Shown in pieces: positions 1 through 64,000 of a DNA stretch of 64,000 bases (within the stretch, counting starts at the first letter, position 1; the number at the start of each line of letters is the position of its first letter). The notes beneath the pieces are model-generated. The model worked only from the letters and a program-made list of their open reading frames with translations. It was not told the DNA's origin and made no database searches. Origin of the DNA: Mytilus galloprovincialis (lineage: Eukaryota > Mollusca > Bivalvia > Mytilida > Mytilidae); NCBI RefSeq assembly GCF_965363235.1, contig NC_134846.1, positions 32,684,218 through 32,748,217 of the forward strand, read 5' to 3'. A program made the translations under genes and the position numbers.

Positions 1-4
1 ATTC

Positions 5-260
5 TATATTGATCTGGAGTGAAAATTGTCAAAACGCTTTTGAAAATAGCAAATGACTTTTAATTATTAGTCCAGTTCTGATCACTCCAGACTTTGAAAA
101 TTTAAACTTGCTGTTGATGCAAGCGATATAGGAATTGGAGCAGTTTTACATCAAGAGACAGATGATACTGTTACATCATATTATCTAAGTATGATGGAAA
201 TCATGATCATGTGTCCAAGCATTGCTTAAAAAGATCTGAAAGCATTCTTTTGAACTCTGT
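5..260 (+). mobile_element. Fossil Ty3/Gypsy LTR-retrotransposon pol fragment
   Basis: Translation gives a short stretch resembling the reverse transcriptase/RNase H junction of Ty3/Gypsy elements, including the 'VDAS' RNase H motif followed by a Gly-rich GIGAVL run. Only a few dozen codons remain, no LTR is visible, and the piece is broken. It probably lies in the last intron of gene 1. Old, decayed insertion; family assignment is from motif memory only. Confidence 0.6.
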
Positions 261-736
261 CTTTCGGGATCATCTGTTTTTTTTTCCCCCCAAATGACAC
301 ACACCTTTAAAAATTTGTAGACAGTAATATGGTTGGCTGATTAAATAAACATCAGAGCATAAAGCAGAATGGAGTGTTGTCAGATCCTTGTCAGCAATGC
401 TTAGGCACATGATCTTTATTTGAAACAGATTGTTGTTAGCTATATATACTTTGGATTAATTTTGAATTTACAAATTTGATTTTATCGTTTTGCATTATTA
501 AATAATATATAAAGACAAAGGCATGCAGAGCATGATGAAACATTTAAAATATTTCGTTTTTGATATCGAGACTGACAATAGTTACAGTACTTAAACAATT
601 ACATGCTGTGTTTACGTTAGGCGCGTTGATTAAAGTATAGTACATAAATCTGCAAAACAATACTAATAATTTCTATAAGTATATTACGTTACTTGACTGT
701 ATGTTGTGTTGTTAATACATGCTTTATTTTTTGTAG
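261..736 (+). other. Intron 3' part of gene 1
   Basis: AT-rich sequence with no coding signal, ending in a pyrimidine-rich tract and a TAG acceptor directly before the next coding exon. Nothing else recognised. Confidence 0.5.
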
Positions 737-1662
737 ATGCTGTTCCAATAATTGTCGTATCTGCATTGGCTTTCTTATTGATTGCTGCAGCTGTATTAGT
801 TACTATAGTTGTTTGCTACAGGGGAAAGAAATCAAGAAATTCGCAACCTATTGAGATCCAGCAAAATCTAATTATTGCTGAAAACAATGATTCTTCAGTT
901 TATACCGAAGTAATGAGCAACGATATAGGCGTTAGTATCATTAAGATAAAAGAAGACAAAGATGTAATTAAGACCAGCCATTGTAAAACTCAAGGCGTTG
1001 CAGCTTCCATTGAACAAGATACCAAATATGAATCATTATCAACCGATCGAAACTCAATTGAACATATTTATGAATCGGATGTAATCCATAAAAATCAATA
1101 TAAATCATTAACACACCAACAGGAATTAGATATACATACCTACGCATCTGCAGAACATGCAATATCACAAGACATTAAAACTCCAAGTGACCAGAAAGAT
1201 GAAGTTTGCAACAAATATGAATCATTATCAACCAATCGAAACACAGTTGAACATACTTACGAATCAGACTCAATCAATAACAATCGATATGAATCATTGA
1301 AAAAACCATGGGGATTAGATAAACATACCTACGCATATACAGAACATGTAATGTCACAAAACAATAAAACTTCAATTTACCAGGAAGATAAAGATTGCAA
1401 CAAATATGAATCATTATCAACCAATCGAAAATCAGCTGATCATACGTACGAATCAGACTCAATCCACACCAATAAATATGAATCATTAACACACAAACAG
1501 GAACTTGAAGAACATACCTATGACTCATTAGAACTTGCTTTACATACATCGACGGAATCGGACGTCAACCAATACCAGTCCCTTACCATGCCTGCAGAAT
1601 CAGACACACATGTGTATGCGTCAAACTGTTCCATACAGTCAAGAGTTATAAATGCAAAATAG
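737..1662 (+). CDS. Gene 1, last exon: transmembrane segment plus tyrosine-repeat tail
   Basis: This exon follows an acceptor (TTTTTTGTAG) and enters in phase 1, so an upstream ATG at 706 is intronic and not a start. It encodes a hydrophobic membrane segment (AVPIIVVSALAFLLIAAAVL and on), then a basic stop-transfer (YRGKKSR), then about 280 residues of polar cytoplasmic tail ending at TAG. The tail holds three 63-residue repeats, each with YESL, YESD, Y[KE]SL and TYA tyrosine sites, and ends with YQSL and ESDTHVYAS. No kinase or adaptor domain is visible. The same transmembrane/tail design occurs in gene 3, which has a WSC ectodomain, so gene 1 is probably the 3' end of another WSC receptor whose upstream exons lie outside the window. 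Signalling by phosphotyrosine is an inference. Confidence 0.8.
1027..1560 (+). repeat. 189-bp (63-codon) in-frame tandem repeat, about 2.8 copies
   Basis: Units begin at 1027, 1216 and 1405, always at a TATGAATCATTATCAACC-like start (YESLST), so the period is exactly 189 bp and keeps the frame. Tyrosine positions are kept while intervening residues vary, which points to selection on the tyrosine sites. Confidence 0.85.
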
Positions 1663-2826
1663 TTTTACAAGTTCCTACGCTTTACATGACTGTTTAAATG
1701 TAACTTGTTGCTAGATGGATAATCGTATTCATTTTTGAATGGGTATCATGATTGTAATATTTCTTTGACATACTAATATTGTATTGTGATAAAAACATCA
1801 ACTTCGATTTTTTTTTCTAGAACAAAATGTTAAGCGGAATATGCAATATGCTAGCACATGAGGTACACTATGCAATTATCATCTTGGAGTCATGTAATCG
1901 AAATTGGATAGATAATTTTACTGCGATCAAATGTCATTTCTGAACTCCGTACTTAATCAATACAAATCCCCACTCATGGTCTGCTATACTGGAAAACAAT
2001 AAGCCCTCCCAGGGCTACAGAAAGACTCATTTTAGTGACTATTCAATTTGAGGCGGTAGGGTTCAGCATCATAAGAAATTACCATGTATTAAAACGGCAA
2101 TGCCAATCTATGAGTAATGCATTGGTCTTCCTATTAATATCAAAAATAGCATTTATATCTTAAATATGGTTCTTAAGTTTGACAATTGCACCTTTAAAAA
2201 ACTATCAACTTTAATAAATGCTAATTAAAAAAAACATCATCATTAAATCATGTAAATAGTTTTTTTTTAATTTTAAATGTAGATTTACCTTTTATTCAGC
2301 CTTTCATTGACATTGTACATATTGTATATTCATTTGAGATATTCCACATACACACACAATAATCAATATTTCAACTGAGAATTACCTGACTAATCTGGTA
2401 TATAGGAACATGCATATGTACGTTGTTAAAAAAATATTATCGGTTGAATTGAAGACATTTGGGTATTGGATCAGCAAAACAAATGTCTTAGTAGTAACTG
2501 CTGGGTATTCAATTAAAGATTAAATTCCACTCAATTATTAATTTAGATTTTAAAATATTCAATCAATAAAGACGAAGGCCATGCCTAAATCGAACGTCGT
2601 GGACTATGTAATTATCATCATGTTATGAACACTGGTTTCACAACAATGTTTTCTCATCTGTACATCGGTTTAAAATACCTGTACATGAGAATTGGTCACA
2701 CCAGTACACTACATGTACACTCCATAAAATAGAATTAATTTCGTCTGTTGATCAGTTGGACGATTACCATTTCTTATTAAAAGTAAAACAAAACAAAATT
2801 GTAGCGGGGGGTGGGACAAATTATTC
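1663..2826. other. 3' flank of gene 1
   Basis: Non-coding, AT-rich. A possible AATAAA lies near 2212. The stretch ends where the large duplicated block begins. No gene recognised. Confidence 0.5.
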
Positions 2827-4130
2827 AACTACATTTCCTTTTAAGAAAGATATATTTGTTTCAGGGGAATCATGGGATGTGAGACACATCTGTGATGCTA
2901 TAGGAAATTAAGGGAGTGTGTGGAACATGGAGTAAAAAATTTTCACTCTATGTTCATAATGTTATTGAAAACAAATTGTTTGTTTTTGTAACTAAGATGA
3001 AGTGGTTTATCCTACAAAGATGAATGATCGGCACTTTAAGAAAATTTATATTGATTTGGAAAACTGATATAAGGACATGAAATTTGCTTGACAACAGGCC
3101 ACCTTCGGATCAATCAAAGAGTTGCACTCTTCCTAGACGAGGCATCGAATTTAACGTCCCCATTTTTATAGTTCGTACCTGTACATCATGCAAAATCACA
3201 CTTACATGTAGGCTAAACTAACTCACATTTTTACTTACAATATTAGAGTTTTTCTCATAAAGTTGGGAATGGAAATGGGGAATACAAATGAATTGGGAAA
3301 TAACTGAATTGATGATATCATTATGTATTCCTAATATTGATGATAAAATCCACGTTCTTAATCATTAGTTGTATGTATTACTAACCCACAAAAGATCTAC
3401 TTTATTTTTCGAGTGTAAACTCTGATTTTTATAGATGGGAACGTAATATAGTTAAATTAAATTGTTGTGTACACTGATGACTAATGCTAACACCATACCG
3501 AGATAAGCTCAATTTGAGTAATATGAAAAACTTACCAGTAGCCACAATATTTATATACCACATCACATTTTTACAAATTTCAATGTTATTCCAAAAGTTC
3601 ATTGTAATACTTGCAAATATATGAATATATGTTTGGAAATTCATATCAATGTATAAATATGTTTTTAATTGTGTTGATATTAATATTGTGTAATGTTCAC
3701 ATGTGCTTTTGAAAATTAAAAGTTGTAAAAGTAGTTTCTTTTTTTCAACTCAGAATTGGTAAATACTGTCTTTTCTTTTCCCACAAGAAATTCTAATTGT
3801 TCGATGAATAACAAAGTTGTTTAAAAGACTGCTGTCTTCAGATTTATCATCAAGGAATATTGATACGTACATTGGTTGGAGAAAAAAAATAACTTCTCAC
3901 GTGGTTAAAAAAAACAATTAAAACATGAATGATAAATCATTGTAGTAACATTTGTTTTTGTTTATGCACAATTCTGAAAACACATGTATTCCACGATATT
4001 CGTGCATTTTTTATCAAATCAAATAAATTTGTGCAATAGCAATATATATTTTTTTAAATTCATTGATGAAAACTCGCAACAATTTTATGAGTTAACAATA
4101 TTGGAAAAACAAGATGTCAACTTCACATAA

Positions 4131-4557
4131 CAAAAAGTAAAATCACAAAAATACTGAACTAAGAGGAAAATCAATTTGGAGAGTCCATAATCACATGGCA
4201 ATTTCAAATAACAAAACGCATAAAAAACAAATGGACAAGAATTGTCATATTCCTGATTTTCAAATGTAGAAAATGGTGGATTAAACCTGGTTTTATAGCG
4301 CTAACCCTCTCACTTTGATGACAGTCTCATCATTGACATTGATACGTTAACTAAACAGACACAACAAATAAATAGTCAAAATATGGGTACATCAGTCATC
4401 ATCGTATAACAATTTTAAAAGAGACAATTTAACAGAACACATAAACATCTGTCTACAAACACATTCATTGATTTGAGTGTCTGACGTCAGAAAATTTTAT
4501 ACGTCACATAAATTTGTCGTTCAATGTCCATACAAACAATTTTAAAAATTTACATAG
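4131..4557. repeat. Dispersed repeat family R1
   Basis: Strongly similar, with small indels, to 23227-23660, and its second half to 23795-23975. No coding capacity or terminal structure recognised. The other duplicate is at about 46440-46866. Confidence 0.75.
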
Positions 4558-4795
4558 GTCTTCAAATTTGTATTTTTATACATGTCTCAAACGCTAAAGA
4601 CATTTATCTAGTTTAAATGATTTGAATAACGACACAAAATTGTCACTAAAAATCTAAAGATATTCACGATCAAGTTATTGATCGTGAGTTTTCTCATTTC
4701 TTTTCAGTAGAAGGAAGTTAGGGAATTGGATTATAACGTGAAGATAAAGAAACTGAAAATTGGAAAATTATGGAATTTAGAATCAAATTTTAAGA

Positions 4796-4940
4796 AATAA
4801 CTGTAATATTTTGTCATTATATTCGAAATAACATTTAAAAAAATGGTGCACACTGTTAAGTAACCCGCTACACGCGTTATTCAGTGTGCACCACATTTTT
4901 ATGATATTTCTTTAAAGACAGAAAAAAACATTACAGTCAC
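4796..4940. mobile_element. MITE-like imperfect fold-back element
   Basis: The whole segment can fold back: outer arms CTGTAATATTTTGTC / GACAGAAAAAAACATTACAG, inner arms GGTGCACACTG / CAGTGTGCACC around a short loop with CGCGTTA. No protein. Duplicate at about 47664-47808. Confidence 0.6.
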
Positions 4941-5780
4941 TCCTTAAATAAATATAATTATTGACGAGCAATGAACCCACTTTCGTCAATATTTGTATCA
5001 GCTACAAAAAAAACTTTAGACAAAATATATAGATCTTTTAATTATCTTTTAAACACGTCTCATACAGATTAACTCTAATTTGTAGTGTTAAAAAATGCTA
5101 CTCAGACTCTAGAATATCAGGGTTTTACTTTCTGCTTGATCAAATATACCAGGACTAGTATTTATATTATCATAGTAAAATGCATTTTTTTCTTGAAAAT
5201 AATCCATCTGTCAAAATCAAGCTCTTTCTCTGGTCTGTAACCTCATGAACCAACATAATAAATATTCCGTGTATGTTAACCAGGTTGTTATATTTGTTTT
5301 TCATTCTCTTTTAAATATCTCACTTAAGACGTACATGTATAGTCATGATTCATTTTTATGTTTGTCTACAAATAGAACAATTGAAAATTTCCGTTAATTT
5401 CAGAAACATAATGTTGCAACTAAAAATCTTGTTTTTCAAAATTAATGAAGATATTTGCAATGTATTGTACTTTTCTAGTGAAGGCCTGATTCATGAACAT
5501 ATCATTTTAAATTATAGCATGTATATACCGAGGTAGTCTTATAAATCACTGTATTGTTTGGCCTCTGTTGTAGCTAGCTAGCTAGCGCTTCTTCGTTAAC
5601 AATTATACCACATATCCCTATTTATATTTATATTTATATATAGAGGGTGCTCCAAACATGACACTTGTTCATTTATTCAAATCATAAATATTTGAACAAC
5701 ACTATTTTACATTAACAAAAACAAGTACAATGACTAAGAAGGTAAGACTTGTACGTATACACTTACTAAAAATACTCACG

Positions 5781-5803
5781 GATGAGGAAACTTCGACGGA
5801 TAT
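5781..5803 (+). promoter_or_regulatory. Conserved GGAA-n-ACGGATA element upstream of gene 2
   Basis: GATGAGGAAACTTCGACGGA at 5781 recurs with few changes at 7182, 28431 and 35221 (GGAAACT-CAACGGATAT), each time 120-290 bp before a possible 5' exon with a splice donor. May be a shared promoter or 5' UTR element, or just an old duplication. Duplicate at 48649. Confidence 0.35.
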
Positions 5804-6030
5804 GTCACTCATAGTGAATTAATGTTGTGAAACACTCCTAAATATAAGAGATACTTCTTATGAACGTACTTTTATTACGTCAAGTATAATTTGTGTCTGG
5901 AATATTAACTTTAGTATTATATTTATTTTGTGAACCAAGTCCTATTCTGTCTAATCTATCTTTTTGAAACTACATTTTATAATTTTGGAGAAAAAGTTAA
6001 CAGCGAATAGTAATCAAATTACAAACAAAC

Positions 6031-6070
6031 ATGGGAGATACAAGTGATGAAAGTAATAGCAACAACGACG
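6031..6070 (+). CDS. Candidate first coding exon of gene 2 (uncertain)
   Basis: ATG GGA GAT ACA AGT GAT encodes MGDTSDESNSNND and ends in phase 1 at a good donor (GACG|GTAAGC), which fits the phase-1 entry of the WSC exon at 11714. Against it: it encodes no signal peptide, which a type I membrane protein should have, and the intron would be 5.6 kb. A shorter related exon (ATGGGAGATTTC...) is at 7378. Duplicate at 48899-48938. Confidence 0.3.
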
Positions 6071-6206
6071 GTAAGCTTATAAATAAAGAAATGTTTACAG
6101 TATTGTTTTTAAGTGGATAATATTAGGAAAAACTGTCAGGAATTGTTGGTCCTCAATGCCATTCAACTTCGCACTTTATTTGACGTTTTAAACATATTCT
6201 ATTTTA

Positions 6207-6250
6207 GCATCACTGATGAGACTTTTGTAAACGAAACGCGCGTCTTGCGT
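6207..6250 (+). ncRNA. Decayed hammerhead ribozyme in dispersed repeat
   Basis: The core boxes CTGATGA and GAAA and the CGCGCGTC segment are kept, but stem II (GACU/AAAC) and stem I are mismatched, so probably inactive. It sits in a roughly 130-bp repeat with the same flanks (TTCAACTT...CTTTATTTG before, ATCCTGATATCTATGATG after) as the copies at 13867, 24196, 39278 and 40336. Duplicate at 49075-49118. Confidence 0.65.
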
Positions 6251-7181
6251 AAATATAATTTTACAATCCTGATATCTATGATGCGTTTATATATAAATCG
6301 TGTATTATTTCACGTTCACTGCATTTCAATAGTTTGATTGATTGATTTTTTGTTGCTAAACGTCCTCCAATAACTTGCTGCCAATAAAAAAACCTGCAGA
6401 ATATTTGTAGTTTGGTATAAGTAAACAAAATGTTTTTCGACTTATCATTCTGCAAGAATTTATTTTAAATGATTTTTGCTAATTAAAAAGCATTTCTTTT
6501 TAATATCATTCTGTAAATGAACACATATTCGAAAGTGGTACACATTTGCGTAAAGGTTCTTTTATCTTTGCCAAACACTTATAACTATTTCCCGAGTTGA
6601 TTATAACATGTGTGACTCAACACGTAACTATAACATGATATTCAACAGAACACGTAGAACCTACATTAAGATAAAAAAAAATGTTTCTAACCTGGTCTCA
6701 TCTGTAGTCTAAACTTGCCTCTTTGTAACCTCGTGATGCTTATTTTTCAAATTACAACTTCAGGCTGGAGAGACATATTTTCTTGGCGATTTTGCAGAGA
6801 TTCTTCTCACATGACATCGTATATCAAATCATTATTCAGTAAAACACTAATAATAGCTAAGAAACGTTCAAACGTTCAAAGAGCTTATTGAATAAAAAGA
6901 GCCTTAAATAATAGTCATATCAATTCATCAATCTATGGTCAACTTTGTCTGAGGAAACGAAATTTTCAACACGTTCTATATATAACGAGGGTGGTAGCAA
7001 TATATTTACAGAAATTCAAAACATGAGTAGGATGAACATTTAAAAAATTAAAAGTAAAACAAAACTGTGATCTTACAACACGTATTTTTCAAGTTAAACA
7101 ATGTAAAATACTGACTTAAAAGTGATATATTGATGACAAAGGCATACATGTATTCAGTTACAAATATAAACAATAAACGCG

Positions 7182-7396
7182 GATGAGGAAGTTGCGACGG
7201 ATACTAACGTTATGTATAATGACTGGTTTTCATATTGGCAATCCTCAGTATCAGACACAAATTGAAAACGTTTTCTTTCTTAAGATAATTGTAGTTTTGT
7301 GTTTGGAAGAGATATATTGGAATATTTATTGTTATAATATATAATATAATAATTTGTTATACTTGTTTACGTGTTTAATGGGAGATTTCAGCGAAG
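7182..7396 (+). promoter_or_regulatory. Second copy of the upstream element and mini first exon
   Basis: GATGAGGAAGTTGCGACGGA at 7182 repeats the 5781 element, and 7378-7396 (ATGGGAGATTTCAGCGAAG, then GTAG) repeats the start of the 6031 exon, again ending in phase 1. This looks like a local duplication of a promoter/first-exon unit. No transcript evidence. Duplicate at 50050-50264. Confidence 0.3.
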
Positions 7397-7785
7397 GTAG
7401 AATTAAACAAAATTGTGTTTCGAAAATCATTTTTAATCCAATATCGTACTCTGTCGTTAACATTTGAAATCACAAGTAAAGTATAATTTTTAAGTTTTAG
7501 TATTTATAATATATGCATTTGGCTACGAATTATGTTGGACATGTCATATATTTTTGAAGGATTATCATCATTGAATTAACACTAGATTCATAATTTATCG
7601 TTAAAAAGACATGTCATGTCACATATTAAAGCACGCATGCGCAAAACGTTAATAAACTGTTTTTTTTATATACTCAACGTTTCTACATGTTGTTCTGTCA
7701 CAATTTAAAAAGTTATGTTTTTAACATTGCCATATAAACAAGAGATTGGCTAACCATTGACCTATGTTCAACCCGTCTTTTCTTA

Positions 7786-7995
7786 AAATGTCATGTGCCA
7801 AGTCAGAAATATAGCAGCTATTATCAAATAGTCCGTTTGTTTCGATTTCAGTTCTGTGTTTCATTGTTCCGTTGTTTTTTTTTACTCTTATACGTGTTTC
7901 TCTTAGTTAAAGTTTGTCACCTATATTTGATTTTGCTTAATTTGATTATGACAATTGTGCAGCGGTATACCACTGTTGACCTTATTTCATGTCAA
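7786..7995 (+). repeat. Dispersed repeat family Z
   Basis: Matches, with divergence, the forward copy at 22850-23085 and the reverse complement of 16830-16995: (T)AGTCCGTTTGT ... TTTGTCACC ... CAGCGGTATACCACTGTTGACC. Non-coding; the open frame across it is not a gene. Duplicate at 50654-50863. Confidence 0.7.
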
Positions 7996-8767
7996 AACGA
8001 TTTTTCCATGCATTAGACAGCAAAATGAACTATTTCAAACGATAAACAATTTATGCACATATAAAGGATGACGGGTGAAAATGCGTTTGTTTACTTTTTG
8101 AAAGTACGAAATAATTGATTTAAATGTATGTTTTAACACAATTTAATAAGAATATAACTTTCTAATGTATAATAAAAAAAAAGATTAAAATCCAAAAAAA
8201 GTGTAATTAAAGCAGCTGAATACATAATATTGTTGACTGGATGCTATTCATTTCAACTATAGATGCGATGAATTATCACTGACAGTGCAATCATTTCTGA
8301 TGTGGAATTTTTGGAGGTGCGATGAATTTTGATTATTGTTTTTTATGATAAATCGACATGCATCAACTTAAAATAGTCTTAAAAAAATATACACGGGTTG
8401 CTATTGGTGGAATAAATTTTTTTCCATCCCAAAAACTAACAATTGAGTTATAATTTACTAAAAACTTCCTTTTATTTGAAAAGGCACATTAGTTTATATA
8501 ACAACAGATTTCTTTTTGGAAAAAAAACTATATTAATATTTCATATTTTATTGAAAATGAGTATACGTCTATTTTTCAAAATTTTGTTGGGGGGGGGGGG
8601 GCATGAACCAACACCCTCCTCGCAGGTTTGGATCACTACATGAAAAAAATATTTGTTTTGATTGGCCCTGGAAAAAAATACAAATTACTTTGGCTCAATG
8701 GAAAACAAATTGTCTCTTAAAAAAAAATTCCAAATCCCCCTACCACCCCCACTCCAAGGGAGGATCC

Positions 8768-9117
8768 AGAATTTTTGAAAGGGGGACGTAATATTAAATT
8801 TCGCCGAGCTGAACGATTTTTGAGGACCTTTTTTTGCTTAAGAACATAAAATAAGTGTAAAATGCATTTTAGTTAAAGAGTGGGGTTTGGACATTTTTTG
8901 TGCCGTATTCTCTACATTAATTGTCCACTATAAAATGATTGGAAATTTTTGAAAAGGGGACGTAATATTAAATTTCGCCGAGCTGAACGATTTTTTAGGA
9001 CCTTTTTTTGCTTAAGAACATAAAATAAGTGTAAAATGCATTTTAGTTAAAGAGTGGGGTTTGGACATTTTTTGTGCCGTATTCTCTACATTAATTGTCC
9101 ACTATAAAATGATTGGA
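8768..9117. repeat. Direct tandem duplication, 174-bp unit, two copies
   Basis: The segment from GGGACGTAATATT through CCACTATAAAATGATTGG occurs twice in a row with almost no change. A G homopolymer (13 here, 20 in the second block) lies just upstream at 8589-8601. Duplicate at 51643-51992. Confidence 0.85.
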
Positions 9118-9496
9118 TGGATCCAAAGCTATGTACTTATATATCATTTGTCAGTAAAAAATGGACATGGAAAATTATCAATTGTTGTATAGTTAATTAG
9201 CATAACCTCACATATTTCTTGTTGTAAACAAGATATACGGCTATTCAAGGAAATTTACAGGCAATTTTTATCCAAATGTTTGGTTTGAATGTATCACCAA
9301 CAACGGAAGTGCGGGTTCCAAATCAACCAAATACTACAAATGAGTCGGAAATTACAATGAAGTTGTGAATGACGATCGGCACATGGAGACATGTAGGCCA
9401 CACTCAGCAGGCAGGTTGCAGTCGGGCCTCGAACAAATTATTAGTATATCAGTTCGTCGAAACAGACATTCCAGTCAGATAAGGGATTCACATGTA

Positions 9497-9712
9497 ACCC
9501 CCCCCCCCCCCCTAAAAAATAAACAAAAATTACGCCCGTTTTTTTTCCATCATGTTTAATGCTTAATAATTCTGTTGAAAAACTGTTTTTCTAATAGCAA
9601 ATAGGTAGCCCCCTAGCCTCCCCCCCCTAAAAAAGAATGCCCGGTTTTTATTCATCATGGTCAATGCTAAATAATTCTGTTGAAAAATATTTTTATCTAA
9701 TAGCAAATAAGT
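9497..9712. repeat. C-run-headed tandem pair, about 110-bp unit
   Basis: Two adjacent diverged copies start with a C homopolymer followed by CTAAAAAA and contain CATCATG, AATAATTCTGTTGAAAAA and CTAATAGCAAATA. No coding signal. Duplicate at about 52372-52588. Confidence 0.7.
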
Positions 9713-10511
9713 AACCCAGATTATCATTTTTAATCCAGGTACGGACAGAATTTTAAAGGCAAAATCAGGGTCAGAATTTTTTCTCTAAACTATCTCATAC
9801 TGCCCCCTCAAATCAAATGGTCCATACCTAAGACTTTAAATCTATATCTAGAGCTTACTGACTGGAGATCACTATTCAGCAATGTTGTGAATGGGCTAGA
9901 GCGTTTAGGGTGAAACATGTTCGTTGGTAAATAATATTGGTGTGGAACTTTTTTTTCTTCACGAGAGTGTGATAGAGTATTATTTTCTATTAGTCGGAAT
10001 TTTGAAATAGAAGTTAATTCGTTATTGCTCAATGCTTTGTCGCTTTGAAGGCGTCATGCTTGCTATCTTTATCAGTAAATAATTGTCTCATAAAAATTAA
10101 ATACACGGCAAAGTTCACGAAGTCTAGTCTAATTAATCATTTTACCAACAAAAAAAGTACAAGCAAAAGATTGGGGCGTACGCCCTTTACGCTCCCTCTG
10201 AATCCGCCATACCCCTCCCCTGAAAATCAAATGGTTGCCACCTTTGCTGTCCAAGATATATGTATACAATGATGATGTGTCATAGGAAAGGATATATTTA
10301 ATCATACATATAGATCTGGGTCTGAACAGATTATCAGAGAATATAGAATTGACAATATTAGCAATAAATGCCATTTTTACGAAATTTATTGATTCATTAC
10401 CTCAGACTTTCACTCACAAAATATGCGTATATAATCAATCCTTCTGACTTAATAAATTATGTTAGAGAGTCGGCTAAATTACGACCCTTATCGGGGCTTT
10501 GTATAGCTGAC

Positions 10512-10645
10512 TATGCGGTATGGGCTTTGCTCATTGTTGAAGGCCGTACGGTTGCCTATAGTTGTTAATGTTTGTGTCATTTTGGTCTTTTGTTGATAGT
10601 TGTTTCATCGGCAATAATACTACATCTTCTTTTTTTATATTTGTA
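10512..10645 (-). repeat. Dispersed repeat family X, antisense copy
   Basis: Reverse complement matches the family at 41775 and 44685: AGAAGATGTGGTAT... CAATGAGACAACTCTCCACAAGAGACC... GGTCACCGTACGGCC... AATGAGCAAAGCCCATACCG. Duplicate at 53388-53521. Confidence 0.75.
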
Positions 10646-10995
10646 TAATGAAAATCAATTGAAATCCTTCTGTGAAAATGCATCGCATATACAACAGTAA
10701 TGAATCGCTCTACAGTGAAAATGAAATTCTCTAATTTTTGTGCTATTTTCACATTTCCTGACCGGTGTGAGAAAAATATTTCTCCTCACTAGTGAAAAAT
10801 CTGTTCTCGGCAAATGATTAGTCAAAATTTGATTATGAAGTCAAAATGTTTTGTTTTCTTCTCAATTTTCCTATTGTGACGTCATGAAAAAAGGCGACCT
10901 TGCCTGATGACGTCGCATATAAAGAGCACAATTTTCTGAAAATCTTTGAAAAAGAACGATAAAAAGTATTAGAGAAACAGATTCCGAAACTATAA

Positions 10996-11120
10996 CTCGT
11001 GTATTACGATATTTCTCCACTCTCGACAGTTAAATTTTATTATTTAAAGGGCTCGGCAAGCCTCGCGCTTTAAATAATAAAATTTAACTGTCTCGAGTGG
11101 AGAAATATTGTAATACACTT
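10996..11120. mobile_element. Near-perfect long hairpin (fold-back/MITE-like)
   Basis: Arms of about 55 bp (GTGTATTACGATATTTCTCC ... versus GGAGAAATATTGTAATACAC) enclose a short GC-rich centre. The arms include a long AT stretch TTAAATTTTATTATTTAAAG and its complement. Few mismatches, so young or recently converted. Duplicate at 53872-53996. Confidence 0.8.
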
Positions 11121-11713
11121 GTTGCAGTGTAAGAATCTATATGTCTGATATCATTATTCAACAGTAAACATGAATCGCATCACCAAAACAACAAAGTGTA
11201 ATTTGATTCAATATCAACAAGCTGAACAACAAAACCTTTTTTAAGATATACTATGTGCATTATTAATAATGTTAAAAGGTACATTTTTCTACAAATAAAA
11301 CGTGGCTGCTACTTTTAAAACTCTTGCACGCTCTGTTCGTGAACTATTCTTAATATTTATCTATCTGTGTATCAATTTTACACCTGGATGGCTGTAGGCG
11401 CGACTAAAATCCGTCCGCATCAAATACATTTAATCATGAATTTATAAAAACAGTACATATTGTTTATTATTTCGTATTTTATTCAAAAATTGTGAATTTA
11501 TCGTCTGTTTATTTATCATTCTACATAAGAAATTCATCACGGATACAGTGCAAATGACATTTAAGGATTCGCACATAACATACACTGAAAATGATATTGT
11601 TTCGATTGACAAATACTAGACAATTTCAACACTAATTGATAATTCCTTTTTCTTGTATGTTTTATTCAAATGTCGAATATACTTTACTCGTGTTAGATTT
11701 TTTTCTTTCACAG

Positions 11714-11874
11714 TTGAGTTATATACTGATGCAGGTTGTTATAAAAACAAAAACAATGGGAAAAGTGGTAAAATGATATTAAAGGATGGACCTCATCCTG
11801 AGAATCCAATGTCTGCAGAAATATGTTATAAAGTTTGTACAAGGGAAAACAGGTTTAATTATTTTGGAACACAG
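11714..11874 (+). CDS. Gene 2 exon: WSC N-terminal half
   Basis: Acceptor TTTCTTTCACAG, phase 1 in, phase 0 out (ACACAG|GTGAGA). Encodes ELYTDAGCYKNK ... MSAEICYKVC ... YFGTQ with three cysteines. The reading frame running on past the donor is intronic. Confidence 0.85.
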
Positions 11875-14800
11875 GTGAGATTGTTTATAACAATAACTTT
11901 ACATGTACTGTATATTCAGAAATTATTGCGTGCATTTATTATTGCGATTTTGTCATTTAAGACTAAAATGCAATTTTTATTTTTGAGATATTGTGAAAAA
12001 TTCATGTTAAATTTATATAAAAAATACAAAATGCGATTCTAACCCTGTCACATTTTTGCGCAATAATAATAAAAAAAAACATCGCAATGATTTCGACTGC
12101 CTTGAATAAGCAATAGTTATCCACTCAGGACGGAGTGTGTCAGTGTACGATCACTCCGAAGGCGGGAGGATGATTTTATACTGACACATCAAGTCCGAGT
12201 GGGATAACTGTTTTACATACCAGACTTTGTTAGAGAAAACATTTACGCTTCATAACATCTAGTACATAATACCATACAACAATTATCATTGTTATAATAC
12301 ACTTTATTTAATAGTATGAGATCTTTTTATAATGTTATAATATGTTAACTTTACAAATAGTTTGTTTTCAGTCACATATAAGTGTGGCAACAATTTTTTT
12401 CTTACGTTAAAAAACAGTCTATACTATATAGAATTTTATAAAATACTAAAATAGAAAACATTTAAAATCAATTCAATGTTTTTTTTATACTTCATCAATA
12501 AATGATTATAGAAAACAAAATATGACAACACATAATAGCAGGGTCCTACATTTGTAAATTTGACAGCAACATAAAAGCAAAATGGCTATTTAAAACATAT
12601 TTTAGGGCACACGATACTATTTGGATTCAATGATGAATGTTTTAAGAAAATTTGCATGCAAGCTTTTTTTTCTTCACCTGAGCAATTCAAATATGTAAAA
12701 ACAAATATACCTTCTGTGTTACTTTGAGAGATAAAAGAGGTCGAAAATCCTAACTTTTTTCTTTCAACAGAAAATCATTTAGAAATTCCTCTGTACACCC
12801 ATATAATCTTAATATTTACCGCGGTTCGTTGGAAGTTATCAAAAATAAACAATGTTTCAGTAGTTTAAGAAATTAACAGCATTTTTGCTGTTTAAATTAA
12901 AAAAAAAAATCAATGTTGACTTTTTCATTAACATTGGTACAAATAATCTTAATACGTAATCAAACCTAATGCAATTTTACAAAAGATGGATGCATGAACT
13001 CGCGTTAGTTAAATCAGTTTAAATCATAATAAAATCAGTCGAAAATGAATCTTTTCTCGACAGGTCACAGTTTGACGTATCGCAAATAGCATTTAACGTT
13101 AGCAATGTCATGACTTCCCCTGTGACTGTATTGATTGCCATTATGAGTGACCAACCCTTCCCTCGTACTTTTTTTACAGAGATTAAACTAACAAATGTTT
13201 TAAAGAAAAGACATCGTAAAAATATTTTTGATTAGGCTTGGTCTATCAAATCGCTACTAAGCACACATAATAACTAACAAAAAAAATTATCAAAAAAAAA
13301 ACAAACATAAAGAACCGAAAGTATTTGCTTTTTCTCAAATATAATTCCAAACCCAATTTACACTTAATTAATATTTGTTGTTTTGACTACGCAAAACCAT
13401 GTATTTTGTCTGGCTCGTATTGGTTTCTACGTTTAAATTGATATCGTTGTCTATATCTGTCATGCGATTGATTGATGGATCTCAGTAATTAAATGTTCTT
13501 TGTAGAATGTAGGTGATTGCTATTGTGGAGAAGTGGCAGATATTGAGTCCTACAACAAATATAAACGGGACAAGTCACAATGCAACAACAACTGCAATGG
13601 AAATGACGATGAAAAATGTGGTAGTACAGACAACGCGTCCGTATACAAGCTTAAAGGTACGGATGTAATAATTTCGCCATGGCGTCGTCAGTTTGTTTTA
13701 GATTTATGAGTTTGACTGTCCCTTTTGGTATCTTTCGTCCCTCTTTGTCTTTATATTCACTTAATAATCTAAGATGAGACAGTTTTGGTACATTGAAGTA
13801 AATTCTAATAATTTGGTTCATGGGTTGAATTATTAGTTATCAAAGGTACCAGGACTACAATTTAATACGCCAGGTGCGCGTTTCATCTACATAAGACTCA
13901 TCAGTGATGCTCAGATAAAAATAGTTATGAAGCCAAACAAATACAAAGTTGAAGAGCATTGATCATTGAAACTACAGGTAGGTTTCATGGATAGTATACA
14001 TTTTGACAACGGTTCCAAATCCGACGAGGTAAATTTGAAAAGACACAGACAAAACAACGCAAGTTTCTCTAAATCTATTAGTGTGAAATAAAAATAGACA
14101 GAGTTCATGTGTATGATGTCGACTTTAAAACTGTTTGCAACTTTCCCAAAATGGGGAACATATTTAGAAATTACTGCCTAAAGAAGACAAAACAGTTCAA
14201 ATATGATAATGTCTAAGTTTCTTTCATATGTAACTACTATGTGTTTGTACTATGCAATGTAATGTGTCAAATGGTACATACAATTGACTGTACTTACTAT
14301 ATATTCATATTGTAACCCATGTATCGTTTCGGATACATAAAAAAAAAAAGAATAGTTCCCGTGAAACACGATTTATTTAGGTAATAATATTGCAAAATAG
14401 GTATTTTGATAAAAACATTTTCAGTTCAGCCAACTCGTCCTTCTACAAAGATGACTACAACTTCCGTGTTTCCTCCTGCTATAAGTAAACTGCCAAGAGA
14501 CGACCCTGGATATATAACCTCATCCGCGTCTGAACGAGGTATACATCAAATAGTTAGTCATGACAAATAGCATAGTCTTTGTATGTTTGTTTTGTAAATT
14601 GATATCAGTAGTATTGGCACATAATACATAAAATCGAAATTATCTCGAAACTAACATTAAACGATTTTTCTCTCGTTTTTATTAAGTCAGTAATAACGTA
14701 TTTACAATTTATATAAAGGCTGCTTCTTGGTTGTACATATGTTCATGTAGTTTTAGCTTTGGGTGAAATTCCATAAAACAACTCATCGCACTAAATTCAT

Positions 14801-17800
14801 TATACAAATCAGTATTATAAAAAGGGGATCCATATACAATCATTATGCCTCTGTAAGAAATATTATTGAGTATCATGAATAACATATATGTAGAAGAGAG
14901 AGACACACAGAAATGTATAATTGTTAGCGTTTTAGAAAGTGGTTTGACAAATCGAATGCCAACTGCTGTGTTATACACATACGATAGTGTGGTATAATTT
15001 CCAATAAGATAGATATCCAACAGAGATCAAATGACAACTCATGATCAACATTCGGTCTTCGATAATTAGCAAAACACATACTGCATAATAGGGTATAGGT
15101 GCCCCGAAGTGACAAAAGTTAAAATGAAAAAGTTCAAAAATGTATTAACAAAACAAAAGGAAACCAACAATTGATACATAACTGAATCACAGGCTCTTGA
15201 CTTGGGACAGAAACTTGTGTGGCGGAGTAAAACATGCTTGGCAACACTCAATTCTTCCCTACCATGAGCCATTGCATAATAATAAGTTGTAAAAAGCATC
15301 AGATCAATACAAAGCTTTATATAAACAACTAACAAAAACACTGAGTAAACCAAGTACAGAGTTATCACTAGTTCAACGCAAACACAAACTTGTTTATCAA
15401 TCATGTTTATGACAAGTGAATGTTATTTTCATGTTTTGTAAGTTTTGATACCATATCAATTAAGATTTACCGATCGAAAGTTTTCTACAGTTTGAATTCG
15501 ATTTTTAAATTTTATTTTGTTGCGAATTTCCGCAAAAAAATCATCTAAAAGTTTAATATATGTAACAACAGACGCTGTATGTAACAAATTCTTTATTTCA
15601 ACATGTTTTAATTATACACTGTTGAACAATGTCTTATAATGTTTATGTTTTTACATGAAGGTAACGAGACAAAAACACCAACAAAAGGATTACCCACCCA
15701 TCCAGGGAACAATGCAACACTGGCAGGTATAAGTAATATGTTTTATAGGAGTAATTTTATATTTCATTTTATCTAAGCAAAAAATGTAAAGAAAAACAGC
15801 CATGTTTGTACAAAATATGAACTGTCCTTAAAAGACACTCACAAACGAACAACAGGACAAAAAGACATAAACAAGTATAACACCTACGAAATCAAAAAAA
15901 AAAAACAATAAATAAAAAATGCATCATGCTCCATTTACACCAAATACAACATACAGCATATTGACATTATTACTGATGTACTGGCATACATGATAAAATA
16001 GTAGAAATCTACATTAGATAACCCTTCTATAATGGATTTGTAATCTATGAATATCTTAATGTAATTATGTGAGGTTAAACTAAAGAAGTATAACAAATGT
16101 TCAAACAAAAAATGATTTAAAAAGTTTCAAGATCAATATTGAGGTCGAAAATGTCTAGCTGGCCTACAATATTTGCATTTAGAAATTAAAAATTTAAAAT
16201 TGACTGATAGTATCATATTGTTGTTCATTGGGTATAAATGTCTACAACGGGTGACGCATATAAAGCATGAGACACTCATCACGCACCGTTTGAACTTGAT
16301 GATAATACATTTTTTTTTTCTCTTTTATGTGGAATATTACAAGTGCATTTGCGAGTAAAGAATGTAGATTTCTTCTTTTGAACTAAGTGTATATTTTATA
16401 CCTTTACATTTTTATAGGTATAGGAATTGGTGTATCTTGTCTAGTCGTTGTTGCTATTTGCCGTGTCATTATATCAAGAAGAAGGTATATATACATGTGA
16501 TTTCCTTTAATTTTCAAATTTAAACTGAAATATATTTCATATAGTAAGATATGTATTCAAACAGATCACCAAAGAAAACAAACCTTCCATTGGCTGTTTA
16601 CTCAATTGTCTATCAGTAGTTGGAAATTGTACTACCAAATTGTCTATAATTGTTTTTTTGTCTATAAAATCAACTGTCGCATTTTATACAGTTAATATAG
16701 GCTACTTGCATTTGAATGGAAAGCTTTTGATTCTTTTTTTTTTTTGTAGTATAATTTACATTACATATGTATAATTAGGTTGCATATCACGGGAAAGCTA
16801 AACCAAAAATGTTTCATTGTAGTTTAAAAAAAGGCAACTGTAGGTCGAAAGTCATAAATCAATTGAGATAAAACAAATCTGGATAACAAACTAAAACCCA
16901 GGGAAACACATCCATTATTTGAGGAAAGCAAAAACACAATGGAAACATTGAAGTGTAACAAAAACAAACGCCAAAGTACATATAAACGGACTATTTGTTA
17001 ACAACTGAAACAACATGAACATTGATTTCCGATACGAATTTCAACAATGGTTAGTCTTTCTATAAGTTTTGTGTCAAGAAATCACTGTATTCGAAAACAG
17101 GTAACCAGCTTCCTCCTCAATTCCCATTCCATATACAGAGTGTTTTAAAGTACACCATAGCACAGTTATATTGATAAAGTTAAAATGTAATTATCAACAC
17201 AAAAAATCAAACTCACGAAACTTGAATTACTTTAATACTTATTTTCATTGTAACTTGCAACATTTGTTAGCATTGAATATCAGTCAGATTTGGTACTTTA
17301 TTGTTAAATCTCCTTTTACCATGATTACAGCAATTACATGTAGCAATAAATAACTTTGAAAAGTGATATGAACTATCATATAAATTAATTATTCTAATTG
17401 TCTTAGTTTCATCTGGACTTTTGACAGGTGTCTTAGTTTCGACAATATTTTATAAGAAAATGATCAACCTGTTCAAAACCATGTTCACATGTGTTTATTA
17501 ACATGCATCGCAGCAAAACATAAATGTATGGCTTTTTGTTATATTGTTCCAAGTGTTGAACAGATATTGTAGAATTAAAGCAAATGTTTAAAATTACATT
17601 TAGCAATACTAATCTATACTTCTTTTTTCAGGTTACTCAGAAAACAAAATAGGGAAAGATCAAATACATATCGAAATGCTGCAGATATGAGCGTAACTGG
17701 TAACCAAAATGAACAAAGACAAGGAAATTCGTTTTCTTACACTGAATTAATAGCCTACAATCATAACCAGGCGTATGATGAGCTCCAGATAGAGACAAAT

Positions 17801-18700
17801 GACACAATTAATGGTAAAGTAGAAGTATTAGTTAATTCAGAAGCAGCTCGAGTGTCCAATGACAATTATACAGTATTGGTAGTACCAGAAGACCAAAACT
17901 CTACACTCGTGACAAACACTTCTGGGTTCAGTGAAAATATATCAGATAACAAAGCTCTTAACAAAACCAATCCTATTGTTGGTGCTTATGCTATTCTAGA
18001 CCCGAAAGAAACAGGCTTTGACAGAACCAAACCAGAACAAAATATAAAAGCTGATTCGTATGATGTCCTTGACCCTGCTGAGACAGGATTTGACAGGACG
18101 AAAGATAGAGATGAAGTACCGATTCAATTAGTAAAACACGAAAACTGTGACAAAGCTTTACAAAAACACGCCATTAACAATACAGAGACAACCGATGAAA
18201 TGAAAAACCAGAATGGAGGCACGCATTCAATAACCATGAAAAACAAAATTGAATCAATTGAAAATAAAGCTAATAAGAAAGCTTCGAAAAGGAGTAACAT
18301 TGGTATCGGTGCTTATGACATTCTTGACCCGGATGCAACAGGATTCGACAGAACCAAATCAGAACCAAACGTTAATGATGATTCGTATACTGTCCTTGAC
18401 CCAGCCGAGACTGGATTTGACCGGACGAAACACAGAGACGACATGCATTCTCAATCATTAAAAATCAAAAACTCTGGTAAATCTATTCAAGAGCATGCTA
18501 TTCAGAATCATGAAACAAGTGAAGAAGGGAATTATATCCTAAATAAGGATGGTCAATATGACATTTTGAATCAAGTATGCAGACCAAAAGATGATAACGA
18601 ACATATATACAGTCATTCAGTTGATGCTGTGTATGACACAACAAATCAAAATCGATCACCAAGGACAGAAGATTCATCACATGCTTATGATCACTTGTAG
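11714..18700 (+). CDS. Gene 2 copy 1: WSC-domain receptor with ITAM-like tail
   Basis: Six exons join in phase (11714-11874, 13506-13656, 14425-14538, 15661-15726, 16418-16484, 17632-18700) to give 542 codons plus stop. Order: WSC domain with eight cysteines (exons 1-2), Thr/Pro linker with N-glycosylation sites NET and NAT (exons 3-4), a short transmembrane segment with GIGIG and a basic border (exon 5), and a roughly 350-residue cytoplasmic tail (exon 6). WSC domains occur in yeast wall sensors, polycystin-1 and Kremen and are thought to bind glycans. The tail has nine YxxL sites, including an ITAM-spaced pair, and no enzymatic domain. The first exon with the signal peptide is not identified; a weak candidate lies at 6031. 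The second block carries an identical copy. Function in sensing and phosphotyrosine signalling is inferred. Confidence 0.85.
12111..12211. mobile_element. MITE-like inverted repeat
   Basis: AGTTATCCACTCAGGACGGA at the left faces TCCGAGTGGGATAACTG at the right, and inner CTGTGTCAGT/ACTGACACA segments pair too, giving an imperfect hairpin within an intron of gene 2. Duplicate at 54987-55087. Confidence 0.6.
13506..13656 (+). CDS. Gene 2 exon: WSC C-terminal half
   Basis: Acceptor TTCTTTGTAG, phase 0 in and 1 out. Encodes NVGDCYCGEVAD ... QCNNNCNG ... KCGSTDNASVYKLK: the CxCG and C..C and KCG..SVY signature of WSC domains. Confidence 0.85.
13867..13910 (-). ncRNA. Decayed hammerhead ribozyme, antisense to gene 2
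   Basis: On the minus strand: CTGATGA, stem II GTCT/AGAT, GAAA and CGCGC are kept, but the cleavage-site U is replaced (ACC), so cleavage is not expected. Same roughly 130-bp repeat as at 39278. Duplicate at 56743-56786. Confidence 0.65.
14425..14538 (+). CDS. Gene 2 exon: Thr/Ser/Pro linker 1
   Basis: Acceptor CATTTTCAG, phase 1 in and out, 114 bp. Encodes a linker with PTRPSTKMTTTSVFPP, probably O-glycosylated stalk. Longer than the 63-bp linker exons of genes 3-5. Confidence 0.8.
15000..15260. repeat. Fragment of dispersed repeat family X
   Basis: AAGGAAACCAAC, CTGAATCACAGGCTCTTGAC, TTGGGACAG and GTGTGGCGGAGTAAAACATG match the middle of the 41775-42290 copy. Minus-strand open frames here (14709-15404) derive from this repeat. 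Duplicate at 57876-58136. Confidence 0.6.
15661..15726 (+). CDS. Gene 2 exon: linker 2
   Basis: 66 bp, phase 1 in and out: GNETKTPTKGLPTHPGNNAT. Two N-glycosylation sequons. Acceptor TTTTTACATGAAG has a weak pyrimidine tract, so the boundary is slightly less sure than others. Confidence 0.7.
16418..16484 (+). CDS. Gene 2 exon: transmembrane segment
   Basis: 67 bp, phase 1 in and 2 out: GIGIGVSCLVVVAIC then R VIISRR. Nine bases (three residues) shorter than the matching 76-bp exons of genes 4 and 5, and with an Arg inside the hydrophobic run, so the membrane span is marginal. G-x3-G spacing suits helix pairing. Confidence 0.75.
16830..16995 (-). repeat. Dispersed repeat family Z, antisense copy
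   Basis: Reverse complement matches 22850-23085: GTCGAAAGTCATAAATCAAT, AAACAAATCTGG, GGGAAACACATCC, GTGTAACAAAAACAAACG. Lies in the last intron of gene 2. Duplicate at 59706-59871. Confidence 0.75.
17632..18700 (+). CDS. Gene 2 exon: cytoplasmic tail
   Basis: Acceptor TTTTTTCAG, phase 2 in, stop TAG. The first residues LLRKQNRERS are a basic stop-transfer like RKQKAH in genes 4 and 5. Four YxxLDPxxTGFDRTK motifs lie in two duplicated blocks of about 109 residues; the end HIYSHSVDAVYD...HAYDHL matches the ends of genes 4 and 5. Low complexity in between, probably disordered. Confidence 0.9.
17738..17785 (+). other. ITAM-spaced tyrosine pair in gene 2 tail
   Basis: Encodes YTELIAYNHNQAYDEL, i.e. 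YxxL-x8-YxxL, which meets the immunoreceptor tyrosine activation motif spacing (YxxL/I-x6-12-YxxL/I). Whether it is phosphorylated or binds a Syk-type kinase is not shown by sequence. Duplicate at 60614-60661. Confidence 0.65.
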
Positions 18701-21343
18701 CTAGATTGTGTCAATGATGGCCATGGATTTTTTTAGCGTATTTATTGTGTTTATGCCTCTACACATTTTGGTTCATACCGTCCTGAATTGAACTGTCAAC
18801 GAAAATACAGATTTTGTGTTATTAAAATTAGCTGTTACAAAATATTTGTAGTTTTTTTTTTAAATTAAGGAATGTATCTACCCCGTGCACAGCTCTGATT
18901 CCTTGCTCGGATTTGGCTATACTTATTTGTAATTTTCGGTTTATAGCTCTAAATACTTTTTATAAGTTATGGATTTTCAAATAGTTTGGCCTCGAGATCA
19001 CGGAAGAGTCCTTCATTGTCGAAATGCTTATCTGGTGCAGAAAGTTATTAACTTTTTATCTGTGGTTATAAGAATGCAGTCCATTTTTCGAGTTATATTC
19101 AATGATCTATAGAAAGATACTTTGCCATGAACTTTTTATGTGACGTCATTATACATTGTCGCGTTCTTGGAACTATAAAATGATAAAAAGTTAAGCAACA
19201 TGTTTATATTTAGCTTCATTACTACATTAAACAATTTTTTAGTCTTAGACATTTTTGAAAATGTACAGCAACCCATACTCATGTTTTTATTGTGTTGCTA
19301 AAACAAAAGAACTAATGACACATGTCTTATACTTGATAATGTTTAATCAGTGTGTTTAATTCATTTTTCGTAATTTTAAATTTGTTATGCAGGTTCACAC
19401 AGAGTGTGTTATTCAATCACTTAAATAGCTAAATGTCCATACTAGAAACAGAACATATTAATTTGATTAAGACTACTTAAATATATCACTGTGCTCAATC
19501 ATTGCCACTGTACTTTGGGAAGACTTTATAAATCAATTTCATACATGTACACAATGCCCGAAGTAGCTTTCTGTGGAATTTCTATACAGTAAAATGTTTT
19601 ATCATGTTTTTAATAATGAAAGAAGTACTTTTTCAACAACAAAGGTAAAATCAACGTGTTTTAATTATTTGAATCATCTGCCTTTAATTTCAAATCGCAA
19701 ATTTACAACATGTTATCCACATTTATTTCTAGGCATGTTTATATGACAGTATAGAGGACGATATGTCCTCTATAATGCCAATTTAAAGTCAATATCTAAC
19801 CATGCAAACCACGCTCTGTTTTTAACCACCAAAAATAAGATTCAAATATAAGAAGATGTGGTATAAAATTCAATGCCAATAAACATGAACCTAGTCTGCT
19901 CCTTTGTTCAATTAAATATATTTTTTAACCTAAAACTTTAGATGTGTAAAAGAAAAATCAGGGTAATTTCTTGCTAATAGTAATAGCATTGACGAATACA
20001 GCTAAAAATACTGAAGGTATGGGTATGGTATGGAATCAAGAAAGGCTTTTGTCGGTCGTTGTCATACTACCTATCTACATTCAAATAGTAACTTGCAAGT
20101 GCTTTAAATGAAAACCATACATTTGTATGTCTGTGATAATTTTTACATTATGACACACGTTTAGTTGACGCTTAATTGTCTAAATACTATTTAGTTATGT
20201 AATGAATTTGTAGAAACTCATATATAAGCCAACGTGAACGTGGTTTATGTGCCTTCCCGACTTGATTTGTATCAGTATAATGCAGATCAAAATGACTTAT
20301 CTGGAGGATTTCACTATATGAAAGATTTGTTTTCACTGCATTGTTGTGTAGTGTGTGTTGACTTTAGAATTGTTTTTGAATCTCATATCTCATACATCCC
20401 ATGCTACTTGATATTGGTTTACTAAAAAGAAAGTTCTTTTTTTGAAAAAAAAAAATAACTGCATTAGAATAGGAAATGCACAATCAGACTACATATAGGC
20501 AGGTTATTTCAACAGCTTCGTTTTTTTTTTGCAGACGACGGAAATCATTGGGTCTTATTTCTAAATTTAAATAAACAACCTTTTTAGGAAATGCACGCAT
20601 TAAGATGATTTTGTTGGATAATCATGGACAAGATTTACACAATGTATCACACGTTAACGTTTTTCATATTTTTGTTTTTTATTGTATGTGATTTTTTTTA
20701 CACTGAATATATTAGATTTGAAATTGGACATCTTCTTTAATTCTCCTTCATGCGTTGTCCAATACAATGTAAAATAAAATATATGAGCTACCAAATAGTT
20801 CATATAAGTATATGGTAGAAGGATAGAATAACTACTAACAAATCCTATCGTATCAAAAGATTTTGTGGTTTGATCGGAAATCGCCTTTTGAAAACCACAA
20901 TTGTCAATAGAAAGGGTGTTAACATGTGTATACATGTTTATGGAGGAAAATGGAGCAGAGATAGGCGAGATAAAGTGGGTAGCCCTGTATCATCTCTCTG
21001 CATATATACATCCCTTAAATGAAAACATTGACATGTTTCACACAAAGTGAGTAAACGTATTTAACTATTCCATGTTTTTGGAGGCATGCTTTGCTTGTCA
21101 ATTTTGTAAGAAAAGTGTTTTCAATTGATTTTACTGTATATTTCAGTGCTTTATCTATTATATTACAAAACAAATATGGAAATCAGAACAGTAATTTGTC
21201 TTTGAAATGTTAAGCATTTAAATTTTAATTTGAATATTACTAAGTGTATTTTAGATACCACTTGACAATTTGTGATTTCCATTTAATCAATATCATATCA
21301 AATATTTAATTGAATAATATACTTCTGCTAAATAAAATTTCAG
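18701..21343. other. Region between genes 2 and 3
   Basis: Besides the retrozyme relic, it holds a perfect 10-bp hairpin at 19750-19774 (TATAGAGGAC / GTCCTCTATA) and a small family X relic near 19845-19890. The first exon of gene 3 must lie here or within an upstream gene but was not recognised. Confidence 0.5.
18801..19038 (+). mobile_element. Decayed retrozyme-like monomer with degenerate hammerhead
   Basis: Diverged copy of most of the 351-bp unit at 37297-37997 (GTGTTATTAAAATTAGCTG ... GGATTTGGCTATACTT ... GTCGAAATGCTTATCTGGTG). Its ribozyme (18995-19038) has CGGAAGA instead of CTGAAGA and a disturbed stem, so probably inactive. Position: about 100 bp after the gene 2 stop, likely in its 3' UTR. 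Duplicate at 61677-61914. Confidence 0.7.
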
Positions 21344-21486
21344 ATTATATATACATTGGTTGCTTTGAAGATATCACTAAAAGGTTATTGCCTGTCGGAC
21401 CTTTTAAAACACGAAACTATGAAATGTCCGCCAAAATCTGCTTTCACCACTGCAAATCTACAAAATTGGAATATTTTGCAACAGAG
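21344..21486 (+). CDS. Gene 3 exon: WSC N-terminal half
   Basis: Acceptor AAAATTTCAG, phase 1 in, phase 0 out (ACAGAG|GTAGGG). Encodes YIYIGCFEDITKRLLPVGPF ... MSAKICFHHC ... EYFATE, a textbook WSC start. Confidence 0.85.
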
Positions 21487-22085
21487 GTAGGGCATAGTTT
21501 TCATAAACATGCTTTTTTATATAGATTAGTCAGTTGGATTTCCTGTTTGAATGGTTTTACACTAGTCATTTTTTGGGTACTTTATAGCGTGTTGTTCAGT
21601 GTGAGCCAATACTCCGCGTTAAAGACCGTACTTAGACCTATAGTTGTTGAATTTTACTAATCATCACTTGGACGGTGAGTTGTCTCATTAGCATTCATAC
21701 CATATCTTATTATATCTATAAATACGTATATTAACTTTACTTTTGATTTATGCATAATGTTCATTGTATAAAAGTAAAAAAATCATTAAATTGTGTTTGT
21801 GACTGTAAACATGCAAGTCGGACCAATATGACTAATAAAAGACTTACACATGCATATTGTTTTTTTTCACATTTGTTCGATTCGGTTAAAACCATTTGAC
21901 AGCTGGTAAAATTTCCAAATTTTGACATGTTAATATTAACTTCACTAAAGGTCAATATAGCTAGCGTATGACCAACACTGTTACAAAAAAAAAGTTTACT
22001 CAGTAAAATGGTAACATAAATACGATAACTTTAATCTTCATTTATTGTAAGTCTGTTCATTTTGTTTGTTTACGTTTAATTAAAG

Positions 22086-22244
22086 TACGGAAACGAATGT
22101 TTTTTTGTGGTCATGGGAGACAAGTAGGTTCCAAACAGTATAAAATAAAAAGAGAAAAAGATTGCAACATATTATGCAAAGGTCACGTTACAATGAAATG
22201 CGGTGAAACATGGAGAGCCTCTGTTTATAAAATATACAGATATG
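22086..22244 (+). CDS. Gene 3 exon: WSC C-terminal half, frame disturbed
   Basis: Bounded by TTAATTAAAG and TATG|GTGAGT. Most of the exon reads CGHGRQVGSKQYKIK ... DCNILCKGHVTMKCG ... WRASVYKIYRY, but the first codons (YGNEC) are in another frame because of a T7 run. The same place in gene 4 has T5 (C-F-C-G). Confidence 0.8.
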
Positions 22245-22772
22245 GTGAGTACATGTGTTGCTTCCCAAAATGTTCATTTAAAGATATTAGAGCTTGTTTA
22301 ACACGTCAAAGTCTGTATTATTCAAATAATGCAAAATTGTGATAACACCACGTCTTGTCCATCGTCATTTGTGTGTGTGTGGTACTGTTTGCGTCCTTTT
22401 GGTTCCTTACAACAAGCAATGCCGTAAACAGACAGACACAAAAACAATAAACAGGTTACAATATCCCCCACGTTGCAAATATTTTATCAATCGAAGGGAA
22501 ACCACAACAATTAGTTTGGGTTCTTAAAAATATATTACAAATATTTAAGAAAAATGAAAGGTTGATTGTGAATATAATGTATATCCCAATAATTCATAAT
22601 TAATCATATACGTTATTGTAATTCATTGATTTGCATTGTTTGTTTCTTGTGTCGTTAAATGATGCTCATTTTGACTCTCAAATCATTACCGTAACGTTAA
22701 TATCGTTAAGGAAATAAATAATGCTCTACTTTTTCATATATTTTCTAACCATAATATGTTTTCTACTTCAAG

Positions 22773-22835
22773 CTAATCAGTCATCGACGTCAAACCATAC
22801 CTCAACAACTCATAAACAATATGAATCTTTTAAAG
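22773..22835 (+). CDS. Gene 3 exon: 63-bp linker
   Basis: Phase 1 in and out: ANQSSTSNHTSTTHKQYESF. One NHT sequon; Ser/Thr-rich. Same length as the linker exons of genes 4 and 5. Confidence 0.8.
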
Positions 22836-22849
22836 GTAAACCGCATATT

Positions 22850-23085
22850 TGTACCCAGTCAGGAATAAGGCAGTTGTTATCTTATAGATCGTTTCTGTAT
22901 GTGTTATATTGTCGTTTGATTTTTTTTGTTGCACTTAACATGCTTTAGTGTTTCTGTTTTTTCGTTGTTTTCCTCTTTTAAGTTATATGTTTCCCTTGGT
23001 TTAAGTTTCTAACCCGGATTTGTTTTCTCTCCATCAATTGATGACTTTCGAACAGCGGTATATTACTGTTGCCTTTATTAGTTAC
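22850..23085 (+). repeat. Dispersed repeat family Z
   Basis: GTCAGGAATAAGGCAGTTG ... TCGTTTGATTTTTTTTGTTG ... ACTTTCGAACAGCGGTATAT. Starts 15 bp after the linker exon donor of gene 3. Confidence 0.75.
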
Positions 23086-23226
23086 CAATAAGCATTATAA
23101 ACGTAAAACCTATAAACATATAACATATAAATGTAATACGAGAAGCAATGTAACATGTATAAGACCGGTATTGGTTTTAATTGATTTTGTTTATTTTCGA
23201 TTGATTACCAGAACAACATATATATA

Positions 23227-23975
23227 AAAAGTAAAATCTCAAAAATACTGAACTTAGAGGAAAATCAATTCGGAAAGTCCATAATCACATGGCAAAATCA
23301 AATAACAAAACGCATCAAAAACGAATGGACAAGAACTGTCATATTCCTGACTTGGTACAGGCATTTTCAAATGTAGAAAATGGTGGATTAAACCTAATTT
23401 TATAGCTCTAACCCTTTCACTTTAATGACAGTCTCATCAAATTCCGTTATATTTACATTGATGCGTTAACTAAACAGACATAATAAATAAAACATACGGG
23501 TACATCAGTCATCATCGTATAACAATTTAAAAAGGGAACAATTTAACAGAACACAAAAACATATATCTACAAACACATTCATTGATTTGTGTGTCTGATG
23601 TCAAAAAATTTTATACGTCACATGAATTTGTCGCTCAATGTGCATGCAAACAATTTTAAAATTTACATAGGCAATGTTAGCATATAGGGTTAAAAAAATC
23701 AAAAGTATGTAAGAATAAATATCAGATATAGACCGAGATTAGAAATAGATCAAAAGTTATTGATAGAATTTATAAGAATCCACAAATAGTTAATTCCACT
23801 ATCAGTCATCATTGTATAACAATTTTAAAAGGAACAATTTAACAGAAAACAAAGACATCTATCTACAAACACATTCATTGATTTTAGTGTCTGACGTAGG
23901 AAAATTTTATACGTCACATATATTTGTCGTTCAATGTGCATACAAACAATTTTAAAATTTGCATAGGCGATGTTA
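23227..23975. repeat. Family R1, one long and one partial copy in a row
   Basis: 23227-23690 parallels 4131-4557; from 23795 the second half restarts (CATCGTATAACAATTT-like, then CATTCATTGATTTT, ACGTCACATATATTTGTCG). Both halves end in GATGTTAGCA-ATAGGGTTAAA, so the family has a longer unit than the 4131 copy. Confidence 0.75.
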
Positions 23976-24195
23976 GCACATAGGGTTAAAAAATCAAAAG
24001 TATATGTAATAATATGTTTTAATTGTCTCCAATGACGTATTTTTTCAGACTTTTCTTTACTGAATATAATGATCCAACAAAAATGACGTAATCCAAAACA
24101 AACGTTTTATATTTAAATGTAACGGTTTCTTTGTCCAATGCAAGTATTTTTAGAGCAGTAAATATCATAGATACCAGGACTGAAATTTTACATTT

Positions 24196-24239
24196 GCGCC
24201 AGACGCATTTTTCATTTACAAAAGACTCATCAGTAACGC
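24196..24239 (-). ncRNA. Partly decayed hammerhead ribozyme, antisense in gene 3 intron
   Basis: Minus strand: stem I GCGUUA/UGGCGC pairs fully, CTGATGA and GAAA are present, UC cleavage site kept; stem II has a C-A mismatch and stem III (AATGCG) is irregular. Activity doubtful. Usual repeat flanks (TTAACTTTGTACTTTATTTG; GTCCTGGTATCTATGAT). Confidence 0.65.
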
Positions 24240-24668
24240 TCAAATAAAAAGCGATTTAAAAAGGACAAATAAAGTACAAAGTTAACGAGCATTGTGGACC
24301 ATAAATTCCCAGCAGTTTTGCCAAATACTCCAAATGTTATCTATTCCTGAGGTAGAAACACCTTAGTATTTAAACAATTTAACGTCTTGTACATAGTTTA
24401 TTTATAATTATGACCATAACAATGATAATTCATGTCAAAACAGACATTGAAAATTGTAGCATATATTCATTTGTCTCTTCTTAATGCCACGATTTTAGGA
24501 GGAAATACTAATCTGAATGTCTTTGATTTGAAACACACGATATTCTGTGTTCGGTTATTTAGCTTTAGAATACAAAATAATATGATTATGGATTCTATAC
24601 GTATATAGCCATACATCGTAATATTTATATAAGTTTTTCTTAATTTATGTAAATCTTATTTTATGTAG

Positions 24669-25120
24669 CGGATTTTTCAATATACACAATGGTTTTCGTG
24701 CCTGTGTTGGTCTTGTTACTTTTGGCTGCTTTCGTTGTCATTCTAGTTATTTGCCTCAAACGAAAGCGAGGCAAAAATTTGCCTCCATGTGAGATTCTAC
24801 AATATCAAAATATAACAGATAGGACATATTCACCAAGTTATGCCGATATAAATTACAATGAAATGGCAAATATCATTATCCCTGAGATGAATGACAGCAG
24901 ACATAGATATACATGCACCACAACTCCATGTGAATCACCAAACATTTCCTCTTCTATTCAACAGGAAGGAAGCAATTACAACAATTATGAATCATTATCA
25001 AACAATAGAAATTCAGTTGAACGTATTTATCAATTGGGATCTATTCCTAACAATGAATTCTCGTTGAGTGAACATACAAACGAATCAACAGAAGAGATAA
25101 TGTCATCATCAATGAATTAG
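24669..25120 (+). CDS. Gene 3 exon: transmembrane segment and truncated tail
   Basis: Acceptor TTTTATGTAG, phase 1 in; the ATG at 24689 is internal. Encodes MVFVPVLVLLLLAAFVVILV, basic KRKRGK, then a tail with YNNYESLSNNRNSVERIYQL matching gene 1. A TAG ends it about 30 residues before the conserved ESDTHVYAS end. Confidence 0.85.
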
Positions 25121-25319
25121 AGTCTAGTGCACTTTTATTCACTAACCAACCCTCTTGAATCAGATACTCATGTGTATGCATCAACATCTGTTTATGGTAA
25201 TGTGATATGATTTACAAAAACAAAAGTACTGAAATCGTTACGTTTATTACTAATCTAACATATCAATTAATCATATTTCAAAAATGCAAATGTACTAACA
25301 TATACATATCATGAAGACA

Positions 25320-25532
25320 TGATTGTCAAACAATCGGACGTCAGTTGAACATATTTATCAATTGAGATATATTCTTTACAGTCATTTATCATCGAGTGAA
25401 CATACAAACGAATCAACAGAAGAGTCAATGCCATCATCGATGAATCCGAATTTAGTGCACTATCAATCAGTAACCAAACCTAGTGAATCAGATACTCATG
25501 TGTATGCATCTGCATGTAGTAATGTGATATGA
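25320..25532 (+). pseudogene. Duplicated tail end of gene 3
   Basis: Tandem copy, about 325 bp downstream, of the last third of the gene 3 tail: NNRTSVEHIYQL ... SSSEHTNESTEE ... HYQSVTKPSESDTHVYAS and stop at 25532. Here the codon at the site of the upstream TAG is sense (MNPNLVHY). No acceptor with a pyrimidine tract precedes it, so it is probably an exon relic, or an alternative last exon. Confidence 0.7.
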
Positions 25533-25834
25533 AAAGAAAAACAAATCTTCATTATTAAAATTGTTTTATTATTGCTTAGTAAATTTATTCATTTAACTTA
25601 TTTCTAAAAGTTCAAAAATACATGATACGTGTACATGGTGTTGTAAAAGTACTCTGTCTTCCCTTGTGTTTATGAAGCTGATAAGTTAGTGAGGTATAAC
25701 TGCTCATGTCTTTATGAGACCATCAACACGGTTAAATCGATCTTAATCATTTTTTGTCATATGAAACCGTTACAACAAATAGATGGATACAGCATTTATG
25801 TTTGTCTATCAAATTCAAATAATATTACAGCTGA

Positions 25835-25970
25835 GGACCATCTGCGAGTGTGGGATTTTCTCGTTGCGTTGAAAACCCATAAGTACGTGGCCTACGGTTG
25901 ATATTTGCTCTTTGATTGGATTGTTGTCTCGTTTACATATTCACCTTTTCCATTCTTAATTTTACAGTCT
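25835..25970 (-). repeat. Dispersed repeat family Y, antisense copy
   Basis: Reverse complement corresponds to 29628-29760: GAATGG..AAGGTGAATATG, GAGACAACAATCCAATC, AGAGCAAATATCAACCG, AGGCCACGTAC, TCCCACACTCGCAG, with divergence. Confidence 0.6.
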
Positions 25971-27909
25971 ATAAATTGTTCTATAGTTTTTTTCGAATGC
26001 CATATGTGAGAGCTCTGATCTTATTTCAATTCAAGAGACTGCATGAACTCGTTTTACGTTAGAAAATAGAAAATATACCTCGAACTCCTTTCCATTTATT
26101 TATTACGAATGCGCCTATTGTTAATTTATACAATGTCAAATAAATACGTCTCGCAATACCTGCAATCAAATGACCTTACAATATTAATTCCCACTAAAAT
26201 TGATATTGTTTTCTATTGGTTACAGCAATAAACATATGTGAACAGCAAATATCTTTTTAATCGTGTATATAACACGAAAATATGGGAGTAGAGACGATGA
26301 TGTATTTCTCCTGCTTAACTTTGTTCAAATATGTTGCTATGATTAATGATGGGATAAATCTAGAACATCATTTCAGACGCAGGAAAAAAAGTTCTTATTT
26401 TCATTGTGTAGTGTGTGGTAGACAAAGCCACCGTCCCCCAAAGTATTGTTAGCCCAGTAGTCAGTGCTGCGCGTTTAACAAGATTTAATTATGAATAAAA
26501 AAAATTGTTCACTTATACATGTTATAGGTGAAGAATTTATGTAGAAACTAAGGTACTAACTACCCCATGCAAAATTAATCTCACATGGATGTGACTATTA
26601 CGTATATGATTCCATTTGGTCATAAAGCCCTTAATGTGTATTGGTACTCATACATACACACATAGCTTTCAAATCTTTGTATTTGTATATTTGATGAAGG
26701 TTAATTCAGAAAAACGCATAATACACCCGCATATATATGTAACTATATCTGCATTGAATAGATTTAAGAATTGGCGAATTAAATAACCACGAAGTATGCT
26801 TGAAAGGACTTCACTGAAAAAAGTAAGCGCAAACATATGTTGGTAAACAATGTAGTATCTTAGAAACTAGTCCTTCTTTTTTTTCTTTCATTAATACATG
26901 ATTAACGCGTCTTTTTTTTTCGCAATAAAACAAAAGGTTTTTGCAAAGCCTGTAAAAAGCACACTGTTTGTATATCTCATTGTATTAATTTCATCAGACA
27001 AAACTTGTTTTAATGCTACAATTTCCGTGCATCGTACCAATTTGTTTCAGTTAGTCCAATTACGAATTAATTTTCTAAAAAGAGAATGTCAAACGTTGTC
27101 AATCATTATAACGATTGAAAAGCAACTGTTGTATTTCTGTCTTAACACATTAATTTTGTTTTCAAATGAAAATGGTGGTTTGAAGCTGGTTTTATACCGA
27201 GCTTATAACCCTACCTGTATGAATGTTGTTTAAAATACCGTCGTATTCCTTATGTGCCTATCCGAAGTCTGGAACCTGTTGTTGTGATGTTTGTTCTTGT
27301 CTGCCATATTTGATTTTCGTAGGTTGGTTTGTTATAAATTATGGCGTTAATTTGCTCAATTGAATTATGTCATTTTCCATGACAGATAATTTTTAGCCGA
27401 CTTTACAATACTTGTTTTTCTTCAATCTTGAATGTTGTATGATAACTTGTGATTGCTCACATCCATTTCATTTGAATTTGGTAGTTGTCTTATTTTGCAA
27501 TCATACCACATCTCCTTGATTATTACAGATGCATTTGTGTGTCATAAGATTTTACGGCAGGGTAATGAACACAGTTAAACAATCATATCACTCAACAGGA
27601 AAAAATAATCCCCATTTGAATGTAAATTCAATGTAAATTAACTGCAGGATGATTTTATCACTTTTACTTTGCCATACTTCAAGTCTTATTTACAAGCATT
27701 TAGCATCATGTAATGTTTTATTTGTTATTTTATTTATATAATGAATAAATCGCATATATAGTGTTGCATTCAGCAGCAGCTTTCAATTATGTGAACTTGC
27801 ATTATATTTTGCGCACTTGCTCATGAAAGTGACTGTAACTCATCATGCAACAATTGTTGTCATTTATGAGAAATATGACTTATAACAAATACCAGGCTCA
27901 TAACTGTGT

Positions 27910-27953
27910 ACGACAAACGCGCGTGTCGTCTAAAAGAGACTCATCAGTTACAC
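27910..27953 (-). ncRNA. Hammerhead relic upstream of gene 4
   Basis: Minus strand keeps CTGATGAGTCT...AGAC and CGCGCGTTT, but GAAA has become GACA and stem I is unpaired. The equivalent relic at 34702 shares the GACA change, so the insertion is older than the split of genes 4 and 5. Confidence 0.55.
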
Positions 27954-28420
27954 TCGAATCAAAACGATAATAAGTCACATCGATTACAAAGTTGAAGACA
28001 TGTCTTCTTAATTTCATATCATCTTTACTTATGTTGCTTGACATGCATCTGTTATTGTCAGCATTACATATGCACATATATGTTAATTATTCCGCAGTTA
28101 TTTCAGCTTCCCCTCAATGTGTCACGTATACTTTTGTTCAAATGATGAATCGCAGAGGGCAATGTTTTACTTCGTCACTTAGATATCATATAGTTATTTG
28201 CAGTATGCTTGTTACAGATGAATACTAATTACTGCTATACCATTTTTAAAATCCTCGTTTTCTAAAAACAGTAATAGTGTTTTTCTTTATATAGTTTTAA
28301 TAATAATTAAATTACGATAACATTACAAATAAAAACAAAATGTTTGTGTTTTTTAACGTATCGGAAGTGACCTTAGTTTAAAATTTATGATGATAATATG
28401 GTTGATGTTTACATGTTTAT

Positions 28421-28543
28421 AAGGAAACTACAACGGATATTTTTGAAAACAAAAATCGTAATACATTAACAATATAAATAGTTCATTTACCTTAGTTTTT
28501 TAATTTATTGCATTTAAAGCATCGGAGAAACTACACAACATAC
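28421..28543 (+). promoter_or_regulatory. Probable 5' region/first exon of gene 4
   Basis: Contains AAGGAAACTACAACGGATAT and, 100 bp on, CGGAGAAACTACACAACATAC followed by a good donor GTAAGT at 28544. The same arrangement occurs at 35211-35330 before gene 5. No ATG in the presumed exon, so it would be a non-coding 5' UTR exon. Confidence 0.35.
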
Positions 28544-28844
28544 GTAAGTAGACTGTCATATTATAATGTATAATGTCTACTCTATGATATTTGAGAAAAA
28601 AAAACCGCTTATTTCTTTTAATTTCATTTTAGTTTCAATGTATAGGCAAATTGATTAATACTAGTAATTAGCACACAAAATGAAATTCCTATTTAGATGT
28701 CAGTTCTTGGTAACCTTAATTGAGTTTAGGGCAAATGTACTATCTCTGCACACTTTGTTTTTATCGACAAGATATCTACACCGTTCCCTATGTTCAATAT
28801 CAAATCAAAACTCATTGCAGTATTTAATATTTTTATCATTTCAG

Positions 28845-29000
28845 CATTTCCTTAAAATGTACACGTACATTGGATGCTTTGAAGATCGAAATAAAAGACT
28901 CTTGCATGATGGACCATATACAGGGAGAAATAATAAAATGTCCACAGAAATCTGCTTTAATCACTGCAATTCAAAACAATATGACTATTTTGCAACAGAG
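28845..29000 (+). CDS. Gene 4 exon: WSC N-terminal half
   Basis: Acceptor ATCATTTCAG; open in phase 0 as HFLKMYTYIGCFEDRNKRLL ... ICFNHC ... YFATE|GTAGGA. Another acceptor at 28820 would also keep the frame. Gene 5 has the same ATG just before YIGC. Confidence 0.75.
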
Positions 29001-32000
29001 GTAGGATCAATTTTGCCAAAATACTTATTTTTTCTTCAATATTCATTATTGTAAAAAAATAATTTTAATTTCGAAACATAAGTTCAAAGGTTTTATTTGT
29101 TATCTAAATACTTATCCACGTGCACTTCCTTTTATTAAGGAATTCATCCAACTTAATAGCAACAATATACAACAGTGAAAGCGTCAAATGGATAATACAA
29201 CTAGAACTGTGAAAGGATATAACAACTCAATGTATAGCATGCAGTATATATACATGCACCTGTACTAACCCTCTTACCTTTTATAACATTGTGTATATAC
29301 ATGTAATTACAGTACAGAAACCAGTGTTTTTGTGGTAATGGGAAAAGTCTCACTTCTGAGAAGTATCCTAGAAAACCTGAAAAAGGTAATTGCAATATGG
29401 CATGCACAGGGCATGTAAATGAAACATGTGGTGGCACTTGGAGAGCTTCTGTGTATAACATAATTAGAAATGGTGAGTAAACTTATTGCTCCTTTAACAT
29501 TAAAAAAAAATATTATGCCGTTATTAACAAGTTACTTTCTGTTCAGAATTGTATGTATTTAACGCCATGAATTTTCTGGCGATATTTTTTATGCAAATAT
29601 ACGTTTTATATCATGATAATAAAATTGAGAATGGAAATGGGGAATGTGCCAAAGAGACAACAACCCGACCATAGAGCAGACAACAGCAGAAGGTCACCAA
29701 CAGGTCTTCAATGCAACGAGAAATTCTCGCACCCGGAGGCGTCCTTCAGCTGGCCCCTAAACAAATATATACTGGTTCAGTGATAATGAACACCATCCTA
29801 AACCCCAAATTGTACACAAGAAACTAAAAGTTAAAAAGACTAACAATGGTCTGTATCTTTCATCGGATCAAACAAGCAATGCCGAAAAAATACACAAACC
29901 ATAATGTTCTCTTTGAATAAAAAAAACTGATTTAACAAATTTAAATCTTTCGGCACATGAAATGTATTTAGGTGGTGTCATGTTCGGAGATCTTATACTG
30001 AATTTACTGTTTCCTATACCATTAGACTATTACTTTACATTCTTTGTCTTTTATTGGTTGTTATAGGCAACACATTTAACGTTGAAAACATAACATTTGC
30101 AGTTTCATTAAGTGTAATGGTGTATTAATACGAGTTGTGGTAATGCTGACAATAGTTGTTGTTCTAATTTGTATTAAATTTAAAACAATTAAAAGTTTTC
30201 ACAACGAATAATCAAGCTGTCTGAAGTGTACCGTATCACATGTCTCTAGCTCTCATGTTCATTTTTATGTTTTAATTAACGCTTTCTTTTCCCATCATCA
30301 TTAAGACTTCTAAGGTCAACTATGCAAATAAAAATATTATCATGGAACTGATGTTGTGATTAAAAAAGGTTCATTGTCCTATCTATTTTTTTTAAATCTT
30401 ATCTTTTCCTGTAAACTAATGCAATGCTAGACTTTTCAAAGATCTAGGGTTTATAATTATTTGAGACAAAACAGGAGAAGATAATGATAAAAGCGAGTAC
30501 GCGGATACTAACAACTTAACTGCTTTCTTATAGACCTATCGATGTTTGGACCGTTCACGAGTGCACAAAGCCTCACCAGAAATGTTTCTCCTTTAAATCT
30601 AGTTTACTTCGATATATATATATGTTAATTTTTATTCTGAAGGTATTTTGATATCTTTTAAGAATACTTTTTTTCTGGAATTCGGTCACAATGATAATAC
30701 ATTATTTTCATTCTAGGTCACAAGGTTTCGACAACAACTCATACACCAACACGTCACAAGCAGAGAACGTCTAATATAGGTACATGCACACCCTATTTTT
30801 TTATTTTCTTCAATTCTTTTCTAGGTTTAAATTACTATTTTTGATATCAACTAAATTCCTTTTTTTGACGATTTGATTTACTTTAATCAATTTGATAAGA
30901 ACACAATGAATGTTCAATTTATCTTCCTCTACAGAAGTTTCATGCGTTAAAACACATTTTCATGATTTGGATTAAATCAATAATTGACTCCTTGAAAATA
31001 CTCCATACGCATGCATTTTGTACAATTGCTTTAAATTGTCTAAACATATGTAGTTACAAGTAAGAAAATTTCAATATTTGATGTGTGATAATAGGTATAC
31101 AATTGGTTAGAACCGTTTCAAATACATTACTTTTACTAGTAGTCTCTTAAAAATTAATTCCAATTTTGATAATTTATAATTTATATTAATGTATTCCGTT
31201 GTAGGCATTGGTGTTGGAATAACCATTGTGTTGCTCCTAATCATAGTTGCAGTTATCAGTTGTTTGTTATGGAAAAGAAGGTACAATAAATTCTAATTTA
31301 CTCTGTTGATAAGTACGATTAATGATTATTATTGTGTTCTATGTAGTATTTCATTGTTCTTACGCCACACAAATAGTATATGTAAAAAGAAAAGCAAACA
31401 CAACAAGAATGCCAGAATAAATTGAAAAATATTTTTACAGACATACGAACGAGGACGGAATCAAAGTTATGGCAAAAACGTTTATAAGTATATCCTCATC
31501 TTCATTTTATTGAATTAATGTTGTTTTTATGTTCTATGTATTATAATTCTTTGATTTTACGTAAAGAAAAATAAGTATTCCTATTTGAATAATGAAAATA
31601 TATTCTGTTTCCATGCCTATGAAACTAGAAGCTATCAACTATGAATTGTTAATAACGTTGCAAACTTCCTTTTGTTATAATCAATCAAACTCCCTAAAAT
31701 TTTACTTTTTTGTTTTAGAAAACAAAAAGCTCATATAAAAGAATCGTCAATGATTGATCACGAGTATGATAGAAACCAGAATATAACCACCGTAGACAGT
31801 TCATCCATCGAGATGCATGTCTATGAAAATGGTCATTCAAACGGCTATTCAAATTCGAATAATACAACACAAATTTCAAATGGATATATCGTACCCCAAA
31901 CGTCGAATACGACTGTAAATCACGTGAACAATAAACGCGAAACAGACTCCGGGCATGCACATGATCAACCAGATAAAAGATCAATCCTTAAAAGCATATT

Positions 32001-32454
32001 GCCATCCCTGTTACACAACTACTTTAAGTTAGATAATGATAAAATCGACAATGAAGACGGGAACAACATAGCGGACATATCACAAACAGAGCTTGATTTG
32101 ACAGCCGGTGGAAGCAACGGCGCATATGCTACTCTAGATTCAACGGAAACCGGCTTCAATAAAGGTAAACGCGTCCCTAATAGTAAAGAAAATAGTGATC
32201 ATTCAAAAATCGAAAAGACAAATCATGTGATAAAAGGTAAAGGAGATTATTGCTGTGTTGAAGGAGAATATAATACACTGAACAAAATCCGGAGATTTTC
32301 GAATCATGTCAGTTTATACAGTCATGCTGTTGATGGTGTTTATGACATATCCGGAAATAATAATAAGTCAAAAACTACAGATCATACCTACGATCATTTC
32401 TTTGGAAATCAAACTGTAATAGCAGCTGATTATGATAATGTAATAAAATATTAA
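28845..32454 (+). CDS. Gene 4: WSC-domain receptor with tyrosine tail
   Basis: Five exons (28845-29000, 29313-29472, 30717-30779, 31205-31280, 31719-32454) sum to 1191 bp, a whole number of codons. They encode an eight-cysteine WSC domain (YIGCFEDRNKRL ... CFCGNGKS ... CGGTWRASVY), a 21-residue Thr-rich linker, a transmembrane helix (ITIVLLLIIVAVISCLL), basic KRRKQKAH, and a roughly 235-residue tail. Tail sites include YATLDSTETGF, YCCVEGEYNTL, YSHAVDGVYDI and HTYDH. Closest relative is gene 5 next door, with the same exon plan. The true start is unresolved: the first possible ATG in the first exon (28857) directly precedes the WSC domain and gives no signal peptide. Role as glycan-sensing signalling receptor is inferred from domain order only. 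Confidence 0.85.
29313..29472 (+). CDS. Gene 4 exon: WSC C-terminal half
   Basis: 160 bp, phase 0 in and 1 out: YRNQCFCGNGKS ... NCNMACTGHVNETCGGTWRA ... SVYNIIRN. NET sequon in the domain. Confidence 0.9.
29628..29860 (+). repeat. Dispersed repeat family Y
   Basis: GAATGGAAATGGGGAATGTG, AAAGAGACAACAACCCGACC, CTCGCACCCGGAGGCGTCC, TTCAGCTGGCCCCTAAAC: a repeat type I associate with mussel genomes from memory. Sits in an intron of gene 4. A trace of its start also appears at 3264. Confidence 0.75.
30717..30779 (+). CDS. Gene 4 exon: 63-bp linker
   Basis: Phase 1 in and out: GHKVSTTTHTPTRHKQRTSN and I. Acceptor ATTTTCATTCTAG, donor ATAG|GTACAT. Confidence 0.85.
   Translation, partial: VTRFRQQLIHQHVTSRERLI
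31205..31280 (+). CDS. Gene 4 exon: transmembrane segment
   Basis: 76 bp, phase 1 in, 2 out: GIGVGITIVLLLIIVAVISC LLWKR. A clean hydrophobic helix followed by Lys/Arg. Confidence 0.9.
31441..31487 (+). other. Exon-like segment between membrane and tail exons of gene 4
   Basis: Follows TTTTTACAG and reads HTNEDGIKVMAKTFI in the expected phase; gene 5 has a related segment at 39797-39857 (EDEDKFKGMTKT). Using the donor GTATAT after it breaks phase with the tail exon, while GTTTAT at 31480 keeps it. Could be a rarely used exon giving a longer or shorter tail. Confidence 0.3.
31719..32454 (+). CDS. Gene 4 exon: cytoplasmic tail
   Basis: Acceptor TTTTGTTTTAG, phase 2 in, stop TAA. Residues RKQKAHIKESS then acidic/Asn-rich, presumably disordered sequence with the tyrosine sites NGYIVP, GAYATLD, DYCCVEGEYNTL, LYSHAVDGVYDI, TYDHFF and DYDNVI. 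Confidence 0.9.
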
Positions 32455-33785
32455 GAGGTGAACATAATGTGAATATATGTTTCGAAAATTGATTTAACTG
32501 TAAATTCATATAATTTCACTCTGTTTTGTCACTTTATTTGTACTATTTATATATAAAAATTTAGAAAAATAGCGGTGACCATATCATTACAATTGCAATA
32601 CTCGTTTTGGCTCATCGAATTCCAAAGGATCCCATGCGAGCGTTTGCCACCACTTGACATCCGTTGACGCACGTTTCCTGCTGTCGTTGTCTGTCAACGT
32701 TGTCGCTAACTCTTTTAAGAATCTCCTCACACTTAAACTGAATTTTCCTTAGGGCAACAAATATTTGTATTTGTATATATTTCATCTGAAGTTTGATCCA
32801 TCATTGATTATAATAATGAAATAAGGAGTCAAATGCAGTTGTAGTGCAAAAGTATGATCAGTAGATAAGTCTAAATGGGGAAAATATGTTTAGCTTAGTA
32901 GGATTTACAAATAGGGCAAATGATCAGAACACTCGATGGTGTAAACTTCCCAACAAAACGTTTATGGTATAATTGTATGTGACAGATGGTGCAATGGTAA
33001 AAGGTGTATGTGTATGGATCTATGATTTATGGTTAAGGGGAATGATGAAATGGTGTACATTGTATGTGAACTGGTATGATTCTGTAACGTGTAATCAAAG
33101 TGTGGTTGTCAAAGTTTACAACTATGTAAAATATTGATAAGAACTGATTTTTAACTTAATACATTAATTTTGAATATTGTGATCAAAAATCTTTCTTTTT
33201 TTAATAAAGAAATAATTTTTCAGTCGCATGCTTTGCTTGAAATAAGATTGCAACATGAGTAATTTCGGATGGTTAAGATAGCAGGTGTAAGGTGTATGGT
33301 GCAAAGTTGTGACGTGTATGGTGTAATGGCAGAGAAAGAGAGAGAGAGAGAGAGAGAAATTGAGACAGCAAAGTAAGATCTACAAATAAGTTAAATGCCT
33401 CAACCTGCCGGTGGGGGATATAAGCTCTCTTGTTACGAGTCCATATTCAAATTGAATGATTGGAGTTCTTCCAATCATGCAAACTGTTGCGTTAGTTCCT
33501 TGGATGAAATTCGATGGAACGGAGGAAGAACGTTTGATGATGTGTACAGTCTATATCCTTCATTTGTAGCTCAGATATCTGTGATTACTCTAATATCTGA
33601 ACGGTGAGTCTTTATAGTCGTGACGGATCATGTATAAACTTTTTCTCTCAAATATGCACATTGTGTCTTTTTTGTTGTGAGGGATCATGTATAAATCTTT
33701 ATCTTAACTCCTATACATTTCTAGGAATGTTATTGGTTAAAAGCGTCCTCGTGGAAACCGTGTATATTTGATATTAGGTTAGTAT

Positions 33786-33905
33786 GGAGGCGGGGCTTAT
33801 TTCATACACGGTTAGTAGTGGAGTTACGTCCCTTTATATTCCATATAAGGTAGTAGGGAGGCGGGGCTTATTTCATACACGGTTAGTAGTGGTGTTACGT
33901 CGCTT
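33786..33905. repeat. Tandem repeat, 71-bp period, about 1.7 copies
   Basis: GGAGGCGGGGCTTATTTCAT followed by ACACGGTTAGTAGTGG occurs at 33786 and 33857, each followed by GTTACGTC. Confidence 0.8.
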
Positions 33906-34151
33906 TAAAAAAAAACAGTACTGAGAAAAAATCTTAAAGGTTTCAACAGACAAAGAAATTGATGATTAAGATTGAAATAAATTCATAAAACACATTTAAA
34001 TCTAACAAGTTGTCATTGTTGGCATCTGTTTTTGTAGGGTCAATGGAGTAGTTTCTTTATCATGTTTATGCTAACTGTATTGAAGACTTGCACATTTTGA
34101 TAGGTCACTGGTCTAAATTTTACACGTTAAGATGGTCGGTAAGATAAATTC

Positions 34152-34327
34152 GTTACATAGTGTGCTAGTGACGTAATACGGTATATATGGGGTCAGTAAA
34201 TTCCATATGGGGATTCGAACTTCGCTCTCACCCCATATATACCGTATTAAGGTCACTTTGATCTCACCCCATATTGAATTTCATGACCCCATATATACCG
34301 TATAAGGTCACTAGCACACTATGTAAC
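34152..34327. mobile_element. MITE with long terminal inverted repeats
   Basis: Starts GTTACATAGTGTGCTAGTGA and ends TCACTAGCACACTATGTAAC, a perfect 20-bp terminal inverted repeat, continuing inward with TACGGTATATATGGGGTCA / TGACCCCATATATACCGTA. An internal copy of CCCCATATATACCGTATTA shows layering. No protein, no clear target duplication. Confidence 0.85.
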
Positions 34328-34399
34328 TAATAGTTCTCTCAGATCTGAACGATGTGATGGATAGTGTAAAAAGTATTTCCGGCCAGGTTAGATCTGTTT

Positions 34400-34650
34400 G
34401 ATAGATGTTTTTTTCTGCTTGGTGTCGTTCTAATGAGTTAAGCCCTTTCAAACTGATTTTGTATAGTTAGTTCGTATGTTGTACAGTTATACCACTGTCC
34501 AAGGTTAAGGAATGGTTGGCGTTTTCTAACATGTTTTACCCTGTTATATTAATTATGTTCCTGCTTTAAGTCAGGCGTATGTTATTCATTGGAAGTTGTT
34601 TGTTGCTGTATATCAAATTTCTCGTTTGAATTGTTTAACATGTGTCATAT
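34400..34650 (-). repeat. Family X, antisense copy of its distal part
   Basis: Matches the reverse complement of the 42060-42290 portion: GTTGTACAGTTATACCACTG, AAGTCAGGC, TTTCTCGTTTGAATTGTTT, with divergence. Confidence 0.6.
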
Positions 34651-34701
34651 CTCAAATAAGTAAAATAAAAGCTCTTCAAAGATAACAGGATTATAACTGT
34701 A

Positions 34702-34744
34702 TACGTCATACACGTGTCGTCAACAAAAGACTCGTCAGTGACGC
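34702..34744 (-). ncRNA. Hammerhead relic upstream of gene 5
   Basis: Minus strand GCGTCACTGACGAGTCTTTT with GACA in place of GAAA. Homologous in place and in the GACA change to the relic at 27910. Confidence 0.55.
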
Positions 34745-35210
34745 TCAAATAAAAAGTAAAAAAAAAAAGACTAAAGAACATGAATAAATTATAAAAATTG
34801 AATAGCTTTCTTCAGTTATTTCATATCATATTTAGGAGACGTGTGTCAGACATTGTCGGCTGCCAACTGTTTTACTTGCACATATTTTGTACTTATTACA
34901 GTGTTCCTGTATGCCATCACTCATATCAGGGAAAATGGTATACTTCGTCATTTAAATATTTAAATAATATATAATGATTTGCAGTGTGCTAGGTTGAACT
35001 GGATAAAAACTTTCAGTTACACCATATTTTTTTTATTCATAGTTTTCCTATTCAAAATGTTTAGTCTGTGTTTTTGTTTATATACTAGGAGTAACAATCA
35101 AATTACGATAACTTCCAATAGAAAACTGTTTTTGTTTGTGTTTTAGCGTATCAGAATTGACTAAACTTTAAGATTTATGATGATAATAAGGTTGATGTTT
35201 ACATGTTTAT

Positions 35211-35330
35211 AAGGAAACTGCAACGGATATGTTTTCATAATAAACTTCGTAATACAATATTCATAGTTCATCTGACTTGGTATATTGAAATTTAGTGCAT
35301 GTAACGCAGCGGAGACCTAAAACAATAGAA
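35211..35330 (+). promoter_or_regulatory. Probable 5' region/first exon of gene 5
   Basis: AAGGAAACTGCAACGGATAT at 35211 and CGGAGACCTAAAACAATAGA just before the donor GTGAGT at 35331 parallel the gene 4 region at 28421-28543. No start codon in the presumed exon. Confidence 0.35.
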
Positions 35331-35890
35331 GTGAGTTAAAATATTTATATATTGGTTTTTGTTTTGTTAATTGAGAGAAAAAAAAAAACGCTAATTTCAT
35401 AGTTTTCCGATAACAATATATGCATTTCATTGCTTTAAAAAAAACAAGAAAAGTAATCGTAGCATTTTTTTTACATGACCTTACAAGTCAAATTGAATTG
35501 TCAACTCATTACGTGAATATCAGGTAAGACTCACTTTTTTCACGGGAAAGTCGCATGAACTTTATATAATAACATTTGAAATTTAATTGAATTATGAAAA
35601 ATATAAAATCTGTTATGTAAAATTCACATTCAATTCATGTGAAAATTTTCACGTGAGATTCGTATGAATCTCAATACACGTAAAATCCATATAAAAATAG
35701 TCACATCAGTTCCATATTTAAGTTCGTTTGGGGTGAATTTTGAAATAAAAGTAAGTTAAGAAGCAAATGCAATAATAAAGCACATGATATGGTTATCGAC
35801 AAGATGTTTTTAGATTGTCCTATGTTCAATATCAAATCCAAAACTGTATCGATAACATTCTTCTATTTTTGCATTCTAATATTTCATCAG

Positions 35891-36046
35891 TTTATAGAGA
35901 TGTACAACTACATTGGATGCTTTAAAGATCGTCCTGGTAGAAGATTATTGAATGCTGGACCATTTAACACAGAAAATAATGAAATGTCCATCAACATATG
36001 CTTCAACCACTGCAATCCTGGAAACTATGGATATTTTGCAACAGAG
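35891..36046 (+). CDS. Gene 5 exon: WSC N-terminal half
   Basis: Acceptor TATTTCATCAG (an alternative TTTATAG lies 7 bp on). Encodes FIEMYNYIGCFKD ... MSINICFNHC ... GYFATE|GTACAC. Upstream in-frame ITFFYFCILIF looks like a signal peptide but is more simply the translated pyrimidine tract of the intron. Confidence 0.75.
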
Positions 36047-39000
36047 GTACACACTATGTTTGCAAACATACGTATTTAAAAATAAATTTTGAGTATTTAT
36101 TGACGTTTAATACAAAACACGTTGAGCTAGGATTGTATGTACGTGTTTAACACGTGCATTTGTATAATTTCGAGAATACATCTAAGTAGCTACAATATTC
36201 AACATGAAGACGTGTTTACTCAAATTTTAAAAGCACTAAAGTACTGCATAAGATTATCGGTTAATTACAAAGAAGCTGGTGCAAAACCAGATAGTCTCCG
36301 ATCACCATTGATATTATTTCGAGCAGTGTTTGCGTTATACTCGTAAGCTCGTGAAATATCATATGCATATATACATGTGTATGTAAAGTTTCGAACTGTG
36401 TAACTTCTTATTATATTACTAAAATTATAAAACAAATAAATGTTTAAACGGTGTTCAATTTTTCTGTTGCCCTTTTTAATATGACTTAATTTTATATAAT
36501 TATTGTGTTCACGTAAGGATAGTCCGAAATGACAGCTCATGACCATATCGATACCGGTTTACACTAAAGCCAAATGAATATAGATATCGAGGAACCAACA
36601 CTTTTCCAATGTAAAAAGGTATTAGTTATAATGCTACAGTATATTTTAACTCTTTGCTTGTTTAATAAAACGTATATTGCAGTTTCGTTACAGATGTTAT
36701 TGTGGTAATAGGACAAACATCGGTTCTAACCAGTTTCCAAAAATAAAAGAAAGAGATTGTAGCATGAAGTGCAGAGGGCATCCGTCAATGAAATGTGGTG
36801 GGATATTGGCAGCATCTGTATATAAAATAAATAGAAAGTGTGAGTAAATTATTTCTGATCGTACATAACATGATCATTTTATCTTAGTATACTTGCATTA
36901 TAAACTCATTCGTCTATGAAAAACCTCTTATATAACGCAATTACTTTTTAAAAGTAGTATACTTTTGTAAATATAGGCTTGCTTCAAACAAATACACAAA
37001 AACACACAAACAAGATCCATGGTCTATTAATAGGATGCAACAACACCATATAATAACATGAATGTTATTTTTTTTTCTTTGATCTTCAAGTCAGTTAACT
37101 TCTTCTGTTTTAGGGGAATTTGTTAACTGATTATTCTTTTAGTTAGTGCTGTCTCTAATTCCGGCGTGAGACGCTTGTCATAAGAAAAGCCATGGTTAGA
37201 ACTAATAATGATACTTCCATTTAAGAAATTGTTATTTCACTGCCTAGTGGTGGCTTTCCCTTACATTTGCCAAATATGTTAACATCTGTTTGCATCTGGT
37301 GCAAGAAAATTGGTACCGTTAATTTTATTACTACCACTGGGTCGATGCCTCTGCTGGTGGACTATTAGTCCCCGAGGGTATCACCAGCCCAGTAGCCAGT
37401 ACTTCGGTACTGGCATGAAAATACGGATTTTTTGTGTTATTAAAATTTGCTGTTACAAAATATTAGAAATTATTTTAAATTAAGGAATGTATCTCCCTCA
37501 TGCAAAGCTCTGATTCCTTTCACGGATTTGGCTATACTTTTTGGACCTTTTGGATTATAGCTCTTCATCTTTTATATAAGCTTTGGATTTCAAATATTTT
37601 GGCCACGAGCATCACTGAAGAGACATGTATTGTCGAAATGCGCATCTGGTGCAAGAAAATTGGTACCGTTAATTTTATTACTACCACTGGGTCGATGCCT
37701 CTGCTGGTGGACTATTAGTCCCCGAGGGTATCACCAGCCCAGTAGCTAGTACTTCGGTACTGGCATGAAAATACGGATTTTTTTGTGTTATTAAAATTTG
37801 ATGTTACAAAATATTAGAAATTATTTTAAATTAAGGAATGTATCTCCATCATGCAAAGCTCTGATTCCTTTCACGGATTTGGCTATACTTTTTGGACCTT
37901 TTGGATTATAGCTCTTCATCTTTTATATAAGCTTTGGATTTCAAATATTTTGGCCACGAGCATCACTGAAGAGACATGTATTGTCGAAATGCGCATCTGG
38001 TGCAAGAAAATTGGTACCGTTAATTTTATTAACATAATTTTAACACATTTACTAAAAAAAAATAGTTTTACAGTTCCCTAGAAAATATCTAATCTAAAAA
38101 TAGTTCCCTATACTTTAAACAAAAAAATGCATAAGTAGAGCTTCAAAACGGATTAACGTGGTCTATCAACGTATTTATTTTTAAAATTATTAATTCAGTT
38201 AGCATAATTTACAGGTTCCCAGTTGTCGACGACAGAACAGACACAAAAAATTCCGAAACAAAATCAATTTGATATAGGTAAACAGGTTTCTTTTATATTT
38301 GTCAACTTAAACGATTTTAGTTGATCTTGGAATCAGTAATCATTCCTTTTTCAATAAGTTGAAACAAGGGCATTGAGGGATAAGGCCGAACGTTAGGAAC
38401 AACTACTTGACTGGCCATTTGTTTAGGATGATCAATATCTCGACTGTTCAACAAAGAATGGCACCTACAAGTTCATCATAAACATGACACATACTGTTTT
38501 GTGCCATATTGCATACTTTGGATTCATTATTACTATTATTCGTTGGATACCAATTTTCGTTTGCAGAGGTTTTATATGCAGAGATTGGCAAAACCACGAA
38601 ATCAAAAATCCACGAAAATGCAAGTTTTCCTTCATTCACGAAAATTGGCACCAACAAAAATAAATTAATCCACAGTATTTTTATTTTAACTCTAAAGTCA
38701 TTACAATATCTCCAACGTCAATAATCGATGGAACGAAGTTGGTATTAACTTAGTTACACACATATACTGTTCCTTCTTTCAGATCCGATGTTATCGACGA
38801 CAGAATATACACCAACAATTCCGGAACAAAGTCGATCTGATATAGGTAAATCCTTTGTATATTTATTACCAAGCCCTAATCAAGTTTTCAGAGGAACCAA
38901 AAGATATTGGTGTGGATATATTGAATTAGTTACTTTCGATCCGTAATTATAGATACAACTTCCCGTTCCTTTGTGGAATCTGTTTATTAACATTATTTTT

Positions 39001-41327
39001 ATAAGCTATACTCAACTAGTGTCAATCTAAAATTATGCACACGACTGTTTTTTGTGAAGATAGTTTTGAATTATTTTAGAATATGTAATAAAAATCATGA
39101 TCATTATTATCGAATTTTTATGTGATGGAACAATTTGAGAAAAAAGAAATACTATTCTAATAATACAGTCACTGGCAGATTCGTTTCACTAAGATCTTAT
39201 AATTATAAATAATAATAATAAAAAAGTTTAATGTTAAATATTGTTTAAATGCTTTTATTACAAGTAGGTTAATATGAGCGTCACTGATGAGTCTTATGTA
39301 GACGAAACGCGCGTCTGGCGTACTAAATTATAATCCTGGTACCTTTGATAACTATTAACAACGAGCAAAAAAAAAACAGCATAGTTTTGTGTTTATCTTT
39401 TAATTATGTTAATCGGCTAATTTTGTCTTTTGAAAACACTCCAATCATTAAAAACATTTTGGTAAACAGCTAGCTTAAGTAGCATTTAGTTTTCATTCAG
39501 TAAAAAGATGAAAAACAAAAAGACGTCATAACACTGGTATAATTAGTATATATAAATTTAAAACCATTGTAGGTATTGGTATTGGATTGTCAATTGTAGT
39601 GTTCTTATCTATAGTAGCAGCTGTCAGTTTTCTGTTCTGGCGAAGAAGGTATATTCCCATATTAAGTGTAAAAGATACCTAATGTGTTCTCTGCATAAAG
39701 ATTTTCATTTTTCTCTGTTGGCAACAAGAATACATGTAAACAGAAAGGCAAACACAAAAAAAAAAATCTAAATAAATGTAAACGTTATTTTTAAAGACGA
39801 AAATATTTGCAGATGGAGGATGAAGACAAATTCAAAGGAATGACAAAAACTGATAAGGTTGTTAATGACAGATTAGGTATAAAAAGTCACTTTACGACAA
39901 ATACATAAAAAGTATATGCAAAAATTACAGTGCATACGGCATTGATAAAGTTACATGTGTAAAACCATTCAAACGGGAAAACCAATGGTCTAATCTATAT
40001 GAAAAACAAGAAACGAAAAACACTTATGAACCACATCAGCACAGGACAACTACTGAACATAAGATTAATGACTTAGGGAAGGTCAAATGCAGCGAGTTTA
40101 AACGTTTAAATAGGTACCAAACTTTGTCCTTATCTGAAATAGTGTAACATCACAACATAAAGAAGACACACAATAAAACTTACTCGTTTGAAATACACAA
40201 TGTACGTGTATCCTCATCTCATTTCATTCAAAACAGTATTGTATTTAATTTTTACTATTGTAAAAAGGGATAAAGATAGTCTTTTTAAAACATATACTTC
40301 GTACTTTATTTGGCCTTTGGAATTTTTTTGGTCGAGCGTCACTGATGAGTGTTTTGTAGACGAAACGTGCGTCTGGCGCATATACAAAATTTCAATGCTG
40401 GTTTCTATGATGAGTTTATATACTTTGAGCATACCTAACGCCAAATGAATTTTCGTTATTACAGAATGAAAATATTTCCTATTTCCATGCCTATAAAATC
40501 AACTGTATGTACATAAACATTTATTTAATGTATCATTGATTGACAATACGGTATGTTATTTGTATTATAATCATATTTATTGTTTTTATTTCAGAAAACA
40601 AAGAGCCCATATAAAGGAATCATCAATGAGTGAACACGAGTATGAAAGAAATCAGAATGTTCCAATCTCAGATAGTTCGTCCATCGAGTTGCATATCTAT
40701 GATAAATGTCATACATACGGAAATGCAAATTCGAATAATACAACACGAATTTCAAATGAATATATTGAGCCGCAAACATGCAATACGACAGCAAACCACG
40801 TGCACAGTAAACCTGTAACAGACCCAGTGCATACGCAAGATAAATTAGATAAAAGAACAATCATCAAAAACATGTTGCCTTCCTTACAACACAACTACTT
40901 TAAGTTAGGTAATGATATAACCGGCAAAGTAAAAAGGGACCACATTGCAGACACCCCACAAATAGAACTTCCTTTGACAGCCAGTGTCAGCAATGGCGCA
41001 TATGCTATTCTAGATTCAACGGCAACTGGTTTCAGCAAAGGTAAACGTATCCTCCCAAGAAATGAACAAACAAATTATCAAATAAAACTCGAAAAGCAAA
41101 ATCATTTGATTAAAGGTGATGAAGACTACTGCTGTGTTGAAGGAGAATATAATACACTGAACAAAATCCGGAGATTTTCTAATGAAGGTAGTTTATATAG
41201 TCATGCAGTGGATGGTGTTTATGACATATCCGGAAATAACAACCAGTCAAAAACTACAGATCATACCTACGATCATGCCATTGGAAGTCAAACTGTAATA
41301 GCAACTGACTATGATCATGTATTTTAA
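35891..41327 (+). CDS. Gene 5: WSC-domain receptor with doubled linker exon
   Basis: Six exons (35891-36046, 36683-36839, 38215-38277, 38783-38845, 39573-39648, 40595-41327) sum to 1248 bp, a whole number of codons. WSC domain with eight cysteines (YIGCFKDRPGRRLL ... CYCGNRTN ... KCGGILAASVYKI; the usual Trp before ASVY is replaced), two related 21-residue linkers, a transmembrane helix (LSIVVFLSIVAAVSFLF), basic WRRRKQRAH and a 240-residue tail ending ATDYDHVF. The tail parallels gene 4 throughout. Its introns hold four sense-strand hammerhead ribozymes, two of them in a tandem retrozyme-like element. The N-terminus is unresolved, as in gene 4. Polyadenylation signals follow at 41530 and 41606. 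Receptor function is inferred. Confidence 0.85.
36683..36839 (+). CDS. Gene 5 exon: WSC C-terminal half
   Basis: 157 bp, phase 0 in, 1 out: FRYRCYCGNRTNIGS ... RDCSMKCRGHPSMKCGG ... SVYKINRK. Donor AAGT|GTGAGT. Confidence 0.85.
37609..37652 (+). ncRNA. Hammerhead ribozyme, type I, retrozyme unit 1
   Basis: Stem I GCAUCA/UGGUGC (6 bp, one G-U), core CUGAAGA, stem II GACA-UGUAU-UGUC, GAAA, short stem III UG-CG-CA, cleavage site AUC|U at 37646/37647. All core boxes intact, so predicted active. Confidence 0.85.
37960..38003 (+). ncRNA. Hammerhead ribozyme, type I, retrozyme unit 2
   Basis: Same 44-nt structure as in unit 1, predicted cleavage after 37997. Together the two sites would release a 351-nt RNA from the gene 5 pre-mRNA. 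Confidence 0.85.
38215..38277 (+). CDS. Gene 5 exon: 63-bp linker a
   Basis: Phase 1 in and out; SQLSTTEQTQKIPKQNQFDI. Related in sequence to linker b. Confidence 0.85.
   Translation, partial: VPSCRRQNRHKKFRNKINLI
38783..38845 (+). CDS. Gene 5 exon: 63-bp linker b
   Basis: Phase 1 in and out; DPMLSTTEYTPTIPEQSRSD and I. A tandem exon duplicate of linker a: LSTTE, IP and Q-x-x-DI are shared and both end GATATAG|GTAAA. Confidence 0.85.
   Translation: MRCYRRQNIHQQFRNKVDLI
39278..39321 (+). ncRNA. Intact hammerhead ribozyme in short dispersed repeat
   Basis: Stem I GCGUCA/UGGCGU, CUGAUGA, stem II GUCU-UAUGU-AGAC, GAAA, stem III CG-CG-CG, cleavage site GUC|U at 39314/39315. Best preserved member of the roughly 130-bp family; followed by TATAATCCTGGTACCTTTGA. 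Sense strand, in the intron before the gene 5 membrane exon. Confidence 0.8.
39573..39648 (+). CDS. Gene 5 exon: transmembrane segment
   Basis: 76 bp, phase 1 in, 2 out: GIGIGLSIVVFLSIVAAVSF LFWRR. Confidence 0.9.
39797..39857 (+). other. Exon-like segment between membrane and tail exons of gene 5
   Basis: After AAAG it reads RKYLQMEDEDKFKGMTKTDK in the phase set by the membrane exon; matches the EDGIKVMAKT of gene 4 at 31441. Splicing onward through GTTGTT would break phase, so if used it would end the protein soon after. Confidence 0.3.
39960..40165. repeat. Dispersed mussel-type repeat
   Basis: AACCAATGGTCTAATCTATA, GAACCACATCAGCACAGGAC, AACTACTGAACATAAGATTA, TAGTGTAACATCACAACATA. I recognise the type from memory of mussel sequences; some segments (AAACCAA, AACGAAAAACA) are also seen in family X at 41930. 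Confidence 0.5.
40336..40379 (+). ncRNA. Nearly intact hammerhead ribozyme in gene 5 last intron
   Basis: Stem I GCGUCA/UGGCGC pairs fully, CUGAUGA, GAAA, stem III CG-UG-CG and UC|U cleavage site present; stem II GUGU/AGAC has one G-G mismatch. May keep activity. Same repeat family as 39278. Confidence 0.75.
40595..41327 (+). CDS. Gene 5 exon: cytoplasmic tail
   Basis: Acceptor TTTATTTCAG, phase 2 in, stop TAA. Tyrosine sites include GAYAILDSTATGF, DYCCVEGEYNTL, LYSHAVDGVYDI, TYDHAI and ATDYDHVF. Confidence 0.9.
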
Positions 41328-41529
41328 CATTTAGGAGTTGAACTTAATTTGCATACATGTTTGTGAACATTTGATGTAATTGGAAATAGATATTATTTCA
41401 CTTTCCAATTGTAGTTTAAATTTTACAGAAAGAAATGTGATGATCATAACTTAGCAAAAACTGTTCTTTTTGTTTAAACAATATTTTATTTTCAAATTTA
41501 AAGTGCACTAAATATAATTATACAATACA

Positions 41530-41535
41530 AATAAA
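41530..41535 (+). terminator. Polyadenylation signal of gene 5
   Basis: AATAAA about 200 bp after the stop; a second one follows at 41606-41611. Confidence 0.5.
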
Positions 41536-41774
41536 GGGATTGACAAACAAAAAGAACTTATACAAATCTGCCTATGTTACTGTTCATTTTGAATCCGTTT
41601 GGTTCAATAAACTATACTTATAGTTTCATCCACTCATGTTATTACACAAAAAAAAACGGTAAAAAGCCAGATTTGGTAGGTCATAGTCGTAAACAAAAGG
41701 GGACAAGATTGTAGCTACAATATTATGAACATACTCGCTATCATCTGTGAAACAGATAGTCCATGAAGTATAAA

Positions 41775-42290
41775 AAAAGAAGATGTGGTATAATTTTCAA
41801 TGAGACAACTCTCCACAAGAGACCAAAATGACACAAAAATTAACAACTATAGGTCATCGTACGGCCTACAACAATGAGCAAAGCCATAGTCAGCTATTAA
41901 AGTTCCCGAAATGACAATATAAAACAAATCAAACAAGGAAACCAACGGCCTTATTTATGTAAAAAAAATGAACGAAAAACAAATATGTAACACATAAACA
42001 AACGACAACCACTGAATTACAGGCTTCTGACTTGGGACAGGCACATACATACAAAATATGGCGGGGTTACACATATTAGCGGGATCCCAACTCTCCCACT
42101 AACTTGGGACAGTGGTATAACAGTACAAGCATGTACAACAGAAGACTATAAGAAGAACGTGCTATAAAAATCATTTGAAAAAGGTTTAACTCATCAGATG
42201 GACAAAAATACAAGTGGACGTGGACGTGTACCAACTCGTGATAAATTACGCCGTTAGTTTTCTCGTTTGAATTGTTTCCCATTGATATGC
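41775..42290 (+). repeat. Dispersed repeat family X, longest copy
   Basis: AGAAGATGTGGTATAATTTT, CAATGAGACAACTCTCCACA, CAACTATAGGTCATCGTACG, then AACCAACGGCC, TGAATTACAGGCTTCTGACT, TTGGGACAGGCACATACATA, GGCGGGGTTACAC, ending near TCGTTTGAATTGTTTCCC. Pieces of it explain 10512, 15000, 19845, 34400 and 44685. Confidence 0.8.
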
Positions 42291-44317
42291 TTCATACATT
42301 GTACCTAGCTTTTTTATTATATTTAAGCAAGTTAGATATTGCTACTACCACGAAAAATATCGCTAGGTAAATATTTGATAAGGAAATTTTCTTAGAAATG
42401 CTGAAATGAATATTTCAAATTATATATGAAAATAAAGATTGCTTCTTAAATTTTCACATTATGATAGAGAAAGAATAAAAGTATAATATTCATAGGCTTC
42501 GGAAGACACAGACTATCAGAAAAAAACGTTCACTTGGCGTTGTCCCATGTAACAAACTCGAAACATTAAACTCGAACAATTCGCGAAATGTTCACGCAAC
42601 TCTCCGAAATTTTGCATGAATGTTCTATGACGTGATATATTTCAGTACTGGTTTACATAGCCATCTCAATGTAAAATCAGCATAGATATTTTGAAAGAAT
42701 GTGTATTATAAAATGGCTGTCCCAGGGAAAATTTTGTTTGGAAACTTGAAACATTTCAGTTAAAAAAATAAAATTTTGACATATAATTTAATAAATTGTA
42801 AGCACGATCGTTTTGTACTAAGTGTAAGCTCCAAAAGTTAAAATTATAATGAATGAATTGAGCTAAATATTTAATTCAAAACAATAGGTTTGCAATATCT
42901 TGCGGTAATGTCCGAGTTAAACTTTCTTGCCTTCACAAAACTTTTACTGCCAAAAAACAGAGATTTGATTTCATGAAGATTATTTTTCGGCTTTGATTAC
43001 TATATCAATACAAAGTACTTTAAAAGTTGAAATTGTTACACCAAATTGTAATATGATTACAGGGTTACCTATAAAAATTAAGGATTAATGAAAATGTCTT
43101 GCAAGGTTGTCCGTTAACATTATTTGACGTCTCCACAAGCGTAATTTGGGACGGCATGAACTGCATTCGCGGGTTTCTTCCTCTACTTAATGTAAATGTC
43201 TTACTTTCAACGAAACGAAATGATGCATATATTACAAAAATACACATCTATAAGACGATTAAAAGTTAAGAAAACTTCAGTGTCATAACTATAAGCCATT
43301 TAATTGTCGCTAGTTCCACTGCTTGAATAAAATCATATTCGGGATGTTTATATAATGCAGCAATATTTCCCCGAAAAACACATTATTACTAGAAGTAAAA
43401 TGAATTATCCGATGTAAATTATAAAATCATATTGGAATGGAATATCTCGGCATTTCTACTTGTGTGCTATACTTTGCATTTTCCCGACAAGGAAAGCAGG
43501 AAAAACTTGATAGTGCGCGTTTCTAATTTAACGTTATTTTCTGTTACATTAAATGGTAGCAATATCTGACGTGGTCTTTTTTCTCGTTGTTGGAGACCAC
43601 AGTGTGAACTATTATAATTGATTATATCGACTTCATTTTGCCCCTGGTGGATAAATGTAGTTGTCTTATTGTTGATACAGTTTTTACAGTACATGACTAT
43701 GTATTTTCTTATTTTGATTTAGCGGTTTACAGGTCGAAAACGAAATGTATGAAAACATGCCTTGGAGTGGTTGTCATGTACATATTTTGTGCAGTACACA
43801 CTTACTTAAAAAAATGTATCATGCGTGTTGTATTCCATTAATTATTAATCATAATGATAAGTTTCTTTATTTTTATTTTTCTATATTTCTTGATTACTAT
43901 TATATAATATTCATTTTCTTAATCTAATATTCTTTTTCTTGCTTTCCTCATTCTTTTCTTTATCTATTATTATGTGAGTGTGTTTGTTAGATTGTTTGTT
44001 TGTTTGTTTGTTTTCTTGTGTTATTTTGAATAAAAGTCGATCAATTGTTGAATCATGATGGTGTAAAACACCCTACTGTAGATATAATAAAAGATATGTA
44101 ATTCTTCGGTTGTTACATATGATACGTCATAAAAACCACTTTTTCATGTCAATCGTGTTAATAGTGACATCAAATGTAGAAAATGATGACCTCTGTTATG
44201 TATTTAACAATGAAACAATGTAACCGGAAATTGTCATTAATATTATCGGTATGTAACTTCCCGTGAAAAATCGCGACCCTACTTTACTTTTATGGTATAC
44301 TCGCTAGGTAGGGATAA
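42291..44317. other. Region between genes 5 and 6
   Basis: No gene recognised on either strand. A (GTTT)n run lies at 43988-44014. Minus-strand frames at 43065-43247 and 43467-43694 match nothing I know. The promoter of gene 6 should be at its right end. Confidence 0.5.
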
Positions 44318-44372
44318 ATGGAGATATTTCGGATTTTCGTAGGCATTTGTGTTTTAATCTATTGTGATGGCG
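44318..44372 (+). CDS. Gene 6 exon 1: signal peptide
   Basis: 55 bp, phase 1 out. Basic-hydrophobic-polar profile typical of a secretion signal; the only convincing signal-peptide exon in the window. Confidence 0.7.
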
Positions 44373-45153
44373 GTAAGTTTTCCAGTTTTAAATATTCGAA
44401 AGGAAATTAATTACTAGGTACAACGTAGTTATACATTTCAAGATTAAAGTGCATATTTGTATTATTATATAATTTTATGAATAGCAATATGCCGAATGTT
44501 TGCACTTTTAAAATTATACATTTTGGTCCCTAGTGGAGAGTTGTCTCACTGGCAATCATACCACCTTTTCTTATTCTTATAATGATATATATTTTTAAAC
44601 CAAATTGTATCTTTATAAATTGATGCATACACTATAACACTATAACAGTTGACATATACACAAATGACCATAATTTACAAATAAAAAAGAAGATGTGATA
44701 TGATTGCCAATGAGACATAACTCTCCACAAGAAACCCAAATAACACAGAAATTAACAACTTTAGGTCACCGTATGGCCTTCAACAATGAACAAAGCCCAT
44801 ACCGCAAATGCAGTTTCTTAGTCAATTATGCAATTGAAAGACTGTTTAACCAGAGACCTCACACTCATCGCTTTTTATTTTGTATAATGTGTTAAATGCA
44901 TTTGTGTACTGTATTGCTTGTAAACCCTTCAGCACAACAATGTAAATATGAAGAATGCAACTCAAAGAGAGATAAACGACCTGTCACGTGTGTGGTTGAA
45001 GATATACTAGAAGATGGAAAGATTGTCTCCATTGAAATAGTAGAAGAGAAAAAGAAAAATAAGTGTACAGAAAGTGAAAATTATGGATTTACTTCAAAAT
45101 CAATATGGGTGTCTGACAAATGCAGTGCCGAGTTTAACTACATTTCCTTTTAA
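44318..45153 (+). CDS. Gene 6: signal peptide plus DUF3011/ADEL-lectin-like domain, truncated
   Basis: Two exons, 44318-44372 and 44933-45153, join in phase to a 91-residue secreted product. Exon 1 is a signal peptide (MEIFRIFVGICVLIYCDG) ending at G|GTAAGT. Exon 2 follows CCCTTCAG and reads AQQCKYEECNS ... VTCVVEDIL ... KCTESENYGF ... SIWVSDKCSAEF, the C...YG....IWV..C.A.F pattern of DUF3011 and of ADEL-type lectins of molluscs. After SAEF the sequence passes into the duplicated block (from 45136), giving NYISF and a chance stop, so the normal end of the domain and any later exons are missing here. The intact gene probably lies beyond the second duplicated block. Carbohydrate binding is inferred from the family. 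Confidence 0.7.
44685..44815 (+). repeat. Family X 5' fragment in gene 6 intron
   Basis: AGAAGATGTGATATGATTGC, CCAATGAGACATAACTCTCC, TTAACAACTTTAGGTCACCG, AACAAAGCCCATACCGC. An antisense scrap of the same family is at 44525-44580. Confidence 0.75.
44933..45153 (+). CDS. Gene 6 exon 2: DUF3011/ADEL-like domain, cut
   Basis: Phase 1 in. The native coding sequence ends at about 45137 at the duplication junction; the last five residues come from otherwise non-coding sequence. Confidence 0.7.
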
Positions 45154-47079
45154 GAAAGATATATTTGTTTCAGGGGAATCATGGGATGTGAGACACATCT
45201 GTGATGCTATAGGAAATTAAGGGAGTGTGTGGAACATGGAGTAAAAAATTTTCACTCTATGTTCATAATGTTATTGAAAACAAATTGTTTGTTTTTGTAA
45301 CTAAGATGAAGTGGTTTATCCTACAAAGATGAATGATCGGCACTTTAAGAAAATTTATATTGATTTGGAAAACTGATATAAGGACATGAAATTTGCTTGA
45401 CAACAGGCCACCTTCGGATCAATCAAAGAGTTGCACTCTTCCTAGACGAGGCATCGAATTTAACGTCCCCATTTTTATAGTTCGTACCTGTACATCATGC
45501 AAAATCACACTTACATGTAGGCTAAACTAACTCACATTTTTACTTACAATATTAGAGTTTTTCTCATAAAGTTGGGAATGGAAATGGGGAATACAAATGA
45601 ATTGGGAAATAACTGAATTGATGATATCATTATGTATTCCTAATATTGATGATAAAATCCACGTTCTTAATCATTAGTTGTATGTATTACTAACCCACAA
45701 AAGATCTACTTTATTTTTCGAGTGTAAACTCTGATTTTTATAGATGGGAACGTAATATAGTTAAATTAAATTGTTGTGTACACTGATGACTAATGCTAAC
45801 ACCATACCGAGATAAGCTCAATTTGAGTAATATGAAAAACTTACCAGTAGCCACAATATTTATATACCACATCACATTTTTACAAATTTCAATGTTATTC
45901 CAAAAGTTCATTGTAATACTTGCAAATATATGAATATATGTTTGGAAATTCATATCAATGTATAAATATGTTTTTAATTGTGTTGATATTAATATTGTGT
46001 AATGTTCACATGTGCTTTTGAAAATTAAAAGTTGTAAAAGTAGTTTCTTTTTTTCAACTCAGAATTGGTAAATACTGTCTTTTCTTTTCCCACAAGAAAT
46101 TCTAATTGTTCGATGAATAACAAAGTTGTTTAAAAGACTGCTGTCTTCAGATTTATCATCAAGGAATATTGATACGTACATTGGTTGGAGAAAAAAAATA
46201 ACTTCTCACGTGGTTAAAAAAAACAATTAAAACATGAATGATAAATCATTGTAGTAACATTTGTTTTTGTTTATGCACAATTCTGAAAACACATGTATTC
46301 CACGATATTCGTGCATTTTTTATCAAATCAAATAAATTTGTGCAATAGCAATATATATTTTTTTAAATTCATTGATGAAAACTCGCAACAATTTTATGAG
46401 TTAACAATATTGGAAAAACAAGATGTCAACTTCACATAACAAAAAGTAAAATCACAAAAATACTGAACTAAGAGGAAAATCAATTTGGAGAGTCCATAAT
46501 CACATGGCAATTTCAAATAACAAAACGCATAAAAAACAAATGGACAAGAATTGTCATATTCCTGATTTTCAAATGTAGAAAATGGTGGATTAAACCTGGT
46601 TTTATAGCGCTAACCCTCTCACTTTGATGACAGTCTCATCATTGACATTGATACGTTAACTAAACAGACACAACAAATAAATAGTCAAAATATGGGTACA
46701 TCAGTCATCATCGTATAACAATTTTAAAAGAGACAATTTAACAGAACACATAAACATCTGTCTACAAACACATTCATTGATTTGAGTGTCTGACGTCAGA
46801 AAATTTTATACGTCACATAAATTTGTCGTTCAATGTCCATACAAACAATTTTAAAAATTTACATAGGTCTTCAAATTTGTATTTTTATACATGTCTCAAA
46901 CGCTAAAGACATTTATCTAGTTTAAATGATTTGAATAACGACACAAAATTGTCACTAAAAATCTAAAGATATTCACGATCAAGTTATTGATCGTGAGTTT
47001 TCTCATTTCTTTTCAGTAGAAGGAAGTTAGGGAATTGGATTATAACGTGAAGATAAAGAAACTGAAAATTGGAAAATTA

Positions 47080-47638
47080 GTTTCATATGCATGTTGCAGA
47101 TAACGAATGAAGGTCAATTACCAATCAAACGACCATTGCATTCTAGTTCTTTAAAAGATGAATCCGTATCATACAACTTCCTACAGCCTTTATCTGATGT
47201 TTGTAGGCAGTATGCTCTACTAACTGCTTCTATCGATTGCATCCGACCAATGTAACAAATACATTGTATGTATAAAATTACAAAAAAATGGCACAAAAAA
47301 CTACACTGAGTGTACTCAAGTCTATCTAAGAAAAAAGACAACACATGATTTAATCACAATAAATACTTTCTATGTTCTAGCTGCAGTCAGTACTACATGA
47401 TAATGTCACCTTATGTAATTTTTGAATTTTATAGCATTTTTCTAGAAATTTAAAACCAATATTTCAGTTTTCAATTTCTATTTTGTAATTCTTTTTCATT
47501 GCTTGGAGACAATATAATCTAATTTTGGATGTGACGCGTCTTCTAATTTGTCTGCTGACGCCGTTTTGTTTATCATATCTTAGACACAATTTTTTTTGAC
47601 GTCATCAACCTTTTTTCATGATTTACGCCGGTTTATAA
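47080..47638. other. 559-bp segment present only in copy 2
   Basis: Lies between bases equivalent to 4770 and 4771. No terminal inverted repeats, poly-A or target duplication; junction overlap is one base. A 76-codon minus-strand frame (47114-47344) has no family I recognise. It could be an insertion in copy 2 or a deletion from copy 1. Confidence 0.85.
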
Positions 47639-49074
47639 TGGAATTTAGAATCAAATTTTAAGAAATAACTGTAATATTTTGTCATTATATTCGAAATAAC
47701 ATTTAAAAAAATGGTGCACACTGTTAAGTAACCCGCTACACGCGTTATTCAGTGTGCACCACATTTTTATGATATTTCTTTAAAGACAGAAAAAAACATT
47801 ACAGTCACTCCTTAAATAAATATAATTATTGACGAGCAATGAACCCACTTTCGTCAATATTTGTATCAGCTACAAAAAAAACTTTAGACAAAATATATAG
47901 ATCTTTTAATTATCTTTTAAACACGTCTCATACAGATTAACTCTAATTTGTAGTGTTAAAAAATGCTACTCAGACTCTAGAATATCAGGGTTTTACTTTC
48001 TGCTTGATCAAATATACCAGGACTAGTATTTATATTATCATAGTAAAATGCATTTTTTTCTTGAAAATAATCCATCTGTCAAAATCAAGCTCTTTCTCTG
48101 GTCTGTAACCTCATGAACCAACATAATAAATATTCCGTGTATGTTAACCAGGTTGTTATATTTGTTTTTCATTCTCTTTTAAATATCTCACTTAAGACGT
48201 ACATGTATAGTCATGATTCATTTTTATGTTTGTCTACAAATAGAACAATTGAAAATTTCCGTTAATTTCAGAAACATAATGTTGCAACTAAAAATCTTGT
48301 TTTTCAAAATTAATGAAGATATTTGCAATGTATTGTACTTTTCTAGTGAAGGCCTGATTCATGAACATATCATTTTAAATTATAGCATGTATATACCGAG
48401 GTAGTCTTATAAATCACTGTATTGTTTGGCCTCTGTTGTAGCTAGCTAGCTAGCGCTTCTTCGTTAACAATTATACCACATATCCCTATTTATATTTATA
48501 TTTATATATAGAGGGTGCTCCAAACATGACACTTGTTCATTTATTCAAATCATAAATATTTGAACAACACTATTTTACATTAACAAAAACAAGTACAATG
48601 ACTAAGAAGGTAAGACTTGTACGTATACACTTACTAAAAATACTCACGGATGAGGAAACTTCGACGGATATGTCACTCATAGTGAATTAATGTTGTGAAA
48701 CACTCCTAAATATAAGAGATACTTCTTATGAACGTACTTTTATTACGTCAAGTATAATTTGTGTCTGGAATATTAACTTTAGTATTATATTTATTTTGTG
48801 AACCAAGTCCTATTCTGTCTAATCTATCTTTTTGAAACTACATTTTATAATTTTGGAGAAAAAGTTAACAGCGAATAGTAATCAAATTACAAACAAACAT
48901 GGGAGATACAAGTGATGAAAGTAATAGCAACAACGACGGTAAGCTTATAAATAAAGAAATGTTTACAGTATTGTTTTTAAGTGGATAATATTAGGAAAAA
49001 CTGTCAGGAATTGTTGGTCCTCAATGCCATTCAACTTCGCACTTTATTTGACGTTTTAAACATATTCTATTTTA

Positions 49075-49118
49075 GCATCACTGATGAGACTTTTGTAAAC
49101 GAAACGCGCGTCTTGCGT
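49075..49118 (+). ncRNA. Decayed hammerhead ribozyme, duplicate
   Basis: Unchanged duplicate of the relic at 6207. Confidence 0.6.
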
Positions 49119-52100
49119 AAATATAATTTTACAATCCTGATATCTATGATGCGTTTATATATAAATCGTGTATTATTTCACGTTCACTGCATTTCAATAG
49201 TTTGATTGATTGATTTTTTGTTGCTAAACGTCCTCCAATAACTTGCTGCCAATAAAAAAACCTGCAGAATATTTGTAGTTTGGTATAAGTAAACAAAATG
49301 TTTTTCGACTTATCATTCTGCAAGAATTTATTTTAAATGATTTTTGCTAATTAAAAAGCATTTCTTTTTAATATCATTCTGTAAATGAACACATATTCGA
49401 AAGTGGTACACATTTGCGTAAAGGTTCTTTTATCTTTGCCAAACACTTATAACTATTTCCCGAGTTGATTATAACATGTGTGACTCAACACGTAACTATA
49501 ACATGATATTCAACAGAACACGTAGAACCTACATTAAGATAAAAAAAAATGTTTCTAACCTGGTCTCATCTGTAGTCTAAACTTGCCTCTTTGTAACCTC
49601 GTGATGCTTATTTTTCAAATTACAACTTCAGGCTGGAGAGACATATTTTCTTGGCGATTTTGCAGAGATTCTTCTCACATGACATCGTATATCAAATCAT
49701 TATTCAGTAAAACACTAATAATAGCTAAGAAACGTTCAAACGTTCAAAGAGCTTATTGAATAAAAAGAGCCTTAAATAATAGTCATATCAATTCATCAAT
49801 CTATGGTCAACTTTGTCTGAGGAAACGAAATTTTCAACACGTTCTATATATAACGAGGGTGGTAGCAATATATTTACAGAAATTCAAAACATGAGTAGGA
49901 TGAACATTTAAAAAATTAAAAGTAAAACAAAACTGTGATCTTACAACACGTATTTTTCAAGTTAAACAATGTAAAATACTGACTTAAAAGTGATATATTG
50001 ATGACAAAGGCATACATGTATTCAGTTACAAATATAAACAATAAACGCGGATGAGGAAGTTGCGACGGATACTAACGTTATGTATAATGACTGGTTTTCA
50101 TATTGGCAATCCTCAGTATCAGACACAAATTGAAAACGTTTTCTTTCTTAAGATAATTGTAGTTTTGTGTTTGGAAGAGATATATTGGAATATTTATTGT
50201 TATAATATATAATATAATAATTTGTTATACTTGTTTACGTGTTTAATGGGAGATTTCAGCGAAGGTAGAATTAAACAAAATTGTGTTTCGAAAATCATTT
50301 TTAATCCAATATCGTACTCTGTCGTTAACATTTGAAATCACAAGTAAAGTATAATTTTTAAGTTTTAGTATTTATAATATATGCATTTGGCTACGAATTA
50401 TGTTGGACATGTCATATATTTTTGAAGGATTATCATCATTGAATTAACACTAGATTCATAATTTATCGTTAAAAAGACATGTCATGTCACATATTAAAGC
50501 ACGCATGCGCAAAACGTTAATAAACTGTTTTTTTTATATACTCAACGTTTCTACATGTTGTTCTGTCACAATTTAAAAAGTTATGTTTTTAACATTGCCA
50601 TATAAACAAGAGATTGGCTAACCATTGACCTATGTTCAACCCGTCTTTTCTTAAAATGTCATGTGCCAAGTCAGAAATATAGCAGCTATTATCAAATAGT
50701 CCGTTTGTTTCGATTTCAGTTCTGTGTTTCATTGTTCCGTTGTTTTTTTTTACTCTTATACGTGTTTCTCTTAGTTAAAGTTTGTCACCTATATTTGATT
50801 TTGCTTAATTTGATTATGACAATTGTGCAGCGGTATACCACTGTTGACCTTATTTCATGTCAAAACGATTTTTCCATGCATTAGACAGCAAAATGAACTA
50901 TTTCAAACGATAAACAATTTATGCACATATAAAGGATGACGGGTGAAAATGCGTTTGTTTACTTTTTGAAAGTACGAAATAATTGATTTAAATGTATGTT
51001 TTAACACAATTTAATAAGAATATAACTTTCTAATGTATAATAAAAAAAAAGATTAAAATCCAAAAAAAGTGTAATTAAAGCAGCTGAATACATAATATTG
51101 TTGACTGGATGCTATTCATTTCAACTATAGATGCGATGAATTATCACTGACAGTGCAATCATTTCTGATGTGGAATTTTTGGAGGTGCGATGAATTTTGA
51201 TTATTGTTTTTTATGATAAATCGACATGCATCAACTTAAAATAGTCTTAAAAAAATATACACGGGTTGCTATTGGTGGAATAAATTTTTTTCCATCCCAA
51301 AAACTAACAATTGAGTTATAATTTACTAAAAACTTCCTTTTATTTGAAAAGGCACATTAGTTTATATAACAACAGATTTCTTTTTGGAAAAAAAACTATA
51401 TTAATATTTCATATTTTATTGAAAATGAGTATACGTCTATTTTTCAAAATTTTGTTGGGGGGGGGGGGGGGGGGGGCATGAACCAACACCCTCCTCGCAG
51501 GTTTGGATCACTACATGAAAAAAATATTTGTTTTGATTGGCCCTGGAAAAAAATACAAATTACTTTGGCTCAATGGAAAACAAATTGTCTCTTAAAAAAA
51601 AATTCCAAATCCCCCTACCACCCCCACTCCAAGGGAGGATCCAGAATTTTTGAAAGGGGGACGTAATATTAAATTTCGCCGAGCTGAACGATTTTTGAGG
51701 ACCTTTTTTTGCTTAAGAACATAAAATAAGTGTAAAATGCATTTTAGTTAAAGAGTGGGGTTTGGACATTTTTTGTGCCGTATTCTCTACATTAATTGTC
51801 CACTATAAAATGATTGGAAATTTTTGAAAAGGGGACGTAATATTAAATTTCGCCGAGCTGAACGATTTTTTAGGACCTTTTTTTGCTTAAGAACATAAAA
51901 TAAGTGTAAAATGCATTTTAGTTAAAGAGTGGGGTTTGGACATTTTTTGTGCCGTATTCTCTACATTAATTGTCCACTATAAAATGATTGGATGGATCCA
52001 AAGCTATGTACTTATATATCATTTGTCAGTAAAAAATGGACATGGAAAATTATCAATTGTTGTATAGTTAATTAGCATAACCTCACATATTTCTTGTTGT

Positions 52101-53871
52101 AAACAAGATATACGGCTATTCAAGGAAATTTACAGGCAATTTTTATCCAAATGTTTGGTTTGAATGTATCACCAACAACGGAAGTGCGGGTTCCAAATCA
52201 ACCAAATACTACAAATGAGTCGGAAATTACAATGAAGTTGTGAATGACGATCGGCACATGGAGACATGTAGGCCACACTCAGCAGGCAGGTTGCAGTCGG
52301 GCCTCGAACAAATTATTAGTATATCAGTTCGTCGAAACAGACATTCCAGTCAGATAAGGGATTCACATGTAACCCCCCCCCCCCCCCTAAAAAATAAACA
52401 AAAATTACGCCCGTTTTTTTTCCATCATGTTTAATGCTTAATAATTCTGTTGAAAAACTGTTTTTCTAATAGCAAATAGGTAGCCCCCTAGCCTCCCCCC
52501 CCCTAAAAAAGAATGCCCGGTTTTTATTCATCATGGTCAATGCTAAATAATTCTGTTGAAAAATATTTTTATCTAATAGCAAATAAGTAACCCAGATTAT
52601 CATTTTTAATCCAGGTACGGACAGAATTTTAAAGGCAAAATCAGGGTCAGAATTTTTTCTCTAAACTATCTCATACTGCCCCCTCAAATCAAATGGTCCA
52701 TACCTAAGACTTTAAATCTATATCTAGAGCTTACTGACTGGAGATCACTATTCAGCAATGTTGTGAATGGGCTAGAGCGTTTAGGGTGAAACATGTTCGT
52801 TGGTAAATAATATTGGTGTGGAACTTTTTTTTCTTCACGAGAGTGTGATAGAGTATTATTTTCTATTAGTCGGAATTTTGAAATAGAAGTTAATTCGTTA
52901 TTGCTCAATGCTTTGTCGCTTTGAAGGCGTCATGCTTGCTATCTTTATCAGTAAATAATTGTCTCATAAAAATTAAATACACGGCAAAGTTCACGAAGTC
53001 TAGTCTAATTAATCATTTTACCAACAAAAAAAGTACAAGCAAAAGATTGGGGCGTACGCCCTTTACGCTCCCTCTGAATCCGCCATACCCCTCCCCTGAA
53101 AATCAAATGGTTGCCACCTTTGCTGTCCAAGATATATGTATACAATGATGATGTGTCATAGGAAAGGATATATTTAATCATACATATAGATCTGGGTCTG
53201 AACAGATTATCAGAGAATATAGAATTGACAATATTAGCAATAAATGCCATTTTTACGAAATTTATTGATTCATTACCTCAGACTTTCACTCACAAAATAT
53301 GCGTATATAATCAATCCTTCTGACTTAATAAATTATGTTAGAGAGTCGGCTAAATTACGACCCTTATCGGGGCTTTGTATAGCTGACTATGCGGTATGGG
53401 CTTTGCTCATTGTTGAAGGCCGTACGGTTGCCTATAGTTGTTAATGTTTGTGTCATTTTGGTCTTTTGTTGATAGTTGTTTCATCGGCAATAATACTACA
53501 TCTTCTTTTTTTATATTTGTATAATGAAAATCAATTGAAATCCTTCTGTGAAAATGCATCGCATATACAACAGTAATGAATCGCTCTACAGTGAAAATGA
53601 AATTCTCTAATTTTTGTGCTATTTTCACATTTCCTGACCGGTGTGAGAAAAATATTTCTCCTCACTAGTGAAAAATCTGTTCTCGGCAAATGATTAGTCA
53701 AAATTTGATTATGAAGTCAAAATGTTTTGTTTTCTTCTCAATTTTCCTATTGTGACGTCATGAAAAAAGGCGACCTTGCCTGATGACGTCGCATATAAAG
53801 AGCACAATTTTCTGAAAATCTTTGAAAAAGAACGATAAAAAGTATTAGAGAAACAGATTCCGAAACTATAA

Positions 53872-53996
53872 CTCGTGTATTACGATATTTCTCCACTCTC
53901 GACAGTTAAATTTTATTATTTAAAGGGCTCGGCAAGCCTCGCGCTTTAAATAATAAAATTTAACTGTCTCGAGTGGAGAAATATTGTAATACACTT
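53872..53996. mobile_element. Long hairpin element, duplicate
   Basis: Duplicate of 10996-11120, arms unchanged. Confidence 0.8.
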
Positions 53997-54589
53997 GTTG
54001 CAGTGTAAGAATCTATATGTCTGATATCATTATTCAACAGTAAACATGAATCGCATCACCAAAACAACAAAGTGTAATTTGATTCAATATCAACAAGCTG
54101 AACAACAAAACCTTTTTTAAGATATACTATGTGCATTATTAATAATGTTAAAAGGTACATTTTTCTACAAATAAAACGTGGCTGCTACTTTTAAAACTCT
54201 TGCACGCTCTGTTCGTGAACTATTCTTAATATTTATCTATCTGTGTATCAATTTTACACCTGGATGGCTGTAGGCGCGACTAAAATCCGTCCGCATCAAA
54301 TACATTTAATCATGAATTTATAAAAACAGTACATATTGTTTATTATTTCGTATTTTATTCAAAAATTGTGAATTTATCGTCTGTTTATTTATCATTCTAC
54401 ATAAGAAATTCATCACGGATACAGTGCAAATGACATTTAAGGATTCGCACATAACATACACTGAAAATGATATTGTTTCGATTGACAAATACTAGACAAT
54501 TTCAACACTAATTGATAATTCCTTTTTCTTGTATGTTTTATTCAAATGTCGAATATACTTTACTCGTGTTAGATTTTTTTCTTTCACAG

Positions 54590-57500
54590 TTGAGTTATAT
54601 ACTGATGCAGGTTGTTATAAAAACAAAAACAATGGGAAAAGTGGTAAAATGATATTAAAGGATGGACCTCATCCTGAGAATCCAATGTCTGCAGAAATAT
54701 GTTATAAAGTTTGTACAAGGGAAAACAGGTTTAATTATTTTGGAACACAGGTGAGATTGTTTATAACAATAACTTTACATGTACTGTATATTCAGAAATT
54801 ATTGCGTGCATTTATTATTGCGATTTTGTCATTTAAGACTAAAATGCAATTTTTATTTTTGAGATATTGTGAAAAATTCATGTTAAATTTATATAAAAAA
54901 TACAAAATGCGATTCTAACCCTGTCACATTTTTGCGCAATAATAATAAAAAAAAACATCGCAATGATTTCGACTGCCTTGAATAAGCAATAGTTATCCAC
55001 TCAGGACGGAGTGTGTCAGTGTACGATCACTCCGAAGGCGGGAGGATGATTTTATACTGACACATCAAGTCCGAGTGGGATAACTGTTTTACATACCAGA
55101 CTTTGTTAGAGAAAACATTTACGCTTCATAACATCTAGTACATAATACCATACAACAATTATCATTGTTATAATACACTTTATTTAATAGTATGAGATCT
55201 TTTTATAATGTTATAATATGTTAACTTTACAAATAGTTTGTTTTCAGTCACATATAAGTGTGGCAACAATTTTTTTCTTACGTTAAAAAACAGTCTATAC
55301 TATATAGAATTTTATAAAATACTAAAATAGAAAACATTTAAAATCAATTCAATGTTTTTTTTATACTTCATCAATAAATGATTATAGAAAACAAAATATG
55401 ACAACACATAATAGCAGGGTCCTACATTTGTAAATTTGACAGCAACATAAAAGCAAAATGGCTATTTAAAACATATTTTAGGGCACACGATACTATTTGG
55501 ATTCAATGATGAATGTTTTAAGAAAATTTGCATGCAAGCTTTTTTTTCTTCACCTGAGCAATTCAAATATGTAAAAACAAATATACCTTCTGTGTTACTT
55601 TGAGAGATAAAAGAGGTCGAAAATCCTAACTTTTTTCTTTCAACAGAAAATCATTTAGAAATTCCTCTGTACACCCATATAATCTTAATATTTACCGCGG
55701 TTCGTTGGAAGTTATCAAAAATAAACAATGTTTCAGTAGTTTAAGAAATTAACAGCATTTTTGCTGTTTAAATTAAAAAAAAAAATCAATGTTGACTTTT
55801 TCATTAACATTGGTACAAATAATCTTAATACGTAATCAAACCTAATGCAATTTTACAAAAGATGGATGCATGAACTCGCGTTAGTTAAATCAGTTTAAAT
55901 CATAATAAAATCAGTCGAAAATGAATCTTTTCTCGACAGGTCACAGTTTGACGTATCGCAAATAGCATTTAACGTTAGCAATGTCATGACTTCCCCTGTG
56001 ACTGTATTGATTGCCATTATGAGTGACCAACCCTTCCCTCGTACTTTTTTTACAGAGATTAAACTAACAAATGTTTTAAAGAAAAGACATCGTAAAAATA
56101 TTTTTGATTAGGCTTGGTCTATCAAATCGCTACTAAGCACACATAATAACTAACAAAAAAAATTATCAAAAAAAAAACAAACATAAAGAACCGAAAGTAT
56201 TTGCTTTTTCTCAAATATAATTCCAAACCCAATTTACACTTAATTAATATTTGTTGTTTTGACTACGCAAAACCATGTATTTTGTCTGGCTCGTATTGGT
56301 TTCTACGTTTAAATTGATATCGTTGTCTATATCTGTCATGCGATTGATTGATGGATCTCAGTAATTAAATGTTCTTTGTAGAATGTAGGTGATTGCTATT
56401 GTGGAGAAGTGGCAGATATTGAGTCCTACAACAAATATAAACGGGACAAGTCACAATGCAACAACAACTGCAATGGAAATGACGATGAAAAATGTGGTAG
56501 TACAGACAACGCGTCCGTATACAAGCTTAAAGGTACGGATGTAATAATTTCGCCATGGCGTCGTCAGTTTGTTTTAGATTTATGAGTTTGACTGTCCCTT
56601 TTGGTATCTTTCGTCCCTCTTTGTCTTTATATTCACTTAATAATCTAAGATGAGACAGTTTTGGTACATTGAAGTAAATTCTAATAATTTGGTTCATGGG
56701 TTGAATTATTAGTTATCAAAGGTACCAGGACTACAATTTAATACGCCAGGTGCGCGTTTCATCTACATAAGACTCATCAGTGATGCTCAGATAAAAATAG
56801 TTATGAAGCCAAACAAATACAAAGTTGAAGAGCATTGATCATTGAAACTACAGGTAGGTTTCATGGATAGTATACATTTTGACAACGGTTCCAAATCCGA
56901 CGAGGTAAATTTGAAAAGACACAGACAAAACAACGCAAGTTTCTCTAAATCTATTAGTGTGAAATAAAAATAGACAGAGTTCATGTGTATGATGTCGACT
57001 TTAAAACTGTTTGCAACTTTCCCAAAATGGGGAACATATTTAGAAATTACTGCCTAAAGAAGACAAAACAGTTCAAATATGATAATGTCTAAGTTTCTTT
57101 CATATGTAACTACTATGTGTTTGTACTATGCAATGTAATGTGTCAAATGGTACATACAATTGACTGTACTTACTATATATTCATATTGTAACCCATGTAT
57201 CGTTTCGGATACATAAAAAAAAAAAGAATAGTTCCCGTGAAACACGATTTATTTAGGTAATAATATTGCAAAATAGGTATTTTGATAAAAACATTTTCAG
57301 TTCAGCCAACTCGTCCTTCTACAAAGATGACTACAACTTCCGTGTTTCCTCCTGCTATAAGTAAACTGCCAAGAGACGACCCTGGATATATAACCTCATC
57401 CGCGTCTGAACGAGGTATACATCAAATAGTTAGTCATGACAAATAGCATAGTCTTTGTATGTTTGTTTTGTAAATTGATATCAGTAGTATTGGCACATAA

Positions 57501-60500
57501 TACATAAAATCGAAATTATCTCGAAACTAACATTAAACGATTTTTCTCTCGTTTTTATTAAGTCAGTAATAACGTATTTACAATTTATATAAAGGCTGCT
57601 TCTTGGTTGTACATATGTTCATGTAGTTTTAGCTTTGGGTGAAATTCCATAAAACAACTCATCGCACTAAATTCATTATACAAATCAGTATTATAAAAAG
57701 GGGATCCATATACAATCATTATGCCTCTGTAAGAAATATTATTGAGTATCATGAATAACATATATGTAGAAGAGAGAGACACACAGAAATGTATAATTGT
57801 TAGCGTTTTAGAAAGTGGTTTGACAAATCGAATGCCAACTGCTGTGTTATACACATACGATAGTGTGGTATAATTTCCAATAAGATAGATATCCAACAGA
57901 GATCAAATGACAACTCATGATCAACATTCGGTCTTCGATAATTAGCAAAACACATACTGCATAATAGGGTATAGGTGCCCCGAAGTGACAAAAGTTAAAA
58001 TGAAAAAGTTCAAAAATGTATTAACAAAACAAAAGGAAACCAACAATTGATACATAACTGAATCACAGGCTCTTGACTTGGGACAGAAACTTGTGTGGCG
58101 GAGTAAAACATGCTTGGCAACACTCAATTCTTCCCTACCATGAGCCATTGCATAATAATAAGTTGTAAAAAGCATCAGATCAATACAAAGCTTTATATAA
58201 ACAACTAACAAAAACACTGAGTAAACCAAGTACAGAGTTATCACTAGTTCAACGCAAACACAAACTTGTTTATCAATCATGTTTATGACAAGTGAATGTT
58301 ATTTTCATGTTTTGTAAGTTTTGATACCATATCAATTAAGATTTACCGATCGAAAGTTTTCTACAGTTTGAATTCGATTTTTAAATTTTATTTTGTTGCG
58401 AATTTCCGCAAAAAAATCATCTAAAAGTTTAATATATGTAACAACAGACGCTGTATGTAACAAATTCTTTATTTCAACATGTTTTAATTATACACTGTTG
58501 AACAATGTCTTATAATGTTTATGTTTTTACATGAAGGTAACGAGACAAAAACACCAACAAAAGGATTACCCACCCATCCAGGGAACAATGCAACACTGGC
58601 AGGTATAAGTAATATGTTTTATAGGAGTAATTTTATATTTCATTTTATCTAAGCAAAAAATGTAAAGAAAAACAGCCATGTTTGTACAAAATATGAACTG
58701 TCCTTAAAAGACACTCACAAACGAACAACAGGACAAAAAGACATAAACAAGTATAACACCTACGAAATCAAAAAAAAAAAACAATAAATAAAAAATGCAT
58801 CATGCTCCATTTACACCAAATACAACATACAGCATATTGACATTATTACTGATGTACTGGCATACATGATAAAATAGTAGAAATCTACATTAGATAACCC
58901 TTCTATAATGGATTTGTAATCTATGAATATCTTAATGTAATTATGTGAGGTTAAACTAAAGAAGTATAACAAATGTTCAAACAAAAAATGATTTAAAAAG
59001 TTTCAAGATCAATATTGAGGTCGAAAATGTCTAGCTGGCCTACAATATTTGCATTTAGAAATTAAAAATTTAAAATTGACTGATAGTATCATATTGTTGT
59101 TCATTGGGTATAAATGTCTACAACGGGTGACGCATATAAAGCATGAGACACTCATCACGCACCGTTTGAACTTGATGATAATACATTTTTTTTTTCTCTT
59201 TTATGTGGAATATTACAAGTGCATTTGCGAGTAAAGAATGTAGATTTCTTCTTTTGAACTAAGTGTATATTTTATACCTTTACATTTTTATAGGTATAGG
59301 AATTGGTGTATCTTGTCTAGTCGTTGTTGCTATTTGCCGTGTCATTATATCAAGAAGAAGGTATATATACATGTGATTTCCTTTAATTTTCAAATTTAAA
59401 CTGAAATATATTTCATATAGTAAGATATGTATTCAAACAGATCACCAAAGAAAACAAACCTTCCATTGGCTGTTTACTCAATTGTCTATCAGTAGTTGGA
59501 AATTGTACTACCAAATTGTCTATAATTGTTTTTTTGTCTATAAAATCAACTGTCGCATTTTATACAGTTAATATAGGCTACTTGCATTTGAATGGAAAGC
59601 TTTTGATTCTTTTTTTTTTTTGTAGTATAATTTACATTACATATGTATAATTAGGTTGCATATCACGGGAAAGCTAAACCAAAAATGTTTCATTGTAGTT
59701 TAAAAAAAGGCAACTGTAGGTCGAAAGTCATAAATCAATTGAGATAAAACAAATCTGGATAACAAACTAAAACCCAGGGAAACACATCCATTATTTGAGG
59801 AAAGCAAAAACACAATGGAAACATTGAAGTGTAACAAAAACAAACGCCAAAGTACATATAAACGGACTATTTGTTAACAACTGAAACAACATGAACATTG
59901 ATTTCCGATACGAATTTCAACAATGGTTAGTCTTTCTATAAGTTTTGTGTCAAGAAATCACTGTATTCGAAAACAGGTAACCAGCTTCCTCCTCAATTCC
60001 CATTCCATATACAGAGTGTTTTAAAGTACACCATAGCACAGTTATATTGATAAAGTTAAAATGTAATTATCAACACAAAAAATCAAACTCACGAAACTTG
60101 AATTACTTTAATACTTATTTTCATTGTAACTTGCAACATTTGTTAGCATTGAATATCAGTCAGATTTGGTACTTTATTGTTAAATCTCCTTTTACCATGA
60201 TTACAGCAATTACATGTAGCAATAAATAACTTTGAAAAGTGATATGAACTATCATATAAATTAATTATTCTAATTGTCTTAGTTTCATCTGGACTTTTGA
60301 CAGGTGTCTTAGTTTCGACAATATTTTATAAGAAAATGATCAACCTGTTCAAAACCATGTTCACATGTGTTTATTAACATGCATCGCAGCAAAACATAAA
60401 TGTATGGCTTTTTGTTATATTGTTCCAAGTGTTGAACAGATATTGTAGAATTAAAGCAAATGTTTAAAATTACATTTAGCAATACTAATCTATACTTCTT

Positions 60501-61576
60501 TTTTCAGGTTACTCAGAAAACAAAATAGGGAAAGATCAAATACATATCGAAATGCTGCAGATATGAGCGTAACTGGTAACCAAAATGAACAAAGACAAGG
60601 AAATTCGTTTTCTTACACTGAATTAATAGCCTACAATCATAACCAGGCGTATGATGAGCTCCAGATAGAGACAAATGACACAATTAATGGTAAAGTAGAA
60701 GTATTAGTTAATTCAGAAGCAGCTCGAGTGTCCAATGACAATTATACAGTATTGGTAGTACCAGAAGACCAAAACTCTACACTCGTGACAAACACTTCTG
60801 GGTTCAGTGAAAATATATCAGATAACAAAGCTCTTAACAAAACCAATCCTATTGTTGGTGCTTATGCTATTCTAGACCCGAAAGAAACAGGCTTTGACAG
60901 AACCAAACCAGAACAAAATATAAAAGCTGATTCGTATGATGTCCTTGACCCTGCTGAGACAGGATTTGACAGGACGAAAGATAGAGATGAAGTACCGATT
61001 CAATTAGTAAAACACGAAAACTGTGACAAAGCTTTACAAAAACACGCCATTAACAATACAGAGACAACCGATGAAATGAAAAACCAGAATGGAGGCACGC
61101 ATTCAATAACCATGAAAAACAAAATTGAATCAATTGAAAATAAAGCTAATAAGAAAGCTTCGAAAAGGAGTAACATTGGTATCGGTGCTTATGACATTCT
61201 TGACCCGGATGCAACAGGATTCGACAGAACCAAATCAGAACCAAACGTTAATGATGATTCGTATACTGTCCTTGACCCAGCCGAGACTGGATTTGACCGG
61301 ACGAAACACAGAGACGACATGCATTCTCAATCATTAAAAATCAAAAACTCTGGTAAATCTATTCAAGAGCATGCTATTCAGAATCATGAAACAAGTGAAG
61401 AAGGGAATTATATCCTAAATAAGGATGGTCAATATGACATTTTGAATCAAGTATGCAGACCAAAAGATGATAACGAACATATATACAGTCATTCAGTTGA
61501 TGCTGTGTATGACACAACAAATCAAAATCGATCACCAAGGACAGAAGATTCATCACATGCTTATGATCACTTGTAG
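54590..61576 (+). CDS. Gene 2 copy 2: WSC-domain receptor with ITAM-like tail
   Basis: Exons 54590-54750, 56382-56532, 57301-57414, 58537-58602, 59294-59360 and 60508-61576 correspond base for base in position to those of copy 1, with the same splice sites; the 337-codon open tail region (60563-61576) and the reading frame across the first WSC exon translate identically. No coding difference was seen, so if both copies are real they would make the same protein. Upstream context differs: here gene 6 replaces gene 1 as the left neighbour, although the first 9.4 kb of flank is shared. Confidence 0.85.
56743..56786 (-). ncRNA. Decayed hammerhead ribozyme, duplicate
   Basis: Unchanged duplicate of the minus-strand relic at 13867. 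Confidence 0.6.
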
Positions 61577-64000
61577 CTAGATTGTGTCAATGATGGCCAT
61601 GGATTTTTTTAGCGTATTTATTGTGTTTATGCCTCTACACATTTTGGTTCATACCGTCCTGAATTGAACTGTCAACGAAAATACAGATTTTGTGTTATTA
61701 AAATTAGCTGTTACAAAATATTTGTAGTTTTTTTTTTAAATTAAGGAATGTATCTACCCCGTGCACAGCTCTGATTCCTTGCTCGGATTTGGCTATACTT
61801 ATTTGTAATTTTCGGTTTATAGCTCTAAATACTTTTTATAAGTTATGGATTTTCAAATAGTTTGGCCTCGAGATCACGGAAGAGTCCTTCATTGTCGAAA
61901 TGCTTATCTGGTGCAGAAAGTTATTAACTTTTTATCTGTGGTTATAAGAATGCAGTCCATTTTTCGAGTTATATTCAATGATCTATAGAAAGATACTTTG
62001 CCATGAACTTTTTATGTGACGTCATTATACATTGTCGCGTTCTTGGAACTATAAAATGATAAAAAGTTAAGCAACATGTTTATATTTAGCTTCATTACTA
62101 CATTAAACAATTTTTTAGTCTTAGACATTTTTGAAAATGTACAGCAACCCATACTCATGTTTTTATTGTGTTGCTAAAACAAAAGAACTAATGACACATG
62201 TCTTATACTTGATAATGTTTAATCAGTGTGTTTAATTCATTTTTCGTAATTTTAAATTTGTTATGCAGGTTCACACAGAGTGTGTTATTCAATCACTTAA
62301 ATAGCTAAATGTCCATACTAGAAACAGAACATATTAATTTGATTAAGACTACTTAAATATATCACTGTGCTCAATCATTGCCACTGTACTTTGGGAAGAC
62401 TTTATAAATCAATTTCATACATGTACACAATGCCCGAAGTAGCTTTCTGTGGAATTTCTATACAGTAAAATGTTTTATCATGTTTTTAATAATGAAAGAA
62501 GTACTTTTTCAACAACAAAGGTAAAATCAACGTGTTTTAATTATTTGAATCATCTGCCTTTAATTTCAAATCGCAAATTTACAACATGTTATCCACATTT
62601 ATTTCTAGGCATGTTTATATGACAGTATAGAGGACGATATGTCCTCTATAATGCCAATTTAAAGTCAATATCTAACCATGCAAACCACGCTCTGTTTTTA
62701 ACCACCAAAAATAAGATTCAAATATAAGAAGATGTGGTATAAAATTCAATGCCAATAAACATGAACCTAGTCTGCTCCTTTGTTCAATTAAATATATTTT
62801 TTAACCTAAAACTTTAGATGTGTAAAAGAAAAATCAGGGTAATTTCTTGCTAATAGTAATAGCATTGACGAATACAGCTAAAAATACTGAAGGTATGGGT
62901 ATGGTATGGAATCAAGAAAGGCTTTTGTCGGTCGTTGTCATACTACCTATCTACATTCAAATAGTAACTTGCAAGTGCTTTAAATGAAAACCATACATTT
63001 GTATGTCTGTGATAATTTTTACATTATGACACACGTTTAGTTGACGCTTAATTGTCTAAATACTATTTAGTTATGTAATGAATTTGTAGAAACTCATATA
63101 TAAGCCAACGTGAACGTGGTTTATGTGCCTTCCCGACTTGATTTGTATCAGTATAATGCAGATCAAAATGACTTATCTGGAGGATTTCACTATATGAAAG
63201 ATTTGTTTTCACTGCATTGTTGTGTAGTGTGTGTTGACTTTAGAATTGTTTTTGAATCTCATATCTCATACATCCCATGCTACTTGATATTGGTTTACTA
63301 AAAAGAAAGTTCTTTTTTTGAAAAAAAAAAATAACTGCATTAGAATAGGAAATGCACAATCAGACTACATATAGGCAGGTTATTTCAACAGCTTCGTTTT
63401 TTTTTTGCAGACGACGGAAATCATTGGGTCTTATTTCTAAATTTAAATAAACAACCTTTTTAGGAAATGCACGCATTAAGATGATTTTGTTGGATAATCA
63501 TGGACAAGATTTACACAATGTATCACACGTTAACGTTTTTCATATTTTTGTTTTTTATTGTATGTGATTTTTTTTACACTGAATATATTAGATTTGAAAT
63601 TGGACATCTTCTTTAATTCTCCTTCATGCGTTGTCCAATACAATGTAAAATAAAATATATGAGCTACCAAATAGTTCATATAAGTATATGGTAGAAGGAT
63701 AGAATAACTACTAACAAATCCTATCGTATCAAAAGATTTTGTGGTTTGATCGGAAATCGCCTTTTGAAAACCACAATTGTCAATAGAAAGGGTGTTAACA
63801 TGTGTATACATGTTTATGGAGGAAAATGGAGCAGAGATAGGCGAGATAAAGTGGGTAGCCCTGTATCATCTCTCTGCATATATACATCCCTTAAATGAAA
63901 ACATTGACATGTTTCACACAAAGTGAGTAAACGTATTTAACTATTCCATGTTTTTGGAGGCATGCTTTGCTTGTCAATTTTGTAAGAAAAGTGTTTTCAA
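61577..64000. other. 3' flank of gene 2 copy 2
   Basis: Duplicate of 18701-21124: retrozyme-like relic with degenerate hammerhead (61677-61914), the perfect 10-bp hairpin at 62626-62650, no gene. Confidence 0.6.

Follow-up and report, generated by a model that had tools for sequence, protein, structure and literature searches.

A tandem array in the genome of Mytilus galloprovincialis was probably written by a reverse transcriptase that started beside a conserved RNA fold on a circular RNA and dropped off at random. As part of this explanation, the array is taken as a single retrozyme insertion, of the animal non-LTR type and of the subfamily that we name f2 (f1 and f3 denote the second and third subfamilies). 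The constant insertion end and the adjoining fold, which are described below, are a clue to the way in which retrozymes are copied back into DNA. The window, that is, the whole stretch of DNA that was analysed, has a length of 64,000 nucleotides and is part of contig C9 of an assembly of 1.385 Gb in 331 contigs.

The array, its ribozymes and its relatives

An earlier note on this DNA had described two near-identical units of 350 and 351 bp with a partial third, and had placed the unit boundaries at the predicted cleavage sites of complete type I hammerheads having a 6-bp stem I and a 4-bp stem II. Both descriptions are confirmed, and the parts of the array are as follows.

37292..38031 (+): whole retrozyme insertion, consisting of GCATC (5 nt), two full units and 34 nt of a third
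37297..37646 (+): unit 1, 350 bp, from cut site to cut site
37647..37997 (+): unit 2, 351 bp
37998..38031 (+): 34-nt 3' tail (third unit, partial), the terminus of which matches that of most relatives
37609..37652 (+): first type I hammerhead (A), which should cut between 37646 and 37647
37960..38003 (+): hammerhead B, identical in letters to A, core at 37966, predicted cut between 37997 and 37998
39258-39360 (+): f1 retrozyme that is truncated at its 5' side and contains a third intact hammerhead at 39278-39321, which scores 33.0 bits in Rfam (cut-off 34)

Both 44-nt motifs of the array are complete: stem I is GCATCA/TGGTGC (6 bp, one of them G-U), the core is CTGAAGA, stem II is GACA-TGTAT-TGTC (4 bp) and is followed by GAAA, stem III consists of 2 bp with a GCGC cap, and ATC precedes the cut. 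At the left edge, where a leftover 3' half of a ribozyme had been proposed, the letters are indeed present, but they amount to just GCATC. A covariance search with the Rfam type I model, which the earlier note had suggested as a check, gave a match to Hammerhead_1 over the full model length in 71 bases around the first junction, with a score of 31.2 bits (E 1e-6) that falls just under the gathering score of 34. At the gathering score, Rfam gave zero matches in the whole window, and a search of 951 bases at E<=5 did not list a hammerhead. When 63 bases around the ribozyme are folded, stems I and II form, with a stability no better than that of shuffled sequences (z 0.71). The f1 copy, which the earlier note had missed, lies 1.2 kb downstream of the array and ends at unit position 45. 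The f1 hammerhead reads GCGTCA-CTGATGA-GTCT...AGAC-GAAACGCGCGTC-TGGCGT, so that stems I, II and III all differ in letters between f1 and f2, and pair in both.

Units 1 and 2 differ in 4 places, and the commoner state is always found in unit 1. Three of the differences are substitutions in unit 2 that are present in 0, 2 and 2 of the 49 full units from other arrays, and the fourth is one extra T within a T run, which 21 of the 49 also have. Unit 1 has 2 differences to a unit of another array compared with 4 to its neighbour; the pair has no rare variants in common, and unit 2 carries its own changes. The GC content of the unit is 37%. There is no open reading frame of 110 aa or more in 37292-38031, and hence the 350-bp unit holds no frame for a reverse transcriptase (RT) with a GIY-YIG domain.

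The array thus combines a complete type I core, tandem units within the range of about 150-450 bp with hammerheads at their junctions, many dispersed copies, low GC and no coding region. Animal non-LTR retrozymes are described in the same terms in the available portions of Cervera & de la Pena 2020 (PMC7229834): type I hammerheads with a 2-bp capped stem III in invertebrates, similar unit size, tandem copies, GC below 50%, thousands of copies and, in the mussel, two ribozyme families. This likeness refers to the published description and not to the sequences MN642551-MN642576. The same source reports mussel retrozymes of 350-390 bp together with their circular RNAs: in M. galloprovincialis the hammerhead cuts the transcript, RNAs of about 350-400 nt are mostly circles, the circles appear on northern blots of several tissues, gonad and mantle among them, and about 30% of the mussel monomer DRtz_Mg353 is circularised in vitro by an RtcB-type tRNA ligase (PMC7229834). 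Judged from its letters, the window array should work like an animal non-LTR retrozyme, with self-cleavage and circles predicted for this copy. Elements of this kind are thus not undescribed, that paper having already published them.

Plant LTR retrozymes are alike in that hammerhead-cut circles are their proposed intermediates, and differ in having type III hammerheads, LTRs, a primer-binding site and circles of 600-800 nt, as outlined in PMC7229834. Sm-alpha and Sj-alpha of schistosomes share the short length, the hammerhead and a very high copy number, whereas Sm-alpha is reported, in the portions of PMC2770079 at hand, as a SINE among tRNA-gene predictions; in the window unit, no tRNA-like part was noticed.

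The earlier note had also raised the question of other tandem copies in the genome, and both thousands of copies and other tandem arrays were found. A 35-nt ribozyme pattern (up to 3 mismatches) matches 7,387 sites in the 1.385-Gb genome and a 26-nt body pattern (up to 2 mismatches) matches 18,781, with zero matches for the reversed control of the first and for the control of the second. A genome search with the Rfam hammerhead gave at least 37 matches, at least 29 of them over the cut-off, among the 74 of 224,653 candidates that were scored. The 12 body-pattern sites that were picked regardless of the ribozyme are mostly f1 (L075 is f2 and L072 is f3), and all of them have retrozyme sequence around the fold, for about 90 bases only in L069. 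Searching the genome with the 90 bases of the fold as DNA, by a method that passes over very common words, had returned zero candidates. In viral contigs, neither the fold pattern nor the ribozyme pattern has any match. Besides the array and the copy at 39258, the 64-kb window itself contains seven further retrozyme pieces (not counting duplicates), all shorter than one unit.

6122-6293, 40296-40424 (+), 24164-24449 (-): f3 pieces
27890-27998, 34676-34755, 56710-56838 (-; duplicate 13834-13962): f1 pieces
18801-19046 (+; duplicate near 61677): old f2 piece

Some of these relatives resemble satellite DNA. In particular, C1:433557-448282 contains 43 matches to the fold pattern at exact 350-bp steps, i.e., a long, regular, satellite-like retrozyme array, and two groups of loci with the same flanks (L058-L060 and L061-L062, at 10.96 and 11.08 Mb of C1) have three and two full units, respectively, which means that arrays alter their unit number after duplication. 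Both observations would fit satellite DNA whose units spread by unequal crossing-over, with the ribozyme as a passenger. Nevertheless, we regard this as very improbable: there are thousands of copies, many of them shorter than one unit, with a shared 3' end and different flanks, and unequal crossing-over may lengthen arrays after insertion but leaves the ends unexplained.

The surroundings of the array contain the following gene-like features.

28680-29054: open reading frame with a WSC domain, upstream of the array
about 38215-38277, 38783-38845 and 39573-39648: exon-like stretches with AG/GT borders, downstream; 39573-39648 has a membrane-span-like reading
frame ending at 41327: open reading frame, downstream

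The exon-like stretches and the WSC-domain frame make the intronic setting given in the earlier note likely, as a prediction from sequence alone. As for larger repeats, positions 2824-21124 and 45133-64000 form two blocks that are 99.95% identical at an offset of about 42.87 kb, and the array has a second copy at C9:32764386-32765086; together, these represent either a tandem duplication of recent date or a haplotype left uncollapsed in the assembly. Two tandem units of 174 bp, 98% alike, lie at 8770-9117 (and 51645-51992).

Insertion ends, target sites and the probable template

The ends of insertions were compared in a set of 78 that were kept out of 129 in the window and the fetched loci; an earlier version with two queries kept 77 of 127. 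Insertions at most 15 bases from a locus edge were excluded, as was one of any two with similar flanks. Loci had been chosen by an Rfam hammerhead (L001-L008), by similarity to the window unit (L009-L038), by an exact ribozyme pattern (L039-L068, the first 30 places on C1), by the body pattern (L069-L080) and by a GIY-YIG search (L081-L089).

One 3' end is shared by 56 of the 78 insertions, while the 5' ends are scattered. The 3' end falls at unit positions 31-38 in 32 of 40 f2 insertions (uniform expectation 0.9), at positions 39-45 in 20 of 28 f1 insertions (0.55) and at positions 47-51 in 4 of 10 f3 insertions (0.14). Note that these windows, and the sites of the genome-wide test below, were picked after looking at the data, and that the latter has a single control site. 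The other 22 insertions end outside the tight windows; several of them are old or stop at a fading BLAST match, and one (L050) had its end at 33 in an earlier reading of the ends. Two clear departures are L038, which ends at 225, and L066, which ends at 279. The 5' ends of f2 are consistent with a uniform spread (34 insertions, KS p 0.88) and those of f1 are not quite uniform (29 insertions, KS p 0.024), both in the set of 77.

The same end is seen genome-wide. The exact 20-nt tail is followed by 12 more nt of the unit, reaching into the fold, at 657 of 2,126 sites (31%), compared with 2,131 of 2,934 (73%) at the internal control site. On C1, 13 of 16 isolated tails stop at position 33-34 and 3 run on; 13 of the tails had no exact ribozyme listed nearby and 3 proved to have one, and picking isolated tails is biased toward the last tail of an array. 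Two of these, L093 and L097, are insertions of just 41 and 43 nt, and both cross the ribozyme junction.

A shared 3' end together with random 5' ends indicates target-primed reverse transcription that stops at random. Only 3 of 78 5' ends (2.2 expected) and 1 of 78 3' ends lie within 5 nt of the cut site; since there are so few, the template is not usually a cleaved linear monomer copied over its full length. Because the ends, apart from the exceptions named, are not at the cut, the template junction should be intact or religated, and the enzyme should start inside the unit. A circle is the simplest template of this type. Retrozymes also sit at different insertion sites: the 61 f2 array loci reduce to 37 after removal of those with the same right flank, and no pair among the 37 shares a left flank. 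These different sites, the thousands of copies, the shared 3' end and the published circular RNAs support the earlier view of a retrozyme-like tandem that moves through RNA.

The same ends would also result from a long linear multimer that stays uncleaved, provided that reverse transcription starts internally, and the units within arrays bear on this alternative. Units of the same array differ by 4.4 on average (36 pairs) compared with 12.0 for units of different arrays (1,239 pairs), and none of 5000 permutations was as low. Of 13 multi-unit arrays, 6 (L024, L025, L029, L040, L049 and L058) have rare variants that every unit carries; the other seven, including that of the window, have none. 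An uncleaved linear multimer, copied from the same internal start beside the fold, would account for heterogeneous units such as those of L028 and L058, where 21 and 12 rare variants are found in single units against 0 and 2 common to all, and a Penelope-like element is reported, in the part of PMC11167929 considered, to initiate internally on linear RNA, even with a mutated ribozyme. On the other hand, all five full units of L025 have 4 rare variants in common, no carried-over leader is seen (the 37 arrays with different right flanks share no left flank), and published mussel retrozyme RNAs are mostly circular, as far as PMC7229834 describes them. We therefore favour the circle over the linear multimer, which we regard as unlikely, yet worth keeping in mind.

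Target-site duplications give a less regular picture. The TTAACAT duplication that had been suggested for the window consists of two copies.

37279..37285 (+): TTAACAT, possible left target duplication, letters present
38029..38035 (+): TTAACAT, possible right target duplication, the first TTA of which may equally be part of the element

The letters are present, although the duplication would require a 6-nt filler (CTGTTT) at the left, and such matches are no commoner than in the control, so that it is unproven here: flank matches of 7 nt or more occur in 2 of 61 insertions compared with a fraction of 0.030 between flanks of different insertions, and those of 6 nt or more in 10 of 61 compared with 0.091. 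For the window insertion, the search for an empty site returned just the duplicated segment, in its two copies, and a single weak match. Six other insertions were compared with empty sites, of which three are clear: L042 has TTTACAG twice (7 nt), L024 has TTA (3 nt) with an AAAA filler at its left, and L092 has up to TTATGG (6 nt). In all three the duplication starts with TT and follows a G, and TTAACAT of the window starts likewise. The remaining comparisons (L045, L037 and L060) are too diverged; in L037, a few target bases may have been lost. Published target duplications, when present, are longer than 4 bp according to the text of PMC7229834 that was available, compared with 3, up to 6, and 7 nt here. 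No preference for target bases was found in the AT content of the flanks (0.67 and 0.70, compared with 0.69 for the window).

The conserved fold and the proposed start of reverse transcription

The shared 3' end adjoins a stretch of about 90 nt that forms a conserved RNA fold and occurs twice in the array.

37331..37421 (+): first copy of the fold, at unit positions 35-125
37681..37771 (+): second copy of the fold, folding z-score -3.1

Between f1 and f2, this stretch is the most conserved part of the unit (84%, compared with 71% for the tail, 69% for the body and 70% for the ribozyme). Within f2, departures from the majority among 51 full units are 0.012 in the fold, 0.020 in the body and 0.011 in the ribozyme, the last figure coming from a sample part of which had been selected on the ribozyme. 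The z-score of -3.1 was reached by 1 of 200 shuffles. RNAalifold with 21 sequences predicts stems and two hairpins in which double changes preserve the pairing, for example GGACU/AGUCC in place of GGACG/CGUCC; the arms of the second hairpin are CCAGUAC or UCAACAC.

In the full count of 26 sequences (all 25 thinned sequences and the first copy in the window), 93.2% of cells pair, and this value drops to 34-44% when the partners are slid. An earlier count of 21 sequences (94.3% paired) had omitted five of the 25 thinned sequences, namely two truncated at the edge of a locus, one carrying a C-run insert and two of the most diverged. Among the 26 sequences, 35 cells are changed on both sides of a pair compared with 13.2 +/- 2.9 in shuffles (0 of 500 as high), while the number of pairs with double changes shows no excess (5 compared with 5.0). 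The covariation mostly reflects the split between two subfamilies. For the central stem, two alternative pairings fit about equally.

The position of the 3' end relative to the fold is nearly constant. The median distance from the 3' end to the first stem of the fold is 6 nt in f2, 7 nt in f1 and 6 nt in f3, whereas the cut site lies 34, 41 and 48 nt away, respectively (35, 23 and 5 insertions ending near the fold). Since the distance to the fold is constant and that to the cut varies, the insertion end follows the fold and not the ribozyme, with only five insertions standing for f3.

These observations suggest a series of steps. A helper reverse transcriptase would bind the fold of about 90 nt (unit positions 35-125) on the circle, the binding itself being a prediction. 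Synthesis of cDNA would start 6-7 nt before the fold, at about unit position 33-34, primed by the nicked target end, which may pair with UU(A) of the template. The enzyme would then move backwards through the ribozyme junction, which is closed on the circle, continue around the circle over a distance that varies, and drop off at random. The expected outcome is that the right end is constant and the left end random, with whole and fractional unit counts and duplications of a few nucleotides. On a circle, the fold may lie downstream of the start, to be copied only after a nearly full lap.

In LINEs, the recognised 3' structure is copied first. It is conceivable, though we put it at rather less than an even chance, that retrozymes carry a dedicated fold for positioning the reverse transcriptase downstream of its start, and are built for target-primed rolling-circle reverse transcription; template recognition would then, as part of the same tentative reading, be unlike that of LINEs. 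Since the fold is copied last, such a layout persists over generations only with a circular (or multimeric) template. The mechanism would explain whole and fractional unit counts, and suggests a natural reverse transcriptase that uses a circular RNA to produce tandem DNA. In addition, one RNA circle, one nicked DNA and a small set of purified proteins would be enough to test the start site, the candidate binding element and the helper. The shared 3' end and the fold were not found in the portions of PMC7229834 and PMC7761336 that were covered or in the open literature searched.

Two other roles of the fold were considered. Inside it, GGGTCGATGCC at unit positions 43-53 (37339-37349 and 37689-37699) has what we take to be a resemblance to a pol III B box, and a T run lies about 80 nt after it. 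Under the usual rules for pol III boxes and terminators, transcription from this motif was set aside because of the run of 6-7 T so soon after it. An early idea was that the fold might be a conserved SINE domain (Nin-DC); the literature searched offered no sequence for a comparison, and this is not claimed.

Penelope-like elements as candidate helpers

The mechanism requires an enzyme from elsewhere, and Penelope-like elements (PLEs) have been named as candidate helpers in the passages available from PMC7229834 and PMC7761336. That the PLEs of the mussel genome mobilise retrozymes, as this published work proposes, is a possibility that we hold with less than even confidence. Such elements are present: five loci have long open frames (781-911 aa) that match GIY-YIG, and of the two loci whose frames were scanned with Pfam, L086 has both RVT_1 and GIY-YIG above the cut-offs and L085 has GIY-YIG above and RVT_1 just below. 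In the portion of Frangieh 2024 (PMC11167929) that was available, a PLE enzyme cuts AT-rich DNA and then begins reverse transcription at an internal site, and some copies have a tail of 30-40 bp; PLEs with hammerheads resemble retrozymes in a hammerhead near the internal RT start, the insertion tail and tandem units, and differ in their frame for RT and GIY-YIG, which the retrozyme unit lacks. Among copies of one mussel PLE, L087 and L089 extend about 30 nt beyond L085, as a tail would.

The insertion sites and the fold speak against this helper. All five PLE loci whose ends were read end beside TA repeats (two families, chosen for long frames, with four other GIY-YIG loci excluded), whereas (TA)4 occurs within 20 bases on either side of none of 60 retrozyme insertions, against a background of 0.4% of the 20-mers of the window. 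This difference serves as a local yardstick from five sampled loci, not as a definition. Moreover, a shared fold was not found when the units were compared with the PLE loci by BLAST. If the separate retrozyme piece in L086 is set aside, the strongest match to the fold spans 29 nt within a frame, on the opposite strand (L088, E 0.003; the same place in L086). A pattern search found no canonical hammerhead that belongs to the PLEs, although minimal or degenerate ones could escape it. Other PLEs or a LINE are possible helpers.

The hammerhead in L086 was tried as a link between PLEs and retrozymes and rejected: it belongs to an independent retrozyme, truncated at its 5' side, that lies 1.2 kb past the frame and outside the direct repeats of that PLE. 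In L085, L087 and L089, the copies of one PLE mentioned above, the 3' end takes one of two places separated by about 30 nt, each beside TA repeats, which resembles the 'tail' described for other PLEs.
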